The translations under genes and the position numbers were made by a program. Below the pieces are notes generated by a model. It saw only the letters and a list, made by a program, of their open reading frames with translations. It searched no databases and had not been told where the DNA came from. A stretch of 64,000 bases of DNA from an uncultured Porphyromonadaceae bacterium. Its GTDB lineage: Bacteria > Bacteroidota > Bacteroidia > Bacteroidales > Muribaculaceae. This document shows positions 1-64,000 of this stretch, in pieces; within the stretch, counting starts at the first letter, position 1, and each line of letters starts with the position of its first letter. The stretch spans positions 1 through 64,000 of the forward strand of contig CAMWTJ010000002.1 of the NCBI GenBank assembly GCA_947177185.1. Reading direction: 5' to 3'.

Positions 1-57
1 AGCAAGGTGTTCTCAACCCGCCCGCCGCCCCGCCGCCGGAGGCCTTTCCGCACGTCG

Positions 58-88
58 TTGGGCATGTTGAATAAAATGCGTATATTTG
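58..88 (+). promoter_or_regulatory. Bacteroidota-type promoter of the GH95 gene
   Basis: A TATATTTG box at 81-88 matches the TAnnTTTG -7 element. A TTG at 58-60, 20 bases upstream, can serve as the -33 element. The ATG of the fucosidase is at 117, giving a leader of roughly 25 bases. Bases 1-57 are GC-rich and hold no gene I can recognise; they may be the end of something outside the window. Confidence 0.6.
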
Positions 89-116
89 CATCAGGAAATC
101 TATCTTTATACGCTAC

Positions 117-2579
117 ATGAAAATACGCATGCTTGCTGCCGCCGCAGTCTTTTCTGGCGCCTGCAGCCCGCTCGTGGCCCACGAGCTTACCTTAAGATAC
201 AACAGTCCGGCCGAGGAGTGGACTTCGGCCCTTCCGATAGGCACCGGCACCACCGGCGCCATGATTTACGGTGGCACAGCCGTCGAGGAAATACAACTCA
301 ACGAAGACACGTTCTGGGCTGGCTCGCCGCACAGCAACCACCGCCAAGTGGCGCCCGAAACTTTGGCGGAGGTGCGCCGCCGCGTGTTTGGCGGCGATGC
401 AGAGGGTGCGCAGCGTCTGATAGACAGCACGTTTTATACGTGGCGCAACGGCATGCCGTATCTGAACCCCGGCAGCGTGGTGATGGAAACCGGCCACAAC
501 GCCGTGGCCGGCTATGAGCGCACGCTCAGCCTCGACAGCGCCATGGCGGTCACCGCCTACGAGTGCGGCGGTGTGCGCTACGTCAGGGAGGCGTTCGCCT
601 CCATCCCCGGCAATTTCATCGCTATGCGCATGCGGGCCGACAAGCCCGGCGCCATTTCGTTTGCGTTGCGCTTCCGCTCGCAGCTCGACCACAGGGTGCG
701 CACGCAGGCCGACACGCTGGCCATGACGGTGCAGGGCATAGCCCACGAGGGTGTGCCTGCCGCCCTGCATGCAGAGCTGAAGGCGCATGTGGATGCGACA
801 GGCGGCCGCGTGTCAGTGGACGACGGATGCATACGCGTGGATTCAGCCGACTGCGCGGTGCTGTATCTGGCCGCCGCCACCAATTTTGAAAACTACCGCA
901 GCACCGGCGCCGATGCTGCGGCGCGTTGCGGCGCAATACTGCGCGATGCCGCGGGCGGCACGTTCGACGAAGCCTATGCCGCTCATCGCCGGGCCTACAG
1001 CAGTCAGTTCGGGCGAGTGTCGCTCGACCTGGGCGGCGGCCACACGCTGCGTCCCACCGACGAGCGAGTGGCATCTTTCGCCGCCGACGGCGACCCGTCG
1101 CTCGTGGGACTGCTGTTTCAGTACGGCCGCTATCTGCTCATATGCAGTTCGCAGCCCGGCTCGCAGCCGGCCAACCTGCAGGGGATATGGAACAACGAGC
1201 GCATAGCTCCGTGGGACGGCAAGTACACCATCAACATCAACACGCAAATGAACTACTGGCCGGCCGAGGTGACGGCGCTGCCCGACTGCCACGAACCGCT
1301 GTTCAGGCTCGTGGGCGAACTTACGGACCAGGGCGCATCCGCCGCACGCGACATGTACGGCGCACGCGGCTGGGTGGCGCACCACAACACTGACATATGG
1401 CGCACGGCGGGCCCGGTGGACAATGCATATTTCGGCACATGGCCGCACGGCGGCGCGTGGCTCGCCACGCATCTGTGGACGCACTACCTTTTCGGCGGCG
1501 ACAAGACCGCGCTGCAGGAGCATTATCCGGCCATAAAAGGGGCGGCGGACTTCTACATGAGCTATCTGACGCCGCATCCGTCGCATGGCGGCGCACTGGT
1601 GTGCGCGCCGTCCATGTCGCCCGAGCACGGGCCCGTGCGCGACGGCGTGGAGTCGGCATCGTCCATCACAGCCGGATGCACCATGGACAACCAGATAGTG
1701 CGCGACGCGTTGCACAACGCTCTGCGCGCCACCGAGGTCCTGTATGGCCGCAACGCCTACTGCGACAGCATCGAGGCTGTGCTGGCGCGGATACCGGCCA
1801 TGAGCATCGGCCGCCACGGGCAGCTGCAGGAGTGGCTCGAGGACGTGGACGACCCTGCCGACGGCCATCGTCACATTTCGCATGCCTACGGGCTTTATCC
1901 GTCGTCGCAGATCACGCCTTCGGCCACGCCGCTGCTGGCGGCTGCCGTGCGCAACACTCTGCTGCAGCGCGGCGACCAGGCCACCGGCTGGTCGATAGGC
2001 TGGAAGCTGAATCTGTGGGCGCGTCTGCTCGACGGCGAACACGCCTACCGCATAGTGCACGCTCTTATCCGGCCTCTGCCCTCCGACGCGCTTGCCGACA
2101 GCTATCCCGACGGTCGCCTCTATCCAAACCTGTTTGACGCGCACCCGCCGTTTCAGATTGACGGCAACCTGGGCTTCACCGCCGGCATAGCCGAGATGCT
2201 GCTCCAGAGCCACGACGGCGCCGTGCATCTTTTGCCCGCGCTGCCTGCCGCATGGGCCTGCGGCCGCGTAGGCGGCCTGCGTGCGCGCGGCGGCTTCGAG
2301 TTGGCCGACATGCAGTGGCGCGACGGAAGCCTTGTGAGCGCGAGTGTGCGCTCCGCGCTGGGCGGCAATCTGCGCCTGCGCAGTGCGGTGCCGCTCGTCG
2401 GCGCGGGCCTTGTGCCGGCGTCGGGTCCGAATCCCAACGCCCTGCTTGCCGCCACGGGCTCGCCTGAGCCCTCCGTGTCGGCCGAAGCCACAATCGCCGC
2501 CCCGGCGCCGACGCGCGTCTACGAATACGACCTGGCCACCGAGGCGGGCCGCACCTACACGGTGCAGGCAGCCCGCTGA
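117..2579 (+). CDS. GH95 family alpha-L-fucosidase, exported
   Basis: Glycoside hydrolase family 95 enzymes remove alpha-1,2-linked L-fucose (some act on L-galactose) by inversion. The 820-residue length fits the family. An N-terminal signal of about 21 residues ends near LVAH; a cysteine at residue 16 could instead act as a weak lipobox. The N-terminal beta domain opens with the typical [14 protein letters not shown] and continues to [12 protein letters not shown]. The catalytic barrel contains [10 protein letters not shown], a Glu near residue 572 in LQEWLED and an Asp near 682 in QIDGNLG, at the places of the family's catalytic Asn, Glu and Asp. The stop codon directly abuts the stop of the convergent AraC gene. 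The natural substrate is not shown by the sequence; fucosylated mucin, plant xyloglucan or pectin are all possible. Confidence 0.93.
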
Positions 2580-3473
2580 CTATTGTCCCGGGGCTTTCTT
2601 CGTTTTTGAATACAGCGTGCGGAACTCCGTGGGCGTGCAGCCGCGTTTGGACTTGAAGCAGCGGCTGAAATGGCTTACGTTGCTGAATCCGCTTCCGTAG
2701 CAGATTTCCGACACGGTCTGTGTCGACTCCGTGAGTAGCCGCGCCGCCGCGCCCAGGCGGATGTCGATTATGTAGTCGCTCACGGTCTGCCCGGCTCTCT
2801 GCTTGAAGAAGCGCGAGAAGGCCGATTCGGTCATGCCGGCTATGGCGGCAAGGTCGTTGAGCCGTATGCGCTCCGGGTAGTGCCGTCCGATGTATTCCAT
2901 CACGCGGTTTACGCGGCGCGAATCGCTTATATCGCCTGCGTTGGAAAAAGTGCTGCTCGACAGCCGTCGGTAGTCGCCCGTTTCGGCAAGGCGGTTTATG
3001 AGCATGAAAAACATTTGAAACCGGTCGAAACTGTTGGGCTCGTTCAGTATGCGGTTGAGCATGGTGAACGCCTTCATGATTGTTTCCGTTCCGAAGGTGA
3101 CGCCAAAGCGGCTCGCGTCGAAAAGGCTTACCATTTTTGTTACTCCGAATTTCCTGAAATACTCCACGTTCAGAAATTCGGGCGGCATCTGCACTGTTAT
3201 TTCGTGTATCTCGGTCGAGCGGCAGTTGTGCTGTTCCCAGCCGTGCTGCAGGTCGCTGGCCACGAACACGAGGTCGAAGTCGCCGAGCTCCTCTACCGAA
3301 TCGCCCACGATGCGCCGTGCGCCTCTGCAGCCAGACAGAAAGTTCATCTCATACTCGGTGTGTCTGTGCACCGGGAAATCAAAAGCCTCCTTGTAGCGGT
3401 CGACGATATAAAAATTACTTTTATTGGCGCCGGGAGTGATTTCGGTGAGTATATCCACGCGTTTTTCGTTCAT
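2580..3473 (-). CDS. AraC family transcriptional regulator (paralogue of the 19666-20541 gene)
   Basis: A 297-residue DNA-binding regulator. The N-terminal half (about 20-170) is a cupin-like sensor with the HRHTEYEMNF motif. The C-terminal 100 residues hold two helix-turn-helix motifs, including the IAGMTESAFSRFFK and FSNVSHFSRCFK segments of the AraC signature. It aligns along its whole length with the AraC protein at 19666-20541, sharing for example GARRIVGDS, HGWE and MTxxAFSRFFK. It is divergent from the GH5_8-like mannanase at 3797, which it may regulate (inference). No other function is evident. Confidence 0.9.
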   Translation of the reverse strand: MNEKRVDILTEITPGANKSNFYIVDRYKEAFDFPVHRHTEYEMNFLSGCRGARRIVGDSVEELGDFDLVFVASDLQHGWEQHNCRSTEIHEITVQMPPEFLNVEYFRKFGVTKMVSLFDASRFGVTFGTETIMKAFTMLNRILNEPNSFDRFQMFFMLINRLAETGDYRRLSSSTFSNAGDISDSRRVNRVMEYIGRHYPERIRLNDLAAIAGMTESAFSRFFKQRAGQTVSDYIIDIRLGAAARLLTESTQTVSEICYGSGFSNVSHFSRCFKSKRGCTPTEFRTLYSKTKKAPGQ

Positions 3474-3500
3474 GTATCGGATTCAAAGGGTTTACAGGTT

Positions 3501-3536
3501 TTGCACAAAAATAGCAATATTTTGATTTGTGTGCAA
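3501..3536 (-). promoter_or_regulatory. AraC gene promoter within an inverted repeat
   Basis: On the minus strand, TATTTTTG (3513-3506) matches TAnnTTTG, and a TTG (3536-3534) lies 20 bases upstream. The same segment is framed by the 7-base inverted repeat TTGCACA/TGTGCAA, with 22 bases between the arms. That layout could be an autoregulatory operator; this is inference. Confidence 0.5.
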
Positions 3537-3759
3537 TATTTGCGAGTGAGAATATGCAAAAACATGTCGGCGCGCTGTGCATATTATGCTTTTGGCGGGT
3601 CAAGATATGCACAATTGCAGTAAGTGTTAATAGTATTTAATCATTTGAATATCAGTAGTGTGTCGGTGCGCTGTTTTGCTGTGCTTGTTTAATATTTTGT
3701 TGTAACCCGTCTGTGCATAAAAAGTCAAAATCGGAACAAATGCACCTTGGACAAGATAG

Positions 3760-3767
3760 TATCTTTG
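3760..3767 (+). promoter_or_regulatory. Promoter -7 box of the mannanase gene
   Basis: TATCTTTG matches TAnnTTTG and lies 29 bases before the ATG at 3797. No clear TTG is at the usual -33 spacing, so activation by a regulator would be plausible. Confidence 0.55.
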
Positions 3768-3796
3768 CGGTGTGAAATTTGATTAAATATAGCGCC

Positions 3797-4927
3797 ATGA
3801 AAAAAATAGTACTATCGCTGCTGCTCGCGCTGGCCTCAGCACTCGCGGCCACAGCCGAAACCTACGACGGATGTTTCAGCACCTCAGGCACACGCCTGAT
3901 CGACGCGCGCGGCAATGATTTTGTGATGCGCGGAGCCAATTACTCCTGGTGCTGGCAGAAGGGCAGGGAAAAGACCGTGGTGCCGGCGGCGCGGCGCATA
4001 GGCTGCAACACTCTGCGCATACAGCTCGGCACCGGCCGACGATTCTCAAAGCCTACGGAGGCTCAGCTCGAAAACCTCATACGGCTGTGCGAGGAAAACT
4101 CGCTGATAGCGGTGTTCAACACGCACGACGCCACTGGCAGCGACAGCTATGCAGACCTTGAGGAGTCGGCGCGTTTCTGGGTGGAAATGAAAGAGGTGTT
4201 CGGCAGGCACAAAGCCACCACAATAATCAACATCGCCAACGAGTGGTTCGGCTCCATGAACAATGCCGAGGCATGGGCCGACGGCTATCGCCGCGCCATA
4301 GCCATGATGCGCGAGGCCGGCATAGAGAACACTCTGATGGTGGATGCCGCCGGATGGGGGCAATGGCCCAAGAGCATTTTCGACAAGGCGGCCGATGTGG
4401 CCGCCGCCGATCCGCTGAACAATCTGGTGTTTTCGATACACATGTACGATGTGGCCGCCAAAAACCACTCCACAGTAAAGAAAAACATAGACAACGCCCT
4501 GGCTACGGGCTATCCCGTGGTGATAGGCGAATTTGCCTATCAGCACGGTGGCAAAACGGTGGCGTGGCAAAGCATACTTGACTACACGGCCGAGAAAGAG
4601 GTGGGCTACCTCGTGTGGTCCTGGACCGGCAACAGCGGCGGAGTGGAGGACTGCGACATGTTCGGCAGCTACGACGAGTCGGTGTTCAAGCCCAACGGCA
4701 CAAACACGGTGCTGGGCCGCAACGGCATCAGGGACACGGCCACCGTGTGCAGCATCTATACCGACAGCTCGGGCATATCCGATGTGGCCGCCGACACTCC
4801 CGAGGGCATAGACTTCAGCAAACCCTACGAGGTGTACACGCTCACCGGCCTGAAAGTGCGCGATATATGCCCGGGCACGGTCTATGTGGTGCGTCAGGGC
4901 GCCCATTGTGCGAAAGTGATTTATTGA
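3797..4927 (+). CDS. GH5 family (GH5_8-like) endo-beta-1,4-mannanase, secreted
   Basis: A retaining GH5 barrel predicted to cut beta-mannan chains. The first 20 to 24 residues are a signal peptide. The barrel carries MRGANYSWCWQ, NTLRIQLG and FNTHDATG, which resemble subfamily GH5_8 mannanases. The acid/base Glu is at about residue 149 (NIANEWFG) and the nucleophile Glu at about 245 (VIGEFAYQH). The last 35 residues form a separate tail (YEVYTLTGLKVRDICPGTVY) like the C-terminal tails of many secreted Prevotella and Muribaculaceae proteins; the next gene has the same type of tail. The start at 3797 is chosen because the signal peptide begins there; an upstream TTG would only add residues. Cellulase activity cannot be excluded. 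Confidence 0.85.
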   Translation: MKKIVLSLLLALASALAATAETYDGCFSTSGTRLIDARGNDFVMRGANYSWCWQKGREKTVVPAARRIGCNTLRIQLGTGRRFSKPTEAQLENLIRLCEENSLIAVFNTHDATGSDSYADLEESARFWVEMKEVFGRHKATTIINIANEWFGSMNNAEAWADGYRRAIAMMREAGIENTLMVDAAGWGQWPKSIFDKAADVAAADPLNNLVFSIHMYDVAAKNHSTVKKNIDNALATGYPVVIGEFAYQHGGKTVAWQSILDYTAEKEVGYLVWSWTGNSGGVEDCDMFGSYDESVFKPNGTNTVLGRNGIRDTATVCSIYTDSSGISDVAADTPEGIDFSKPYEVYTLTGLKVRDICPGTVYVVRQGAHCAKVIY

Positions 4928-4961
4928 CCCCTATTATATACACAAACCTTAAAACACGATT

Positions 4962-7022
4962 ATGAAAAGAATCTTTACAGGATTGATGGCGTGTGCGATA
5001 GCTGCGGCCGGTGCTGCCGCCGAGCTCGACGTGATGCCATATTATTCTGCCGACCTGTGCTGGAGCGGCGCCTCGCTTTCCGGCAGCACGGCCACATGGG
5101 ACACCGCCTGGGGCGGACTTGTGTTCGACATGGACCGCCAGGACTATTCGGCCTACGACTATCTGGTGATAGACTTTGCGGAACCCACCACCGCCAAGCT
5201 CAAACTCGAGGCATACTACGGCGATGCCGAAGCCGCAGGCAGCGACTGCGAGGTAGAGGCCGGTGCCAAAAGAGTGAAACTCGACCTGGATGCCGCCCTG
5301 AAGGGCGATATACAGAAACTCGCGGTGATGTCGGCCAAGCCTGCCACGGCCGTTATAAGCAAAGCTGTGCTGACCGACGAGTTCACGGTAGACCCGGTGC
5401 TGTGGGAAGGCGAATTCGAGATTGTGAACATGAACACATCCAATTTCACCATCAAGAACGACAAGTTCGCCGCACTTAAGGCCGGCGACAAGCTCACAGT
5501 ATATTTCACCGTAGGCTCCAACGCCAACTACGGCACCATACAGCTCTGCTACGGATGGACGAAGCTGGCCTGCGACGCCAACCGCACCAATGTGAAGCCC
5601 GACGGCAACTATGCGGCCACCGCTACCGAAACGTCGGTGGTGATAACCGACGCGGCCGATATCGAGGGCCTGAAGAAATCGGGCCTGCGCATCAAGGGCA
5701 AGAACGTGACCATCAGAAAGGTGATGCTCACGCCCGAAGGCAGCGACCCCGAGCCGCCGGAACCCACCCCCGGCCCCGACGAGCCTGAAGGCTCCGACAT
5801 CTGGACCGGCAGCGTTGACACCGGCGAGTGGAAAAACAATGTGAGCGTGGCCGCTGCCATGTTTGCCTCCGTGAAGGCCGGCGACGTGCTCACCGTGGCC
5901 CTCAAGGTGAACGCCGGCTTCGAATACGGCAACATCGAGCTCGACGACCAGAAATATACCAAACTTGAGATGGACGGCACTTCGGCCGACCTCGACAGCT
6001 ACGGATGTGTGCAGCCCGACGTCACTGCCGTGGCCTACACCGTGACCGCTGCCGACGCCGCTCTGCTCAAGGCCAACGGCCTGCTCGTGAAAGGCGCCAA
6101 CATCACCATCACGAAAGTATCGCTCGAAAGCGGCGATGAGGAAGAACCCGGCGACGACACCACCGTGTGGACGGGCAGCGTGGACACCGGCGAGTGGAAA
6201 AACGATGTGACCGTCGATGCACCCAAATTCCGTAACGCCAAGGCCGGCGACTTTATCACCATAAGCCTTAGCGTGAACGCCGGCGCCGACTACGGCAACA
6301 TCGAGCTCGACGACCAGAACTACGTGAAACTCGCCATGGACGGCACATCGGCCGGCCTCGACAGCTACGGCTGTGTGCAGCCCGGCACGAGCGAACTCAC
6401 ATACGTGATAGCCAACGGCGACATCGACCTGCTCAAGGCCAACGGCCTGCGCGTGAAGGGCGCCAACATCACCATCACGAAGGTGGTGGTTTCCGTAGGC
6501 GAGCCCCTGGACCCCGAACCCGAGCCCACGGATGTGGTCGTGGTGTGGAGCGGCAGCGTCAACTGCGGACAGTGGAAGCAGCAGGTGGATGTGGATGCCG
6601 AAAAGTTCGCCGACATGAAGCCCGGCGACAAAATCACCGTCAACCTCTCGCGCAATGCCGGCAAAGGCACCGGCACACCCGAGGTGCAGGCGCAAAACGG
6701 CACCGTGCTGTCGTGCAACGGCAAGGGCACCAATCTTGATGGCTCCGGCAATCTGGTCAAGGGTGCCACGGAGGTGACCTACACGCCCTCCGAGGCCGAC
6801 CTGGCGCTGCTCGCAAGCCACGGCCTGCGCATACGCGGATTCGCTGTCACAATCACAAAAGTGTCGGTGAAATACATGGAGAGCGCTTCGGTGTCGGAGA
6901 TTGCGGCCGACGACGCCCCGGTGGAGTACTACAATCTGCAGGGCGTGCGGGTGCAGAATCCCGGCGCAGGTGTCTACATTCGCCGTCAGGGCAATAATGT
7001 GACCAAAGTGATGCTCCGATAG
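4962..7022 (+). CDS. Secreted protein with four tandem repeat modules, possibly carbohydrate-binding
   Basis: I recognise no catalytic domain in these 686 residues. After a signal peptide (about 1-20) comes an N-terminal domain of about 120 residues with many aromatic residues. Four related modules of about 110 residues follow, starting near 146, 279, 402 and 528. Each has the scheme W-x-G-x-v-x-x-x-x-W-K, then KAGD-x-(I/L)-TV, then YGNIEL-type strands, and ends LKANGLRVKGANITITKV. Acidic, proline-rich linkers separate the modules (for example PEPPEPTPGPDEPEGS). The C-terminal tail YNLQGVRVQNPGAGVYIRRQ matches the type on the upstream mannanase. The gene lies 34 bases after the mannanase and is probably co-transcribed, so glycan binding on the cell surface is a reasonable guess. 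That role is inferred from context, not from a recognised family. Confidence 0.75.
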   Translation: MKRIFTGLMACAIAAAGAAAELDVMPYYSADLCWSGASLSGSTATWDTAWGGLVFDMDRQDYSAYDYLVIDFAEPTTAKLKLEAYYGDAEAAGSDCEVEAGAKRVKLDLDAALKGDIQKLAVMSAKPATAVISKAVLTDEFTVDPVLWEGEFEIVNMNTSNFTIKNDKFAALKAGDKLTVYFTVGSNANYGTIQLCYGWTKLACDANRTNVKPDGNYAATATETSVVITDAADIEGLKKSGLRIKGKNVTIRKVMLTPEGSDPEPPEPTPGPDEPEGSDIWTGSVDTGEWKNNVSVAAAMFASVKAGDVLTVALKVNAGFEYGNIELDDQKYTKLEMDGTSADLDSYGCVQPDVTAVAYTVTAADAALLKANGLLVKGANITITKVSLESGDEEEPGDDTTVWTGSVDTGEWKNDVTVDAPKFRNAKAGDFITISLSVNAGADYGNIELDDQNYVKLAMDGTSAGLDSYGCVQPGTSELTYVIANGDIDLLKANGLRVKGANITITKVVVSVGEPLDPEPEPTDVVVVWSGSVNCGQWKQQVDVDAEKFADMKPGDKITVNLSRNAGKGTGTPEVQAQNGTVLSCNGKGTNLDGSGNLVKGATEVTYTPSEADLALLASHGLRIRGFAVTITKVSVKYMESASVSEIAADDAPVEYYNLQGVRVQNPGAGVYIRRQGNNVTKVMLR
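5796..6483 (+). repeat. Tandem coding duplication (modules 2 and 3 of the repeat protein)
   Basis: The DNA of modules 2 and 3 is still close to identical over long stretches. For example, the segment around 6063-6116 (from CTGCTCAAGGCCAACGGCCT to ATCACCATCACGAA) recurs around 6429-6482 with a few changes, and GGCAACATCGAGCTCGACG recurs near 5929 and 6296. This points to a recent internal duplication and a site where module number could vary. Confidence 0.8.
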
Positions 7023-7047
7023 TCAGCGAAGTGTAATAACTTGGATT

Positions 7048-7089
7048 CAGCCGCTACGTCCCGCAGGGGGGCGTGGCGGCTGTTTTTTT
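7048..7089 (+). terminator. Rho-independent terminator of the mannanase/repeat-protein unit
   Basis: The stem CAGCCGCTACG (7048-7058) pairs with CGTGGCGGCTG (7072-7082) with one G-U pair, and TTTTTTT follows at 7083-7089. The hairpin lies inside the 3' end of the convergent comEC-like gene, whose final codons are encoded by its complement. Confidence 0.85.
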
Positions 7090-8202
7090 GAGCTGCCCCA
7101 GTACGAACGCCAGAGCCACCACGGCGAGTGCGAGTGCTGTCAGCGCCGCGGGGCCTGTATGTACCTGCACCGGCGCGCAGCACGCCTCGGCCGTGCGGGC
7201 TATGACGGCATACAGGGCGTCGGCGCAGCGCGCGAGCCACACGGCCTCGACGCCGGCGGCTCCGAGCAGCGCAACGGCAAGCGAAACCATATAGAAGGGC
7301 GCGAACACCACGGCGGCCACCACATTGGCCGGAAGAAACAGCAGCGGCACGGTGCCGAAGGTGTGCGCCACCACCGGGGCGGTGGCCAGTGTGGCGCCTA
7401 CGGGCACCGCAAGCATCGCGGTCAGGCGCCACAGATGCGGCCGGCGCGCCCGGTCGACGGGGTTGAGCGTGTCGGCAAAGGCTATAATGCCGGCCACGGC
7501 GGCAAACGAAAGTCTGAAGCCGAGCTCGAACAGCGCGCCGGGACTGACGGCGAGTATGGCCACCGCGGCCACGCACAGGGAGTTGAAGGGCGACACGTAG
7601 CGTCCCGCAAGCCTGCCGGCCAGCAGCAGCGAGAACATCACGGCGGCGCGCACGAGCGGCGCTCCCATGCCCCCTACGGCCACAAAAATCCACACTATGC
7701 ACATGGCGGCGAGTGCGCGCGCCGCCTGCATGCGCCGCAGCAGGGCGGCAGGCGCTGTGAGCCACATGGCGAGCGCCGCGACTATGCCCACATGGAAGCC
7801 GCTCAGGGCCATCAGGTGGGCGAGCCCGGAGCCGCGGAGGCTGTCGCGCAGATGCGTGGTCACATACTGCCGGTCGGCCACGAGGGTGGCGGCGGCGAAG
7901 GCCGCCGCCTCGCCTTGCATGGGCGACGTGTATATGGCCTCGGCAAGCACGCTGCGCGCAGGCAGAGGCTCGGCAGGCATGCGCCGGTCGCCGCAGGCGT
8001 AGAGCGCTATGCCGATGGCAAAGGCGAGCGGCGCGGATGCGAACCACCGCGCCTTCCTCCACAGCCACAGCCCCGCCGCCAAGGCCGCGCCGGCTGCGAT
8101 GCATAGCGCTACCGCCCCCGCCTGAGTGGCCGCACACGCGATGCCGGAGGCGAGGCCTGCGGCAACGGGGAGTGCGGGAACGAGGCTGAAGGGCGGTTTC
8201 AA
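7054..8202 (-). CDS. ComEC/Rec2-like membrane channel protein, short form
   Basis: ComEC forms the inner-membrane channel for single-stranded DNA uptake. The 382 residues are strongly hydrophobic, with about 9 to 10 membrane segments. The hallmark of the competence domain is present near residues 110-125 as GSGLAHLMALSGFHVGI. Further family-like segments are GMGAPLVRAAVMFS and FNSLCVAA. Full ComEC proteins of this phylum are usually much longer; here the N-terminal OB-type domain (DUF4131) is nearly absent and there is no C-terminal metallo-beta-lactamase domain. The gene begins 34 bases after yeiH on the same strand, so aroE, yeiH and this gene may be co-transcribed. Whether the short form works in DNA uptake is unknown. 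Confidence 0.82.
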   Translation of the reverse strand: MKPPFSLVPALPVAAGLASGIACAATQAGAVALCIAAGAALAAGLWLWRKARWFASAPLAFAIGIALYACGDRRMPAEPLPARSVLAEAIYTSPMQGEAAAFAAATLVADRQYVTTHLRDSLRGSGLAHLMALSGFHVGIVAALAMWLTAPAALLRRMQAARALAAMCIVWIFVAVGGMGAPLVRAAVMFSLLLAGRLAGRYVSPFNSLCVAAVAILAVSPGALFELGFRLSFAAVAGIIAFADTLNPVDRARRPHLWRLTAMLAVPVGATLATAPVVAHTFGTVPLLFLPANVVAAVVFAPFYMVSLAVALLGAAGVEAVWLARCADALYAVIARTAEACCAPVQVHTGPAALTALALAVVALAFVLGQLKKTAATPPCGT

Positions 8203-8236
8203 AGGCGCGGGCGGCTTATGGGGCGAGAGGGATTCG

Positions 8237-9175
8237 TCAGCCTATGGTGTTGAGCACCACAAGCAGCGAGCTCACGCTGATCACTATCCAGAGGGCTATG
8301 GCGAGCAGCAGCGGACGCACACCCACCTGACGCACGGTGGCCAGGGAGAGCGAGGCGCCTATCAGGAAGAGTGTGACCACCATGCCGCGGCGTGCCACCC
8401 ACACCAGCGAGGATGTGAGCCACCCGGGCAGAGGCAGGTAGGTGTTGGCCACCATGGCCAGGATGAAGAGGAATATGAACCATGGTATGCTCACCTTGCC
8501 CGTGCCGTCGCGGAAGATAAACATGGTGACGATGGCCAGGGGTATGATCCACAGTGCGCGTGTGAGCTTGATGAGGGTGGCTATCTGCAGGGCCTGCTCG
8601 CCGTAGACCTCGCCGGCTCCCACCACGCTGCTGGTGTCGTGTATGGCTATGGCCGCCCATGTGCCGAACTGCTGCTGCGACATGTCGAGCATGTGGCCTA
8701 TGGGAGGAAAAATAAACAGGGCCACGGCGTTGAGGATGAAGATTACGCCGAGGCTCACGGCCATATTGTTTTCGTCGGCTTTAATCACCGGGCCTACGGC
8801 AGCTATGGCGCTTCCGCCGCAAATGGCGGTGCCGCTGCTTATGAGGTAGGCTGTCTTGCGGTGGATGTGCAGCGAGTAGCCCAGCAGCACTCCGAGGGCC
8901 ATCACGCTCACCACGCTCACCACGCTGAACAGCATGCCGTCGGCGCCGCTGCGCAGCGATTCCTGAAGGTTCATGTTGAAGCCGAGGCACACCACGGCCA
9001 CCTGCAGCAGGTATTTGGAGCATTTTTTGTTGAACACGGGGTAGGGGTTGCGGCATGTGAACGCGAAAATCAGGCCGGCGAGCAGTGCCACCGGCGCAGT
9101 CACCTGCGGCAGGCCCAGCAGGTTGAGCGGCAGCAGTATGAGCGCTATTATGGCGATGTAGATTACTTTGTTCAT
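8237..9175 (-). CDS. YeiH/UPF0324 family putative anion exporter
   Basis: A polytopic inner-membrane protein of 312 residues with about 9 to 10 helices. It resembles the YeiH/YadS (UPF0324, Cons_hypoth698) family: KCSKYLLQVAVVCLGFNMNL, SSGTAICGGSAIAAVGPVI and AAIAIHDTSSVVGAG are typical conserved segments. The family is often called a sulfate exporter, but the substrate is poorly proven. It starts 30 bases downstream of aroE and is probably in that transcript. Confidence 0.85.
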   Translation of the reverse strand: MNKVIYIAIIALILLPLNLLGLPQVTAPVALLAGLIFAFTCRNPYPVFNKKCSKYLLQVAVVCLGFNMNLQESLRSGADGMLFSVVSVVSVMALGVLLGYSLHIHRKTAYLISSGTAICGGSAIAAVGPVIKADENNMAVSLGVIFILNAVALFIFPPIGHMLDMSQQQFGTWAAIAIHDTSSVVGAGEVYGEQALQIATLIKLTRALWIIPLAIVTMFIFRDGTGKVSIPWFIFLFILAMVANTYLPLPGWLTSSLVWVARRGMVVTLFLIGASLSLATVRQVGVRPLLLAIALWIVISVSSLLVVLNTIG

Positions 9176-9205
9176 TGGAGTTGTGTTTGCAAGTGTTTGT
9201 TGTGT

Positions 9206-9991
9206 TTATGAATCGGAGAGTTTGGAATAGTCTGTGGTGTCGGGTTCGTGGCCCTGCCATATGCGCCACGCGCCTTCGGCCTGCAGGCGCAGCATGCCTA
9301 TGCCCGAGGCTGTGGCGGCGCCGCGCGCCGCGGCTCTGCGCATGAATTCCGTAGGGTCGGGATTGTAGACCAGGTCGAAGCACGCGTGCTGCGGCGTGAT
9401 GGCGCCGTAGGGCAGCTCCGGGGCGCTCGCGGTGTCGGGCCACATGCCCAGCGGCGTGGTGTTGACGATGAGTGTGTGTGCGGCCACTACGGCCGGTGTC
9501 AGGTCGGCGTAGGTGATGTGGCCGGCTCCGGCCTTGCGGCTCACGTGCATGCGGTCTATGCCCATGGCGTCGAGTGCGGCTGCGACTGCGCGCGATGCTC
9601 CGCCTGTGCCAAGCACGAGCGCCTTGTGCGGCGCGCAGCGGCCCTCAAGGAGCCGCCGCAGCGATTCGGCGAACGCGGGGGCGTCGGTGTTGAAGCCGCG
9701 CAGCCGCCCGTCGGGCATGCGGCGCACGGTGTTGACGGCGCCTATGCGCGCGGCCGCGGCGTCGATGCCTCCGTCGAGCAGGGGCATGATGGCTTGTTTG
9801 TACGGGATGGTGACGTTGAAACCGCACAGCTGCGCGTCGTCTTGAAGCAAGCGCGGGAGGGCGGCGATGTCGGCCAGTTCGAAATTGGAATATGTGGCGT
9901 CGATGCCCTCGCGGGCGAATTTTTCAGTAAACCATGCCCGTGAGAACGAGTGTCCGAGATGCCGGCCCACCAGTCCGTAGCGTTGTGTCAT
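9206..9991 (-). CDS. aroE: Shikimate dehydrogenase
   Basis: Catalyses NADPH-dependent reduction of 3-dehydroshikimate to shikimate in aromatic amino acid synthesis, in the cytoplasm. The protein has about 261 residues. The N-terminal substrate domain has YGLVGRHLGHSFS and FNVTIPYKQ (the catalytic Lys). The Rossmann domain has VLGTGGASRAVAAAL. NTTPLGMWPD follows, and the C-terminus shows GIGMLRLQAEGAWRIWQG. The start at 9991 is preferred over the upstream ATG at 10087 because the promoter box (10018-10025) lies between them. Confidence 0.95.
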   Translation of the reverse strand: MTQRYGLVGRHLGHSFSRAWFTEKFAREGIDATYSNFELADIAALPRLLQDDAQLCGFNVTIPYKQAIMPLLDGGIDAAAARIGAVNTVRRMPDGRLRGFNTDAPAFAESLRRLLEGRCAPHKALVLGTGGASRAVAAALDAMGIDRMHVSRKAGAGHITYADLTPAVVAAHTLIVNTTPLGMWPDTASAPELPYGAITPQHACFDLVYNPDPTEFMRRAAARGAATASGIGMLRLQAEGAWRIWQGHEPDTTDYSKLSDS

Positions 9992-10017
9992 TGGTCGCGA
10001 TTTCAAAATTGACGCTG

Positions 10018-10049
10018 CAAAATTAGCCAATCTCGCGCTACTATGCAAA
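10018..10049 (-). promoter_or_regulatory. Promoter of aroE
   Basis: On the minus strand, TAATTTTG (10025-10018) matches TAnnTTTG. A TTTG (10049-10046) lies 20 bases upstream as the -33 element. The leader to the ATG at 9991 is about 20 bases, which fixes the aroE start. Confidence 0.75.
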
Positions 10050-10109
10050 TAGTGAGGCGCTGTATTCGCATGAAAACGGCGCCTCACTCACAGTATCAAG
10101 AGTGTGTGT

Positions 10110-12335
10110 TTATCGTTTGATTACGTGCACATCGTTGCGCAGGTGATACCAGCGCTTTTCGCCCGGCGTGACCACGTCGTAGATGGGGTTGGTGGCCCAT
10201 TCGGTGAAATCGCGGTAGGCGACGTTGATGCGTGTGCGCTCCACGGGCCAGAACCATTTGCCGTTTTCCTGATACAGCAGTATCATCTGCGGAGCCTCGC
10301 CTGCGCCCGGTGCGGTGACTTCGGTGGTTTCGGTGCCGTCTTCGTTCTTTACCCGCAGGTAGAAGCCTCCCATGTTCTTGCGATAGCCTGCGCCGTCGGG
10401 GTCCGATGTGATGGAGAAATCCTCGGGCACGTCGATGGCTATTTCATGCTCCTTGCCGGGACGGAAGGTGAACGCGGTGGTGTTTATCATGGTGGTGAAG
10501 TCCTTGCCGCCGCAGTTCAGGTGCCATTCGTTGCCTATCTGCTTGTGCTCGCCGTTTTCGTCCTCGCGCATCAGGTAGGTTTCGAGTGTGCCGCCTGCTG
10601 CCAGAGGCAGTATGTAGGCTTTGTTCTCGCCGGCCACGTGGCTCACCTCGAACACTACGTCGTTGAAGTCGAAATCGTCCTTGTCGCCGAGGTCTTCGCA
10701 AGCTATGAGCCATTTGATGGGTTCGGGTTCGTCGTCGTCCTCAATATCGGGCATCTCCTGCGGATTGTCGGAGTCAATGAAGAAAATCATGTCGTTGAGG
10801 TCGAGTTTGTCGAGGTCGCCGTTGTACCAGTCCTCAAAAGCAAGCACCTGATAGGTGATGCCGCTCGGCGCCGGGTACTTGTATGTGGCCGCGTGCACGC
10901 AGTTGACGGTTTTCACTCCGGGGTTTTCTTCGGTGTCCATCTTGTCGGTGTTGTACTTTGCCTGGGAGAACATTCTCGTGAAGCCGTCCTCCTCCGTGTC
11001 GGGCACCTTATATCCGAGTTCCTCGTTGTAGACCATTTTCACCTCTCTCACTTTTACCGACTCCTCGGCCGGGCCCTGGCCCTCGGTGCGGATAAACATG
11101 CCGAATTCCGTGCCGGGCTCGATGTCGATGCGTATGCCTTCGCTGCGCCATCTCATGGGCAGGTCGATTGTGCCTGTGGCGGCGATTTCGTCGTATTTCA
11201 TGCCTTTCTCGAACATCGTGTAGTATTCTTTGAAGTTCGGGTGGCTGATCTGGTTGTGGCCCGGATAGGTCCATTGTCTTTCGTCGAGGCATCCTTCGGC
11301 CGCGCTCATGTGGAGATTGGTTATGGTAATGACGTATCGCCAGCCCTCATCGGTGACGGTGTAATCGAAATCGACTATTTTCAGCTGGTCTTTCATCTCC
11401 TGAGGCAGGTCGTGGGAGTAGCCGAAATCGGTGCCGTAGTTGGTCGTGAACGGGCCGTGTTTCTCGCAGACAAGTTTTTTGAAATCGGCCCAGTCCTGCT
11501 CGTCAAAATCGCCTACGCTTGTCTTGTCGTTTACGAGCCATTCGGAAGGCTGGTCGTTGATTATATAGAAAGGCCAGTTACATGCCACATCTTTGGCTTC
11601 GATGCCGGGCAGCACGGCGGATTCCATGATGTACTCGAGGTTGCCGTCGGACAATCCCTCGCGTTTTATTTTGTTGGAGTAGAAGGGCACGAACACCATG
11701 GTTTCGTCGTCGGTGCCCTCGTTTTTAAGATAATATATGCCGAGGGTGTTGTATGCGTTCGTGTACCAGAACACCGGGTAGACGGTGAAGGGACCGTTGG
11801 CTATATAGCTGAAGCTTTGGGTCACCTTGCCGCGGTTGTCGATATTCTCGGGCAGATATTCACCGAACGAAAGCACGGCCTTGTCGGAGATTTCTCGATA
11901 GCCCGCACGCGTTACGCTCACCAGCGGGTCCGTGGTCTTGTCGTCCCAGATGGCTCGCGAGCCTCCGAACGATACGTGGCCGCCCACAGTGGTGGCCACG
12001 CGCTCTTTTCCGCACTGCACGGTGATGTCTTTCACGCCACGGGGCATGTCGAACGAAAGCGTGCGCGAGCCGCTCACGTCGGAGTAGTTGGCCAGCAGAT
12101 AGCTTTTGCCGTTGATGCGTGTGGTTACTTTGATGTTGGATCCTGCCGGAGCGTTGACGTTTATGCTGCCGGCGGTGGCGGTGTTCCAGTCGTTGCGGCT
12201 GTCGATTACTCCGAAGGCTTTGACCCATTCGCGGGTATAGAGTTCCGACGAGGGGATTTCCGGCACCTGGTCGCTGCAGGATGCCAGGAGCAGCATGCAT
12301 GTGCCTGTGACAAGAAATAGTTTAGATTTAAGCAT
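10110..12335 (-). CDS. LruC domain-containing surface lipoprotein
   Basis: A 741-residue exported lipoprotein. The signal peptide ends in a clear lipobox, LLASC, with the lipidated Cys at about residue 20. The C-terminal half is a LruC domain (with DUF4842-like sequence), marked by the acidic DKDDFDFNDVVFEVSH motif near residue 555 and an earlier related stretch, LNDMIFFIDSD. LruC proteins are common as large surface lipoproteins in Bacteroidales; their function is unknown, and the acidic motif suggests calcium binding (inference). The gene is monocistronic, with its own promoter at 12398-12405. Confidence 0.85.
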   Translation of the reverse strand: MLKSKLFLVTGTCMLLLASCSDQVPEIPSSELYTREWVKAFGVIDSRNDWNTATAGSINVNAPAGSNIKVTTRINGKSYLLANYSDVSGSRTLSFDMPRGVKDITVQCGKERVATTVGGHVSFGGSRAIWDDKTTDPLVSVTRAGYREISDKAVLSFGEYLPENIDNRGKVTQSFSYIANGPFTVYPVFWYTNAYNTLGIYYLKNEGTDDETMVFVPFYSNKIKREGLSDGNLEYIMESAVLPGIEAKDVACNWPFYIINDQPSEWLVNDKTSVGDFDEQDWADFKKLVCEKHGPFTTNYGTDFGYSHDLPQEMKDQLKIVDFDYTVTDEGWRYVITITNLHMSAAEGCLDERQWTYPGHNQISHPNFKEYYTMFEKGMKYDEIAATGTIDLPMRWRSEGIRIDIEPGTEFGMFIRTEGQGPAEESVKVREVKMVYNEELGYKVPDTEEDGFTRMFSQAKYNTDKMDTEENPGVKTVNCVHAATYKYPAPSGITYQVLAFEDWYNGDLDKLDLNDMIFFIDSDNPQEMPDIEDDDEPEPIKWLIACEDLGDKDDFDFNDVVFEVSHVAGENKAYILPLAAGGTLETYLMREDENGEHKQIGNEWHLNCGGKDFTTMINTTAFTFRPGKEHEIAIDVPEDFSITSDPDGAGYRKNMGGFYLRVKNEDGTETTEVTAPGAGEAPQMILLYQENGKWFWPVERTRINVAYRDFTEWATNPIYDVVTPGEKRWYHLRNDVHVIKR

Positions 12336-12397
12336 ATGAGTTTTTATAATATTAGCACTTCAAGCCGCTGCCACGTATGCTGCGGCATTGACGGTCA

Positions 12398-12405
12398 CAA
12401 AATTA
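12398..12405 (-). promoter_or_regulatory. Promoter -7 box of the LruC lipoprotein gene
   Basis: TAATTTTG on the minus strand lies about 60 bases before the ATG at 12335. No good TTG is at -33. Instead a run of about nine C (G on the coding strand) lies at about 12427-12435, close to where a -33 element would sit. Confidence 0.55.
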
Positions 12406-12524
12406 AGCAATATGGCTTAAAAATTACCCCCCCCCGTAGTTAAAATATGTTAATGCGAGTGAGCGGATTGCAATTTGCAAAGCGAAATGCCGAAAACAGG
12501 GCATGACGCACCCTTTCGGGCCGC

Positions 12525-13280
12525 CTATGGGCGCGCGGTGATGTGGAAGCACGCCTGGCGGCGCTCCATCTTTATGTAGCAGCGTCCCGAGCGGCTGAAA
12601 TCGAGGAGCACCTCGCCGAGAAGGTTCTTGAGGTCTTCGAAAGTGCGTGGCGTGGTGATGCTGTCGCAGATGAAGCGCGAGTAGCTGATGTCGAAAGTGG
12701 TGCCGTAGCTGTGGGACGACTCGCCTGAAGCGTTGCGGTTGACCCGCCTCAGGCGGCTCACCGTGGCCGGTGTGCGCAGCAGACTCGTGACCTTTATGCG
12801 ATACGCCCCGCCGCCGCGTGCGGCCAGCGAATCGTTGAACGCCGCGCCTATGTCGTGCAGCAGGATGGCGGCCTCGGGCACGAGATAGGGGTAGCTGTGG
12901 CGCAGCTCGTCGACATAGAAATCGCCGCACGACTGCACTTTCACGAGCGCGCGGTCGCAGTGCCACGCGTCGGCGAGCGACATCAGCGGGCGTATGCCGA
13001 GCGTGCGCGCGGCCTCCATGTGCACGGCGTTGCTGTCGTTGAACAGCCGGGGCAGGGGGCCGATGTGGCGCAGCGGGATGCGCACGCAGCCGCTGTCCGG
13101 GGCCGAGTCGAGGCGCGCCGTGTAGGGGTTGCAGGTGGCGGGAGAGAGTATTTCGGCCAGCGAGGCGTCGGCATAGGCCGCAGGCGCTGTGGCAGGTTCG
13201 GTTTCGGAGCGGCCGGAGCATGCGGCGCAGAGCGCCATGGCGGCGGCACACATCAGGTGATATGCGGGCGAGGTTTTCAT
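12525..13280 (-). CDS. Lipoprotein with a DUF5715/M15-peptidase-like motif
   Basis: A 251-residue exported protein with a signal peptide and lipobox-like ALCAACSG. It resembles the DUF5715 group of Bacteroidales. Near the C-terminus RVNRNASGESSHSYGTTFDI contains S-H-x-x-G-x-x-x-D, which resembles the zinc-binding SxHxxGxAxD motif of M15 D-alanyl-D-alanine peptidases. An earlier conserved segment is YRIKVTSLLRTPATVSRL. A role in cell-wall peptide cutting is therefore possible but unproven. The start at 13280 is chosen because it begins the signal peptide and lies just after the promoter at 13290-13320; an upstream ATG at 13466 would place the start before the promoter. Confidence 0.75.
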   Translation of the reverse strand: MKTSPAYHLMCAAAMALCAACSGRSETEPATAPAAYADASLAEILSPATCNPYTARLDSAPDSGCVRIPLRHIGPLPRLFNDSNAVHMEAARTLGIRPLMSLADAWHCDRALVKVQSCGDFYVDELRHSYPYLVPEAAILLHDIGAAFNDSLAARGGGAYRIKVTSLLRTPATVSRLRRVNRNASGESSHSYGTTFDISYSRFICDSITTPRTFEDLKNLLGEVLLDFSRSGRCYIKMERRQACFHITARP

Positions 13281-13289
13281 TGCTGTGGA

Positions 13290-13320
13290 CAAAGTTAGCG
13301 TTTTGCCGTCAGAATTGCAA
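13290..13320 (-). promoter_or_regulatory. Promoter of the DUF5715-like lipoprotein gene
   Basis: On the minus strand, TAACTTTG (13297-13290) has a TTG (13320-13318) exactly 20 bases upstream. The ATG at 13280 is only 10 bases after the box, so the leader would be only a few bases. Confidence 0.7.
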
Positions 13321-13365
13321 ACCGCAGCGGGACGCCGCGTGTTTTTATTGAAACTGAAATAATAT

Positions 13366-14301
13366 ATGAAACAAGTGACAAACAACGGCCGCGGAGCGGC
13401 TGTGCTTGCCGGAAACGCATGCATACTGGCCGCGACAGTGTTCTGGGGCGTGAACGTGTCGTTCACGAAAGCGCTGATTCCCGAGTGGATGACGCCTCAG
13501 GGCATCATAGTGGTGCGCCTTGTCGGCGGCTGTCTGCTCATGTGGCTTGCCTCGGCGTTTGTGCGCTGCACGCGCATAGCCCGCCGCGACTGGCTGCGGC
13601 TCGTGCTCGGCGGCGGTGTCGGGCTTTTCGCTTTTATCTATCTTTTCGTCACATCGCTGCGCTATGGCAGCCCGATTGATATTTCCATCATTATGACTCT
13701 GCCGCCGGTGTTCGTGCTGCTGATAGGGGTGGTGTTCAGGCACAGGAGGCCTTCGGCCGCGGAGTGGGGCGGGGTGGCTCTGTCGATGGCCGGCGCCGTC
13801 ACGGTGATAGCGGCCGGCGGCAGCGGCGCGCGCGGCAGCGACAATCTGCTGGGCGACCTTCTGGCCGTGGCCTCGACGCTGTGTTACGCCTTTTATCTGG
13901 TAGTACTCGAGGGGCCGAGCCGCAGCTATCGCCCCGTCAACATGCTGCGGTGGGTGTTTCTGTTTGCCGCGCTGCCGTCGCTGTTTCTGCTTCCCGATAT
14001 GGCCTGCATGCCGCTGCTGCACACGTCCGACGCCACGCCGTGGCTTGAGATAGGCTTCATATTGCTTTGCCCCACGTTTATGGCATATTTTCTCGTGCAG
14101 CCGGCCATAAAGGACATAGGCTCGGAGCTGGTGTCGCTGTACCAGTATCTGCTGCCTGTGTTCGCCACTCTCTCGGCCGTGCTGATGGGCCTCGACAGGC
14201 TGAAATGGGTGCAGGTGGCCGCCATGGTGATAATAGTGGCGGGCATGGTACTGACCAATGCCGGCAAGCGCCGGCGCGCGAAAGCCGATGCCACGTCGTG
14301 A
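13366..14301 (+). CDS. EamA/DMT family transporter
   Basis: A 311-residue inner-membrane protein with about ten helices in two EamA repeats. The first is about 15-150 (ILAATVFWGVNVSFTKALIP opens it) and the second about 165-300 (LLAVASTLCYAFYLVVLEGPS). Members of the drug/metabolite transporter superfamily export amino acids or other small metabolites; the substrate cannot be read from sequence. The stop is followed 4 bases later by the upstream ATG of the FKBP frame. Confidence 0.9.
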   Translation: MKQVTNNGRGAAVLAGNACILAATVFWGVNVSFTKALIPEWMTPQGIIVVRLVGGCLLMWLASAFVRCTRIARRDWLRLVLGGGVGLFAFIYLFVTSLRYGSPIDISIIMTLPPVFVLLIGVVFRHRRPSAAEWGGVALSMAGAVTVIAAGGSGARGSDNLLGDLLAVASTLCYAFYLVVLEGPSRSYRPVNMLRWVFLFAALPSLFLLPDMACMPLLHTSDATPWLEIGFILLCPTFMAYFLVQPAIKDIGSELVSLYQYLLPVFATLSAVLMGLDRLKWVQVAAMVIIVAGMVLTNAGKRRRAKADATS

Positions 14302-14309
14302 AAAATGCG

Positions 14310-14317
14310 TACCTTTG
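14310..14317 (+). promoter_or_regulatory. Promoter -7 box of the FKBP gene
   Basis: TACCTTTG matches TAnnTTTG and ends 9 bases before the ATG at 14326, which implies an almost leaderless mRNA. It lies just after the stop of the EamA gene. No good -33 TTG is visible. Confidence 0.5.
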
Positions 14318-14325
14318 CGGCAGTT

Positions 14326-14718
14326 ATGGCAAATCAGGACTACATACGCAAAAACCGCGAGTGGCTCGCGGCCAAGGCCGAAGAGGCCGGAGTGGAAATG
14401 CTGGACAAGGGCGTGTACCGCAAGGTGCTGCGCAGCGGCCGCGGCGCGCAGCCGGGCCGAGCCAGTGTGGTGACGGTGCATTACACGGGCCGAACCATCA
14501 ACGGGCGCACCTTCGACAGTTCGCGCGGCGGCACGGCGCCGGCGTTCAGGCTGCGCGAGCTCATCCCCGGATGGATAATAGCCCTGCAGCAGATGCACGC
14601 GGGCGACAAATGGGAAATCTACGTGCCGGCAGAGCAGGCCTACGGCAAGCGCGGCGTGCCCGGCATACCCGGAGGCTCGACTCTGATTTTCGAGATAGAA
14701 CTTATAAATGTGTCGTAG
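14326..14718 (+). CDS. FKBP-type peptidyl-prolyl cis-trans isomerase
   Basis: A 130-residue protein that speeds proline isomerisation in folding. The FKBP domain fills the C-terminal 85 residues: VTVHYTGRTINGRTFDSS, IPGWIIALQQMHAGDKWEIYVP, AYGKRGVPGIPGGSTLIFEIELI. The N-terminal 35 residues are a charged lead segment with no signal peptide, so it is likely cytoplasmic. The start at 14326 (MANQ) is preferred to 14305, because the promoter box at 14310-14317 lies between the two. Confidence 0.93.
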   Translation: MANQDYIRKNREWLAAKAEEAGVEMLDKGVYRKVLRSGRGAQPGRASVVTVHYTGRTINGRTFDSSRGGTAPAFRLRELIPGWIIALQQMHAGDKWEIYVPAEQAYGKRGVPGIPGGSTLIFEIELINVS

Positions 14719-14720
14719 AC

Positions 14721-15119
14721 ATGGAATACACTCCCGACAATATCACAAGCCTGCAGCAGGACGAGGTGTTTGTGTTCGGCAGCAACCTTGACGGCCGACA
14801 TGCCGGAGGCGCCGCGCGCACGGCGTTCCGCAAATTCGGTGCCGAGTGGGGCAACGGTGTGGGCATACAGGGCCAGAGCTATGCCATACCCACCATGCAG
14901 GAAGGCGGTGTGGACAGCATCAGGCCCTACGTGGACGATTTTATAGCTCTGGCGCGCGAGTGGGACCAGACCACGTTTTATGTGACGCGCATAGGCTGCG
15001 GGATAGCCGGGTACAGCGACGAGGAGATAGCGCCGCTGTTTGCCGAGGCTCTCGAGCTGTACAACGTGCGCCTGCCCAAATCGTTTGTGGATATTCTCAC
15101 GCGAGATCGGAAACAATAA
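14721..15119 (+). CDS. Macro-domain-like protein (A1S_2505-type)
   Basis: A cytoplasmic protein of about 132 residues. EVFVFGSNLDGRHAGGAARTA, then IQGQSYAIPTM and VTRIGCGIAGYSDEEIAPLF, match a small family related to macro domains, which bind ADP-ribose or similar nucleotides. The glycine-rich GIQGQSYAIPT and GCGIAGY loops are the probable ligand-binding sites. The ATG is 2 bases after the FKBP stop, so both genes share a transcript. The 3' end overlaps the convergent lpxB by about 23 bases. The ligand and role are unknown. Confidence 0.75.
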   Translation: MEYTPDNITSLQQDEVFVFGSNLDGRHAGGAARTAFRKFGAEWGNGVGIQGQSYAIPTMQEGGVDSIRPYVDDFIALAREWDQTTFYVTRIGCGIAGYSDEEIAPLFAEALELYNVRLPKSFVDILTRDRKQ

Positions 15120-16218
15120 TGCGTGCGGCTGCGGCCGCGGCGTCGGAGGTGCCGAGTGTGGCGCGCATGGCTTCATAGCCCTCGAGCTGCGCGCGGCGTT
15201 CGGGCGTGCCGTCGCGCAGCAGCGGTGTGAGCTGTTCGGCCACGAGTGCGGGGGTGCACATGTGCAGCAGCATCTCCGGCACGATGGTGTGTCCGGCTAT
15301 GATGTTGGGCAGCGACACGTGGCTTACCTTCAGGATGCGCCGCATGATGTCGTAGGTGAGTTTCGACCCGTTGCTGCGGTAGCACACCACCTGCGGCACG
15401 GCGGCGAGCGCGGCCTCGAGAGTGGCTGTGCCGCTGGTCACGAGCGCGGCGCGCGCGTGGCGCAGGAGCGCCGTGGTGGCATCGCGCACTACCGGCAGCT
15501 GCGTGAGCTCGCTGTAATGGCTGTCGGAAAGTCCCGGGGCGCCGGCCACAACCGCGCGGTATTGCGGAAAGCGCCGCGCGGCGGCTTCCATCACGGGCAG
15601 ATTGGCCCGTATCTCGCCGCGGCGGCTGCCGGGCAGGAGCGCTATTATGGGGCGGTCGCGCAGGCTGTGGCGCTGCAGAAACTCTTCGCGCGCGGGCACG
15701 GCGGCCAGGGCGGCGTCTATTTCGGCCACGGAGGGGTTGCCCACGTAGTCGGCATGGAAGCCGCGCTCGGCATACCACTGCGGCTCAAACGGAAAAATAG
15801 ACAGCATGCGGCGCACGTCGCGGCGTATGGTCTTCACGCGCCACGATTTCCACGCCCATAGTTTCGGGCTGATGTAGTAGTACACAGGGATGCCGCTGTC
15901 CGCGGCCGTGCGGGCCACTTTCAGGTTGAAGCTCGGATAGTCCACGGGGATGAACGCGTCGGGCCGCGCGTCGGCGAGCGCTTTTTTTGCCGTGCGCAGA
16001 TTGCCGAGCACCGCCGGCAGGTGGCGCAGCACCTCGCTGAAGCCCATGAAAGCCATGTCGCGGTAGTGGATGAGCGGTTGCGTGCCTGCTGCAGCCGCCA
16101 TGAGGTCGCCGCCCAGGAAGGTGAAGCGCGCCTCGGGGTCAGTATCTCGCAGCGCGCCTATGAGTTGCGCGGCATGCAGGTCGCCGGAGGCTTCGCCGGC
16201 TATGAGGAAATAGTGCAT
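15097..16218 (-). CDS. lpxB: Lipid-A-disaccharide synthase
   Basis: Joins UDP-2,3-diacylglucosamine and lipid X to give the lipid A disaccharide, a step of lipopolysaccharide synthesis at the inner membrane. The 373-residue length is typical. It begins with the family's start FLIAGEASGDLHAAQLIGAL and carries FMGFSEVLRHLP, VDYPSFNLKVA, YYISPKLWAWKSWR, LLPGSRRGEI, ALVTSGTATLE and CYRSNGSK. It starts 33 bases after tadA and is the last gene of the galM-rnz-tadA-lpxB unit. Its 3' end overlaps the convergent macro-like gene. Confidence 0.97.
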   Translation of the reverse strand: MHYFLIAGEASGDLHAAQLIGALRDTDPEARFTFLGGDLMAAAAGTQPLIHYRDMAFMGFSEVLRHLPAVLGNLRTAKKALADARPDAFIPVDYPSFNLKVARTAADSGIPVYYYISPKLWAWKSWRVKTIRRDVRRMLSIFPFEPQWYAERGFHADYVGNPSVAEIDAALAAVPAREEFLQRHSLRDRPIIALLPGSRRGEIRANLPVMEAAARRFPQYRAVVAGAPGLSDSHYSELTQLPVVRDATTALLRHARAALVTSGTATLEAALAAVPQVVCYRSNGSKLTYDIMRRILKVSHVSLPNIIAGHTIVPEMLLHMCTPALVAEQLTPLLRDGTPERRAQLEGYEAMRATLGTSDAAAAAARIIVSDLA

Positions 16219-16251
16219 GCTGATGGTGTGGGTCTGATTGGGTGAAAAAAG

Positions 16252-16707
16252 TTATCGGCGGCGCGAACGGAAAAACGCCTGCATGAGCGCGCGGCAGTCG
16301 TCGGCGAGCACGCCTTCTACTACTGTGGCCCGCGGGTGAAACGGCGAGCGGCTGGTGGCGGCGAGGTAGCCGCCTTTGGGGTCGGGCGTGCCTATGACTA
16401 TGCATTTCAGATGGCTCCATCCGATGGCTCCGGCACACATGAGGCATGGTTCCACGGTCACGTAAAGCGTGCAGTCGTCGAGGTATTTGCCTCCGAGAGT
16501 GGCTGCCGCGGCCGTGATGGCCTGCATCTCGGCATGCGCGGTGACGTCGGCGAGGCGTTCGGTGAGGTTGTGCCCGCGTCCGAGTATGCTGCCGTCGGGG
16601 CCCACCACCACGGCGCCTATGGGCACCTCGCCCTCGGCAGCCGCGGCAGCAGCCTCGGCAAGCGCTATGCGCATGTAGCGCTCGTGTGTGGTCAGGGCGA
16701 TGCTCAT
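16252..16707 (-). CDS. tadA: tRNA-specific adenosine deaminase / nucleoside deaminase
   Basis: A 151-residue cytidine-deaminase-fold enzyme that converts the wobble adenosine 34 of tRNA-Arg to inosine. The zinc site is HAE (His58, catalytic Glu60) and PCLMC (Cys88 and Cys91). Some relatives are guanine deaminases, so the substrate is not fully certain. The ATG overlaps the stop of rnz by 4 bases (ATGA), which suggests translational coupling. Confidence 0.92.
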   Translation of the reverse strand: MSIALTTHERYMRIALAEAAAAAAEGEVPIGAVVVGPDGSILGRGHNLTERLADVTAHAEMQAITAAAATLGGKYLDDCTLYVTVEPCLMCAGAIGWSHLKCIVIGTPDPKGGYLAATSRSPFHPRATVVEGVLADDCRALMQAFFRSRRR

Positions 16708-17621
16708 GCGTTGAAAACGAGCCCTTCCCGGGCAGCTGTGATGCGTCCGTCAAACTCCTCGGCTGCCTGCGCCACGAGTGCCTGCTCGTCGAGTATGGTC
16801 TTTGAATAGTGCCCGAGCACGAGCGTTTGCGCGCCGGCCATGCGTGCTATGATGGCTGCGTCGCGCGCGGTGGAGTGGCCGCGGGGTGCGGCCTTGAACG
16901 CCTGCGCGTCGTCGTAGGTGGATTCGTGGTAGATGGTGCGCACGCCGCTCACGGCGCGTGCCACGCGTTCGTCGCGCATGGTGTCGGAGCAATAGGCGTA
17001 CGACGCAGGCGGCATGGGGTCGCGCGTGAGCCACGCGTTGGGAATCACGCGGCCGTCGGGCGCCGTGTAGTCGGCGCCTTCGGCTATGGCGCGCCGCGCG
17101 GCCACCGGCACGTCGTAGTGCTCGAGCATGTCGGCCCGCAGCGGCCGCCGTGGCTGTTTCTCTCTGATGAAGAATCCCGAGCAGGGCACGCGGTGGTATA
17201 GCGGGAAAGTGCTCACGGTGAGGGAGCGGTCTTCGTACAGCACGCGCGTTTCGCCGGGCTGAATGATGTCGTAGCTCAGTGTGTAGCCCGTGTCGCGGCA
17301 CAGCACGTCCATGATGCGGCGCAGCAGCGCGGCGCCTTCGGGGTGTATGTGCACGGTGAGTTCGCCGTCTTTCTGGTGCAGGGCCATGGTGGAGAGCAGC
17401 CCCGGCAGGCCGAGAAAGTGGTCGCCGTGCATGTGCGATATAAAAATGTGTCCGAGCCGCGAGAATTTCAGGCTCTGGTGCCGGAATTCAAGCTGCGCGC
17501 ACTCTCCGCAGTCGAACATGAACAGCTTGCCGTGTGCGTCCACCACCTGGCACGCCGGACGGTGGCGTGCGGTGGGTGTGGCCGAGCCGCAGCCGAGGAT
17601 GTGGACTTTGAAATCGGGCAT
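16704..17621 (-). CDS. rnz: Ribonuclease Z (tRNA 3' endonuclease)
   Basis: Metallo-beta-lactamase-fold nuclease that trims the 3' ends of tRNA precursors. It has 305 residues. The zinc motif is HMHGDH (His63, His65, Asp67, His68). LGCGSATPTARHRPACQ at the N-terminus and HSTARDAA and LVLGHYSK near the C-terminus are typical. The start at 17621 overlaps the galM stop by one base (TGATG). The longer frame upstream, from 17729, runs inside galM and is not used. Confidence 0.95.
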   Translation of the reverse strand: MPDFKVHILGCGSATPTARHRPACQVVDAHGKLFMFDCGECAQLEFRHQSLKFSRLGHIFISHMHGDHFLGLPGLLSTMALHQKDGELTVHIHPEGAALLRRIMDVLCRDTGYTLSYDIIQPGETRVLYEDRSLTVSTFPLYHRVPCSGFFIREKQPRRPLRADMLEHYDVPVAARRAIAEGADYTAPDGRVIPNAWLTRDPMPPASYAYCSDTMRDERVARAVSGVRTIYHESTYDDAQAFKAAPRGHSTARDAAIIARMAGAQTLVLGHYSKTILDEQALVAQAAEEFDGRITAAREGLVFNA

Positions 17622-18655
17622 CAGATGGTTTTGAATCGGAATATGATGAACTGTGTGTAGAGTTCGCCGGGTCCGAGTATCTGGCTTGGGAAATTGTGGT
17701 GGTTCGGTGCGTCGGGCATGCCCTGGCACTCTATGGCCACGCCGTCGTTGTCGTCGTAGGTGCGTCCGTCCTTGTTTACGGGCGAGGAGCCGGTAAACCA
17801 GTTGCCGGTGTATATCTGCACGGCGGGCTGTGTGGTTTCCACCTCGAGTATGCGCCCGCTGCGGGGTGCCTTGAGCACGGCGGCGCGTGTGAGGCGGTGT
17901 TTCTGCCAGTCGTTGAGTACCCAGCAGTTGTCGTAGCCTTTGCCGTAGCGGAGTGCGGGGAAATCCTCGCGTATGTCGCGTCCGAGGGTCTTGGGCGTGC
18001 GGAAGTCCATGGGTGTGCCTTCCACAGCAGCTATCTCGCCCGTGGGGATGAGTGTGTCGTCGGTGGGCAGCCAGCGGTCGGCGTTGAGCTGGAGCTCATG
18101 CTCGAGCACTGAGCCGGCGTTGTGTCCCTCGAGATTGAAGTAGGCGTGGTTGGTGAGGTTGATGATGGTTTTCGAATCGGCCGACGCGCTGAACTCTATG
18201 GCGAGCTCGTTGCGGTCGTTCCAGCGGTAGGTAACTGCTGCGTGCACTTGTCCGGGGAAGCCTTCCTCGCCGTCGGCGGAGGTGTAGTCGAAGCGTATGC
18301 CGTCGCCTATGAAGCGTCCGTTCCAGATTTTGTTCTGAAAACCGCCGTCGCCGCCGTGGCAGCAGTTGGGGCCGTTGTTGATGGGAAGCTGATATTCTTT
18401 TCCGGCGAGTGTGAACTTGCCGCGTGCTATGCGGTTGGCGTATCGTCCGGGGGTCTTTCCGGCGCAGGGGCCGTCGTTGTTGTAGTCGGCGGGGTTCTTG
18501 TAGCCGAGGGCCACATCGGCGAGCACGCCATTGCTGTCGGGCACGCGGATGGCCGTGATGCCGGCTCCGAGGGTTGAGAGGGTGGCTGATGCGCCGGAGG
18601 CGTTGGTGAGTGTGAAGAGCGTGATATCGCCGTCGTAGGTGGTGTCGACTTTCAT
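17621..18655 (-). CDS. galM: Aldose 1-epimerase (galactose mutarotase)
   Basis: Interconverts alpha and beta anomers of sugars such as galactose and glucose. It has 344 residues. The beta-sandwich family motifs are present: LGAGITAIRVPD, NRIARGKFTLAGKEY, LTNHAYFNLEGHN (catalytic His), TPKTLGRDI and QIYTGNWF, with ECQGMPDAPNH containing the catalytic Glu region. No signal peptide is seen if translation starts at 18655. This start is chosen because the promoter box (18688-18695) lies between it and the upstream start at 18733. It heads the galM-rnz-tadA-lpxB unit. Confidence 0.93.
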   Translation of the reverse strand: MKVDTTYDGDITLFTLTNASGASATLSTLGAGITAIRVPDSNGVLADVALGYKNPADYNNDGPCAGKTPGRYANRIARGKFTLAGKEYQLPINNGPNCCHGGDGGFQNKIWNGRFIGDGIRFDYTSADGEEGFPGQVHAAVTYRWNDRNELAIEFSASADSKTIINLTNHAYFNLEGHNAGSVLEHELQLNADRWLPTDDTLIPTGEIAAVEGTPMDFRTPKTLGRDIREDFPALRYGKGYDNCWVLNDWQKHRLTRAAVLKAPRSGRILEVETTQPAVQIYTGNWFTGSSPVNKDGRTYDDNDGVAIECQGMPDAPNHHNFPSQILGPGELYTQFIIFRFKTI

Positions 18656-18687
18656 GGTCAGTGTGGTGTTTGAGTATTCGTTATGTG

Positions 18688-18719
18688 CAAAGGTAATATT
18701 AATATATGAAAGCACCAAA
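18688..18719 (-). promoter_or_regulatory. Promoter of the galM-rnz-tadA-lpxB unit
   Basis: On the minus strand, TACCTTTG (18695-18688) has a TTTG (18719-18716) 20 bases upstream. The leader to the ATG at 18655 is about 27 bases. The -33 element touches the terminator of the M48 gene. Confidence 0.8.
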
Positions 18720-18747
18720 AAAGCGACACCCACGGGGGCGTCGCTTT
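18718..18747 (-). terminator. Rho-independent terminator of the M48 protease gene
   Basis: On the minus strand, AAAGCGAC (18747-18740) pairs with GTCGCTTT (18727-18720), with additional C/G pairing in the loop, and a TTTTTT run follows. It lies 29 bases after the M48 stop at 18776. Confidence 0.85.
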
Positions 18748-18775
18748 GGTGATACTATTTTGCCGTATGATGGTA

Positions 18776-19579
18776 TTATTTGGCGGCGGGTTTTTCGAAT
18801 CCTTCTTTCTGGGCGCGTTCTTCCATGCGTTTGATTCGCAGCTCAAGGTCGGGGTGCGACGAGAAGAGCTGGTTCACTTTGCTGGTTTTCTGTGCGCCGG
18901 CTTCGTCCTGCATGGCTTTCAGGCGCTGGAAGCTCAGAGCCATGGCCCAGGGGTTGCGGTCGTGGGACTTGAGGAATTCGTAGCCGTAGTCGTCGGCCGC
19001 TTTTTCCTGTTTCTGCGAGTAGGTGGCCGAGGCGAGGGCTTCGCCGAGGCTGCCGAGCTGCGATTCGGTGAGTGCTGCGGCTACATTGCCCGTGGAGCCT
19101 ACGGCGTCTTTGAGAGCCGAAGTGAGGAGCGACTGGCGGAAGGCTTTCTTGGAGTCTTTGTGGGCCACATGGCCTATCTCGTGGCCTATTACGCCGAGCA
19201 GTTCTTCGTCAGACATGATGTCCATGAGCGAGGAGAACACGCGCACGCTGCCGTCGGGGCAGGCGAAGGCGTTTACGTCGATTACGTCGTAGACCTTGAA
19301 ATTCAGGGGTATGCCTTCCACGGAAGTGAGGCCTTCGGTGAGGCGGTTGAGGCGCTTGGTGTATTCATTGTCGGCAGGAGTGACGGGGTTGTGCTCGTCC
19401 ATCCAGTCGATGTATTCCTTTACGTAGGCTGCCATCTGTGCGTCTGTGATGGTGAGTGCCTGCGCGGCTTTGCCGGCCGATTTGATGAGTTTGCCCTTGT
19501 TGAGGTTGAACTGTGCGAAAGCTGGAGCCGCGATGGCGAGCATGAGCGCCGCTACGGCGAGTCTGAACTTGTTTTTCAT
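18776..19579 (-). CDS. M48 family zinc metallopeptidase, exported
   Basis: A 267-residue protein with a cleavable signal peptide (AAPAFAQ, cut near residue 23), so it acts in the periplasm. The zinc motif is HEIGH (His133, Glu134, His137); the third ligand is in EKAADDYGYEFL. It resembles the BepA/LoiP type of M48 proteases, which assist outer-membrane quality control, but lacks TPR repeats. The start at 19579 is supported by the signal peptide and by the promoter upstream at 19607-19636. Confidence 0.93.
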   Translation of the reverse strand: MKNKFRLAVAALMLAIAAPAFAQFNLNKGKLIKSAGKAAQALTITDAQMAAYVKEYIDWMDEHNPVTPADNEYTKRLNRLTEGLTSVEGIPLNFKVYDVIDVNAFACPDGSVRVFSSLMDIMSDEELLGVIGHEIGHVAHKDSKKAFRQSLLTSALKDAVGSTGNVAAALTESQLGSLGEALASATYSQKQEKAADDYGYEFLKSHDRNPWAMALSFQRLKAMQDEAGAQKTSKVNQLFSSHPDLELRIKRMEERAQKEGFEKPAAK

Positions 19580-19606
19580 AGAAAAAATGTGATTAAAAAT
19601 CGGCTG

Positions 19607-19636
19607 CAAATTTACGAATTTGCGGGCAGAATTCAA
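19607..19636 (-). promoter_or_regulatory. Promoter of the M48 peptidase gene
   Basis: On the minus strand, TAAATTTG (19614-19607) matches TAnnTTTG, with a TTG within CTTTG (19636-19634) 19 bases upstream. Confidence 0.75.
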
Positions 19637-19665
19637 AGTTAAAATCGCAGTGCTGCGGCTATGCC

Positions 19666-20541
19666 TCAGACTATCAGCTTGGTTTTGGTGTAATTCTCGC
19701 GGAACACTTTGGGCGAGCAGCCTTTTTTTCGTTTGAAAATGCGGTTGAAATTGGAGATGTTGTTGAAGCCACACTCGTAGCACACCTCGGCTATGGTCTT
19801 GCCGGTGTCGACGAGCGCCCGCGATGCGTGGCCTATGCGCACGTCAATGATGTACTCCGAGAGCGTGCGCCCTGTGCGCAGCTTGAAAAAGCGGCTGAAC
19901 GCGGTGGGAGTCATGCCGGCGAGCGCAGCCATCTCGTTGAGGTAGATGGCGCGGGAGTAGTCGCGGTTGATTGTTTCCTGCACTTTCAGGATGCGGCGCG
20001 AGTCGCTGGGTGTGTGCGCGTTGGAGAACGCCGTGGACGAGAGCAGGTGGCAGTCCTGCGTGATGCTCAGGTGGTATAGCACCTCGAGCAGCCGCAGCAT
20101 GCGTATGAATCCCGGCTGCGCCTGTGTGAGGTCGTCAAGGCGGTCGTAGACCTTCATGATGGCCGGCAGGTGGAACGCGATGCCTGTCTTGGCGTTGTTG
20201 AGCAGCATGCGCAGGCTGCTCATCTGTGTTTTGCTCAGGAACGAGCCGTCGAGAAAATCGGGCGCGAACTGTATGGTGATTTCGCGCATGTCGCCCGATG
20301 CGTGGTTGTGGTCTTCCCAGCCGTGTTCGATTTCGGGGCCTACGAGCACGAGGTCGTAGGTGGATAGTTCTTCGATGCTGTCGCCCACTATGCGGCGCGC
20401 GCCTTCGCAGTTCGTCACGAAATTGAGTTCGTACTCCTCATGCCGGTGTATGGGGTAGTCGAAAGTGGTTTTGTGGCGATCGACCAGATAAAAGCAATCG
20501 CTGTCGCCGAGCGGTGTGATTTCAGTGATGGTGTGACTCAT
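19666..20541 (-). CDS. AraC family transcriptional regulator of the mannan operon (predicted)
   Basis: A 291-residue regulator. The N-terminal cupin-like sensor has FDYPIHRHEEYELNF, and the C-terminal double helix-turn-helix has AALAGMTPTAFSRFFK and FNNISNFNRIFKRKKG. It is divergent from the mannan operon beginning at 21002 and is a full-length paralogue of the AraC gene at 2580-3473. Control of the operon by this protein is inferred from position. The start at 20541 is used because the promoter box at 20629-20636 lies downstream of the longer possible start at 20799. Confidence 0.92.
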   Translation of the reverse strand: MSHTITEITPLGDSDCFYLVDRHKTTFDYPIHRHEEYELNFVTNCEGARRIVGDSIEELSTYDLVLVGPEIEHGWEDHNHASGDMREITIQFAPDFLDGSFLSKTQMSSLRMLLNNAKTGIAFHLPAIMKVYDRLDDLTQAQPGFIRMLRLLEVLYHLSITQDCHLLSSTAFSNAHTPSDSRRILKVQETINRDYSRAIYLNEMAALAGMTPTAFSRFFKLRTGRTLSEYIIDVRIGHASRALVDTGKTIAEVCYECGFNNISNFNRIFKRKKGCSPKVFRENYTKTKLIV

Positions 20542-20628
20542 GATTGATATTCTACGTGACGTTTTTTTGATTAAGGATTGTGAGTCTGGAAAGGGTATTA
20601 GTTTTTCATGTTTGAGTTTTAGATGCTG

Positions 20629-20658
20629 CAAATGTATGTAAAGATTTTGGAATAAACA
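20629..20658 (-). promoter_or_regulatory. Promoter of the second AraC regulator gene
   Basis: On the minus strand, TACATTTG (20636-20629) has a TTG (20658-20656) 19 bases upstream. The leader to the ATG at 20541 is about 80 bases. Confidence 0.65.
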
Positions 20659-20705
20659 AAAATTATGATACTTTTTTATCGAATTATTGACTAAAAATGG
20701 CGTTT

Positions 20706-20737
20706 TTTGTTTTTGCAAGCCATTTGGCATATATTTG
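20706..20737 (+). promoter_or_regulatory. Candidate promoter of the mannan operon
   Basis: TATATTTG at 20730-20737 with TTTG at 20706-20709, 20 bases apart. The alternative box at 20859-20866 would give a leader of about 130 bases; sequence alone cannot decide between them. Confidence 0.5.
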
Positions 20738-21001
20738 CATAAGCAAAAAAGAGCCGTGGCATCCGTGTCTGCGGAGGCGGCGTGCGGCCTGACAGGCAAT
20801 GGTCTTTTTGCTAAAAAATCCTGAACGGAAACCTAAAGGCACTTTTGAAGAATTGTATTAATTTTGTGCGTGTTATCTGTCCTTGGCTGACAGCGCAGGA
20901 AACAAGGCGGCGAAATCGGCCCGAGGGTTACATTATAGATATTAACGATACAGAACATACGTGTGCCTTGGGCATCACTCAACAACCTTTCTTTAACTAC
21001 A

Positions 21002-23206
21002 ATGAAAAAGCAGACAGTATTGGCGGCTATGGGCGTCGCGCTGGCATGGCATGGCGCCACGGCCGAAACTCTCCACGTAGCCACCCCCGCCACATCGATG
21101 GTGCTTGAGGCTACGGAAGGCAGGCCTCTGAAATTTGTGTATTACGGCGACCGGCTGGCCGACGCCGATGTGGCCATGCTCGAGGCTTCGGGTGCGAAGC
21201 CCGTCGACGCTTATCCCGTCTACGGCCTGACGTCGCACCGCGAAACAGCTATGAGCGTGACGCATCCCGACGGCAACATGACCCTCGACCTGGCGGTGGC
21301 CGGGGTGAAGGAGTCGGAAGACCCCGACGGCGCCCGCGTGCTCACTGTCAGCATGGCCGACAAATACTATCCGTTCGGCGTCGACATCAACTACCGCACC
21401 TATCCCGATGCCGATGTGATCGAAACCTGGGCCGAAGCCGTCAACAACGGAAAGGGAACAGTCATTCTGCGCGAGTTCGCCTCGGGCTTTCTGCCCATAC
21501 GCCGCGACGACGTGTACCTGACAAGTTTCTACGGCACATGGGCCAACGAGGGACGCGTGTCGGAGCGCCCGCTCCAGCACGGCATGACCGTGATAAAGAA
21601 CAAGGACGGCGCGCGCAACAGCCACACGGCCCATGCCGAAGTGATGTTCAGCCTCGACGGCCGCCCGCAGGAACACAGCGGACGCACCATCGGCGCGGCA
21701 CTGTGCTACAGCGGCAATTACCGCCTGCGCATCGACACCGGCGACAGCGACGTGCACGAATTCTACGCCGGAATAAACGAGGACAACTCTGCCTACAGGC
21801 TGGCCCGCGGAGAGCGCTTCGTCACGCCTCCGCTCGCGCTCACATACAGCGACGAGGGCAAGGGCGGCGTGAGCCGCAATTTCCACCGCTGGGGACGCGA
21901 CCACAGACTGGCACACGGAAAAGACCTGCGCAAGATTCTGCTCAACTCCTGGGAAGGTGTGTATTTCGACATCAACGAAGAAGGCATGGCGCAGATGATG
22001 CACGACATTGCCGACATGGGCGGCGAACTGTTCGTGATGGACGACGGATGGTTCGGCGTGAAATATCCCCGCAACAACGACTCCACGTCGCTCGGCGACT
22101 GGACGGTCGACACCACCAAGCTGCCGTCGGGAATAGCCGGACTGTGCGCCACCGCCAAGAAAAACGGCATACGTTTCGGCATATGGATTGAGCCCGAGAT
22201 GACCAATACGCTCAGCGAGCTCTATGAGGCGCATCCCGAATATGTGATCAAACCCTCCCACCGCGACGCGGTGCAGGGCCGCGGAGGCACGCAGCTGGTG
22301 CTCGACATGGCCAACCCCAAGGTGCAGGATCTGGTGTTTCACGTAGTGGACACGCTGATGACCAACTATCCTGAGATAGACTATATCAAATGGGACTCCA
22401 ACGCGCCCATAATGAATCATGGCTCGCAATATCTCTCGGCCGACAATCAGTCGCACCTCGTGATTGACTTCCATCGCGGGCTGGCCAAAACGCTCGACCG
22501 CATACGCGCCAAATATCCCGATGTGACCATACAGGCCTGCGCCAGCGGCGGCGGACGTGCCAACTGGGGCGTGATGCCGTGGTTCGACGAGTTCTGGGTG
22601 AGCGACAATACCGATGCTGTGCAGCGCGTGTACATGCAGTGGGGCACAAGCCATTTCTTCCCCGCCATAGCCATGGCGTCGCACATCAGCGCCTCTCCCA
22701 ACCATCAGACACACCGCATCATATCGCTCAAGTATCGCACCGATGTGGCCATGAGCGGACGCCTGGGCATGGAAATACAGCCCAAGGACATGACTGCCGA
22801 GGAGAAGGACCAGACACGCCGCGCCATAGCCGACTACAAAAAGATACGCCCCGTGGTGCAGCAGGGCGACCTGTATCGTCTGCTGTCGCCCTACGACGGC
22901 AAGGGAGCGGCTTCGCTCATGTATGTGTCGCCGGACAAGAACGAGGCCGTGTACTACTGGTGGCGCCTCAACAACGACATAAACCCGCAGCTGCCCCGCG
23001 TGCCCATGGCCGGCCTCGACCCCGACGCCACCTACACCGTGCACGAACTGAACCGCATCGACAACGAGCCGCTGCCGTTCGAGGGCAAAAGCTTCACCGG
23101 CCGCTACCTTATGGCCAACGGTCTGGAAATGCCGGAAACACACAAAGTGGACTATCATAAACTCAACGACTATAGCAGCCGAGTGCTTCAACTTATTAAG
23201 AAATGA
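21002..23206 (+). CDS. GH36 family alpha-galactosidase, exported
   Basis: A retaining enzyme that removes alpha-1,6-galactose side chains, for example from galactomannan or raffinose-type sugars. The protein has 734 residues with a signal peptide of about 20. The N-terminal beta-sandwich (about 25-310) is followed by the barrel with ELFVMDDGWFG, GIRFGIWIEPEM, YIKWDSN (nucleophile Asp about 465), QACASGGGR and FWVSDNTD (acid/base Asp about 535). It is the first gene of a six-gene unit; its last 4 bases overlap manA. Export to the periplasm or surface is predicted from the signal peptide. Confidence 0.95.
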   Translation: MKKQTVLAAMGVALAWHGATAETLHVATPATSMVLEATEGRPLKFVYYGDRLADADVAMLEASGAKPVDAYPVYGLTSHRETAMSVTHPDGNMTLDLAVAGVKESEDPDGARVLTVSMADKYYPFGVDINYRTYPDADVIETWAEAVNNGKGTVILREFASGFLPIRRDDVYLTSFYGTWANEGRVSERPLQHGMTVIKNKDGARNSHTAHAEVMFSLDGRPQEHSGRTIGAALCYSGNYRLRIDTGDSDVHEFYAGINEDNSAYRLARGERFVTPPLALTYSDEGKGGVSRNFHRWGRDHRLAHGKDLRKILLNSWEGVYFDINEEGMAQMMHDIADMGGELFVMDDGWFGVKYPRNNDSTSLGDWTVDTTKLPSGIAGLCATAKKNGIRFGIWIEPEMTNTLSELYEAHPEYVIKPSHRDAVQGRGGTQLVLDMANPKVQDLVFHVVDTLMTNYPEIDYIKWDSNAPIMNHGSQYLSADNQSHLVIDFHRGLAKTLDRIRAKYPDVTIQACASGGGRANWGVMPWFDEFWVSDNTDAVQRVYMQWGTSHFFPAIAMASHISASPNHQTHRIISLKYRTDVAMSGRLGMEIQPKDMTAEEKDQTRRAIADYKKIRPVVQQGDLYRLLSPYDGKGAASLMYVSPDKNEAVYYWWRLNNDINPQLPRVPMAGLDPDATYTVHELNRIDNEPLPFEGKSFTGRYLMANGLEMPETHKVDYHKLNDYSSRVLQLIKK

Positions 23207-24177
23207 TGAAAGAACTGCAGCGACCAATATTTTTTGCACCGTATTATAAATCCGTGATCTGGGGCGGCGATGCCATCGGCGCTCTCAAAGGCGAGAAAAT
23301 CGACATTGAGTCCGTAGGCGAAAGCTGGGAAATATCGGCAGTGCCCGGCCACGAAAGCATTGTGGCCGAGGGCCCGCTGAAGGGCCGCAGCATATGCGAC
23401 CTTATGGCGACCTATGGCGCCGCGTTTTCCGGCACACTGTCGCAGGAGCGCTTCGGAGAGTCGTTTCCGCTGCTTATCAAACTGATAGACGCGCGCCGCG
23501 ATCTCTCCGTGCAGGTGCATCCCGACGACGCTCTCGCGGCCGCACGCCATAATTCGCCCGGCAAGACCGAGATGTGGTATGTGGTGGACGCTGCACCCGG
23601 CAGCCATATCTACAGCGGCCTGCGCGCGCCTCTCACACGCGAGGAATACCCGCAGTGCGCCGCCGACGGCAGCATCATGGACCGCATCGCCGCACACGAT
23701 GCCGCACCCGGCCAGTTCTATTTCATACCTGCCGGCACGCTCCACGCCATCGGCGCCGGCACGCTGATAGCCGAAGTGCAGCAGACGAGCGACATCACCT
23801 ACCGTGTCTACGACTACGGACGCCTCGATGCCGACGGCCGTCCGCGACAACTGCACACCGAACTTGCAGCCGATGCGATAGACTACCGTTTCCCGAACCC
23901 TGTGGAACCCACGGCAAGCCGTTTCGACGCCACTACGCCCGGAGCTGTGAGCTGCAAGTATTTCAACGTCGATTACGTGGCCGGCGGCCGCTGTGAGGTG
24001 GGCGGAAATCCGGCCTCCTTCACCATTCTGATGGCTGTGGGCGGCGACGCCTCCATCACGGGCCCCGACGGAACGGTCACACACATGCGCCGCGGCTCCA
24101 CCGCCATGCTCGCCGCCGACGCTCCCGCGCACACCGTGGACGCTTCGGCAGCACTGCTTGTGATTACTCTCAAATAA
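23203..24177 (+). CDS. manA: Mannose-6-phosphate isomerase, class I
   Basis: Interconverts mannose 6-phosphate and fructose 6-phosphate in the cytoplasm, feeding released mannose into glycolysis or, in reverse, GDP-mannose synthesis. It has 324 residues with a cupin fold. Zinc ligands are seen in VQVHPDD (His about 106), KTEMWY (Glu about 123) and GTLHAIGAG (His about 181). The start overlaps the GH36 stop by 4 bases. Its presence inside a hydrolase operon is good evidence that mannose is the main sugar released. Confidence 0.95.
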   Translation: MMKELQRPIFFAPYYKSVIWGGDAIGALKGEKIDIESVGESWEISAVPGHESIVAEGPLKGRSICDLMATYGAAFSGTLSQERFGESFPLLIKLIDARRDLSVQVHPDDALAAARHNSPGKTEMWYVVDAAPGSHIYSGLRAPLTREEYPQCAADGSIMDRIAAHDAAPGQFYFIPAGTLHAIGAGTLIAEVQQTSDITYRVYDYGRLDADGRPRQLHTELAADAIDYRFPNPVEPTASRFDATTPGAVSCKYFNVDYVAGGRCEVGGNPASFTILMAVGGDASITGPDGTVTHMRRGSTAMLAADAPAHTVDASAALLVITLK

Positions 24178-24203
24178 ATAATATTTACAGACTGGATAAA
24201 TCC

Positions 24204-25169
24204 ATGAAACACACATTTAAATGCCTGCTTGCCGCCGTGGCTTTTGCCGCCGCTACATCCGTGCAGGCACAGACACCTGTTGAACGCCACGGGCAGCTGC
24301 GCGTGGAAGGAACGCAACTCGTCGACGCCAAAGGCGCGCCCGTGCAGCTGCGCGGCGTGAGCATGGGCTGGCATAACATGTGGCCGCGCTTCTACAACGG
24401 CGGCACAGTGAGCCGCCTGACCGGCGACTGGGGTGCCGACGTGGTGCGCTGCTCCGTGGGCGTGGCGCATCTCGACAGCGGGTTCGACTGCGACAGCGTG
24501 GCCGCGTATGCCGTGGTCGACTCCATAGTGCAGGGGGCCGTGGCCAACGGCGCCTACGTGCTGGTCGATTTCCACAGCCATCCCAACAAACTTGCCGACG
24601 CCAAGCGTTTCTTTACGCATGTGGCCGGAAAGTACGGCCATCTGCCCAACATAATGTATGAAATCTGGAACGAACCCACCGAGGTGCCCTGGAGCGAGTG
24701 CAAGGCTTATTCCGAAGAGCTCATACCCGTGATACGGCAGCTCGACCCCGACGGCGTGGTGGTAGTGCCCACTCCGCGCTGGGACCAAGAGGTGGACAAA
24801 GCCGCCGAGGACCCCATAAAGGGTATCGACAATCTGCTCTACTCGCTGCACTACTACGCCACCACCCACACACAGTGGCTGCGCGACAAGGCCGATTATG
24901 CCCGCAGCCTCGGACTTCCGCTTATCATGAGCGAGTGCGCTTCGATGGAGCACACCGGCGACGGTGTGATCGATCCCAAGGAATGGGACGAGTGGATGCA
25001 GTATGCCGACCGCAACTGCATCAGCTGGATAGCCTGGAGCATAAGCGACAAGGACGAAACATGCTCCATGCTGCGGCCTTCCGCCTCCTCCGACGGCATG
25101 CAATGGAAAGACAGCGACCTCAAGCCGTGGGCCGTGCTCGTCAAACACTATCTAAAACGCAACAGATGA
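24204..25169 (+). CDS. GH5 family endo-beta-glucanase/mannanase, secreted
   Basis: A 321-residue GH5 enzyme with a signal peptide ending at VQAQ. It is most like the GH5_2 cellulase group: RGVSMGWHN, ADVVRCSV, VLVDFHSHPN, MYEIWNEP (acid/base Glu about 157), LLYSLHYYA, IMSECAS (nucleophile Glu about 244), CISWIAWSISD. In this operon it may cut the mixed glucose-mannose backbone of glucomannan (inference). The 3' end overlaps the next gene by 4 bases. Confidence 0.88.
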   Translation: MKHTFKCLLAAVAFAAATSVQAQTPVERHGQLRVEGTQLVDAKGAPVQLRGVSMGWHNMWPRFYNGGTVSRLTGDWGADVVRCSVGVAHLDSGFDCDSVAAYAVVDSIVQGAVANGAYVLVDFHSHPNKLADAKRFFTHVAGKYGHLPNIMYEIWNEPTEVPWSECKAYSEELIPVIRQLDPDGVVVVPTPRWDQEVDKAAEDPIKGIDNLLYSLHYYATTHTQWLRDKADYARSLGLPLIMSECASMEHTGDGVIDPKEWDEWMQYADRNCISWIAWSISDKDETCSMLRPSASSDGMQWKDSDLKPWAVLVKHYLKRNR

Positions 25170-26650
25170 AACGTATGCTCATATCAGCCGTGGCTGCTCT
25201 CGCAGCTTCGGCAGCGGTGGCGGAGATACAGCTGCCCGAAATCATAGGCCACAACATGGTGCTCCAGCAGCAGACCGACGCGCGGCTGTGGGGCTGGGCC
25301 ACTCCGGGCACGGAGGTGAAGGCTTCCGGCTCGTGGATGCAGCCCGGACAGACCGTCAGCGCCAAGGTCGGTGCCGACAGTCTGTGGACTCTGTCGCTGC
25401 CCACCCCGGCGGCATCGTTTGAGCCGCAGACGGTACGCATCGTCGGCGACGGCTCCGACATCACCCTCGGCAATGTGCTCATAGGCGAGGTGTGGTTCTG
25501 CTCGGGACAGAGCAATATGGAGATGCCGCTGCGCGGATTCTTCACGCAGCCCGTAGAGGGCGGCGGCCGCGCCATAGCATACAGCGCGAGCACGCCTGGC
25601 GTGCGCGTGGTCACAGTGCCGAAGCTCGGCAGCTACGAGCCGCAGAGCCGCGTGCCGGGCGCATGGAAGGAAAGCAAGCCGGCCAATGCGGGCGAATTCA
25701 GCGCCCTGGCCTATTTCTATGCGGCCTCGCTCAGCGAGATTCTCGGAGTGCCCGTGGGCGTGATTTCGTGTGCCTACGGAGGCTCGCGGCTTGAAAGCTG
25801 GATGCCCGCCGATATGATAGCCACGCTTGAGGGCGAGGACATGCAGGGCGAGCGCGACGGCACGGTCAAGGTCGACGAATGGCACCGTGTGGGCGTGCGC
25901 TACAACGCCATGCTGCTGCCCGTGAGCCGCTACACTATCAAAGGATTCCTGTGGAACCAGGGCGAGAGCAACGTCGGAAAGCACGAAGACCTGCCGCGCC
26001 GCCAGCGCGACATGGTGGCGCACTGGCGCGAGCTGTGGGGGCAGGGCGAACTGCCGTTCTACTTCGTCGAGATTCCCGGATGGAACTACGGCGACCCCGA
26101 GGCCGACGCCGCGGCTTTGTTCCGCGAGGCGCAGCACCGTGCCGCAGCCATCACGCCGCGTAGCGCCATCGTGTGCACGTCGGACCTGGTCTACCCCTAC
26201 GAGGTGGCCGATATCCATGCACGCCGCAAGCGCGAGATTGGCGAGCGCCTCTCGTGGATAGCCGCCGCCGACGCCTATGGCATAGAGGGCATGCCGGTGC
26301 TGTATCCGCATTTCCTCAGCATGGAGGCGGACGGCGACAAGGCCACACTCCGTTTTGTGGGTGCCGACTCCGGCTTTACCCCCAACCAGTATCTCGAAGG
26401 CTTTGAGGCCTGCGGCGCCGACGGCGTGTGGCATCCCGCGCAAGCCTACGAGGGCCTTGACTCGCGCGACATCCACATCACATGCCCCGAGGCCGGCGTG
26501 ATAAAAGAGGTGCGCTACTGTTTCAAAAACTTTGCGCAGGGCAAGGTGCACAATATGCTCGGTCTGCCGCTCATCCCGTTCCGCAGCTCCGTAGGCACCC
26601 CGCTGCCCACCTGCTTCGGAGGCAAACAGCCGCCGGTGCGCCGCCGCTGA
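25166..26650 (+). CDS. Sialate O-acetylesterase family carbohydrate esterase, exported
   Basis: A 494-residue SGNH-type esterase with a signal peptide of about 20 residues (AASAAVAE). GEVWFCSGQSNMEMPL carries the nucleophile Ser about 116; WNQGESNVGKHEDL is conserved in the family; and VADIHARRK has the Asp-x-His pair (His about 351). The family removes acetyl groups from sialic acid or from plant polysaccharides. Between a GH5 and a mannanase, deacetylation of mannan is the likelier job, but this is inference. Confidence 0.87.
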   Translation: MKRMLISAVAALAASAAVAEIQLPEIIGHNMVLQQQTDARLWGWATPGTEVKASGSWMQPGQTVSAKVGADSLWTLSLPTPAASFEPQTVRIVGDGSDITLGNVLIGEVWFCSGQSNMEMPLRGFFTQPVEGGGRAIAYSASTPGVRVVTVPKLGSYEPQSRVPGAWKESKPANAGEFSALAYFYAASLSEILGVPVGVISCAYGGSRLESWMPADMIATLEGEDMQGERDGTVKVDEWHRVGVRYNAMLLPVSRYTIKGFLWNQGESNVGKHEDLPRRQRDMVAHWRELWGQGELPFYFVEIPGWNYGDPEADAAALFREAQHRAAAITPRSAIVCTSDLVYPYEVADIHARRKREIGERLSWIAAADAYGIEGMPVLYPHFLSMEADGDKATLRFVGADSGFTPNQYLEGFEACGADGVWHPAQAYEGLDSRDIHITCPEAGVIKEVRYCFKNFAQGKVHNMLGLPLIPFRSSVGTPLPTCFGGKQPPVRRR

Positions 26651-26682
26651 CACGATGCGTAACACACTATTTTGATTGAATC

Positions 26683-28005
26683 ATGAGAAAACTGTTATAT
26701 TCAGTGGCCGTGGCTGCCGGAGCCTTCGTGGCCGTGGCCGGCTTCAGCATGTGCCGGACCGCTCAGTCCGAAAAAGCCGAGGCTCCGGCCTTCGTGACCG
26801 TGGCCGACGGAGAATTCAGAATCGGCGACTCGGTGTACCGCTACGTAGGCACCAATTTCTGGTATGGCGCCATACTCGCGTCCGAGGGCCGCGGCGGCGA
26901 CCGCGCGCGTCTTGAGCGCGAACTCGACCTGCTGCAGCAGACGGGCATCGACAATGTGCGCGTGCTCGTGGGCGGCGATGGCGAGGAAGGCCTTCCCTCC
27001 CACATCATGCCCGTGCTGCAGACAGCGCCCGGTGTCTACAACGATACCATACTCGACGGCCTCGACTTCCTCATGGCCGAACTTGAAAAGCGCGGCATGA
27101 AGGCTGTGCTCTACCTAAACAACGCCTGGGAGTGGAGCGGCGGCTACGGCACCTATCTCGAGTGGGCCGGCGCCGGCAAGCAGCCGAACCCGGCCGTGGA
27201 CGGCTATCCTGCCTACATGGAGGCCATGAGCGCCTTTGTCAAAAACGATTCGGCCAAGGCGCTGGCCATAGCCCACGCGCGCCGCATGGCCGGACGCACC
27301 AACCGATATACGGGCAAACCCTATGCCGAGAGTCCGGCGCTGATGTCGTGGCAGGTGGCCAACGAGCCGCGTGCTTTTGCCGACGACAGTGTAACCAAGG
27401 CGGCTTTTGCCGACTACATCATATCGACAGCGCGCGCCATAAAGGAAACCGACCCCAACCACATGGTCAGCACCGGCAGCGAGGGCATACACGGCTGCGA
27501 GTACGACATGGAACTCTGGCGCAAGATACACGAAGCTCCCGAGATAGACTACGGCATCCTCCATCTGTGGCCCTACAACTGGTCGTGGGTGACGCCCGAA
27601 ACGCTCACCGACAGCGTCGACGCGGCCTTCGGAAAAGCGGTGGACTACATCACGCCACACTACGAGGCAATGCGTGCCGCCGGCAAGCCGCTGGTGCTTG
27701 AGGAATTCGGATATCCGCGCGACAGCATGGCCTATGCGCCCGGCAGCCCCGTCAGCGGCCGCGATGCGTTCTTCGCCCGTATATTCGACCTTATAGCCAC
27801 TTCAGGCATGATCAACGGATGCAATTTCTGGGGCTGGGGCGGATATGCCGAACCCGCACACGAAAACTGGCAGCCGTGGGACCCCTACACCGGCGATCCC
27901 GCGCAGGAAGCCCAGGGACTCAACTCTGTGTTTGCCGCCGATTCCACCACTTTGGCCATAATACGCAACAGCGTGGACGCAATAAGAAAAGCAAATGAAA
28001 AATAA
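26683..28005 (+). CDS. GH5_7-like endo-beta-1,4-mannanase, exported
   Basis: A 440-residue retaining endo-mannanase. An N-terminal hydrophobic segment may end in a weak lipobox (GFSMC, Cys about 24). The barrel has YVGTNFWYGAILAS, NVRVLVGGDGEEG, LYLNNAWEWSGG, SWQVANEPRAF (acid/base Glu about 228), HLWPYNW, LVLEEFGYPRD (nucleophile Glu about 341) and CNFWGWGG, all typical of subfamily GH5_7. It starts 32 bases after the esterase gene, and its 3' end overlaps the CE7 gene by 11 bases. Confidence 0.93.
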   Translation: MRKLLYSVAVAAGAFVAVAGFSMCRTAQSEKAEAPAFVTVADGEFRIGDSVYRYVGTNFWYGAILASEGRGGDRARLERELDLLQQTGIDNVRVLVGGDGEEGLPSHIMPVLQTAPGVYNDTILDGLDFLMAELEKRGMKAVLYLNNAWEWSGGYGTYLEWAGAGKQPNPAVDGYPAYMEAMSAFVKNDSAKALAIAHARRMAGRTNRYTGKPYAESPALMSWQVANEPRAFADDSVTKAAFADYIISTARAIKETDPNHMVSTGSEGIHGCEYDMELWRKIHEAPEIDYGILHLWPYNWSWVTPETLTDSVDAAFGKAVDYITPHYEAMRAAGKPLVLEEFGYPRDSMAYAPGSPVSGRDAFFARIFDLIATSGMINGCNFWGWGGYAEPAHENWQPWDPYTGDPAQEAQGLNSVFAADSTTLAIIRNSVDAIRKANEK

Positions 28006-29245
28006 GTGTTTTTTAGCTATAGCGCTTGCGCTCGCCGTGTCGGGGGGCGTGCAGGCCAAAAATCTTAAAGCAGCGATAGACCGCAGCCACGACCTGTGGT
28101 GGAACGCTCCCGAACAGCCCGAGCTGAGCATTGCGCTTGTCGACACCGCATCCGCGAAGCCGCGTCAGGCGCAGGTGAGAGTATATGTCACAGCCGACAC
28201 CATGTCCGGCTGCGTGGTTTTCGACCGCACCTTTGCCGTGAAGGCGCCGCAGACACTCGCTGTGCGTGTGCCGGTGACTGCGCCCGGCTTCTATAAATGC
28301 CATGTCGAGGACGACGGCCGCCTCATTGCCGAATCCGTGATAGGCTACGAGCCCGAGTGCGTGGTTTCGCTGCCTGATGCCCGTCCCGATTTCGACGCCT
28401 TCTGGGCGCGTGCCAAGGCTGAGCTTGCCGAAGTGCCTGCCGACTATACCCTCGAACTGCTGCCCGAGCTGAGTGGCGAAAAACGCAACGTGTATCTCTG
28501 CACTTTCCAATCTTGGGGTGGCGACACCATCAAGGCATGGGTAGCCATGCCTAAGGCTCCCGGTGTGTATCCCGCGCAGGTCTATTACAACGGCTACGGA
28601 GGCAAGCCGTGGCGTCTTGACCCCGACGGGCGCCCCGGATGGATCGAGATGGCCACCAGCGTGCGCGGCCAGTATCTGAGCGAGGAAGGCAACAAGTACG
28701 GCGACTGGATAAGACACAATCTCGACAAGCCCGATGCCTACTACTACAAAGGCGCCTACATGGACGCCGTGCGTGCCATCGACGTGCTGGAAAAACTGCC
28801 CGGCGTGGACCGCGGCCACATGTTTGCCGAAGGAGGCAGCCAGGGCGGAGCGCTCACCATGGCCGCCGCGGCCCTGGCCGACGGACGCCTGCGCGCCATC
28901 GCTCCCTACATACCGTTCATGAGCGATTTCCGCGACTATTTCCGCATAGTGCGCTGGCCCGCATCGGCAGTGGAGGAAGCAGCAGCCGCGCTCGGCATGA
29001 GCGAGGAGCAGATGTACGACAATCTCACGTATTTCGATATCAAGAACCTCGCCCGTCGCATCACGTGTCCCGTGCTCATGGGCATCGGACTGCAGGACCC
29101 CGTGTGCCCGCCGCACACCAATCTCTCGGGCTACAACCTGATAAACGCTCCCAAGCAGCTGCGCATTTATCCCGACTGCGGACATACGGTGGACTATGCC
29201 GACTGGAATCCGCGACGCGACGCGTTCTTTGCGCGCTGGTGGTAG
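27995..29245 (+). CDS. CE7 family acetyl xylan esterase-like protein, exported
   Basis: A 416-residue alpha/beta-hydrolase with a signal peptide (about 21 residues, GVQAK). The N-terminal 110 residues form an extra beta-rich domain. The AXE1 domain has the Ser in GGSQGG (about 282), Asp in GLQDPVCPP (about 368) and His in CGHTVDY (about 397). CE7 enzymes remove acetyl groups from short sugars, including acetylated xylo- and manno-oligosaccharides. It is the last gene of the mannan operon and faces the convergent gene ending at 29260. Confidence 0.92.
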   Translation: MKNKCFLAIALALAVSGGVQAKNLKAAIDRSHDLWWNAPEQPELSIALVDTASAKPRQAQVRVYVTADTMSGCVVFDRTFAVKAPQTLAVRVPVTAPGFYKCHVEDDGRLIAESVIGYEPECVVSLPDARPDFDAFWARAKAELAEVPADYTLELLPELSGEKRNVYLCTFQSWGGDTIKAWVAMPKAPGVYPAQVYYNGYGGKPWRLDPDGRPGWIEMATSVRGQYLSEEGNKYGDWIRHNLDKPDAYYYKGAYMDAVRAIDVLEKLPGVDRGHMFAEGGSQGGALTMAAAALADGRLRAIAPYIPFMSDFRDYFRIVRWPASAVEEAAAALGMSEEQMYDNLTYFDIKNLARRITCPVLMGIGLQDPVCPPHTNLSGYNLINAPKQLRIYPDCGHTVDYADWNPRRDAFFARWW

Positions 29246-29259
29246 CCCGGCCACCGCAC

Positions 29260-29595
29260 TCACACCACCACACGGCGGCGCCACTGAGCAAAGTGGCGCC
29301 GTCGTTGCAGATACGCGAGGTCGCTCCCGTGGCTATATGCTTCCTGCTCGAAGGAAATGCGCCGGTAGGCGGTGTGGGCGCGCCCGCCGCACTGCACAAG
29401 CCGCAGCAGCCATTCCGACACATACAGCACATAAAACGGCACAAACAGCAGCTCGCGCATCTGCCGGGTGTGTATGCGCTCGTGGATCATAAGCTCCGGG
29501 CTGAGCGGCACGCCCTCTCTGACAAACAGCACGCCGAACAGATTCATGGCGCCGTAGCGGCCGAACGGCAAAATATGGTTGCGTATTACTTTCAT
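29260..29595 (-). CDS. Small HExxH-motif membrane-associated protein, unknown function
   Basis: A 111-residue protein. MIHERIHTRQM holds an HExxH motif near residue 41, as in zincin metalloproteases, and a downstream FEQEAY could give the third Glu ligand. A hydrophobic segment LLFVPFYVLYVSEWLLRLV follows. The C-terminus is rich in Arg. This matches a small, poorly described Bacteroidota group; protease activity is unproven. The start at 29595 is preferred to 29613 because the promoter box at 29603-29610 lies between. Confidence 0.7.
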   Translation of the reverse strand: MKVIRNHILPFGRYGAMNLFGVLFVREGVPLSPELMIHERIHTRQMRELLFVPFYVLYVSEWLLRLVQCGGRAHTAYRRISFEQEAYSHGSDLAYLQRRRHFAQWRRRVVV

Positions 29596-29602
29596 ATGCG
29601 TG

Positions 29603-29610
29603 CAAAGATA
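29603..29610 (-). promoter_or_regulatory. Promoter -7 box of the HExxH protein gene
   Basis: TATCTTTG on the minus strand ends 8 bases before the ATG at 29595, implying a leader of only a few bases. Confidence 0.55.
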
Positions 29611-29674
29611 CACTTATTATCCGAACAAGCGCAGCCCGTGCGGCGTTTTAAGATAAACGTAAAAATTGTCAGCG

Positions 29675-30175
29675 ATGAAAAAATACGGTATCTTCTACGC
29701 CACAAGCACAGGTCGCACGGCCCGGGTGGCGTCTGCCATAGCCAAGGCCCTGGGCGTGGCCGACGACGACGTCCACAACGTGGCCGACACGGCGCCTTCC
29801 GTGCTCGGCGACTACGAGGTGGCCATACTCGGCTCGCCCACCTATGCCGCCGGCGACATGCAGGCCAACATGGACGATTTCATAGACGGCGCGCAGGCGC
29901 TCGATCTCAAAGGCCACAAACTGGCGTTCTTCGGCACGGGCGACGACACCATGGCCCATACCTTCTGCAGCGCAGTAGGCGATATGGCCAAGGCACTCTC
30001 CGCCACCGGCGCCGTGCAAATAGGCGAGTTCGACGCCAAGGGCTATGTGTTCGACGACAGCGAAGCGGAGATTGCCCCCGGGGTTTATGCCGGACTGCTT
30101 CTCGACTCCGTCAACCATCCCGAACTCGACGCTCCGCGCATAGCCGCCTGGACCGCCGCTTTGCGCGACGAGTGA
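29675..30175 (+). CDS. Flavodoxin
   Basis: A 166-residue FMN-binding electron carrier. The phosphate loop is YATSTGRTARVA near the N-terminus, the second FMN loop region is ILGSPTYAAGDMQ, and the third is FFGTGDDT. The insertion typical of long-chain flavodoxins is present. In anaerobes it replaces ferredoxin when iron is low. A TTG 9 bases upstream is a possible alternative start, but ATG at 29675 fits the family. Confidence 0.92.
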   Translation: MKKYGIFYATSTGRTARVASAIAKALGVADDDVHNVADTAPSVLGDYEVAILGSPTYAAGDMQANMDDFIDGAQALDLKGHKLAFFGTGDDTMAHTFCSAVGDMAKALSATGAVQIGEFDAKGYVFDDSEAEIAPGVYAGLLLDSVNHPELDAPRIAAWTAALRDE

Positions 30176-30254
30176 GCCGCCGCAGCGCGCGCTGCAGCCC
30201 ATTTCGCGCAGCAGATTTTTGATAGAAAAATATCTTTTTATGTCACTCATGTGC

Positions 30255-30283
30255 TTGTGGTTAACAAAAATTCAGTAACTTTG
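30255..30283 (+). promoter_or_regulatory. Promoter of the outer-membrane protein gene
   Basis: TAACTTTG at 30276-30283 with TTG at 30255-30257, 18 bases upstream. The leader to the ATG at 30318 is about 28 bases. Confidence 0.7.
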
Positions 30284-30317
30284 CGGAATACTATAAACCA
30301 TAAGTCACATAGTGTAT

Positions 30318-31058
30318 ATGAAAAGAATTTCTATCTTGATTTGCGCGGCCGTATTTGCGTTTTCGGCCGCAGTTTCAGCTTCCGCGTTCGGAAAAGCAAA
30401 AATGGGTATTGCCAACCATGTGGGCCTCTCGGCGGGCGTCGGCACCACCGGCATCGGCATCGAGGCAGCCACACCCATATCGCCCTTTGTGCAGGCCCGC
30501 GCCGGAGTGCACATCATGCCGGGCATCAAATTCAACGTCAACTCCGATGTCACCATCAACACTGCCTATGGCCCCGAGTATAGCGAGATAGACCTCGACG
30601 GCTCGCTCAAGCGACTTCAGGGCTCGCTCATATTCAACGTGTATCCTTTGGGCAACCGTTTCCCGCTGTTCGTGGCCGTGGGCGCTTTCTTCGGAGGAAG
30701 CGACATGGTGAAAATCGATGGCTACTGCCCCGGCGTCGACCGGCTCGGCAGCTATGTCGAGGTGGGCGACTACGAGCTGCCGCTCGATGAGCACGGCTAC
30801 GCCCGCGGCGCCATCCGCACATCGGCGTTCCGCCCTTATCTCGGCATCGGCACCGGCCGTCCCTGCCCTGTGGGACGTCTGAATTTCATGTGGGAACTCG
30901 GCCTGCAGTTTCAGAAAAGCCCCTATCTGTGGGACGACATCAACCGCTCCCGTGTGGAACTCAGTGACTATACCAGCGACGACACTTTCCAGAAGATAAT
31001 GGACAAACTCTCGGTATATCCTGTGCTCAAATTCACCCTTTCGGGCCGTATTTTCTGA
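30318..31058 (+). CDS. Predicted outer-membrane beta-barrel protein, unknown function
   Basis: A 246-residue exported protein with a signal peptide ending near SASAFG. The rest alternates polar and hydrophobic residues in strands (VGLSAGVGTTGIGIEAATPI, FRPYLGIGTGRP, NFMWELGLQFQK) and ends in a terminal Phe (LKFTLSGRIF), as is usual for porin-like barrels. No family with a known function is recognised. The gene appears monocistronic with its own promoter. Confidence 0.75.
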   Translation: MKRISILICAAVFAFSAAVSASAFGKAKMGIANHVGLSAGVGTTGIGIEAATPISPFVQARAGVHIMPGIKFNVNSDVTINTAYGPEYSEIDLDGSLKRLQGSLIFNVYPLGNRFPLFVAVGAFFGGSDMVKIDGYCPGVDRLGSYVEVGDYELPLDEHGYARGAIRTSAFRPYLGIGTGRPCPVGRLNFMWELGLQFQKSPYLWDDINRSRVELSDYTSDDTFQKIMDKLSVYPVLKFTLSGRIF

Positions 31059-31087
31059 CGAATCTTAAAAAAAATTAAGGAATAGGC

Positions 31088-31114
31088 GGCGTGCGCGGTT
31101 TTTCTGCGCGCGCC
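31088..31114 (+). terminator. Possible terminator hairpin after the outer-membrane protein gene
   Basis: GGCGTGCG (31088-31095) pairs with CGCGCGCC (31107-31114) through an 11-base loop, with one G-U pair. No T-run follows, so efficiency is uncertain. Confidence 0.4.
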
Positions 31115-31139
31115 GTTCGGCTTATTGCCAAATCTTGTG

Positions 31140-31147
31140 TATCTTTG
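31140..31147 (+). promoter_or_regulatory. Promoter -7 box of the DHH-DUF4827 genes
   Basis: TATCTTTG lies 19 bases before the ATG at 31167. It excludes the longer reading frame start at 31125. Confidence 0.6.
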
Positions 31148-31166
31148 CGCAATAAAACCGCAACTG

Positions 31167-32201
31167 ATGATTTCCCGCATCATAAAAGACGAGAACGTGC
31201 GACGCCTGGCCCGTATGCTCGACGAGGCGCAGCGTGTCGTCACCGTGTGCCATATGGGGCCCGACGGCGACGCCGTGGGCTCTTCGCTGGCGTTGGCCCA
31301 TGTGCTCGACCGCCTCGGCAAGGATGTGCGCTGCATTATCCCCGACGCCACATCTTCGCTGCTGATGCGTCTGCCCGAGGCAAAAGAGATGGTCGACGCA
31401 TGCCGCCATCCCGATTTCGCCCGGACGCTGCTGCGCGACGCCGACCTGATATTCTGCCTCGATTTCAACGACCCGGCCCGCGTGGACCGTCTGAAGGACG
31501 CGCTCCTCGCCGCCAAGGCTCCCAAAGTGATGATAGACCATCACGAGAACCCTTCCGATTTCGCGTCGGTGACCATCTCGCATCCCGAAATGGCCGCCAC
31601 GTGTTATCTGCTGTTCAGGGTGCTGTGCCGCCTGGAGCTGCTGCCGGAACTCGACGCCACTGCCGCCACACAGCTGCTGGCAGGAATACTCACCGACACC
31701 GGCGGCCTGTCCTACAACAGCTCCGACCCGGAACTCTATGTGGTGGTGGCCGAACTGCTGCGCCACGGAGCCGACAAGCCCATGCTGTACAAGCTGCTGT
31801 TCAACACTGTCAGTGAAAACTCCATGCGCCTCAACGCCTATGCCGTGGACCGCAAGATGGAGGTGCATCACGACATGGGGGCGGCGCTCATAGCCCTGAG
31901 CCGCGCTGAACTTAACCGCTACCACTACAGCAAGGGCGACACGGAAAGCCTCGTCAACAAGCCGCTGGCCATCCCCGGTGTGGTGTACTCGTGCTTCCTG
32001 CGCGAAGAGGAACACTACATCAAGGTGTCGATGCGTTCGCAAGGCGATTTTCCCGTCAACGAAATATGCGCCGCGCATTTCGGCGGCGGCGGCCATCTCA
32101 ATGCCGCAGGCGGTCAGTTCCAGGGCACACTCGAAGAGGCCTGCGACGCTTTCCGCGCGCTCATGAATGAAAATAAGAAAAAATACATAGACAAGAAATG
32201 A
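31167..32201 (+). CDS. DHH family phosphoesterase (NrnA-like oligoribonuclease/pAp phosphatase)
   Basis: A 344-residue cytoplasmic phosphoesterase. Metal-binding motifs are MGPDGDAVGSS, FCLDFND, VMIDHHENP (the DHH motif) and GILTDTGGLSY. The C-terminal DHHA1 domain has FGGGGHLNAAGG, which binds substrate. NrnA-type enzymes degrade very short RNA and dephosphorylate 3'-phosphoadenosine 5'-phosphate. The stop overlaps the next gene by 4 bases. Confidence 0.93.
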   Translation: MISRIIKDENVRRLARMLDEAQRVVTVCHMGPDGDAVGSSLALAHVLDRLGKDVRCIIPDATSSLLMRLPEAKEMVDACRHPDFARTLLRDADLIFCLDFNDPARVDRLKDALLAAKAPKVMIDHHENPSDFASVTISHPEMAATCYLLFRVLCRLELLPELDATAATQLLAGILTDTGGLSYNSSDPELYVVVAELLRHGADKPMLYKLLFNTVSENSMRLNAYAVDRKMEVHHDMGAALIALSRAELNRYHYSKGDTESLVNKPLAIPGVVYSCFLREEEHYIKVSMRSQGDFPVNEICAAHFGGGGHLNAAGGQFQGTLEEACDAFRALMNENKKKYIDKK

Positions 32202-32770
32202 AAATTTTTCGCAACATAGCCATTGCGGCCGTCGCGCTGTTTGGCCTCGCGCTCAGCTCGTGCGACGACACAAAAAGCTACGCCGAACTGCTTAACGACG
32301 AAACGCTTTACGTCAACACCTTTCTCGCAAATCAGAGAGTGATAAACGAGATTCCAGCCGACACCGTGTTTGAAACCGGCACCAACGCTCCGTACTATCG
32401 CCTTGACGAAGACGGCACCATGTACATGCAGGTGATCGACGCCGGCACCAAAGGCAATAAAGTGAAGGCCGACGAACTCATTTATTTCCGCTTTACCCGC
32501 TACTCGCTCTACAACTACAAGGGCGGCACCCTCACGGGCGGCGTAGGAAACGAAAGCGACCTCGGCTACAGCAACACATCGTTCCGCTACGGCAACTATC
32601 AGCTGCAGAGCTCGAGCCAGTGGGGCGCGGGCATACAGTACCCGCTGGCACTCCTGCCGGTGGACTGCGAGGTGAATATTGTGATTAAATCGCAGTACGG
32701 CCTCACCAACGAAATAGCCGAAGTGGTGCCCTATCTCTACCACCTGCGCTATTTCCGACCGAAAATCTGA
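32198..32770 (+). CDS. DUF4827 family lipoprotein
   Basis: A 190-residue exported lipoprotein with the lipobox LALSSC (Cys about 22). The remainder matches the DUF4827 group of Bacteroidales, with conserved YAELLNDET, PYYRLDEDGTMYMQV and LYHLRYFRP. An FKBP-like fold is conceivable but not established from the sequence. It overlaps the DHH gene by 4 bases and precedes glmM by 29 bases. Confidence 0.8.
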   Translation: MKIFRNIAIAAVALFGLALSSCDDTKSYAELLNDETLYVNTFLANQRVINEIPADTVFETGTNAPYYRLDEDGTMYMQVIDAGTKGNKVKADELIYFRFTRYSLYNYKGGTLTGGVGNESDLGYSNTSFRYGNYQLQSSSQWGAGIQYPLALLPVDCEVNIVIKSQYGLTNEIAEVVPYLYHLRYFRPKI

Positions 32771-32799
32771 ACGTGAAAAACTATAGATAATTTCATAAT

Positions 32800-34185
32800 A
32801 TGACACTTATAAAATCCATATCCGGCATACGCGGTACCATCGGCGGAGCACCCGGCGACGCCCTCACCGCGCAGGATGTAGTACGCTTTACGGCCGCTTA
32901 TGCGGCGTTCATAGCCAAAACCACCACGCGCACCTGCCGCACCATAGTGGTGGGCCGCGACGCCCGCCTGAGCGGCGATATGGTGGCGCGCCTTGTGAGC
33001 GGCACGCTCATGTCGATGGGTTTCGATGTGGTCAACATCGGGCTCGCCTCGACTCCCACCACCGAAATAGCCGTCACGGCCGAAGGCGCGTGCGGCGGAA
33101 TCATCATCACTGCCTCGCACAACCCGATGCAGTGGAACGCCCTCAAGCTGCTCAACGAGCACGGCGAGTTTCTCAACGATGCCGAAGGACGCGAGGTGCT
33201 GCGCATAGCCGACGCAGGCGAATACGCCTACGCTCCCGTGGAAGCCATAGGCCATGAATATGTCAACACTACCTACAGCCGCCACCACATCGACGCCGTG
33301 CTGGCCCTTCCGGCTGTAGATGCCGAGGCCATACGCCGCGCCGGATTCCGCGTGGCCGTGGATGCTGTCAACAGCGTCGGCGGCACCGTGATTCCGCAGC
33401 TGCTGCGCGCGCTGGGTGTGAAGGAGGTAGTGGAACTCAACTGCGATGCCACCGGCCGCTTTGCGCACACTCCCGAGCCCATACCCGAAAACCTCACCGG
33501 CATAGCCGACCTCATGCGCACGGGTGTGGCCGACGTAGGCTTTGTGGTCGACCCGGATGTGGACCGCCTTGCCATCGTGATGGAAAACGGCGAGATGTTC
33601 GGCGAAGAATACACGCTGGTCAGCGTGGCCGACTATGTGCTCGGCCTCACGCCGGGCGCCACCGTCAGCAATCTCAGCTCGTCGCGCGCGCTGCGCGACG
33701 TCACTCGCGCGCGTGGCGGCCGATACGAGGCTGCAGCCGTAGGCGAGGTGAACGTAACCACTAAAATGAAGGAGATAGGCGCCGTGATAGGCGGCGAAGG
33801 CAATGGCGGAGTGATATATCCCGAACTCCATTATGGCCGCGACGCGCTCGTGGGCGTGGCCCTGTTCCTCACGCTTCTGGCCAAGAGCGGCAAGACTGTG
33901 AGCGAGCTGCGCGCAGGCTACCCTCCCTATTCCATCTACAAGACCAAAGTGTCGCTTGCGCCTACGCTCGACATCGATGCTCTGCTTGAGGCTGTGAAGG
34001 CAAAATTCGCAGGCGAGGAAATCACCGACATCGACGGCGTCAAAATAGATTTCGCCGACTCGTGGGTGCACCTGCGCCGCAGCAACACCGAACCAATAGT
34101 GCGTGTCTACGCCGAGGCTGCCACCCCCGAAGCTGCCGAAAAGCTCGGCGAAGAGGTGAAAGCCATCATCACCGGCATGCTCTGA
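32800..34185 (+). CDS. glmM: Phosphoglucosamine mutase
   Basis: Converts glucosamine 6-phosphate to glucosamine 1-phosphate for UDP-GlcNAc, peptidoglycan and lipopolysaccharide synthesis. It has 461 residues in four domains. The phosphoserine loop is TASHNPMQWN (Ser about 106), the metal loop is DPDVDRL, the sugar-binding loop is GEGNGGVIYPEL and the phosphate-binding loop is RRSNTEPIVRVYAEA. Phosphomannomutase or phosphoglucomutase activity is possible too, but this type in Bacteroidales is usually named GlmM. Confidence 0.88.
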   Translation: MTLIKSISGIRGTIGGAPGDALTAQDVVRFTAAYAAFIAKTTTRTCRTIVVGRDARLSGDMVARLVSGTLMSMGFDVVNIGLASTPTTEIAVTAEGACGGIIITASHNPMQWNALKLLNEHGEFLNDAEGREVLRIADAGEYAYAPVEAIGHEYVNTTYSRHHIDAVLALPAVDAEAIRRAGFRVAVDAVNSVGGTVIPQLLRALGVKEVVELNCDATGRFAHTPEPIPENLTGIADLMRTGVADVGFVVDPDVDRLAIVMENGEMFGEEYTLVSVADYVLGLTPGATVSNLSSSRALRDVTRARGGRYEAAAVGEVNVTTKMKEIGAVIGGEGNGGVIYPELHYGRDALVGVALFLTLLAKSGKTVSELRAGYPPYSIYKTKVSLAPTLDIDALLEAVKAKFAGEEITDIDGVKIDFADSWVHLRRSNTEPIVRVYAEAATPEAAEKLGEEVKAIITGML

Positions 34186-34210
34186 GCATACATCCCGCGC
34201 TAAAGCATAG

Positions 34211-34244
34211 CAAAGCCCCGGCAAATCGCTGCGCCGGGGCTTTG
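34211..34244 (+). terminator. Terminator of glmM
   Basis: A perfect 12-base stem, CAAAGCCCCGGC (34211-34222) with GCCGGGGCTTTG (34233-34244), has a 10-base loop. Its TTT-containing 3' arm and the following TCGTGTTTC make a moderate T-rich tail. It may work in both directions. Confidence 0.8.
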
Positions 34245-34288
34245 TCGTGTTTCGGCGAGAGTTGCCGAAGGGGGTAGGTGGCAAAACA

Positions 34289-34320
34289 AGCGGGGCTGCG
34301 CCGGTCGGCGCAGCCCCGCT
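34289..34320 (-). terminator. Terminator of the biotin-dependent (de)carboxylase gene
   Basis: A perfect 14-base stem, AGCGGGGCTGCGCC (34289-34302) with GGCGCAGCCCCGCT (34307-34320), has a 4-base loop. On the minus strand it is followed by TTGTTTTG. It lies just after the stop at 34339. Confidence 0.85.
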
Positions 34321-34338
34321 GTGGTTGGTGATTGCGGG

Positions 34339-36216
34339 TTAGTTTTCGAACTCAATGAGGAGCGCGTCCGTGCCCACCACGTCGCCGGGTTTCACGAAGA
34401 TGCGCTTCACGGTGGCTTCGCGCTCGGCGGTCACGTCGTTTTCCATCTTCATGGCCTCGTAGACGAGAAGCACGGTGTTTTTGCCCACCTTGTCGCCGGG
34501 CTTGACATTGACCTCAATCACGCGGCCACCCATAGGAGCGGAGATGGTGGGGCCGGTGACGGGTTCCTGCGGCACCTCGGGTTCTGCAGCCGCTTTTGCA
34601 GCCGCTTCTTCGGCAGCCTTGGCCTGGAAAGCCTCACCGCGACGCTTGGTGAGGTAGGGCTTGGCCACGTTGGGCAGCAGTTCGAGCAGCAGTTCTTCCT
34701 CACGGTTCTGTGCAAGTTTCACGCCGCCCATATCTGCGAGCACGGGGTTTTCGGGGCGCTTGTAGGAGTCCACGTCGTAGGGTTTTTCTACAGGCGAGCC
34801 GGTGATGCGTTCGCGGAAAGCCGGGTCGATAGCCACAGGGGTGTGGCCGTATTCGCCTTTCACGAGCGATATGAACTCATTGCTCTTGGTGGTATAGTCG
34901 GGCTTGCCGTTGCGGCGGTCGATGGCCACCATCACAGCCTGCGAGCCCACAATCTGGCTCGTGGGGGTAACGAGCGGCACCAGGCCGGCATCGCGGCGCA
35001 CCATGGGGATGAGGCGCATGGCGTCGTCCAGCAGGTCGTCGGCCTTGAGGGCTTTGAGCTGAGCCACCATGTTGGAGTACATGCCTCCGGGCACCTCTGC
35101 CTCTTTGACCAGTTCGTTGGGTTTCGGGAATCCGAAATACTGTTCGATAGCGTGGCAGGCGTCGAGCAGGGCGGCTTCGTCGCCGGCTTTTGCAGCCTCG
35201 ACTGCGCGGTTCACCTGCGCTTCGATTTCTGCGGGCAGCTTGTCGGTGAGCGGGTCGAACTCGCGGGGCATGCGGTCCTTGTTGAGGTCGAACGCGGCGA
35301 GCGACTTGCGTGCTTCGAGCAGCTGCTTGCGTATGGCGCCCACGGCTTCCATGTTGACGTCGATTTCCACGCCGAGCTTATTGGCGAAGAGATATACCAG
35401 CTCTATGGCGGGAGCGGCCGAGCCGCCTCCGAACCACCAGATGTTGGTGTCGAGGATGTCCACGCCGTTCAGAATGGCCATGATGCTTGCAGCCAGACCG
35501 TAGCCCGGGGTGCAGTGCGTGTGGAAATCCACGTCAACTTTCAGAGTGGCTTTGAGCTTGGATATGATGCTTGCGGCGCGCAGCGGGTTCACCAGGCCTG
35601 CCATGTCCTTGAGGGTGATGATTTTTGCACCGAGCGCTTCCATCTGTCTGGCTTTCTCCACGAAATACTCGTCGGTGAAGATTTGCTCGGGCATCTGGGG
35701 CTTGGCGCCGAAAAGGCGGGCGAAGAATCCGGGCTGGGGCAGAGTGGCGGGGTCGACTTTGGGGTCGACGGTATAGCACACGGCACCGTCGGCTATGCCG
35801 CCGAGCTCATTGATGAGGCGTATGCTTTCCTTTACGTTGTCGATGTCGTTGAGCGCGTCGAATATGCGCATCACGTTCAGACCGTTGGCGATAGCTTCCT
35901 TGTAGAATCCTTCGAGCACATAGTCGGGGTAGGGCTTGTAGCCGAAGAGATTGCGGCCGCGCGAGAGGGCCGAAAGCAGCGAGCGGCCTTTCATGGCCTT
36001 GGAGCAGGCGCGGAGGCGGTCCCACGGCGATTCGTCGAGGTAGCGCATCACGGAGTCGGGTACGGCGCCGCCCCATACTTCCATGATGTAGAAACCGGCG
36101 TTCTCATACAATGGCAGGAGCTTGTCTATCTCATTTTGGCTCAGGCGCGTTGCGAAGAGCGATTGCTGACCGTCGCGAAGCGTAAGGTCGCGAATTTTGA
36201 GTTTTCGCATTTCCAT
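34339..36216 (-). CDS. Oxaloacetate decarboxylase alpha / pyruvate carboxylase B-type subunit (biotinylated)
   Basis: A 625-residue biotin enzyme subunit. The N-terminal HMGL-like carboxyltransferase barrel has IRDLTLRDGQQSLFATR and the metal-binding VDFHTHCTPGYG. A central PYC/OADA domain follows. The C-terminal biotinyl domain (about 550-625) has VYEAMKMEND, with biotin attached to Lys about 590. An Ala/Glu-rich linker precedes it. It could be OadA of a sodium-pumping decarboxylase or the B subunit of a split pyruvate carboxylase; no beta or gamma membrane subunit or biotin carboxylase lies nearby, so the choice stays open. The gene stands alone, between two terminators and its own promoter. 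Confidence 0.88.
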   Translation of the reverse strand: MEMRKLKIRDLTLRDGQQSLFATRLSQNEIDKLLPLYENAGFYIMEVWGGAVPDSVMRYLDESPWDRLRACSKAMKGRSLLSALSRGRNLFGYKPYPDYVLEGFYKEAIANGLNVMRIFDALNDIDNVKESIRLINELGGIADGAVCYTVDPKVDPATLPQPGFFARLFGAKPQMPEQIFTDEYFVEKARQMEALGAKIITLKDMAGLVNPLRAASIISKLKATLKVDVDFHTHCTPGYGLAASIMAILNGVDILDTNIWWFGGGSAAPAIELVYLFANKLGVEIDVNMEAVGAIRKQLLEARKSLAAFDLNKDRMPREFDPLTDKLPAEIEAQVNRAVEAAKAGDEAALLDACHAIEQYFGFPKPNELVKEAEVPGGMYSNMVAQLKALKADDLLDDAMRLIPMVRRDAGLVPLVTPTSQIVGSQAVMVAIDRRNGKPDYTTKSNEFISLVKGEYGHTPVAIDPAFRERITGSPVEKPYDVDSYKRPENPVLADMGGVKLAQNREEELLLELLPNVAKPYLTKRRGEAFQAKAAEEAAAKAAAEPEVPQEPVTGPTISAPMGGRVIEVNVKPGDKVGKNTVLLVYEAMKMENDVTAEREATVKRIFVKPGDVVGTDALLIEFEN

Positions 36217-36244
36217 ATCTATTGTCTTTGGTGTGTAACTAATG

Positions 36245-36252
36245 CAAAATTA
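36245..36252 (-). promoter_or_regulatory. Promoter -7 box of the biotin-dependent (de)carboxylase gene
   Basis: TAATTTTG on the minus strand lies about 29 bases before the ATG at 36216. The region where a -33 element should sit is occupied by the palindrome at 36266-36289. Confidence 0.65.
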
Positions 36253-36265
36253 CATTAAATTGTCG

Positions 36266-36289
36266 AATTACGGAAATATTTCCGTAATT
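36266..36289. promoter_or_regulatory. Perfect 24-base palindrome, candidate operator
   Basis: AATTACGGAAAT followed directly by ATTTCCGTAATT is a perfect inverted repeat with no spacer. It sits 14 bases upstream of the -7 box of the 34339-36216 gene and 22 bases after the stop of the SPFH gene. The symmetry and position suit a dimeric regulator. It could instead be a weak, AT-rich terminator for the SPFH transcript, but no T-run follows. Confidence 0.6.
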
Positions 36290-36310
36290 ATTTTGCACCG
36301 TGTTGCTCCC

Positions 36311-37294
36311 TTATTTGTTGAACAGAGTCTTTATGGAACCGATGGACGACAGCACCGACGATGCCTCGTAGGGCACATAGACGGTCTTGTTGTCCTTGCC
36401 TGAGGTCATTTCGCGCAGGGTTTCGATATATTTCATGGCGAGCATGTAGGTGGCGGGGTCGGTCTGCGACGTGCTCACGGCCTGCGCCACGCGCAGTATG
36501 GCGTCTGCTTCGGCCTGTGCGTTCAGTATGATGGCCTGCGCCTCGCCTTCGGCGCGCAGTATTTCCGACTGCTTCACGGCTTCGGCCTGGTTGATGCGCG
36601 AGGCTTTTTCGCCTTCCGAGCGTAGTATCAGCGAGCGTTTTTCGCCTTCGGCGTTAAGGATTTCGGCGCGGCGGTTGCGTTCGGCCTGCATCTGTTTTTC
36701 CATGGCCACGCGCACGCTTTCGGGAGGTGTGATGTCCTGAAGCTCCACGCGGTTCACCTTCACGCCCCATTTGTTGGTGGCCTCGTCGAGTATCACCTGC
36801 AGTTTGCTGTTGATGGTATCGCGCGAGGTGAGTGTTTCGTCGAGTTCGAGCTCGCCTATCACATTTCGCAGCGATGTCTGTGTGAGTTTTTCGATGGCGT
36901 TGGGCAGGTTGTCTATCTCATAGACGGCTTTCTTAGGATCCACTACCTGGAAATAGAGCAGGGCGTTGATTTCGGTGGTCACGTTGTCGCGCGTGATTAC
37001 CTGCTGCGACGGAAAGTCGTAAACCTGTTCGCGCAGGTCAATGACCGGCGATGTGGTGGTGCGCACATACACGCGGCCGCCCACGCCGGTTTCGATACGG
37101 CGCGTGTAGATGGTCTTGGGTTTGTCGATGAAAGGGATAATGAAATTGAGGCCGGGGCCGAGCACGCTGTGGAAGCGCCCGAGGCGCTCCACCACGCATG
37201 TTTCCGACTGAGGCACCACGCGCACACCGGCGGAGATGATCACGATGGCGAGCACTACAAGCACGCCGGCAAAGATTAACGAACTGATTTCCAT
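36311..37294 (-). CDS. SPFH/stomatin-like membrane protein (QmcA type)
   Basis: A 327-residue protein with one N-terminal membrane helix (about 5-25), an SPFH/band 7 domain (about 26-190: VVPQSETCVVERLGRF, TTEINALLYFQV) and a long Ala/Glu-rich coiled coil (about 190-270, AERNRRAEILNAEGEKRS). Such proteins form ring- or raft-like assemblies in the membrane and often sit next to NfeD proteins, as here. Order in the operon is nfeD, a polytopic membrane protein, then this gene. Confidence 0.92.
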   Translation of the reverse strand: MEISSLIFAGVLVVLAIVIISAGVRVVPQSETCVVERLGRFHSVLGPGLNFIIPFIDKPKTIYTRRIETGVGGRVYVRTTTSPVIDLREQVYDFPSQQVITRDNVTTEINALLYFQVVDPKKAVYEIDNLPNAIEKLTQTSLRNVIGELELDETLTSRDTINSKLQVILDEATNKWGVKVNRVELQDITPPESVRVAMEKQMQAERNRRAEILNAEGEKRSLILRSEGEKASRINQAEAVKQSEILRAEGEAQAIILNAQAEADAILRVAQAVSTSQTDPATYMLAMKYIETLREMTSGKDNKTVYVPYEASSVLSSIGSIKTLFNK

Positions 37295-37354
37295 AATTAA
37301 TATAAGGTTTGAGGTTTGGAGTTGCTTGTGGGGCGCGCGGATGCGCGGGGGATG

Positions 37355-39064
37355 CTATTTTCTGGCGTAGGCCGTGGTGGCTACGTCGTTGGAAATCTGC
37401 GGCTGCATGCCGGCCGTGTCGACCGATGTGGGCGGCGCATATGGCGGAAACGCAGCCAGATAGGCGCCGCGGCGCGTATGCAGCACGAACGCGCGCAGCC
37501 GCTCGGCACCCGGCCTGCTGCCGCGTATGGCCTGCACTATGCGCTCGCGCACACCCATCGCCGACGGGTTCAGGCCGCTGAAATCGGCTTCCAGCACGGG
37601 CATGGAGTCTGTTCGGCAGTCGTCGAGCGGGCGGAAATAGAAGCCTTCGCCGCGATACATGCCTGCGGTGCCGGGCACGCGCCTCGAGGGCTCGAACAAG
37701 CGCTCGGGGTGGTTGATGAGGGCGTCGTAGTCGGCCGGCGACAGCGTCACGGGCAGGCGGTCGTAGCGGCCGGCGTATGCGGCATATGCTATGGTGCAGT
37801 AGCTGTACGGGTGAAAGCCTATGTGGGGTTGGTCCACAAAACCGGCCAGCAGGGCGCTCACGGCCGGATATTGCGGCAGCGCATACACGCCGTCGGGCGA
37901 CGACAGATACGTGTGCATGCTGTCGGTGTATATGGCGTAGCGCTGCCTGTCGGCGCGCGCCACGGCGCCGATATGTGCGGCCAGCAGCGCCAGAAGGACC
38001 ATATACAGCCCTGCGGCCGGCAGGCGGCGCAGCCGCGGAAGCCTTATGCGCGCCGATTGCCAGGCACGCACGGTCAGCAGCAGCGATGTGAGCTCCACGC
38101 AGGTGAGCGACGCATGGTGCGTGTGGGCATAGACACTCATGCCCACGCCCGTAGACCACGCGAAGCACAGCATGGCGTGCGCGCGCACGAACTCGCCTAT
38201 GCGGAGGCGGCGGCACGCGCACAGCGCGCCTGCCGACACGAGCAGCACCCAGAACAGTCGCGCGTGGGCGTAGCAGAACGGCAGAGTGGACAGCACGTGG
38301 CGCAGGCCATCCTCGCCGTGTTCGCCCATGCGGCTGAATGTGCCCGGGGCGAATGTGACAAGAGCTGTGCCGGCCCACAGCGATATAGTGAGCACTCCCG
38401 AGGGGCCGCGCGGAAACCGACGCTCGACACACAGCGGATACAGCGCGAACGCCGCCGAAAGGGGTATGGCGAACGCTTCGTTGCTCCATCCGGCCGACAA
38501 GCCGGCTATGGCCGCGGCTATATAATCGCGCGCGCCGCCCTGCGCCGATGCTCCCCAGTGGCGCCGCAGAAGCAGCACGGCCATGAACATGGCGGCCGGC
38601 CAAAGGTAGTTGAGAGCGAACGCTACGGCAAACCACGGGCCGAGCCGCGTGTCGATGGTGCCCGGAAACATGTACAGCACGGCCGCCACAACAAGCAGCC
38701 ACACCCACGGGCGGCGCCATCGGCTGCCAGCCAGGTAGCGCACTGTCAGGACAATGAATGTAAGAAATACTATGGTGTTGGCTACGCCGAAGGCTTTGTA
38801 GCCGAGTATGCCGTCGAAAATCTGCACGCACACATGCACCGGCCCGCGGCCGTTGACGTGCATGTAGTGGTAGGCCTGCGACTCGGCCACATCGCTCAGG
38901 CCGGCAATAGGGCGCAGCAGGCGCGGGTCGTTGAACTCGTGCGGGCCGTAGACGTTGCGGTAGAGCAGGTCGTCGATGGTATAGTCGCGGTTTGAGCTCA
39001 GCGCGAAGCATCCTGCCGCAGCTACCAGCAGGGTCAGAAAAATCAGAGCTGCGTTCAGTTTCAT
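37355..39064 (-). CDS. Polytopic membrane protein, DUF6056-like
   Basis: A 569-residue inner-membrane protein with about ten hydrophobic helices, beginning LIFLTLLVAAAGCFAL. The first loop has NRDYTIDDLLYRNVYGPHEF and HYMHVNGRGPVHVCVQ, which recall DUF6056 proteins and, loosely, GT-C-type membrane glycosyltransferases. The last 150 residues form a soluble, probably periplasmic domain. No catalytic role is established. Its ATG overlaps the nfeD stop by 4 bases, so it is translationally coupled between nfeD and the SPFH gene, a place not usually held by such a protein. Confidence 0.7.
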   Translation of the reverse strand: MKLNAALIFLTLLVAAAGCFALSSNRDYTIDDLLYRNVYGPHEFNDPRLLRPIAGLSDVAESQAYHYMHVNGRGPVHVCVQIFDGILGYKAFGVANTIVFLTFIVLTVRYLAGSRWRRPWVWLLVVAAVLYMFPGTIDTRLGPWFAVAFALNYLWPAAMFMAVLLLRRHWGASAQGGARDYIAAAIAGLSAGWSNEAFAIPLSAAFALYPLCVERRFPRGPSGVLTISLWAGTALVTFAPGTFSRMGEHGEDGLRHVLSTLPFCYAHARLFWVLLVSAGALCACRRLRIGEFVRAHAMLCFAWSTGVGMSVYAHTHHASLTCVELTSLLLTVRAWQSARIRLPRLRRLPAAGLYMVLLALLAAHIGAVARADRQRYAIYTDSMHTYLSSPDGVYALPQYPAVSALLAGFVDQPHIGFHPYSYCTIAYAAYAGRYDRLPVTLSPADYDALINHPERLFEPSRRVPGTAGMYRGEGFYFRPLDDCRTDSMPVLEADFSGLNPSAMGVRERIVQAIRGSRPGAERLRAFVLHTRRGAYLAAFPPYAPPTSVDTAGMQPQISNDVATTAYARK

Positions 39065-39519
39065 CCGGCCGTGCCGCTGACTTTCTCCACCGTAAGGACT
39101 ATACTGTCGTAGGAGTGTATGCGCACATGCTCTCCCACGGTGAAGCTGTCGGAGGGATTGAGCGCGCGTGCCTGCCAGTTGTCGCCGTAGGCCATGACGC
39201 GCCCCATTTGTCCGGGTTCGATGGACTTGACCACGCGCGCCTGCGTGCCCACCAGCGCATCCATGCCTGTGCGCGCCGCGCCTCCGCGTTCGGCCGCCTG
39301 ATGGTGCATGCGCTTGAAGTACGGTACAAGAACTATATACGCCACCACGGCCGAGAGCGCCGACAGCGACATCTGCGCCGCCACTCCCGCACCGCACAGC
39401 GATGCCACCAGAGCCACGACGCAGCCGATGGCAAGACACAGAGTCCAGACCATCTGAGAGAGTATTTCGACAGTCATCAGCACCGCCGCGACTGTCAGCC
39501 AAAGAATCCATGCTGTCAT
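39061..39519 (-). CDS. NfeD family membrane protein
   Basis: A 152-residue protein with two or three N-terminal membrane helices (about 3-65) and a C-terminal OB-fold (about 85-148: GTQARVVKSIEPGQMGRVMAYGDNWQARAL and GEHVRIHSYDSIVLTVEKV). NfeD proteins partner with SPFH proteins in membrane organisation, and such a gene (36311-37294) is in the same transcript. A near-match to the -7 box, TAACTTTA on the minus strand at 39534-39527, lies just upstream. Confidence 0.92.
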   Translation of the reverse strand: MTAWILWLTVAAVLMTVEILSQMVWTLCLAIGCVVALVASLCGAGVAAQMSLSALSAVVAYIVLVPYFKRMHHQAAERGGAARTGMDALVGTQARVVKSIEPGQMGRVMAYGDNWQARALNPSDSFTVGEHVRIHSYDSIVLTVEKVSGTAG

Positions 39520-39567
39520 AATGCCGTAAAGTTAGTTAAAATGTTTCAATACGGCAAGCACGGGACG

Positions 39568-39735
39568 CTATTTCTGCGATTTTGTCTTGGCTTTTGTCTT
39601 GGCGGCCGCAGCCAGCAGTTCGGGCGTGAGGCGTGTGCCGGTGTCGTTGATGCGCACGCGGTTCAGCTCGGCAGGGCTAAGCCGGTGCGCGCTTTCAGTC
39701 GGTTTCGGCTGAGCCGGTGTCGCTGTCGTTGTCAT
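39568..39735 (-). CDS. Possible small 55-residue protein
   Basis: An ATG at 39735 opens a frame that overlaps the last 41 bases of the VKOR-fusion gene in another frame and ends with TAG at 39570-39568. It fills most of the gap before nfeD. The product would have a Thr/Pro-rich start, a central RLSPAELNRVRINDTGTRL and a Lys-rich end (AKTKAKTKSQK). No homologue is known to me. It may be a real, translationally coupled small gene or only a chance frame. Confidence 0.35.
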   Translation of the reverse strand: MTTTATPAQPKPTESAHRLSPAELNRVRINDTGTRLTPELLAAAAKTKAKTKSQK

Positions 39736-40738
39736 CGTGCAGATATTTTATCAGGTTTGAATACTTGCTCAGCACCAGCAGCGCGGCCACGTAGACGGCT
39801 CCGAGCGCAAAAAACGATATGTGCGGCGGCCATGCCCCGCTGAAGCTCCCTCCGAAGAGATAGCAGAAAAACAGCAGCCACAGCGTGGCCTGCACGCCCA
39901 CGCACAGTGTGCACCAATGGTGTGCCACGAAGCGCTGATACGTGATGCTCCACACGGTGTAGGGCAGGCAGCACGCGTTTATGAGCGCAAGGTCGTGTAT
40001 GCGATCGGGATACAGAAGCAGAGTCAGCAGGCTCACGCCGAAATACGCCAGGCCCACCTCGCTCCAGTGGAATATGCCGAGAAACGTGGATGCGTCCGTG
40101 GCGAGAATCTTGTCGCAGCCGCCTTCCTGAAGCACCCCGCACACTGTGTCGCTCATGCGCGTGTGCACCCCCGCGGTCTTCTGCACGAGCATGAACGACA
40201 AGGCCAGGCCTGCCGTGTCGAGCAGCGTAAGGGCCACAGTGTACCACCGCCCCTCGAGCCCGTGCGCCACAAACATGTAGCCAAACACAGCAGCGAGCGC
40301 TATCCACACTCCCGCGTCGCGCAGGCGCGTCATGATTTCCAGGAAGCGGTGGCGGCGGTAGCCCGGCTCGCACGCCTGCGGACCCGCCTCGGCGAGCAGC
40401 ACTATGCCCGTCCAGGCGTCGGTGAAGTCGTCGAGGCGGGCCTGCTCGCGCTTTCCCTGCGTGGTGTAGCTCACGCTGTCGGGGCCCACACGCTCCACTA
40501 TCACCATGTCGCCCGTCTGCGTCTGCGCCACAAACGGCGGTTTCAGCTCTGCTATCTCGCCTTTGTCGGCTATCGCGTAGCCGCGGGCGTCGACGCCGTA
40601 GCTTTGCAGGAGTTTCGACAGCCCGAACAGCGTGCGGAACGGCATGCGCGCGTACTGCCGGTCGCTGTAGCCGCAGGTATGGCGCACGCCGAGGTCCTGC
40701 AGCCAGTCGGAAAACAGGCTTGCGGGAGAGGAAGACAT
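39695..40738 (-). CDS. Vitamin K epoxide reductase-like protein with degenerate C39-like domain
   Basis: A 347-residue fusion. Residues about 1-130 resemble the C39 cysteine peptidase domain, but the conserved His that normally follows PF-x-A is a Gln (PFVAQT) and no Cys stands in a proper CGxAC setting, so it is probably inactive. After about 140, four to five membrane helices form a VKOR domain with the paired loop cysteines CGVLQEGGC (C-x7-C), the conserved WSEVGLAYFG, and the active-site WCTLC. VKOR proteins re-oxidise thiol-disulfide partners, like DsbB. A thioredoxin gene with a DsbA-like CPHC site lies 12 bases upstream and is the likely partner. Confidence 0.85.
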   Translation of the reverse strand: MSSSPASLFSDWLQDLGVRHTCGYSDRQYARMPFRTLFGLSKLLQSYGVDARGYAIADKGEIAELKPPFVAQTQTGDMVIVERVGPDSVSYTTQGKREQARLDDFTDAWTGIVLLAEAGPQACEPGYRRHRFLEIMTRLRDAGVWIALAAVFGYMFVAHGLEGRWYTVALTLLDTAGLALSFMLVQKTAGVHTRMSDTVCGVLQEGGCDKILATDASTFLGIFHWSEVGLAYFGVSLLTLLLYPDRIHDLALINACCLPYTVWSITYQRFVAHHWCTLCVGVQATLWLLFFCYLFGGSFSGAWPPHISFFALGAVYVAALLVLSKYSNLIKYLHDDNDSDTGSAETD

Positions 40739-40750
40739 GGCCCGTGGCGT

Positions 40751-41059
40751 TTATTCGTAACCGTTTTCGAGGTACTTGTCGACGGTGCGCAGCAGTACCT
40801 CGCCTTCTATCTCGCCGCTCTGGCGCCACATCTCGCGGCCGTTGCGGTAGATGATGAACGTGGGCACGCTTTCCACCCCGGCCTCCGAGGCAGCTTCCTG
40901 CTCTTTGTCGATATCGAACTGATACACGGGCACCTGGTCGCCGAGCAGTTCCTTTACCTGCTCTACTATGGGCATCATGCGCCGGCAGTGGGGGCACCAC
41001 GAGGCGTAGAATTCAACAAGCACCGTGCCGGTGCTGCCTATTAAGGATTGATAGTTCAT
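40751..41059 (-). CDS. Thioredoxin-like protein with CPHC active site
   Basis: A 102-residue thioredoxin fold with VEFYASWCPHC (Cys22, Cys25) and the cis-proline SVPTF. The dipeptide between the cysteines is Pro-His, as in the oxidase DsbA, not Gly-Pro as in reducing thioredoxins. No signal peptide is seen with the start at 41059, and the longer start at 41098 does not create one. It sits directly upstream of the VKOR-like gene, so the pair may handle thiol oxidation, though the side of the membrane is unclear. Confidence 0.9.
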   Translation of the reverse strand: MNYQSLIGSTGTVLVEFYASWCPHCRRMMPIVEQVKELLGDQVPVYQFDIDKEQEAASEAGVESVPTFIIYRNGREMWRQSGEIEGEVLLRTVDKYLENGYE

Positions 41060-41129
41060 GAGGCAAGTGTTTTGAGGTTTGTGATATACAAACAACACCT
41101 ATACACGCCTCATTGTTGAAAACGGCGCA

Positions 41130-43226
41130 TCAGCGTTTGCGGCGCAGCACCATGGCGCAGCGAGCCGGCAGGTACAGCCGCAGCCATTCCACGCCGTGCG
41201 GCGTGTACAGCGGGTCGGACTGCGTGAGGTGCTCCACCTTTTCGTCTACATTGCCATAGCCTCCGAATTCGGGGCTGTCGGTGGTGAGCACCGTGCGGTA
41301 GCTGCCGCCGGGGGCCAGGATGCCATAGCCGTCGAAGCTCTTGAACGGATTGAAATTGAACACAAACACGAAATCGCCGCGCATGAACGCCAGCACCTGG
41401 TCGTCGTCCTTCTCCCACAGCTTCCTTACGGGCAGCGACTGGAAGTTGTGCACATGGCTCACGAGGTGAATCATAGCGTTGTCGAAATCGTTGAGATAGA
41501 CATATTTCAGCTCGTCGCGGTCCACGAGGTCCCATTGCCTACGTGCGTACTTATAGCTCCATCCGTTGCCTTCGCGCGGAAAGTCTATCCATTCCGGGTG
41601 TCCGAATTCGTTGCCCATGAAGTTCAGATAGCCGCCGTTGATGGTGGCGAGTGTCACAAGGCGTATCATCTTGTGCAAAGCGATGCCGCGTGCCACCGTC
41701 ATATCGTCGTCGTCCTTCATCATGTGCCAGTACATCTTGTCGTCGATAAGGCGGAAAATCACTGTTTTGTCGCCCACGAGCGCCTGGTCGTGGCTCTCCA
41801 CGTACGAGATGGTCTTTTCGTCGGCCCGTCGGTTCGTGAGCTCCCAGAATATGGAGGTCGGATGCCAGTCCTCGTCTTTTTTCTCTTTCAGAGTCTTTAT
41901 CCAGTAGTCGGGTATGCCCATGGCCATTCGGTAGTCGAATCCGATGCCGCCGTCGGCCACCGGCACAGCCAGTCCGGGCATGCCGCTCATCTCCTCGGCT
42001 ATGGTGATGGCGTGGCGGTTGACGGCGTGTATCAGCTTGTTGGCCAGCGTGAGATAGGTTATGGCGTTGGTGTCCTGGGCGCCGTTGTAGTAGTCGGCAT
42101 AGCTGCCGAACGCCTGTCCGAGGCCGTGGTTGTAATACAGCATAGAGGTTACGCCGTCGAAGCGGAAACCGTCGAAGCGGTATTCCTCCATCCAGTATTT
42201 GCAGTTGCTGAGCAGAAAGTGCAGCACCTCGTCTTTGCCGTAGTCGAAACACAGCGAGTCCCACGCCGGATGCTCCCTGCGCGGGCCCTCGTAAAAGTAG
42301 AGAGTGCCCGTGCCGTCGAGTTTTCCGAGGCCTTCAGCCTCGTTTTTCACGGCATGGCTGTGCACAATGTCCATAATCACGGCGATGCCGGCCTCGTGGG
42401 CCGCGTCGACGAGCGCTTTCAGCTGCTCGGGGGTGCCGAAGCGGCTCGATGCCGCGAAGAAATTGCTCACGTGGTAGCCGAACGAGCCGTAGTAGGGATG
42501 CTCCTGTATGGCCATGATCTGTATGGCGTTGTAGCCGTCGGCGGCGATGCGCGGCAGCACGTTCTCGCGGAACTCGTCGTAGCTGCCCACGCCTTCGCGT
42601 TCCTGCGCCATGCCTATGTGGCACTCATATATGAGCAGCGGTTTGGTGTCGGGCACGAAAGCGCCAGTGCGCCATGCGTAGTCCTCGTCGGGCTGCCACA
42701 CCTGGGCCGAGAATATGGCTGTCTTCTCGTCCTGCACCACACGCGTGGCGTAGGCGGGTATGCGCTCGCCGCTGCCGCCGGGCCAGTGCACCATCATTTT
42801 GTACAGCTGGCCGTGGCGTATGTCGTCCGGCCCCAGGCGCAGCTCCCACACGCCGGAATCGCTGATGCGTGTGGCTGCATATTTCAGTTGCTCCTGCCAG
42901 CCGGAGAAATCGCCTGTGAGCACGAGTGCGGTAGCGTTAGGCGCCCACTCGCGGAACACCCACGAGCCGTCGGCCTCGCGGTGCAGTCCGAAATAGCGGT
43001 GCGCGTTGGCGAAATCCTTGAGCGAGCCGGCCTCCCGTGTCAGCTCCTTTTCCTTGCGCAGCGCGTCGGCATGGCGCCCCTCTATGGCTGCCGCGTACGG
43101 CTCAAGCCAGGGGTCGTCGCGCAATATCGGCAATACTTTTTTTCGGGGCGCTGATTTGGCCTTCCGGGTGGTCTTTGTGGCGGCTTTCCCTGCTTTCGGG
43201 GCGGTGGCCTTGGGCTTTGTGCTCAT
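41130..43226 (-). CDS. glgB: 1,4-alpha-glucan branching enzyme (GH13_8-like)
   Basis: Creates alpha-1,6 branches in glycogen-like storage glucan. It has 698 residues. A Lys/Ala-rich tail (1-30) precedes a CBM48 domain (about 70-190: HREADGSWVFREWAPNAT) and the GH13 barrel with DIVHSHAVKN, RFDGFRFDGVTSM (nucleophile Asp), ITIAEEMSG (acid Glu) and ISYVESHDQ. NEFGHPEWIDFPR and other segments resemble the eukaryotic-type subfamily GH13_8 more than E. coli GlgB. No other glycogen gene is adjacent. Confidence 0.95.
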   Translation of the reverse strand: MSTKPKATAPKAGKAATKTTRKAKSAPRKKVLPILRDDPWLEPYAAAIEGRHADALRKEKELTREAGSLKDFANAHRYFGLHREADGSWVFREWAPNATALVLTGDFSGWQEQLKYAATRISDSGVWELRLGPDDIRHGQLYKMMVHWPGGSGERIPAYATRVVQDEKTAIFSAQVWQPDEDYAWRTGAFVPDTKPLLIYECHIGMAQEREGVGSYDEFRENVLPRIAADGYNAIQIMAIQEHPYYGSFGYHVSNFFAASSRFGTPEQLKALVDAAHEAGIAVIMDIVHSHAVKNEAEGLGKLDGTGTLYFYEGPRREHPAWDSLCFDYGKDEVLHFLLSNCKYWMEEYRFDGFRFDGVTSMLYYNHGLGQAFGSYADYYNGAQDTNAITYLTLANKLIHAVNRHAITIAEEMSGMPGLAVPVADGGIGFDYRMAMGIPDYWIKTLKEKKDEDWHPTSIFWELTNRRADEKTISYVESHDQALVGDKTVIFRLIDDKMYWHMMKDDDDMTVARGIALHKMIRLVTLATINGGYLNFMGNEFGHPEWIDFPREGNGWSYKYARRQWDLVDRDELKYVYLNDFDNAMIHLVSHVHNFQSLPVRKLWEKDDDQVLAFMRGDFVFVFNFNPFKSFDGYGILAPGGSYRTVLTTDSPEFGGYGNVDEKVEHLTQSDPLYTPHGVEWLRLYLPARCAMVLRRKR

Positions 43227-43251
43227 TTGGAGATCGGTTTTTAGAACACAA

Positions 43252-43259
43252 CAAAGATA
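43252..43259 (-). promoter_or_regulatory. Promoter -7 box of glgB
   Basis: TATCTTTG on the minus strand lies 25 bases before the ATG at 43226. A TTG 21 bases upstream (43283-43281) may act as the -33 element. Confidence 0.6.
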
Positions 43260-43283
43260 AGCATTAATTTTTCAAACTCACAA

Positions 43284-44225
43284 TTATTTTTCCGAAATCA
43301 GCTCGAGCGCGGCTCTGTATTTGGCCATTGTGGAAGCCTTTCTGATGGCTTTGGCCGCTTTGGCGCCTATCTCGGCGGCGGGATACTCCCAGAACTGCCT
43401 CATGGATGCCAGCACCGGCGCGTCGCCGCACGAGAGTCCGCTGCGGCGCTCAAACACCCTGCGGTGCATTTCGAGCAGGCAGCCGATGCGCTGCGAGCGC
43501 GGCCACTCCCGGCCTTCGCGCCATTCTGCGGCCAGCGACGGCCGGGCTGCCAGTCCGCGTCCGAGCATCACTCCCGCCACCCGTGGCATGGCGGCGCGTG
43601 CCTCGATGCCGGCGGCATCGATTATGTCGCCGTTGAATATGATGGTGTGCGGGATGGCCTCGGCCGCTTCCGCAAAGGCGTCGGCATGGAGTTCGCCGCC
43701 ATACTGCTGCTGCGCCGTGCGCGGGTGTATGGCCACATGGCTAAGGCGCATGGCCGACAATGCCGCGAGCGCGTCGCGCCATCCGTCGGGCTGCTGCGTG
43801 CCGAGGCGCATTTTCACGGAAAAATCCACCGCCGTCAGCTGCTGCGTGCGCAGGGCCACCTCTTCCAGCAGCTCTGTGCGCGCCAGGGTGCCCGCGCCGC
43901 GGCCGCGGCGCACCTGCGGCGGAAACGGGCAGCCGAGGTTGAGGTCGATGCGGCTGTGGCCCATGCCGGCAAGGGCATCGGTCAGGCGGTCGAATTCGTC
44001 GATGTCGCGGAATATAATCTGCGGCACGGCGCGTGCGGCGCCGTCGGCTCCGGGCGCAGCCTCGCGCAGGTCGCGCCGGCGTATCTCGCCGTGCTCTATG
44101 CGCACAAAAGGTGTGAAATATACGTCTATTCCGCCGTAGACTTCGGCGTGGGCCTCGCGCCATGCCGCATCAGTGATGCCTTGCAGCGGGGCGGCCATTA
44201 TTATGCTTGAGCCGTTATCTGCCAT
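43284..44225 (-). CDS. tRNA-dihydrouridine synthase
   Basis: A 313-residue FMN enzyme that reduces uridines in tRNA D-loops. It starts the barrel with IIMAAPLQGITDAAWR, has the catalytic Cys99 in LNLGCPFPP, VKMRLG, VAIHPRTAQQQYGG, IIFNGDI and GVMLGRGL. The C-terminal helical domain is short. Which uridine it modifies (DusA, B or C type) cannot be told from this sequence. Confidence 0.93.
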   Translation of the reverse strand: MADNGSSIIMAAPLQGITDAAWREAHAEVYGGIDVYFTPFVRIEHGEIRRRDLREAAPGADGAARAVPQIIFRDIDEFDRLTDALAGMGHSRIDLNLGCPFPPQVRRGRGAGTLARTELLEEVALRTQQLTAVDFSVKMRLGTQQPDGWRDALAALSAMRLSHVAIHPRTAQQQYGGELHADAFAEAAEAIPHTIIFNGDIIDAAGIEARAAMPRVAGVMLGRGLAARPSLAAEWREGREWPRSQRIGCLLEMHRRVFERRSGLSCGDAPVLASMRQFWEYPAAEIGAKAAKAIRKASTMAKYRAALELISEK

Positions 44226-44256
44226 TTGCCAGAACTGTGATAGTGTTTTGCATGGC

Positions 44257-44264
44257 CAAAATTA
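44257..44264 (-). promoter_or_regulatory. Promoter -7 box of the dihydrouridine synthase gene
   Basis: TAATTTTG on the minus strand lies 31 bases before the ATG at 44225. A second near-match overlaps slightly upstream (AATATTTG). Confidence 0.5.
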
Positions 44265-44406
44265 GCAAATATTTACGAACCGACGCATCCGCATGGTCCG
44301 AAAATATAGCCGTTCCGATTGTTGCGGGCACCCTCGCGTCACCCTCTAAAAATGTATGTGAAGATGTTTTTTTCTGTTAATTGGGTCGGATTTCAAATTT
44401 ATTTGC

Positions 44407-44414
44407 TAATTTTG
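44407..44414 (+). promoter_or_regulatory. Promoter -7 box of the DUF349 gene
   Basis: TAATTTTG lies 44 bases before the ATG at 44459. A TTG at 44381-44383 is 23 bases upstream, slightly farther than usual. Confidence 0.5.
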
Positions 44415-44458
44415 GAGCCTGTGCGCGTGCGCACTCATATTATTTATCAAACCAGATT

Positions 44459-46303
44459 ATGGAAATGAACGAATCCTCCTTGGGCGCAAAAGCCGCCGAG
44501 GAAATCCTCACCCCGGCACCCGAAACGTGTGCCGAAGCACCCGACGCAGCAGCCGAAGCCGCCGTCGAGATGGAAACCGCCGACGCTGTGCGGCAGGAAG
44601 AACTTATCGAAGAGGCGCATGCCGAAGGCGCGTCCCACCGCCCGGCCACGGCCGAGGATGTAATAGCCTGCGCCTGCGAAATCCTGGCACGCGAGGCCGC
44701 CGACATCAGCGGCGACGATGTGCGCCGCCTGCGTTCGCTGTGGCTGGCCGTAAAGCCCGAGCCCGAGCTCGACGAAGAAGGGCAGCCCACGGAGGAGGCT
44801 GTGGCTGAAGCCACGCGCCGGGAGGAAATGTTCGCAGCCATACTGACGCAGATTCGCGACAAGCGCGCTGCGTGGACTGCCGAGCAGGAAGCCCTGCGTG
44901 CGGCAAATCTGGCACGCAAGAATTCCATAATCGACGAGATAGCGGCATTGGCCGAGGACACCGACAATGTGAACCGCACATTCCCGCGCTACCGCGAGCT
45001 GCAGGACGAGTTCAACGCCATCGGAGAGGTGGAGCCCACGGAAGAAACAGCCGTGTGGAAACGCTTTCAGGACGCCCGCGAGCGCTTCTCCGACAACCTG
45101 AAAATCAACAAGGAACTGCGCGACTACGATTTCAAGAAGAATCTCGACAGCAAGACCCTGCTGCTCTCCGAAGCCGAGGCGCTGGCAGACGAAGAAGACG
45201 TGATCACGGCCTACCGCCGCATGCAGGAACTTTACAACAAGTGGCGCCAGATAGGTCCTGTGGCCAAAGAACTGCGCGACGAGATATGGGAAAAATTCTC
45301 TGCCGCGCGCGCAGTGGTGTCGAAGCGCTATCAGGCGCATTTCGAAGAGCGCAAGGCTCGCGAGGCCGAGGCCGAGGCCGCCAAGACCCTGCTCTGCGAA
45401 AAGGTAGAGGCCATAGACGTGGCCGCTCTCAAGGGCTTCAACGCATGGGAAAAGGCCACGGCGGAGATTCAGGCGCTGCAGAGCGAGTGGCGCGAGCAGG
45501 GCTTTGCGTCGCGCAAGGCCAACCGCGACCTGTTCGGCCGTTTCCGTGCCGCATGCGACGCGTTCTTCGCCGCTAAGGCGGAGTATTTCCGCAACACGCG
45601 CGAGCAGCTGGCTGCCAATCTGGCCGCCAAGACGGCACTCGCCGACGAGGCCGAAGCGCTGAAGGACAGCACCGACTGGAGCAAGGCCGGCGCGCGCTTT
45701 GTGGAGATGCAGCAGCAGTGGCGCGAAATAGGCCCGGTGGCCAAGCGCAACAGCGACGCCGTGTGGCGCCGCTTCATGGATGCGTGCAACCATTTCTTCG
45801 AGCAGAAGAAAAAGGCCGGCAGCGGACGCCGCAGCGAGGAAAACGCCAATCTGGCCGCCAAACGCGCTCTGGTGGAGCGTCTGAACGCCCTCACGCCCGA
45901 CATGCCGCGCGCCGAGCTGCAGGAAGCCATCAAAGCCGTGCAGGACGAGTGGCAGACCATAGGCCACGTGCCTTTCCGCGAGAAGGACAAGGTGTATGAG
46001 CAGTATCGCGCACGTATCGACGAGCTGCGCGACGGCATCAGCAACTCGCGCCGCCGCGAGCGCCGCGAGCAGTTCGCCGGCGCGGTGGCACGCATGGACG
46101 GCAACGGCGCCGACCGCGAACGCGACCGTCTGGCGCGTGTGCTTGAAGCCAAGCGCTCGGAGCTGCGCACGCTCGAAAACAATCTCGGCTTCCTCAATGC
46201 CAAGAGCAAGAGCGGCAACTCGCTGCTGCGCGATCTCGAACGCAAGACCGAGCGTCTGCGCGAAGATATCGCCGAGATAGCCGAGAAGTTGAAAATGCTT
46301 TAA
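44459..46303 (+). CDS. DUF349 repeat protein
   Basis: A 614-residue, highly charged, mostly helical cytoplasmic protein. After an acidic, Ala/Glu-rich first 80 residues come repeated DUF349 units, recognisable by W-K-x-I-G-x-V/P-type steps: YNKWRQIGPVAKELRDEIWEKF, MQQQWREIGPVAKRNSDAVWRRF and VQDEWQTIGHVPFREKDKVY. The C-terminal 80 residues are a coiled coil. The family's role is unknown; such proteins are conserved throughout Bacteroidota. The start at 44459 is downstream of the promoter box, unlike the open frame's first codon at 44381. It is followed 12 bases later by the sugar-phosphate transferase gene. Confidence 0.87.
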   Translation: MEMNESSLGAKAAEEILTPAPETCAEAPDAAAEAAVEMETADAVRQEELIEEAHAEGASHRPATAEDVIACACEILAREAADISGDDVRRLRSLWLAVKPEPELDEEGQPTEEAVAEATRREEMFAAILTQIRDKRAAWTAEQEALRAANLARKNSIIDEIAALAEDTDNVNRTFPRYRELQDEFNAIGEVEPTEETAVWKRFQDARERFSDNLKINKELRDYDFKKNLDSKTLLLSEAEALADEEDVITAYRRMQELYNKWRQIGPVAKELRDEIWEKFSAARAVVSKRYQAHFEERKAREAEAEAAKTLLCEKVEAIDVAALKGFNAWEKATAEIQALQSEWREQGFASRKANRDLFGRFRAACDAFFAAKAEYFRNTREQLAANLAAKTALADEAEALKDSTDWSKAGARFVEMQQQWREIGPVAKRNSDAVWRRFMDACNHFFEQKKKAGSGRRSEENANLAAKRALVERLNALTPDMPRAELQEAIKAVQDEWQTIGHVPFREKDKVYEQYRARIDELRDGISNSRRRERREQFAGAVARMDGNGADRERDRLARVLEAKRSELRTLENNLGFLNAKSKSGNSLLRDLERKTERLREDIAEIAEKLKML

Positions 46304-46315
46304 TTACGGCCAGCC

Positions 46316-47707
46316 ATGCTGCTCGGTAGCCTTTCGCTGCGCGGGCGCCATATTCCGGCCATATTCGCTATGGCGGATATGGTGCTGGTCAACGTCCTGT
46401 TCGGCATCGTGTGCGCGATATATCCGCACACGGCCGACGGTGGCGACATGCGCCTGCTGTGGATTCTCGTGAACCTGTGCTACCTGCCCGAACTGTGGTG
46501 GGGGCTGCGCAGGGGCATGCAGCGCGCTCTGATGCTCGACACCGTGGCGCGCCAGGCGCTGAGCGACGTGGCCCTGCACGGCCTGTTTTTCCTGTCGTCG
46601 ATAGCGCTGCTGCGCATCAGCGGTCTGTCAATGCGTGCGCTTGTCGTGTTCTACGGCATGATGTTCGCGGGCATGATGCTGCTGCGTCTGGGCACTCGTG
46701 CGCTGCTCAAGCACTACAGGCGCCGGGGCCACGGCTACGCCCGCGTAGTCATAGTGGGAGCCACTCCCACCGGCGTAAGGCTTGCGTCGGAACTGCGTCG
46801 CGACGCCGGCTACGGCTACCGCCTGCTGGGTTTTTTCGACGACGGATGCCCCGACGGCTTCAGCGACAACTACGTGGGGCCGGTGGACTGCCTGCCCGAA
46901 TTCCTGCGGCGCGAGCGTGTGCACCAGGTGTTCTACTGCCGCGGCGGCAACGGCGAGGGGCTGCACGCAGCCGAAGTGCTGCGCATGGCCGATGAGGCCG
47001 GAGCCGAATTCTTCTTCGTGCCCGCGCTGTCGCGCTATGTGCAGCGCGCCATGCAGCTGGCCACGGTGGGGCAGATGTCGGTGCTGGGCGTGCGCCCGAA
47101 TCCGCTGAAATCGCGCCTCAACCGCATGGTGAAGCGCTCGTTCGACCTTGCTGTCAGCGGCGTGTTCCTGTGTGTTTACCCGGTGATATACGCCATAGTG
47201 GGCACGGCCATAAAGCTGTCGTCGCCCGGGCCGGTATATTTCCGCCAGGAGCGCACCGGCTACCACGGCCGCAGCTTCACGTGTCTTAAATTCCGCACCA
47301 TGCGCGCGAGTGCCGACGCCGACACGCGTCAGGCTTCGGCCGGCGACGAGCGCGTGACGCGTCTGGGGGCGTTTCTGCGCCGCACGAGCATCGATGAGCT
47401 TCCGCAGTTTGTGAACGTGTGGCGCGGCGACATGTCGATAGTGGGGCCGCGGCCCCACATGCTGCGCCATACCGACGACTACAGCCGCCTTATCGAGCAC
47501 TACATGGCGCGCCACGCCGTGAAGCCCGGCATCACCGGCTGGGCGCAGGTGACTGGGCTGCGCGGACCCACCGACGAGCTATGGAAGATGGAGCGCCGTG
47601 TCGAGGCCGATGTGTGGTACATCGAAAACTGGACTCTGCTGCTTGATATCAAAATCGTGTTCCGCACCATAATCAACGCCCTCAGAGGCGACTCCAACGC
47701 CCTGTGA
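46316..47707 (+). CDS. Undecaprenyl-phosphate sugar phosphotransferase (polysaccharide-initiating, WcaJ type)
   Basis: A 463-residue inner-membrane enzyme that puts the first sugar phosphate onto undecaprenyl phosphate. Four N-terminal helices (about 15-130) and a CoA-binding-like domain (about 140-250, [14 protein letters not shown]) precede the Bac_transf domain (from about 272: [12 protein letters not shown]). Catalytic motifs are [23 protein letters not shown]-like [33 protein letters not shown] and [14 protein letters not shown]. It probably serves capsule or exopolysaccharide synthesis; other such genes occur at 57947-63859, but not in the same operon. Confidence 0.93.
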
Positions 47708-47728
47708 CGCGTGCGGCCCGGAACGGGT

Positions 47729-50041
47729 TCAGAACGGATAGCCGATGGCGAGGTGAAACGCCAGTGAGTTTTTGAACGACGTCATGTTGTAGTATCCGCG
47801 GCGCTCCGTGTCGTAGGGCGCGTGTATGCCTATGCCCAGGTCGGCGCGCACCACAAGTATGCTTATGTCGAGGCGCAGGCCGGCGCCGGTGCCGAGCGCC
47901 AGGTCCTTGAAAAACGACGATGCGCGCAGCTTGCCGCCCGGACGCAGAGGGTCGGTTTTGAGCAGCCACACGTTGCCGGCGTCGAGAAACACGGCGCCGT
48001 GGAGCGGGCCGAACAGCGGGAAGCGCAGCTCGGTGTTGGCTTCGAACTTGAAGGTGCCTGTGCGGTCGAAATACTCTTCGGGCGTGCCCTCGGGAGCGCG
48101 GTAGCTTCCCGGGCCTATGCTGCGTACGGTGAACGCGCGCACGCTGTTGGCGCCACCCACGTAGAACTGCTCGGAGTAGGGCACCTCTGATGCGTTGCCG
48201 TAGGCATGGGCTGCGCCCGCCGCCACGCGGCTCACCAGCCATATGTCGCCGCTTGTGATGCGCCGGCCCCACACGAGCTGTGCCTGCCCTTTCACAAACT
48301 GCGAGAACGGGGTGCCGAAAAGTTTCTTCTCGCCACGCTTGCCGAACGCGCGGTAGGCGGCCCAGAAGATGTTGCCGGCTTCCTGCACCGTGAACGTCCA
48401 GTTGAGCGTGTTGTCGCGGCCGAAGGCGCGGTCGTAGGTGTATGTGTAGGCCATCTGCGGTATGAACTGGCTGCGGAAGCTCTGTGCCACGGCCGGATTG
48501 GCCGCCATTATGCTGTCGAACTCGGCGGTGCGCCGCATGGTCTTGGTGTAGGACAGCTTGAAGAGTGTGAGCGTGTTGCTCACGTAGCGCCGCAGGCGCC
48601 AGTCGTAGTTTATGGATGCGTTGAACTGCGCCATCCTGAAATAGTGCGGCCTGTTGAGCAGCTCGGCGTTGAGCTGAAAGCGGGTCCAGTTGAGGTTGAA
48701 GCGGCTGCGCGGGATGAAGCGCGGAGCCAGCAGGCGCGGGAAGGCCAGCGATGCTGTGAGCCCCGCCTCGTAGCTGTTGAATACGGAGCTGCTGCCGCGG
48801 CCGGTCTGCCACTCGTATGCGCCGGTGAGCTGCAGCGACAGCTGCTCGCCGCCTCCGAAGAGATTGCGGTTGGTGAGGCCTACGGTCAGCCCCGGGCCTA
48901 TGTAGCTGTTGCTTTTGGACGTGGCGTTCACCTCAAGGGTGGCCTCGAGCGGGGAGTCGAACGTGCAGTCCACATCCACATTGAGTATGGCTTCGCCGCG
49001 TGCATAGGCGGCGGAGTCGGGCTGCGCCGATATGTTGATGGCGCTGAATATGCCCATGCGCGAGAGATTGCTCTGCGTGCGGTCCATGTTGCGCACGCTG
49101 AAAATGCGTCCCGGGCGGAACACCACACACTCGGGTATGAGCTTGCGGCGCAGGCGCGACGGCTGCATCTGTATCAGCGTGGCGCGGGATGTGGCTATGG
49201 TGTCGGGAGTGCCGCCGCCCTGCCTGCGGAAGGTGCGCACGGTCACATGGCCGGTGGTCCAGCGCCGCAGGGCGAATTTAGGAGCGTTGTCGGCCACCGT
49301 CATGCGCAGGGCTATGTGGCCCGGACGCTGTATGCTGTCGGCCAGATATTCTATGTATTCGGGGCTGAAGAAATAGTAGCCGCGGTTTCGCAGAGCGTTG
49401 GTGATGCGTGTGCGTGCCACTCCGAGCGAGTCGGTGCTGTAGCGCGGACGGCCCGAGAGATACGAGTCGCGCGCGGCTACCGAGTCGATGAGGTGATACA
49501 GGTGGCACGTGTCGGGCAGCAGCTGTATGGTGTCAATGGGAAACGGCGTGCCGGGCTGCACGGTGTATTGTATGGCCGCCTTTTTCGACCCTTCTTTGGT
49601 GATGAGTTCGTAGGTGGCTTTGCCGTGGAAGTAGCCGTTGTTGTCAAGCAGCTCGTCTATCATGTGCGTGCGCACCTCGGGGCGCACTTCGCTGATGAGC
49701 ACGGGCTCCTCCACCAGCTTTTCGTACAGCCAGTGCTTGAGGCCTTTGGAGTCGGGATTCCAGTTGTTGTAGACCCACAGCCCGAGCGGAAACGGGTATC
49801 GCCAGTCGAGAATCTTCAGATAGTTGTTCGGTGCGGCGAACACGGCGTTGCCGATACCCTCCTTCAGGCCTTCGGGCAGCATGTCGGGGCGGCCGGCCGA
49901 ATCGGCCGGCATGTGGTACAGCACTTTTTTATTGCCGGTGAAGAGATGTTCACCCTCGGGTATGCGTCGGGTGGTGGAGCAGGCTGCGAGCATCAGCACT
50001 GCTGCCGTGGCGGCTGCTATGTGGCGGAGGCGGGTAGGCAT
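47729..50041 (-). CDS. BamA/TamA family outer-membrane lipoprotein (TamL-like)
   Basis: A 770-residue outer-membrane protein. The signal peptide ends at the lipobox LAAC (Cys21). POTRA-like domains occupy about 30-400 (for example ITNALRNRGYYFFSPEYIEYL). The last 370 residues are an Omp85 barrel, ending in Phe (AIGYPF), with VGGANSVRAFTVRSIGPG near the conserved VRGF-type lid motif. TamL proteins of Bacteroidota work with TamB in outer-membrane assembly or lipid transport. No tamB is adjacent. The start at 50041 gives the best signal peptide; a start at 50065 is also possible. Confidence 0.9.
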   Translation of the reverse strand: MPTRLRHIAAATAAVLMLAACSTTRRIPEGEHLFTGNKKVLYHMPADSAGRPDMLPEGLKEGIGNAVFAAPNNYLKILDWRYPFPLGLWVYNNWNPDSKGLKHWLYEKLVEEPVLISEVRPEVRTHMIDELLDNNGYFHGKATYELITKEGSKKAAIQYTVQPGTPFPIDTIQLLPDTCHLYHLIDSVAARDSYLSGRPRYSTDSLGVARTRITNALRNRGYYFFSPEYIEYLADSIQRPGHIALRMTVADNAPKFALRRWTTGHVTVRTFRRQGGGTPDTIATSRATLIQMQPSRLRRKLIPECVVFRPGRIFSVRNMDRTQSNLSRMGIFSAINISAQPDSAAYARGEAILNVDVDCTFDSPLEATLEVNATSKSNSYIGPGLTVGLTNRNLFGGGEQLSLQLTGAYEWQTGRGSSSVFNSYEAGLTASLAFPRLLAPRFIPRSRFNLNWTRFQLNAELLNRPHYFRMAQFNASINYDWRLRRYVSNTLTLFKLSYTKTMRRTAEFDSIMAANPAVAQSFRSQFIPQMAYTYTYDRAFGRDNTLNWTFTVQEAGNIFWAAYRAFGKRGEKKLFGTPFSQFVKGQAQLVWGRRITSGDIWLVSRVAAGAAHAYGNASEVPYSEQFYVGGANSVRAFTVRSIGPGSYRAPEGTPEEYFDRTGTFKFEANTELRFPLFGPLHGAVFLDAGNVWLLKTDPLRPGGKLRASSFFKDLALGTGAGLRLDISILVVRADLGIGIHAPYDTERRGYYNMTSFKNSLAFHLAIGYPF

Positions 50042-50108
50042 GGATGTGATGTGGTGCGTGTGCATATGTGATGATATGCAAACAAGCATCCGGCATGTTT
50101 TGTTGCTG

Positions 50109-50139
50109 CAAAGGTAAGCCAAAGCGTCCGAAAAACAAA
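50109..50139 (-). promoter_or_regulatory. Promoter of the TamL-like gene
   Basis: On the minus strand, TACCTTTG (50116-50109) has a TTTG (50139-50136) 19 bases upstream. The leader to 50041 is about 60 bases. Confidence 0.75.
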
Positions 50140-50177
50140 AAAAGTGGCGGTGCGAAATCGCCCGCGGCATTTTTTAG

Positions 50178-50208
50178 TTGCACGGTTAGGCGGAAAATGT
50201 TAATTTTG
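50178..50208 (+). promoter_or_regulatory. Promoter of the thiamin operon
   Basis: TAATTTTG at 50201-50208 with TTG at 50178-50180, 20 bases upstream. Transcription would begin just before the riboswitch. Confidence 0.8.
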
Positions 50209-50221
50209 CGCCAGACAATAC

Positions 50222-50310
50222 AAGAGGGGTGCCCGCATGCCGGACATGGCGGGCTGAGATTATACCCTATGAACTTGATGCGGTCAGTACCGCCGAAAGG
50301 ACTTGTTCAT
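50222..50310 (+). ncRNA. TPP riboswitch (THI element)
   Basis: The leader has the conserved core: GAGGGGTGCCC, then GCTGAGATTATACCC (CUGAGA pyrimidine-binding loop), GAACTTGATGCGGTCAGTACC (near-perfect match to GAACCUGAUCnGGnUAGUACC) and CCGAAAGGA. It senses thiamin pyrophosphate and represses the operon when the vitamin is plentiful. About 60 bases separate it from the thiS ATG, so translational control is plausible; no strong intrinsic terminator is visible. Confidence 0.95.
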
Positions 50311-50368
50311 AGCCTTGATTTCGGGCGTGTGGCGCCCCGTAATGTATTCATATTTAAAGGCTATGGTC

Positions 50369-50572
50369 ATGAAAATCTACATCAACAATTCTGAAATTGA
50401 GCCGTCGGCCGGATGTGCCACCGTGCTCGATGTGCTGCGGCAGCAGGGGCTCGACACCGACGGCGTGGCCGTGGGTATCGGCGGCCGTGTGCTGCCGCGC
50501 AGTCAGTGGTCTGAAACGCCGCTTGCCGAAGGCATGCGCATCACCGTCATTCGCGCCGTGTGCGGAGGATGA
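50369..50572 (+). CDS. thiS: Sulfur carrier protein ThiS
   Basis: A 67-residue ubiquitin-like protein whose C-terminal Gly-Gly (RAVCGG) is adenylated by ThiF and thiolated to deliver sulfur for the thiazole ring. MKIYINNSEIE, GVAVGIGGRVLPRSQW and LAEGMRITVIRAV fit the family. The start at 50369 is selected because the domain begins there. Confidence 0.95.
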   Translation: MKIYINNSEIEPSAGCATVLDVLRQQGLDTDGVAVGIGGRVLPRSQWSETPLAEGMRITVIRAVCGG

Positions 50573-51141
50573 TGCGCGTGGTGGTGATCACCGACACGCC
50601 GTTTCGCAGCGGCGAGGCGGAGGCTATACGGCGGCTGCTCGAAAGCGGCGCCGCATGGCGTGTGCATCTGCGCAAGCCCGGATGTGCCGAGGCCGACATG
50701 AGGCGCCTTGTGGAGGCGCTTCCGAAGGGGCTGTGGCCGCGCCTGAGCCTGCACGACTGCCGCCATCTCGCAGCCGAATACGGATGCGGAGTCCATCTGA
50801 CAGCCCGCGGCGGCCCGGTCTGCGGGTATAGCAAATGCGCGCCTCTGAGCGTGTCGTGCCACAGCCTTGCCGAGCTTGCCGCACATCCCGAAGCCGACTA
50901 TATGTTCCTGAGCCCCGTCTACGACAGTATATCCAAGCCGGGCTACAAATCGGCGTTTTCGCCCGCCGCGGTGGCCGGCAGCACCGGCAGGCGCGTTTTC
51001 GCCTTAGGCGGCGTCACGCCGGAGCGTCTTCCCGAACTGCGCGCGGCTGGCTTCGGAGGGGCGGCGCTGCTGGGGTGCGTGTGGGGTGCCGGCAGTCCGG
51101 GCATAGAATCCATAATACAGCAGATATGTTACAATTCATAA
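50569..51141 (+). CDS. ThiE/TenI-like thiamin phosphate synthase homologue, divergent
   Basis: A 190-residue barrel protein of the ThiE/TenI superfamily. It begins VVVITDTPF and carries FLSPVYDSISKPGYKSAF and FALGGVTPERLPELRAAGFGGAAL. The QLRxK and HLGQxD motifs of a true ThiE are altered (VHLRKPG, GVHLTARGG), so it may be a TenI-type thiazole tautomerase rather than a second synthase. The start overlaps the thiS stop (ATGATG); the next codon, 50572, is also a possible start. Its end overlaps thiE by 16 bases. Confidence 0.8.
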   Translation: MMRVVVITDTPFRSGEAEAIRRLLESGAAWRVHLRKPGCAEADMRRLVEALPKGLWPRLSLHDCRHLAAEYGCGVHLTARGGPVCGYSKCAPLSVSCHSLAELAAHPEADYMFLSPVYDSISKPGYKSAFSPAAVAGSTGRRVFALGGVTPERLPELRAAGFGGAALLGCVWGAGSPGIESIIQQICYNS

Positions 51142-51752
51142 GTCATACCAACGACAGGCTGGACTACGCGTCCGGCGTGCGCGAGGTGTTGCGCGGCGGC
51201 TGCCGATGGGTGCAGCTGCGCATGAAGGATGCCTCCGACGAGGAATTCATGCGCGTGGGGCGCGAAGTGGCGGCAATGTGTCGCGCGGCGGGCGCCACAT
51301 TCATTGTCGACGACCGCGTGCATCTGGCGGTGCGGCTGCAGGCCGACGGCGTGCATCTGGGCCGCGAGGATATGCCGCCACGCCGGGCGAGGGACATCCT
51401 CGGCGGCGGGAAAATCATAGGCGCCACTGCCAATACTCTTGACGACATGCTGGCGGCGGCCGATGCCGGAGCTGACTACATAGGCCTCGGGCCGTTTCGC
51501 TTCACGACCACTAAAGCCAGGCTGAGCCCGGTGCTCGGCCTCGACGGATATAGCCGTATCATGGCCGGGTTCAGGCGCCGTAGCGCCATGCCTGTGGTGG
51601 CTATCGGCGGCATCACGGCCGACGATGTGGCCGGACTGATGGCCGCGGGCGTCAGCGGAGTGGCCGTGTCGGGCGCTCTTCTCGGAGCGGAAGACCCCGC
51701 GCAGGCCACTGCACGGATAATGCAAATAATTTCAAAACACAAGCAAATATGA
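51126..51752 (+). CDS. thiE: Thiamin phosphate synthase
   Basis: A 208-residue TIM barrel that joins HMP pyrophosphate with thiazole phosphate to make thiamin phosphate. Family motifs are [51 protein letters not shown] and [12 protein letters not shown]. The start at 51126 overlaps the previous gene by 16 bases; its stop overlaps thiG by 4 bases. Confidence 0.94.
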
Positions 51753-52516
51753 GTGAACTGACAATAGGCGGACGACGATTCGCCTCACGCCTGTTCGTGG
51801 GTACAGGCAAATTTCAGAGCAACGATGTGATGGCACGGGCCATAGAGGCTTCGGGCACAGAGATGGTCACCGTGGCCATGAAACGCATCGACATGGCCGA
51901 CCCTGACGACGACATGCTCGCGCACGTGCGCCGGCCGGGCATACAGCTGCTGCCCAACACGTCGGGCGTGCGCGATGCCGCCGAGGCGGTGTTTGCCGCG
52001 CAGCTCGCCCGCGAGGCTTTCGGCACCGATTTCATAAAACTTGAAATCCATCCCGACCCCAAATACCTGATGCCTGACGCGGTGGAAACGCTCAAGGCCA
52101 CCGAAGAGCTCGCGCGCATGGGCTTTGTGGTGCTGCCCTACGTGCAGGCCGACCCCGTGCTGTGCAAGCGGCTCGAAGAAGCCGGCGCGGCGGCTGTGAT
52201 GCCGCTGGCGGCGCCGATAGGAACCAACAAGGGACTTGTGACCCGCGAGTTGCTCGAGATAATAGTGGAGCAGAGCAGGGTGCCGGTGGTGGTCGACGCC
52301 GGCCTTGGCGCGCCGTCGCATGCCGCCGAGGCCATGGAGCTGGGCGCCGATGCCGTGCTCGTGAACACAGCCATTGCGGTGGCCGGCGACCCTGTGCGCA
52401 TGGCGGCGGCTTTCGCGCGCGCCACCGAGGCAGGCCGCGAGGCTTTCGAAGCCGGCCTGGGAGCGCAGTCGCGCTGCGCAGGTGCAAGCAGTCCGCTCAC
52501 TTCATTTCTTGACTGA
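51749..52516 (+). CDS. thiG: Thiazole synthase
   Basis: A 255-residue barrel that assembles the thiazole phosphate ring from deoxyxylulose 5-phosphate, dehydroglycine and ThiS thiocarboxylate. [68 protein letters not shown] and [13 protein letters not shown] are diagnostic. The stop and the thiH start share one base (TGATG). In several Bacteroides operons thiC sits here between thiG and thiH; it is absent. Confidence 0.97.
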
Positions 52517-53625
52517 TGTTTTCAGACGAACTTCTTAAATACGACTGGGACGAAATCACGGCGCGCATAGCTTCGAAGACAGCTGCCGACGTGGAGCGCG
52601 CTCTTGCCGCGCGCCGTCCCGCAATCGACGATTTCATGGCGCTTGTGTCGCCAGCCGCCGCGCCGTATCTCGAACAGATGGCGGCCAAAAGCAGGGCGCT
52701 CACGCAGAAGCGCTTCGGCAAGACGGTGTCGATGTACATCCCGATGTATATCACCAACTCATGCACCAATTCGTGTGTGTACTGCGGATTCAACCGCCAC
52801 AACAAGCAGCCGCGCGTGGTGCTCGACCCGGAGCAGATAGAGGCCGAGTGCCGTGCCATACGCCGCCTGGGACCGTTTGAGAATCTGCTGCTCGTCACGG
52901 GCGAGAATCCGCATGTGGCCGGCACCGACTATCTGGAGCGCGCGCTGCAGGTGTGCCGCCCTTATTTCAGCAACCTTACCATAGAGGTGATGCCGCTGGC
53001 CTCGGAAGACTATCTGAGGCTGACGCGCTCGGGCCTCAACGGCGTGGTGTGCTTTCAGGAAACATACCACCGCGAGCGCTACAAGGTGTATCACCCCGCC
53101 GGCATGAAGAGCAATTTCGAGTGGCGTGTCAACGGCTTCGACCGCATGGGGCAGGCCGGGGTGCACAAGATAGGCATGGGAGTGCTGATAGGGCTTGAGG
53201 ACTGGCGCACGGATGTGACCATGATGGCCATGCACCTGCGCTATCTGCAGGCGCGCTATTGGCGCACGCGCTACAGCGTGAATTTTCCGCGTCTGCGTCC
53301 GAGCGAGAGCGGCTACCAGCCCAATGTGGTTATGACCGACCGCGAGCTCGCGCAGCTGACGTTCGCTTTCCGTATCTTCGACGAGGATGTGGACATATCC
53401 GTTTCCACGCGCGAGAAACCCGATTTCCGCGACCATATGGCCACACTCGGGGCCACATCCATGAGCGCTGGTTCCCGCACCGAGCCCGGCGGGTATGAAA
53501 CCTATCCGCAGGCGCTGGAGCAGTTTGCCGTGAGCGACGACCGCTCGCCGGCCGAAGTGGCTGATGCTCTGCGCCGCGCCGGATGCGAGGTGGTATGGAA
53601 AGACTGGGATAAAGTGTTCGACTGA
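52516..53625 (+). CDS. thiH: 2-iminoacetate (dehydroglycine) synthase, radical SAM
   Basis: A 369-residue radical-SAM tyrosine lyase that cuts tyrosine to p-cresol and dehydroglycine, the anaerobic route to the thiazole nitrogen. The iron-sulfur cluster motif is SCTNSCVYCGF (Cys83, Cys87, Cys90). Other family segments are LLVTGENPHVAG, LNGVVCFQETYHRERY and VNFPRLRPSESGYQP. One base overlaps thiG and one overlaps thiF. Confidence 0.97.
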   Translation: MFSDELLKYDWDEITARIASKTAADVERALAARRPAIDDFMALVSPAAAPYLEQMAAKSRALTQKRFGKTVSMYIPMYITNSCTNSCVYCGFNRHNKQPRVVLDPEQIEAECRAIRRLGPFENLLLVTGENPHVAGTDYLERALQVCRPYFSNLTIEVMPLASEDYLRLTRSGLNGVVCFQETYHRERYKVYHPAGMKSNFEWRVNGFDRMGQAGVHKIGMGVLIGLEDWRTDVTMMAMHLRYLQARYWRTRYSVNFPRLRPSESGYQPNVVMTDRELAQLTFAFRIFDEDVDISVSTREKPDFRDHMATLGATSMSAGSRTEPGGYETYPQALEQFAVSDDRSPAEVADALRRAGCEVVWKDWDKVFD

Positions 53626-54332
53626 TGGAAAAGTCTGATTTCAGCCGCTACGCGCGTCAGACCATGCTTCCGCAGATAGGTGCGGAAGGGCAGCGCCGTA
53701 TTGCCGCCGCGTCGGTGCTCGTGGTTGGGCTCGGCGGCCTCGGGGCGCCCGTGTGCGCCTACCTTGCCGGCGCGGGAGTGGGGCGCCTCGGTCTTTGCGA
53801 CTCCGACACGGTGAGTGTGTCGAATCTGCACCGTCAGCTGCTGTACGCCAAGGCCGACACGGGACTGCCGAAAACCGAGGCCGCGCAGCGCCGCCTGAGC
53901 GCAGTGTCGGGCGACACACGCTTCAGCCTGCATCCCTGCGGCCTCACCGGGGCCGACGCCGCCGGCATCATCGGCGCTTATGATCTGGTGGTGGACTGCT
54001 GCGACAATTTCGCCACACGATATCTGATAGACGACACATGCCGCGCGGCGCGCAAGCCGTGGGTCTACGGCTCAATAGGCGAGTTCAGCGGACAGCTGGC
54101 TCTGATGGGCGGGCGGCGCGGGCTGCGCTACGCCGATTTGTACCCCGGACGCGAGAGCCTATGCGCGCGGCCACGTGCCGTGGCCGGAGTGCTCGGCCCT
54201 GTGCCGGGTGTGATAGGAGCCATGCAGGCCGCCGAGGCTCTGAAATGGCTCGCCGGCATAGAGAGCCCGCTCGACGGAGCTGTGTTTTCAATCGATATGC
54301 TTACATTTCAAACATCTATATTACAATTCTGA
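53625..54332 (+). CDS. thiF: ThiS adenylyltransferase
   Basis: A 235-residue E1-like enzyme that adenylates the ThiS C-terminus. It has RYARQTMLPQIG (arginine finger), the nucleotide loop VVGLGGLGAPV, CDSDTVSVSNLHRQLLY and DLVVDCCDNFATRYLI. The two CxxC zinc pairs of E. coli ThiF/MoeB are not present (YADLYPG replaces CLRCLFP), which is seen in some non-zinc relatives. It ends 2 bases before the methyltransferase gene. Confidence 0.93.
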   Translation: MEKSDFSRYARQTMLPQIGAEGQRRIAAASVLVVGLGGLGAPVCAYLAGAGVGRLGLCDSDTVSVSNLHRQLLYAKADTGLPKTEAAQRRLSAVSGDTRFSLHPCGLTGADAAGIIGAYDLVVDCCDNFATRYLIDDTCRAARKPWVYGSIGEFSGQLALMGGRRGLRYADLYPGRESLCARPRAVAGVLGPVPGVIGAMQAAEALKWLAGIESPLDGAVFSIDMLTFQTSILQF

Positions 54333-54334
54333 CT

Positions 54335-55045
54335 ATGGGAAAAGGATTTGACGAATATGCGCACGAATACGACGCATGGTTTCTCGAAAACCGCAATGTG
54401 CTGTATTCGGAGGTGAATCTTGTGGCTTCTGTGCTGCGTGGTGCCGGCAAAGTGCTGTCGGTGGGCTGCGGAAGCGGACTTTTCGAGAAAATCATGCGCG
54501 AGGAACGCGGCATAGACGTGCGTTGCGGCATAGAGCCTTCGGAAGGCATGGCTGAAATAGCGCGCCGGCGCGGCATGAGTGTGACCGTGTGCACGGCCGA
54601 GGAGGCCGATTTCGGTGCCGGCGAGTACGATGCCATACTGTTTAATGGCTCGCCAAGCTATATCGAGGGGCTGGCCGGCGTGGTGCGCAAGGCCTACGAG
54701 GCGCTCCGCCCCGGAGGACGCATAATCCTTGTCGACGTGCCGAAAGAAAGCGGCTACGGCACGCTCTACAACCTGGCCAAGGCTCTCGGCACATGGCAGC
54801 ATCCGCTGCTCGAAGGGGTGTATCCTCCGAACCCTTATCCGATGGAATTCGTGAATGTGGCAAACTGGCGCACCACTGCCGAGAAGGCTGAACTGCTGGA
54901 GGCCGCAGGCTTCGGCGACATCACTTACGCGCAGACACTGACAGCGCACCCGCTGTATTCCGACCTGCGCGAGGAGCAGCCGCAGCAAGGGTGCGACAAG
55001 GGCGACTATGTGGCCGTGTGCGGCATAAAACCTGCCGACGCATGA
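54335..55045 (+). CDS. Class I SAM-dependent methyltransferase within the thiamin operon
   Basis: A 236-residue Rossmann-fold methyltransferase. The SAM-binding glycine motif is KVLSVGCGSGLFEKIM; later motifs include DAILFNGSPSYIEGL and ALRPGGRIILVDVP. It resembles UbiE/Methyltransf_11 proteins. It is not a known step of thiamin synthesis, yet it lies tightly between thiF (2-base gap) and tenA (4-base overlap), so it is controlled by the same riboswitch. The substrate is unknown. The start at 54335 is chosen because the domain begins there. Confidence 0.85.
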   Translation: MGKGFDEYAHEYDAWFLENRNVLYSEVNLVASVLRGAGKVLSVGCGSGLFEKIMREERGIDVRCGIEPSEGMAEIARRRGMSVTVCTAEEADFGAGEYDAILFNGSPSYIEGLAGVVRKAYEALRPGGRIILVDVPKESGYGTLYNLAKALGTWQHPLLEGVYPPNPYPMEFVNVANWRTTAEKAELLEAAGFGDITYAQTLTAHPLYSDLREEQPQQGCDKGDYVAVCGIKPADA

Positions 55046-55695
55046 GCTGCTGGAGTGAGGAGGCCTGGCGCGCGGCCGCGCCGGTGTACGAGCGTATAAT
55101 CGCCCACCCCTTCGTGCAGGCCCTGGCCGACGGCACGCTGCCGGAGGCATGTTTCATGCGCTATCTGCGTCAGGACTCGATGTATCTGGGGCAGTACACG
55201 CGTGTGCTCGCACACATAGCCTCACGCATGCCGGACAGCGCGCATGGCGCCGACTTTCTGCGTTTTGCGCTGGACGGCGTGGCGGTGGAGCGCGAGCTGC
55301 ACGAGTCTTTCCTCGGCGGAAAAGGCGCGGAAGGGGAAGCCATGTCGCCCGCGTGCATGCTTTACACGTCGGTGCTTAAAGCCTGCGCTTTAGAGTCCGT
55401 GGAGGTGGAGGCTGCCGCTGTGTTGCCATGCTTTTGGGTGTATCAGCGTGTGGGCGAGGAAATATTGAAGCGGCAGCGAGCCGTGCCGCACAATCCGTAC
55501 AAGGCGTGGATTGACACCTACGCCGCGCCGGGATTCGCCGAGTCGACACGCCGCGCCGTGGAGATATGCGACAGCCTGGCTGCCGCGGCATCGCCGGCCA
55601 CACGCGATGCGATGACTGAAATATTTGTGCGCTGCACCCGCATGGAATGGCTGTTCTGGGACAGCGCATGGAATCTTGAACAATGGAAAATATGA
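55042..55695 (+). CDS. tenA: TenA family aminopyrimidine aminohydrolase (thiaminase II)
   Basis: A 217-residue all-helical enzyme that hydrolyses aminopyrimidine breakdown products of thiamin to recover HMP. The active-site Cys is in AAVLPCFWVYQRVG (Cys130). Other segments are FMRYLRQDSMYLGQYTRVLA and NPYKAWIDTYAAPGFAE. It overlaps the methyltransferase by 4 bases and thiD by 13. Without thiC in this operon, TenA may be an important pyrimidine source (inference). Confidence 0.92.
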   Translation: MSCWSEEAWRAAAPVYERIIAHPFVQALADGTLPEACFMRYLRQDSMYLGQYTRVLAHIASRMPDSAHGADFLRFALDGVAVERELHESFLGGKGAEGEAMSPACMLYTSVLKACALESVEVEAAAVLPCFWVYQRVGEEILKRQRAVPHNPYKAWIDTYAAPGFAESTRRAVEICDSLAAAASPATRDAMTEIFVRCTRMEWLFWDSAWNLEQWKI

Positions 55696-56507
55696 AGACA
55701 TACCGCCGGGCGCTGACCATAGCCGGCAGCGACCCCAGCGGAGGGGCCGGCATACAGGCCGACCTCAAGACTTTTTCTGCGCTCGGCTGCTTCGGCACCT
55801 CGGCCATAGTGGCCGTGGTGGACGAAAACACAGTGGGAGTGACGGGAGTGCATCCTGTGCCTGTGGATTTTGTGGCCGGGCAGATACGCTCGGTGCTCGA
55901 CGACATAGGCGCCGACGCCATAAAAATAGGCATGCTGCACTCGGCGGAGCTCATAAACACCGTGCGGGCCACACTCGATGCTTATCCGGGCATACGCGAC
56001 ATAGTGCTTGACCCCGTGATGGTGGCCACCTCGGGCGACCCTCTGCTGATGCCCGACGCCGTGGACGCGCTGCGCTGCGTGCTCATGCCGCGCGTGCGTG
56101 TGATTACTCCCAACATCCCCGAGGCTTCCATGCTGCTCGGAACGGAGCTTTCGCGGCAGAGCGAGCTGCCCGACGCATCGCGGCGCCTTTCCGATGTGTG
56201 CGGCGGCGTGTCGGTGTTGCTGAAAGCCGGACATCTGAGCGACGAGCGCCTGACGGATATTTTCTTCAACGCCGAAACCGGCACTCTTCACAGCCTCGAA
56301 TCGCGGCGTCTGCGCACGCCCAACACTCACGGCACGGGGTGCACGCTGTCGTCGGCCTTCGCCGCCGGACTGGCCCGCGGGCTTTCGCTCGACGCCGCCG
56401 CAACTGCCGCCAAAGACTATGTGGCGGCCGCCATCGAGGCGGGCGCGCGCTACAGCATAGGCCGCGGCCACGGTCCCGTGCACCACTTTTTCGGCTTCTG
56501 GGAATAG
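55683..56507 (+). CDS. thiD: Hydroxymethylpyrimidine (phosphate) kinase
   Basis: A 274-residue ribokinase-fold enzyme that phosphorylates HMP and HMP phosphate to HMP pyrophosphate. RALTIAGSDPSGGAGIQADLKTF, the GSDPSGG substrate loop, DPVMVATSGDPLL, ITPNIPEASMLLG and the anion-hole THGTGCTLSSAFAAGLARG are diagnostic. It overlaps tenA by 13 bases and ends the operon. Confidence 0.96.
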   Translation: MENMKTYRRALTIAGSDPSGGAGIQADLKTFSALGCFGTSAIVAVVDENTVGVTGVHPVPVDFVAGQIRSVLDDIGADAIKIGMLHSAELINTVRATLDAYPGIRDIVLDPVMVATSGDPLLMPDAVDALRCVLMPRVRVITPNIPEASMLLGTELSRQSELPDASRRLSDVCGGVSVLLKAGHLSDERLTDIFFNAETGTLHSLESRRLRTPNTHGTGCTLSSAFAAGLARGLSLDAAATAAKDYVAAAIEAGARYSIGRGHGPVHHFFGFWE

Positions 56508-56560
56508 GCGGGGTCAACTATTGGCGCGCTGTGCTTGTTGCTTTATAAACGTTTCGTCCG

Positions 56561-57877
56561 ATGAAGCTACGAGAGCATCTTAGCCGTGCGCGGCTGCGTT
56601 TTGTCGCAGCACCCGTGTATGTGGTCGGCCCGGCCATGTGCTTGGCTGTCGGACTCGTCACGGGCATAGGCTCGGCTGTGCTCAAATGGCTGATTGAGCA
56701 TACGCACACGCTCGCACTCGGCATGATGAACGCCGAGCGCGCCAACTGGATGCTGATAGCGCTGCCGGTGGTGGGAATTGTGCTCACAGGGCTGTTTACG
56801 CACTATGTGCTTCACCGCGACATCGAACACTCCACCGACAAGATCCGCGACGACCTGCGCCGGGGCATAGACTACATCTCTCCCGAACTCATGTACGGCC
56901 CGATCATTGCGAGCTCGCTGACCCTCGGTTTCGGCGGTTCGGCGGGCTCGGAAGGCCCGATTGTGAGCGTGGGAGCGGCCGTGGGGGGCAATTTGGCCCG
57001 CCGGCTCGGCCTGTCGGACCATATGGTGCGCATCATGATAGCATGCGGTGCGGCAGCCGGCATAGCAGGCATTTTCAAGGCGCCGGTGGGGGGGATGCTT
57101 TTTGCGCTCGAGTGTCTGGGCATGCAGCTGACCACACTGCCGGTGATAGGCATACTGGCCACATGTATAGTGGCTTCGCTTACGGCTTATGTGCTCTCCG
57201 GCTGTGTGCCCGACCTGTCGCTCGTGCGTTTTGTGCCGCAGAGCCTCGACTATCTGCCGGCGGTGGTGTTGCTCGGACTGTTCTGCGGGGTGTATTCCAT
57301 CTACTACAGCCGCACCGGGCTGGGCACGGAGCGGTGGCTGCTGGGTGTGTCGGACCGCCGCGTGCGCAATGTGGTGTCGGGACTCACCGTCGGTGTTCTG
57401 CTGTTTCTTTTTCCGGCACTGTACGGCGAAGGCTATGCCGTGATAGACAAGCTGATGAATACGCCCGGCTATACACTCGGCGAGTACAGCCCCCTGTATG
57501 CGCTGGGCCACCTGGGCCACTACGGGCTGCTGCTTATAGCCGTGGGGCTGCTGCTGGTAAAGGGCATAGCCGCCTATGCCACCAACAGCGGCGGCGGTGT
57601 GGCCGGCGATTTCGCCCCTACGCTCTTTGCCGGCGCTATAGCCGGCTATCTGTTTGTGACGGCGGCGCAGACTCTGCTGGACTGCGCGCTGCCTATGCCG
57701 GTGTTTGTGCTCGGCGGCATGGCGGGGGTGATGGCGGGTGCCGTGCGCGCCCCGCTCATGGCTATTTTCATTACGGTGGAAATGACGGCGAGCTATGAAT
57801 ATTTCATGCCGGTGACCATAGCCGGAATCATATCCTACGGAGTGGTGATGCTCCACCGCGTGATGGCGCACAAATAG
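56561..57877 (+). CDS. ClC family chloride channel/antiporter
   Basis: A 438-residue inner-membrane protein with at least ten helices. The ion-path segments are FGGSAGSEGPIVSVGAAVG, whose Glu corresponds to the gating Glu of ClC, APVGGMLFALE and GGGVAGDFAPTLFAGA. The gating Glu is typical of Cl-/H+ exchangers as well as channels. No C-terminal CBS domains are present. It starts 53 bases after thiD and may be read from that transcript or a promoter I cannot see. Confidence 0.92.
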   Translation: MKLREHLSRARLRFVAAPVYVVGPAMCLAVGLVTGIGSAVLKWLIEHTHTLALGMMNAERANWMLIALPVVGIVLTGLFTHYVLHRDIEHSTDKIRDDLRRGIDYISPELMYGPIIASSLTLGFGGSAGSEGPIVSVGAAVGGNLARRLGLSDHMVRIMIACGAAAGIAGIFKAPVGGMLFALECLGMQLTTLPVIGILATCIVASLTAYVLSGCVPDLSLVRFVPQSLDYLPAVVLLGLFCGVYSIYYSRTGLGTERWLLGVSDRRVRNVVSGLTVGVLLFLFPALYGEGYAVIDKLMNTPGYTLGEYSPLYALGHLGHYGLLLIAVGLLLVKGIAAYATNSGGGVAGDFAPTLFAGAIAGYLFVTAAQTLLDCALPMPVFVLGGMAGVMAGAVRAPLMAIFITVEMTASYEYFMPVTIAGIISYGVVMLHRVMAHK

Positions 57878-57880
57878 CAT

Positions 57881-57918
57881 CCCCTGCCGGGTGTTTCCGT
57901 GGAAACGCGGGGCAGGGG
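57881..57918. terminator. Bidirectional terminator hairpin between ClC and fcl
   Basis: CCCCTGCC (57881-57888) pairs with GGCAGGGG (57911-57918); an inner stem GTTTCC/GGAAAC (57893-57906) closes a tiny loop. It lies just after the ClC stop and 29 bases after the convergent fcl stop. There is no long T-run, so strength is uncertain. Confidence 0.65.
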
Positions 57919-57946
57919 ACGTTGTGGTGTGTGGCGCGCGGTATTC

Positions 57947-58888
57947 TTATCGCTCGGCGCGCATGGGGTTGTTGAGGAAATCGTCGTAGGCCAGCTTTAT
58001 GCCTTCGGGCAGTTCGGTGGTGTATTTCCAGCCCAAGGCGGTGGCCTTGCTTACGTCGAGCAGCTTGCGTGGCGTGCCGTTGGGGCGGGTGGTGTCCCAC
58101 AGGATGCGGCCGTTGTAGCCCACGGTTTTCGCAACCAGTTCGGTGAGCTCTTTGATTGTGAGTTCCTTGCCGGTGCCGGCGTTGACGGTTTCGTTGCCCG
58201 AATAGTTGTTCATAAGGAACACGCAGAGGTTGGCCAGGTCGTCGACATACAGAAACTCGCGAAGCGGCGAGCCGTCGCCCCAGCATGTCACTTCCTCAAG
58301 GCCCTGCTCCTTGGCTTCGTGGAAGCGGCGTATGAGGGCCGGAAGCACGTGGGAGTGCTCGGGGTGGTAGTTGTCGTTGGGGCCGTAGAGGTTGGTCGGC
58401 ATCACCGATATGTAGTCCGTGCCGTACTGCCTGTTGAGGTACTCGCAGTATTTCAGGCCCGAAATCTTGGCCAGGGCATAGGCTTCGTTTGTTTTTTCGA
58501 GTTCGGACGTGAGCAGGCAGCTTTCCGGCATGGGCTGCGGCGCCATGCGCGGGTAGATGCACGAGGAACCGAGAAATTCGAGTTTCTTGCATCCGTTGCG
58601 CCATGCGGCGTTGATTACGTTCATCTCGAGCATCATGTTGTCGTACATGAAGTCGGCCAGAGCCGTAGAGTTGGCGATTATGCCTCCCACTTTGGCGGCT
58701 GCGAGAAACACGTATTCGGGGCGTTCTGCCGCGAAGAAATCGTTGACAGCACGCTGGTCCACGAGGTCGAGTTCCTTGTGTGTGCGTGTGATTATATTGG
58801 TGTAGCCCTGCCGTTGCAGTTCGCGCACTATAGCCGAACCTACCATGCCGCGGTGGCCGGCCACATAAATCTTAGCGTCTTTTTCCAT
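57947..58888 (-). CDS. fcl: GDP-L-fucose synthase
   Basis: A 313-residue NADPH-dependent epimerase/reductase that turns GDP-4-keto-6-deoxymannose into GDP-L-fucose. The Rossmann loop is [12 protein letters not shown]; the catalytic Tyr-Lys pair is in [33 protein letters not shown] and [16 protein letters not shown] are family signatures. The start at 58888 lies 2 bases after the stop of the kinase fusion gene. The longer frame upstream runs inside that gene. It is the last gene of the UpxY-led operon. Confidence 0.96.
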
Positions 58889-58890
58889 GA

Positions 58891-60078
58891 TTATAATGAA
58901 TCGTTGCGGCGGATTTTTATGGGGAGCGCGCCTTCGGGCAGCGGTGCTCCTTCCGGCATCACCAGGGCGAGGTGTCCGCCACCGCCGGCCCCGGTCATTT
59001 TCCACGCCACGGCGCCTGCGGCGCGTGCGCGGTCTATAAATTCGGCCACTCCCGGCGCCATCATGGCCGGAAACATGGCGGTCTGCGCCTCGAAGGAGGC
59101 GAGATATGCCTTGGCGAACGCGTCGTCGTCGCGCGCCATGATTGCCTCCCAGCATGCGTCGGCTGCCTGAGCCAGTGCTTTCACCTTCTCGGGCGTGATG
59201 TCCTTGCCTTCCACCACGGAGTAGCCCGGCGTGCGCGGAAACATCGGCAGCAGGCACAGACGGTTTTCGAGCCACGACAGTATGGCCTCGTCGTGGCAGC
59301 TTTCGATGCGGTCGGGCCAGTAGCGGTTGTCGTAGTGGTGTCTTACCAGGCCGGTCATGCATATGCCTATGGCATCCTGCGCGCCGGACACGTGTCCGCG
59401 GTCGTCCTCAGGGTCGTTCTCGAAGCAAAACAGCAGTCGGGCCAGCATCTCCTCGTCGTAGTTCGGGAGCTGATACGGCCATATCTTGCGTGCGGCGTTG
59501 CGTGTGGAGGTCGACATGCCTGCCCTCTCCATGAACGGCTCCTCGCGCGCCTCGATAGACACTGTGATGGCCCATCCGGGGCAGTACTGCGACACGTAGG
59601 GCTGGTCAATCCACGTGCCGGCGAGGTCTATGCGATACGGCAGCGCGCACTGCACGGTGGAGCGCAGCGAGGTGGTGGAGCGTGCTTCCAGGCCGGCGTC
59701 GGGCACTCGCTGCAGCTCCACATATTCGATGCCGCGCTCGGCGCACAGCCGGCGCTTGGCGTCGGAACCGCCGTCGGAGTTCACCACGAAGATGTCGGGC
59801 CTGACGCGGTCCAGTGTGTCCACGAAATCCATCATGCCCGAGCCGCGGTTGATGTAGGCGTCGGTCACGTAGCGTATGGACTTCACCATATAGAGCCGCT
59901 CCTTTTCGGAGCACACTGTCTTGCGGTTTTTGAGCTCGCGTATGGTGGCGTCGGAGCCGATGCCCACATAGAGGTCGCCGAAGCGCGAGGCTTCCTTGAA
60001 GAAAGCCACGTGCCCGGAGTGCAGCATGTCGTAGCATCCGCTTACAAACACTTTTTTTCTGCTATCGCTGTTTTGCAT
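58891..60078 (-). CDS. Nucleotidyltransferase-GHMP kinase fusion, probably sugar activation
   Basis: A 395-residue two-domain protein. Residues about 8-130 are a cytidylyltransferase-like domain with [13 protein letters not shown] (the HxGH motif, His20 and His23) and [11 protein letters not shown]. Residues about 142-395 form a GHMP kinase: motif 1 [15 protein letters not shown], motif 2 [13 protein letters not shown], motif 3 [14 protein letters not shown]. Both domains act on small phosphorylated sugars in related proteins. Position between a FucP-like transporter (17-base overlap upstream) and fcl (2-base gap) suggests kinase and nucleotide transfer steps that salvage fucose or another deoxyhexose; a heptose is also possible. 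It is far smaller than, and differently built from, Bacteroides Fkp. The substrate is not proven. Confidence 0.8.
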
Positions 60079-61342
60079 GGTCGTATATTATTATTCCGAA
60101 TGAGTAGACCGCTATCACCACAAAGCAAAGCGCTGGCACGGCAAACGACGCCGCGATGCCGCACGCATCGGACACGAGCGCCTGCAGCGGAGTGATCAGC
60201 GCCCCGCCGAGTATGGCCATTATCAGGCCCGAAGCGGCTATTTTGGCAGTGTCGCCGGTGATGCCCTCGAGTGCTTCGCCGTAGATGGTGGGAAACATCA
60301 GCGACATGCACCCCGAAATGCCTACCAGCGCCCACACGGCAGCCTCGCCCGGCGCGGCTATTACCGTGATGGTGCACACGAGAGCGCACACGGTGGCGGC
60401 GGCCAGCAGCAGTATGGGGCGCACACGCCCCATGAGCCAGGTGAACAGGAAGCGCGCGGCCGTAAACGCCAGTATGGAGTATAGAAACACCATGGCGGCG
60501 TCGGGCTCGGCCACGCCGCGGCGGTCCATGACGAAGCGTATGGTGAACGACCATACGCCGGTCTGCACGCCCACGTAGAAGAACTGGGCCACCACGCCGT
60601 AGCGGTAGCGGCGGTTGCGCCATAGAGTGCCGAACGCCGCCGCCACTCCCGAGCCTCCGGCCGAGGTGTCGCGGTCGGAGGGCATGCGCACGCACGCTAT
60701 GACTGCCAGCAGCGCGAGCAGTACGCAGCCTATGAGCATGTAGGTGCCGCTGACGGCGTCGAGTTCGTGGCGCTGCACGGCGGCAAGCGCCTCGGCTCCC
60801 ATGCGGGAGCGCTCGGCTGCGTCGGCGCCATGCAGTTCCGAAAGTATGAAATGGCGGCTGAGCAGGATGCCGCCCACCGCGCCCACGGGGTTCAGCGTCT
60901 GCGCCACGTTGAGGCGGCGGGTGGCTGTGGCGGCCGGTCCCATCGACAGGATGTACGGGTTGGCCGTGGTTTCAAGCACGGCGCATCCTGCCGCCATCAC
61001 GTAGATGGCAAACAGGAAAAACGCGTAGCTGGCCACGGCGCCGGCCGGATAAAACAGCATCGTGCCTGCCGCATACAGAGCCAGTCCGAGCAGTATGCCC
61101 GACTTGTAGCTGTGGCGGCGTATGAACATGGCGGCCGGCAGCGCTACGCAGAAATATGCGCCGTAGAAGGCAAACTGCACCAGCGATGTCTGCAGGTCGC
61201 TCATAGACATGATGCGGCGGAAGGCCGCCAGCAGCGTGTCGTTCATATTGTTGGCCAGTCCCCACAGCAAAAACAGCAGGGACACGAGCACGAAGGCGAG
61301 GGCGGTCCTCGGCTCGCTGAGGCGGCGGGTGTGCGGTTTCAC
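60062..61342 (-). CDS. FucP-like MFS sugar:proton symporter
   Basis: A 426-residue transporter with 12 predicted helices. The first helix shows FLLWGLANNMNDTLLAAF, and the fucose-permease group's ETTANPYILSMGP and NVAQTLNPVGAVGG are present in the middle; FPTIYGEALEGITGDTAKIAASGLIMAILGGA follows near the C-terminus. FucP proteins import L-fucose, but glucose/galactose relatives exist, so the substrate is inferred from the fucose operon. It overlaps the downstream fusion gene by 17 bases. Confidence 0.85.
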   Translation of the reverse strand: MKPHTRRLSEPRTALAFVLVSLLFLLWGLANNMNDTLLAAFRRIMSMSDLQTSLVQFAFYGAYFCVALPAAMFIRRHSYKSGILLGLALYAAGTMLFYPAGAVASYAFFLFAIYVMAAGCAVLETTANPYILSMGPAATATRRLNVAQTLNPVGAVGGILLSRHFILSELHGADAAERSRMGAEALAAVQRHELDAVSGTYMLIGCVLLALLAVIACVRMPSDRDTSAGGSGVAAAFGTLWRNRRYRYGVVAQFFYVGVQTGVWSFTIRFVMDRRGVAEPDAAMVFLYSILAFTAARFLFTWLMGRVRPILLLAAATVCALVCTITVIAAPGEAAVWALVGISGCMSLMFPTIYGEALEGITGDTAKIAASGLIMAILGGALITPLQALVSDACGIAASFAVPALCFVVIAVYSFGIIIYDHAKQR

Positions 61343-61367
61343 AGTCAGTGGTGCCGGTGCGTGGGGT

Positions 61368-62459
61368 TTATTTTACGATGCCTTTTTCGAGATATTCGGC
61401 AAGGTTGGTGCGCACCTGCTCGCCGGCGCGCTCCACGGCCACCTTGGCCATGTCGGCGTCGACCATGAGGTTGACGAGCTGTTCGAACGAGGTCTTTTTC
61501 GAGGGGTCCCAGCCGAGTTTCTTGCGGGCCTTGGAGGGGTCGCCCCAAAGGTTTACCACGTCGGTCGGGCGGTAGAAATCGGGAGAAACCTCGATGAGCA
61601 CACGCCCGGTGGCTGTGTCGATGCCTTTTTCGTCGGCTCCCTCGCCCTCGAAACGCAGCTCGATGCCTGCACGGCGGAACGCCAGCTGGCAGAACTCACG
61701 CACGGAGTGCTGTTCGCCGGTGGCTATCACATAGTCCTCGGCCTCGGGCTGCTGCAGTATGAGCCACATGCACTCCACGTAGTCGCGTGCATAGCCCCAG
61801 TCGCGCAGGCTCGAGAGGTTGCCCAGGTAGAGCTTGTCCTGTTTGCCCTGTGCGATGCGTGCGGCGGCGAGGGTGATTTTGCGTGTGACGAATGTTTCGC
61901 CGCGGCGTTCGCTTTCGTGGTTGAACAGGATGCCCGAGCAGCAGTACATGCCGTAGGCCTCGCGGTATTCCTTCACTATCCAGAAGCCGTAGAGCTTGGC
62001 CACGGCGTAGGGGCTGTAGGGGTGGAAGGGAGTGTTTTCGTTCTGCGGCACCTCTTCCACTTTTCCGTAGAGCTCCGATGTGCTGGCCTGATAGACGCGG
62101 CAGCTGTCGGTGAGCCCGCACAGGCGCACGGCCTCAAGGATGCGGAGCACGCCGGTGGCGTCTACGTTGGCGGTGAACTCGGGCGAGTCAAACGATACCT
62201 GCACATGGCTCTGCGCGGCAAGGTTGTAGATTTCGTCGGGGCGTACTTTCGACACTACCTGCATGATGGACATGGAGTCGCCGAGGTCGGCGTAATGCAG
62301 GTGGAAATTGGGCTTGCCCTCAAGGTGGGCTATGCGTTCGCGGAAGTCTACCGACGAGCGGCGTATGGTGCCATGCACGTCGTAGCCCTTGTCAAGAAGA
62401 AACTCGGCGAGGAAGGAGCCGTCCTGGCCCGTGATGCCGGTTATGAGCGCTGTTTTCAT
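61368..62459 (-). CDS. gmd: GDP-mannose 4,6-dehydratase
   Basis: A 363-residue SDR enzyme, first step from GDP-mannose to GDP-L-fucose (or GDP-rhamnose). [26 protein letters not shown] is diagnostic, with [25 protein letters not shown] and the catalytic YAVAKLYG. It works with fcl in the same operon, which points to GDP-L-fucose as product. Confidence 0.97.
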
Positions 62460-62520
62460 TGTTGATAGTTAAATCTGTCGTTACCTTTTGTTATAGTTGT
62501 ATTGTGGAATCTTAATGATT

Positions 62521-63276
62521 TCACTTGCTTTGTTCTTTTTCGCGGGAGCGCTTTGCGCGCCACTCGCTGTAGAGCAGGCGCGGCAGCGACTCCACTATGC
62601 CGCGGCAGCGTGCAAACTGTTTCTTGGGCTCGCGCGAGAGGCGGTACACAAATTCGAGATGGCTGTCGACCATCCACTGTGGCGCGCGTTTGGCCTCGAC
62701 GCCGCTGAAAAATTTGAACACCGCGCCCACGGCTATGGCCACGCCATGCTTCAGGTGGGGCTTCAGCCGGTGCATGAACTGCTCTTGCTTGGGAGCTCCG
62801 AGGGCCACCCACACTATGTCGGCGCCGTCTTCTTCAATCATCCGCGCTATGGCCGGATAGTCGAATTCGTCGACGGCGCGGAACGGCAGTTCGTGGAAGG
62901 TCATGGACTCCACGTCGGGGTTCCAGGCTGCGATGGTGCGCTGCAGCCCGTCGAGGGTGGGCTGCTGTGTGCCGAGGAAAATCATGCGGTAGCGGCGGCT
63001 GCGCACTATGTCTTCGAAAATCTGGCTGCCGCTGTACTGGCCGAAGCGGCGTCCGTAAATCCATTTTATGTACAGCGGGACGTAGCTGCTGTCGCAGATG
63101 GCAAACATGCCGTCGTTGACCACGCGACGGTAGTTCTCGTCGCGGAACGCGTTGTTGAGAATCACGCCGTCGGCCACGCATATGTAGTCGGAGCCGGGCT
63201 GCGGCAGGCGTTCGGCTATGCTGCGGTGCACTGCATCTCGGTCGAATTCGTAGTTGAGCTTGAAATAGGTTTCCAT
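62521..63276 (-). CDS. WecG/TagA/CpsF family glycosyltransferase (GT26)
   Basis: A 251-residue membrane-associated glycosyltransferase. Family motifs are YICVADGVILNN, MIFLGTQQPTLDGL, DIVWVALGAPKQEQFM and IAVGAVFKFFSGVEAKRAPQW. Such enzymes transfer ManNAc(A) or a similar sugar to a lipid-linked intermediate. It is the second gene after upxY and before gmd. The donor sugar cannot be deduced. Confidence 0.92.
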   Translation of the reverse strand: METYFKLNYEFDRDAVHRSIAERLPQPGSDYICVADGVILNNAFRDENYRRVVNDGMFAICDSSYVPLYIKWIYGRRFGQYSGSQIFEDIVRSRRYRMIFLGTQQPTLDGLQRTIAAWNPDVESMTFHELPFRAVDEFDYPAIARMIEEDGADIVWVALGAPKQEQFMHRLKPHLKHGVAIAVGAVFKFFSGVEAKRAPQWMVDSHLEFVYRLSREPKKQFARCRGIVESLPRLLYSEWRAKRSREKEQSK

Positions 63277-63295
63277 CTCGCTTTCGTGTGAAGCT

Positions 63296-63859
63296 TTATT
63301 GAACGAATGAAATAAAGTCAGGGTCTACCTCCACGGCTGCCGTGAGCAGTCCGGGCAGTTCCACTATCAGGCGTCGTTTGCGCATGCCTTTCACCGACAG
63401 GAGCCGCCCCTGATAGCCGTCAAGCGGTCCGCCCACTATGCGTATGCGGCGTCCGTACATCTGCGCGGTGAGCTCGTCGGGGCTGTAGAAGCGCGCGCTC
63501 TCGTCGGCGGCTGTCGCGCCCATGAAGCGGGCCATGTCGGTGTCGCGCACCGTCAGCGCCGTGCCGAAGGCCGCTCCGCGCATGAAGCGGTACTGCAGAG
63601 TGGCGGTGGCGCGCACCACCGGGTCGAGCAGCGAGCGTGTGGACCGCACAAACAGAAGGTCGCGCACGAAAGGCACACGTTCGCGCCTGCGGCGGCCGTT
63701 GGCGCCTGTGCGCACCACCCACTGCATGGGGGTGTACACCTCGAATCCTTCTTCGGCGAGCTGCCTGTAGGCCGGGTGCAGTGCGTTGGCGCGCTTAAGG
63801 TCGCGCATCACAAACCATTGTGGCACGTCGGGGCTTATAATCTCTGCGGCAGATAGCAT
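63296..63859 (-). CDS. UpxY family transcription antiterminator (NusG-like)
   Basis: A 187-residue NusG paralogue. The NGN domain starts QWFVMRDLKRANALHPAYRQLAEEGFEVYTPMQ, and RVPFVRDLLFVRS follows; a KOW motif lies near the C-terminus (GGPLDGYQGRLLSVKGMRKRR). UpxY proteins act in cis to keep RNA polymerase reading through their own capsule operon. It is the first gene of the operon running to fcl. Confidence 0.93.
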   Translation of the reverse strand: MLSAAEIISPDVPQWFVMRDLKRANALHPAYRQLAEEGFEVYTPMQWVVRTGANGRRRRERVPFVRDLLFVRSTRSLLDPVVRATATLQYRFMRGAAFGTALTVRDTDMARFMGATAADESARFYSPDELTAQMYGRRIRIVGGPLDGYQGRLLSVKGMRKRRLIVELPGLLTAAVEVDPDFISFVQ

Positions 63860-63921
63860 ATAGTGGTGGCGCGTACCTATTAGACTGTGAATAAATTTGT
63901 TCAGAACTGTGTTTCAGACTG

Positions 63922-63929
63922 CAAAGTTA
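63922..63929 (-). promoter_or_regulatory. Promoter -7 box of the UpxY-led polysaccharide operon
   Basis: TAACTTTG on the minus strand gives a leader of about 60 bases to the ATG at 63859. No well-spaced -33 TTG is seen. I find no paired inverted repeats around it in the 141 bases available, so there is no sign of an invertible promoter on this side; the far side is outside the window. Confidence 0.55.
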
Positions 63930-64000
63930 CGACAAAAATCTCAATATACATATCGGTGAGCTAAAAAACTCTGACTTTTCAGCGCTTTGACATGGATTCG

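Follow-up and report, generated by a model that had tools for sequence, protein, structure and literature searches.

What does a protein of 395 residues do that joins an HxGH nucleotidyltransferase domain to a GHMP kinase domain, and whose gene is embedded in a run of fucose genes? Whether members of the Bacteroidales salvage fucose is usually judged by whether they have Fkp. The original prediction for the 64,000-nucleotide stretch of Bacteroidales DNA analysed here (the window) took this fusion for a possible substitute for Fkp, smaller in size, that would activate a sugar taken up from outside, perhaps fucose. No account of such a fusion was found in the titles and abstract openings of the open-access literature searched.

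The locus and the two domains

The fusion gene, which starts with ATG, belongs to a compact run of six genes in the order upxY-wecG-gmd-fucP-fusion-fcl (Table 1), flanked on both sides by large ORFs on the opposite strand. The first gene encodes a NusG-family protein that we take to be UpxY-like. The fusion lies between fucP and fcl and is as tightly coupled to both as had been predicted: it overlaps fucP by 17 bp, from the stop end of the fucP ORF (60062) to its own start (60078), and a gap of two bases separates its stop (58891) from the ATG of fcl (58888). gmd, which the prediction did not name, is found directly upstream of fucP. In a scan for promoters and terminators, the number of sites was not above that in shuffled sequence. 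Elsewhere in the window, a thiamine run was recognized by eye at 50303-56507 (thiS, thiE-like, thiG, thiH, thiF-like, tenA-like and thiD genes), with a methyltransferase-like gene within it.

Table 1. Window coordinates of the six-gene run and of the domains and motifs of the fusion protein
Feature	Coordinates	Strand	Evidence
NusG-family protein, first in the run	63296..63859	-	PF02357, E 8e-5, 23.5 bits (cut-off 22.2)
WecG/TagA/CpsF-type glycosyltransferase	62521..63276	-	PF03808, E 2.2e-37
gmd, GDP-mannose 4,6-dehydratase	61368..62459	-	TIGR01472, 499.4 bits (cut-off 415)
FucP, L-fucose:H+ symporter	60062..61342	-	TIGR00885, 401.8 bits (cut-off 280.4)
Fusion protein, HxGH nucleotidyltransferase + compact GHMP kinase	58891..60078	-	ORF call, Pfam, alignment
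Nucleotidyltransferase domain, about residues 8-142	59653..60057	-	
HxGH motif H20-S-G-H23	60010..60021	-	Every column >=97% conserved, n=133
R133-S-T-T-S-L-R139, presumed STT counterpart	59662..59682	-	R133, S134 and T136 in >=97% of 133
Compact GHMP kinase domain, about residues 145-395	58894..59646	-	
Motif 1, R149-I-D-L-A-G-T-W156-I-D158	59605..59634	-	Aligned to Fkp R592, W599, D601
P-loop, G187-M-S-T-S-T192	59503..59520	-	G187 and S191 >=97%; remaining positions lower
G232-A-Q234-D235	59374..59385	-	Counterpart of Fkp Q761-D762 via the common G-x-Q-D motif
GHMP motif 3, G363-A-G-G-G-G	58975..58992	-	Alignment
fcl, GDP-L-fucose synthase	57947..58888	-	NF047922, 477.3 bits, slightly below cut-off 500

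The ORF call and the Pfam matches agree that one protein carries both domains, as first proposed. CTP_transf_like (PF01467) matches residues 12-120 (E 1.3e-12, 48.5 bits against a cut-off of 21) and GHMP_kinases_C residues 339-374 (E 2.7e-5, 24.9 bits against 21). The N-terminal half belongs to the PF01467 superfamily by its profile score, its fold, its HxGH motif and the R133-S-T-T-S-L-R139 segment, which we take to be the counterpart of the STT motif in GCT/RfaE-type enzymes. The C-terminal half has motif 1, the P-loop, the catalytic Asp, motif 3, the C-terminal Pfam domain and the fold of the GHMP kinase superfamily, an assignment that holds for the window protein, some relatives scoring under the Pfam cut-off. 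Both active sites are kept across 133 aligned relatives (an alignment restricted to sequences longer than 350 aa, without the cousins L124-L134 and without L135 and L136). A single AlphaFold2 model (64 rows) reached a pLDDT of 87.7 and a pTM of 0.73. In the fold search, the VIA-align rows span mainly residues 131-392, and the nucleotidyltransferase half matched 1coz, 3glv, 5x3d and 2b7l. In one analysis, 64 of the 68 sequences initially tried were entered.

The kinase had been described as complete. This stands for its three motif regions and the catalytic Asp, but not for its N-terminal part, which is shortened; the Pfam GHMP N-terminal domain is absent among the matches of the window protein at E <= 1. 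Both patterns could be located in 136 compact sequences, and in 134 of these the motif-1 Arg and the P-loop lie 37-38 residues apart; the same spacing measures 101-102 in the 12 HddA-like kinases compared and 121-123 in the 15 Fkp proteins. The compact kinase (about 250 aa) is without the stretch that holds adenine in the model of Fkp, so that its phosphate may come from a source different from ATP, or ATP may be bound in an unfamiliar manner.

Relatives, neighbours and co-occurrence

Of the 393 genomes surveyed from the window's order, 56 carry the compact form, and at least 587 genome-contig stretches, of which the best 80 were kept, encode relatives; the ORF is therefore not a chance one. 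The closest named relatives among these matches belong to Muribaculaceae and other Bacteroidales, and the window's order is accordingly taken to be Bacteroidales. Size and identity separate it from a longer cousin form of about 450 aa, present in 10 genomes and excluded from all compact counts. Three relatives of 592-595 aa (L138, L140, L147) are three-part proteins, with an N-terminal rhaM mutarotase domain preceding the nucleotidyltransferase and the kinase, and about 100 residues past the mutarotase domain without a Pfam match over the cut-off. Such a mutarotase domain would suit a kinase needing one anomer. Within the window's own genome, a candidate paralogue (L002) was rejected, since this second match aligns with the nucleotidyltransferase half alone (query 7-103); by eye, the 447-aa protein encoded there (L002:1501-2844, contig C10) combines a TagD-like nucleotidyltransferase with a Gfo/Idh/MocA-like oxidoreductase. 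The nine plasmid records that match do so inside the nucleotidyltransferase half, and 69 virome loci match mostly over this half or slightly more. Two virome proteins were noted individually: a 380-aa relative of 48% identity (L226:4986-6128), with sulfotransferase- and glycosyltransferase-like neighbours by eye, and a 367-aa relative whose kinase part is shorter still (L230:4980-6083).

Gene neighbours were counted by tblastn at 137 loci (153 initial loci minus 11 cousins and 5 duplicates), in preference to a simple ORF script that drops genes in high-GC loci, even the window's fusion, and whose ORF-cluster counts are rough. At least one of fucP, gmd, fcl, a RhaM-type mutarotase gene and GH29 lies within 3 kb of the fusion at 82 of these deduplicated compact loci, a tally from which ManC was left out. 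Taken singly over the same distance, fucP is found at 47 loci, gmd at 42, fcl at 40, the mutarotase gene at 24, ManC at 15 and GH29 at 5. The five fucose-linked genes share the strand of the fusion, with the exception of one gmd and one fcl. Homologues are thus not found mainly beside heptose or other unrelated sugar genes. Metagenome-assembled genomes are the source of many loci, and flanks are often short in these; at 43 of the 137, a number of them with short flanks, all six marker genes are missing from the surrounding 8 kb, so that gene context is silent there. The richest arrangement is that of L176, where GH29, fucK, fucI, the fusion, fucU, fucP, an aldolase gene and a second GH29 follow each other on one strand, with fucK, fucI, fucU and fucP over their NCBIfam cut-offs. 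By ORF cluster, five loci have fucI nearby and four have fucU; profiles confirmed fucI in L049, L092 and L176, and fucU in L173 and L176. In five loci, again counted by cluster, a protein of the type of L088:7025-8863 (612 aa, a sugar-nucleotidyltransferase domain joined to a class I/II aminotransferase) lies within three ORFs of the fusion.

Across the 393 genomes, fucP (TIGR00885, E <= 1e-60; 161 genomes, 133 of them above the curated cut-off) accompanies the compact fusion in 52 of 56 genomes, against 109 of the 337 others (odds ratio 27, p 1.8e-18, kinship ignored). With a stricter, hand-split fucP list, the figures are 51/56 and 78/337. Fkp (NF009948 over its cut-off, 27 of 393 genomes) shows the opposite behaviour: it was found in none of the 56 compact genomes and in 27 of the 337 others (p 0.02, kinship ignored), and among fucP-positive genomes in 0/52 against 21/109 (p 2.3e-4, kinship again ignored). 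Five families hold both the compact fusion and Fkp, in different genomes, so that the exclusion does not merely reflect two separate lineages. HddA-like kinases, which served as a control, show no association (18/56 compact genomes, 92/337 others, p 0.52); they were defined by proxy as below-cut-off matches of the Fkp model, G347 and G167 being removed by hand. The ORFs in question (G347:C1:47656-48810 and G167:C11:8912-10060) are of about 1100 aa and match the kinase part of Fkp weakly; in G347, some 4 kb separate it from a compact fusion. In 23 compact genomes, including the window's, fucP is present and neither FucI nor Fkp was found; in the window's genome (90.9% complete), FucK is likewise not found over its cut-off. 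Weaker associations were seen against 24 hand-picked control genomes: gmd in 47/56 compact genomes and 15/24 controls (p 0.045), and GT11 in 11/56 and 2/24 (p 0.32).

A probable route from L-fucose to nucleotide-fucose

Fucose contacts in Fkp include R592, W599, D601, Q761 and D762, according to PMC11982464. They correspond in the fusion to R149, W156, D158, Q234 and D235, in columns at least 97% conserved; another Fkp contact, T602, differs. The fucose-stacking Trp, seven residues past the Arg (R+7), is found in 15/15 Fkp proteins and in every one of the 135 compact sequences, out of 136 tested, whose motif could be read; it occurs in 0/12 HddA-like kinases, yet in 11/11 cousins. Among solved structures, the best sequence match of one compact kinase half (L189) is Fkp (E 1.2e-9), with the HddA-type 3k85 at 7.8e-5.

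Taken with the neighbours at 82 of 137 loci, the mutarotase domain of three relatives, the link to fucP and the exclusion of Fkp, which uphold the idea of a smaller alternative to Fkp, these contacts make it probable that both halves of the fusion together turn L-fucose into an NDP-fucose, whichever the nucleotide, and that the protein is a salvage enzyme. FucP would import free L-fucose. The C-terminal kinase would then phosphorylate C1, presumably with ATP as donor, giving beta-L-fucose-1-phosphate, which the N-terminal nucleotidyltransferase would join to a nucleoside triphosphate, most likely GTP, to yield GDP-L-fucose. The gmd and fcl products of the same run make this GDP-L-fucose de novo from GDP-mannose. 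Three observations argue for GDP: the operons with gmd and fcl, the lack of Fkp in fusion genomes, and one genome, G364 (93% complete), which has the fusion, fucP and a protein of the GT11 family while gmd and Fkp were not found in it; on balance, we lean towards GDP-fucose as the specific product.

The same substrate might instead be joined to another nucleotide, giving ADP- or CDP-L-fucose for transferases of its own, in an operon merely shared with the GDP-fucose genes. Indeed, the nearest matches of the nucleotidyltransferase half are GCT, the Fom1 cytidylyltransferase and enzymes of the RfaE/HldC type. These use CTP or ATP, and to our knowledge CTP and ATP are the sole nucleotides known for the HxGH fold. 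Moreover, gmd or fcl lies within 3 kb in just 49 of the 137 loci. The individual counts of these two genes (42/137 and 40/137), the lack of Fkp, a maker of GDP-fucose, in all 56 fusion genomes, and G364 nevertheless count against this variant of the fucose reading, to which we give a limited chance.

Alternatively, fucose could be a substrate of the kinase alone, with GDP-fucose made by another protein, for instance a guanylyltransferase of the neighbouring ManC type, and the HxGH domain doing another job. At 12 of 137 loci, a ManC-type gene lies no more than 500 bp from the fusion, among them L148 (6952-9152), where it is directly upstream and overlaps the fusion start by 4 bp; G178 and G350, where gmd was not found, also have such a gene at this distance. 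These neighbours speak against GDP as the nucleotide of the fusion itself. But where 500 bp of sequence are available to either side (124 loci), 113 loci lack a ManC-type gene in them, a search of the stretch 46001-64000 of the window gave none, and the HxGH columns are as conserved as Table 1 indicates, so this arrangement appears improbable.

That the sugar activated is another one, either L-rhamnose or a further cargo of FucP, is more doubtful still. According to PMC13406643, FucP also transports L-galactose and D-arabinose, less efficiently. RhaM-type mutarotases, of a family named after L-rhamnose, occur near the fusion, and the aldolase of L176 scores over the rhamnulose-1-phosphate aldolase cut-off; against these stand the fucI, fucK, fucU, GH29 or GH95 genes adjoining relatives, and the presence of gmd and fcl in the operon.

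A heptose enzyme, uniting a kinase and a heptose-1-phosphate nucleotidyltransferase as HddA and HldE domain II would, is very unlikely: rfaE domain II is the best NCBIfam match of the N-terminal half (HldE/RfaE, TIGR02199, 53.1 bits), heptokinase WcbL is the top fold match of the kinase and the cousins score HddA/RfaE-like, but the scores are far under the curated cut-offs (181.5 bits for TIGR02199; 600 for HddA, NF049969, where the fusion reaches 12.1), position R+7 has Trp rather than Gly, in 135/135 compact sequences against 0/12 HddA-like ones, HddA-like genes are unassociated with the fusion (18/56 against 92/337) and the neighbours are fucose genes, so that scores, motif, neighbours and co-occurrence all speak against it.

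Returning to the fucose salvage enzyme, its unusual features can be combined in a bolder and tentative proposal: a widespread enzyme whose HxGH domain makes an NDP-fucose, either as the fold's first GTP user or with ADP- or CDP-fucose as product, and whose GHMP kinase, lacking the adenine segment of Fkp, takes a non-ATP donor or binds ATP in a new manner.

Comparison with known sugar-activating enzymes

As a conserved gene, this presumed second type of fucose activation enzyme is real. Since the compact enzyme is found in 56 genomes and Fkp in 27, about half as many, a reading based on Fkp would underestimate fucose capture. If an enzyme assay agrees, the fusion would be a non-orthologous replacement of Fkp on a different nucleotidyltransferase fold and a small new tool for nucleotide-fucose synthesis, and its GHMP kinase would offer a direct test of the need for the usual adenine pocket.

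Domain II of HldE/RfaE and HldC, the heptose-1-phosphate adenylyltransferase, are HxGH nucleotidyltransferases acting on a sugar-1-phosphate, as the fusion presumably does. Unlike HldE/RfaE, whose kinase is of the PfkB type, the fusion has this domain joined to a GHMP kinase. The heptose kinases HddA and WcbL have the GHMP fold, are the best fold match of the fusion kinase and share the Asp at R+9, but HddA-like kinases have no Trp at the sugar-stacking position (12/12) and keep the longer Arg-to-P-loop spacing.

The closest architecture is that of the cousins (L124-L132; 31-34% identity in the genome search), which have the same domain order, a shortened kinase (spacing 47) and the Trp/Asp signature. 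A tree built from 59 kinase domains has these cousins as sister to the compact kinases (23 sequences: the window's, 18 random and 4 chosen), with a support of 100, so that fusion and Fkp appear to have arisen by separate joining events. Near the cousins, the six marker genes were all looked for and not found, and the eight loci read show no fucose pattern. One neighbour of the cousin at L124 is a dehydratase-like protein, grouped with gmd by loose clustering.

Fkp, from B. fragilis and relatives, is a protein of about 950 aa with a full-size kinase and an N-terminal GDP-fucose pyrophosphorylase domain. This domain is of another fold than the HxGH-type PF01467 domain at the N terminus of the fusion, and the order of the domains is reversed; against the Fkp profile (NF009948), the fusion scores 21.1 bits, the cut-off being 721. 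Common to both are the GHMP kinase with its R-I/L-D-x-A-G-x-W-x-D signature and G-x-Q-D motif, the bacterial order, the fucP partner and, presumably, the overall reaction. The fusion has the kinase contacts R, W, D and Q-D of Fkp, a signature that the cousins share. Judged from these likenesses of sequence and context, the fusion would be a functional analogue of Fkp rather than a member of its family.
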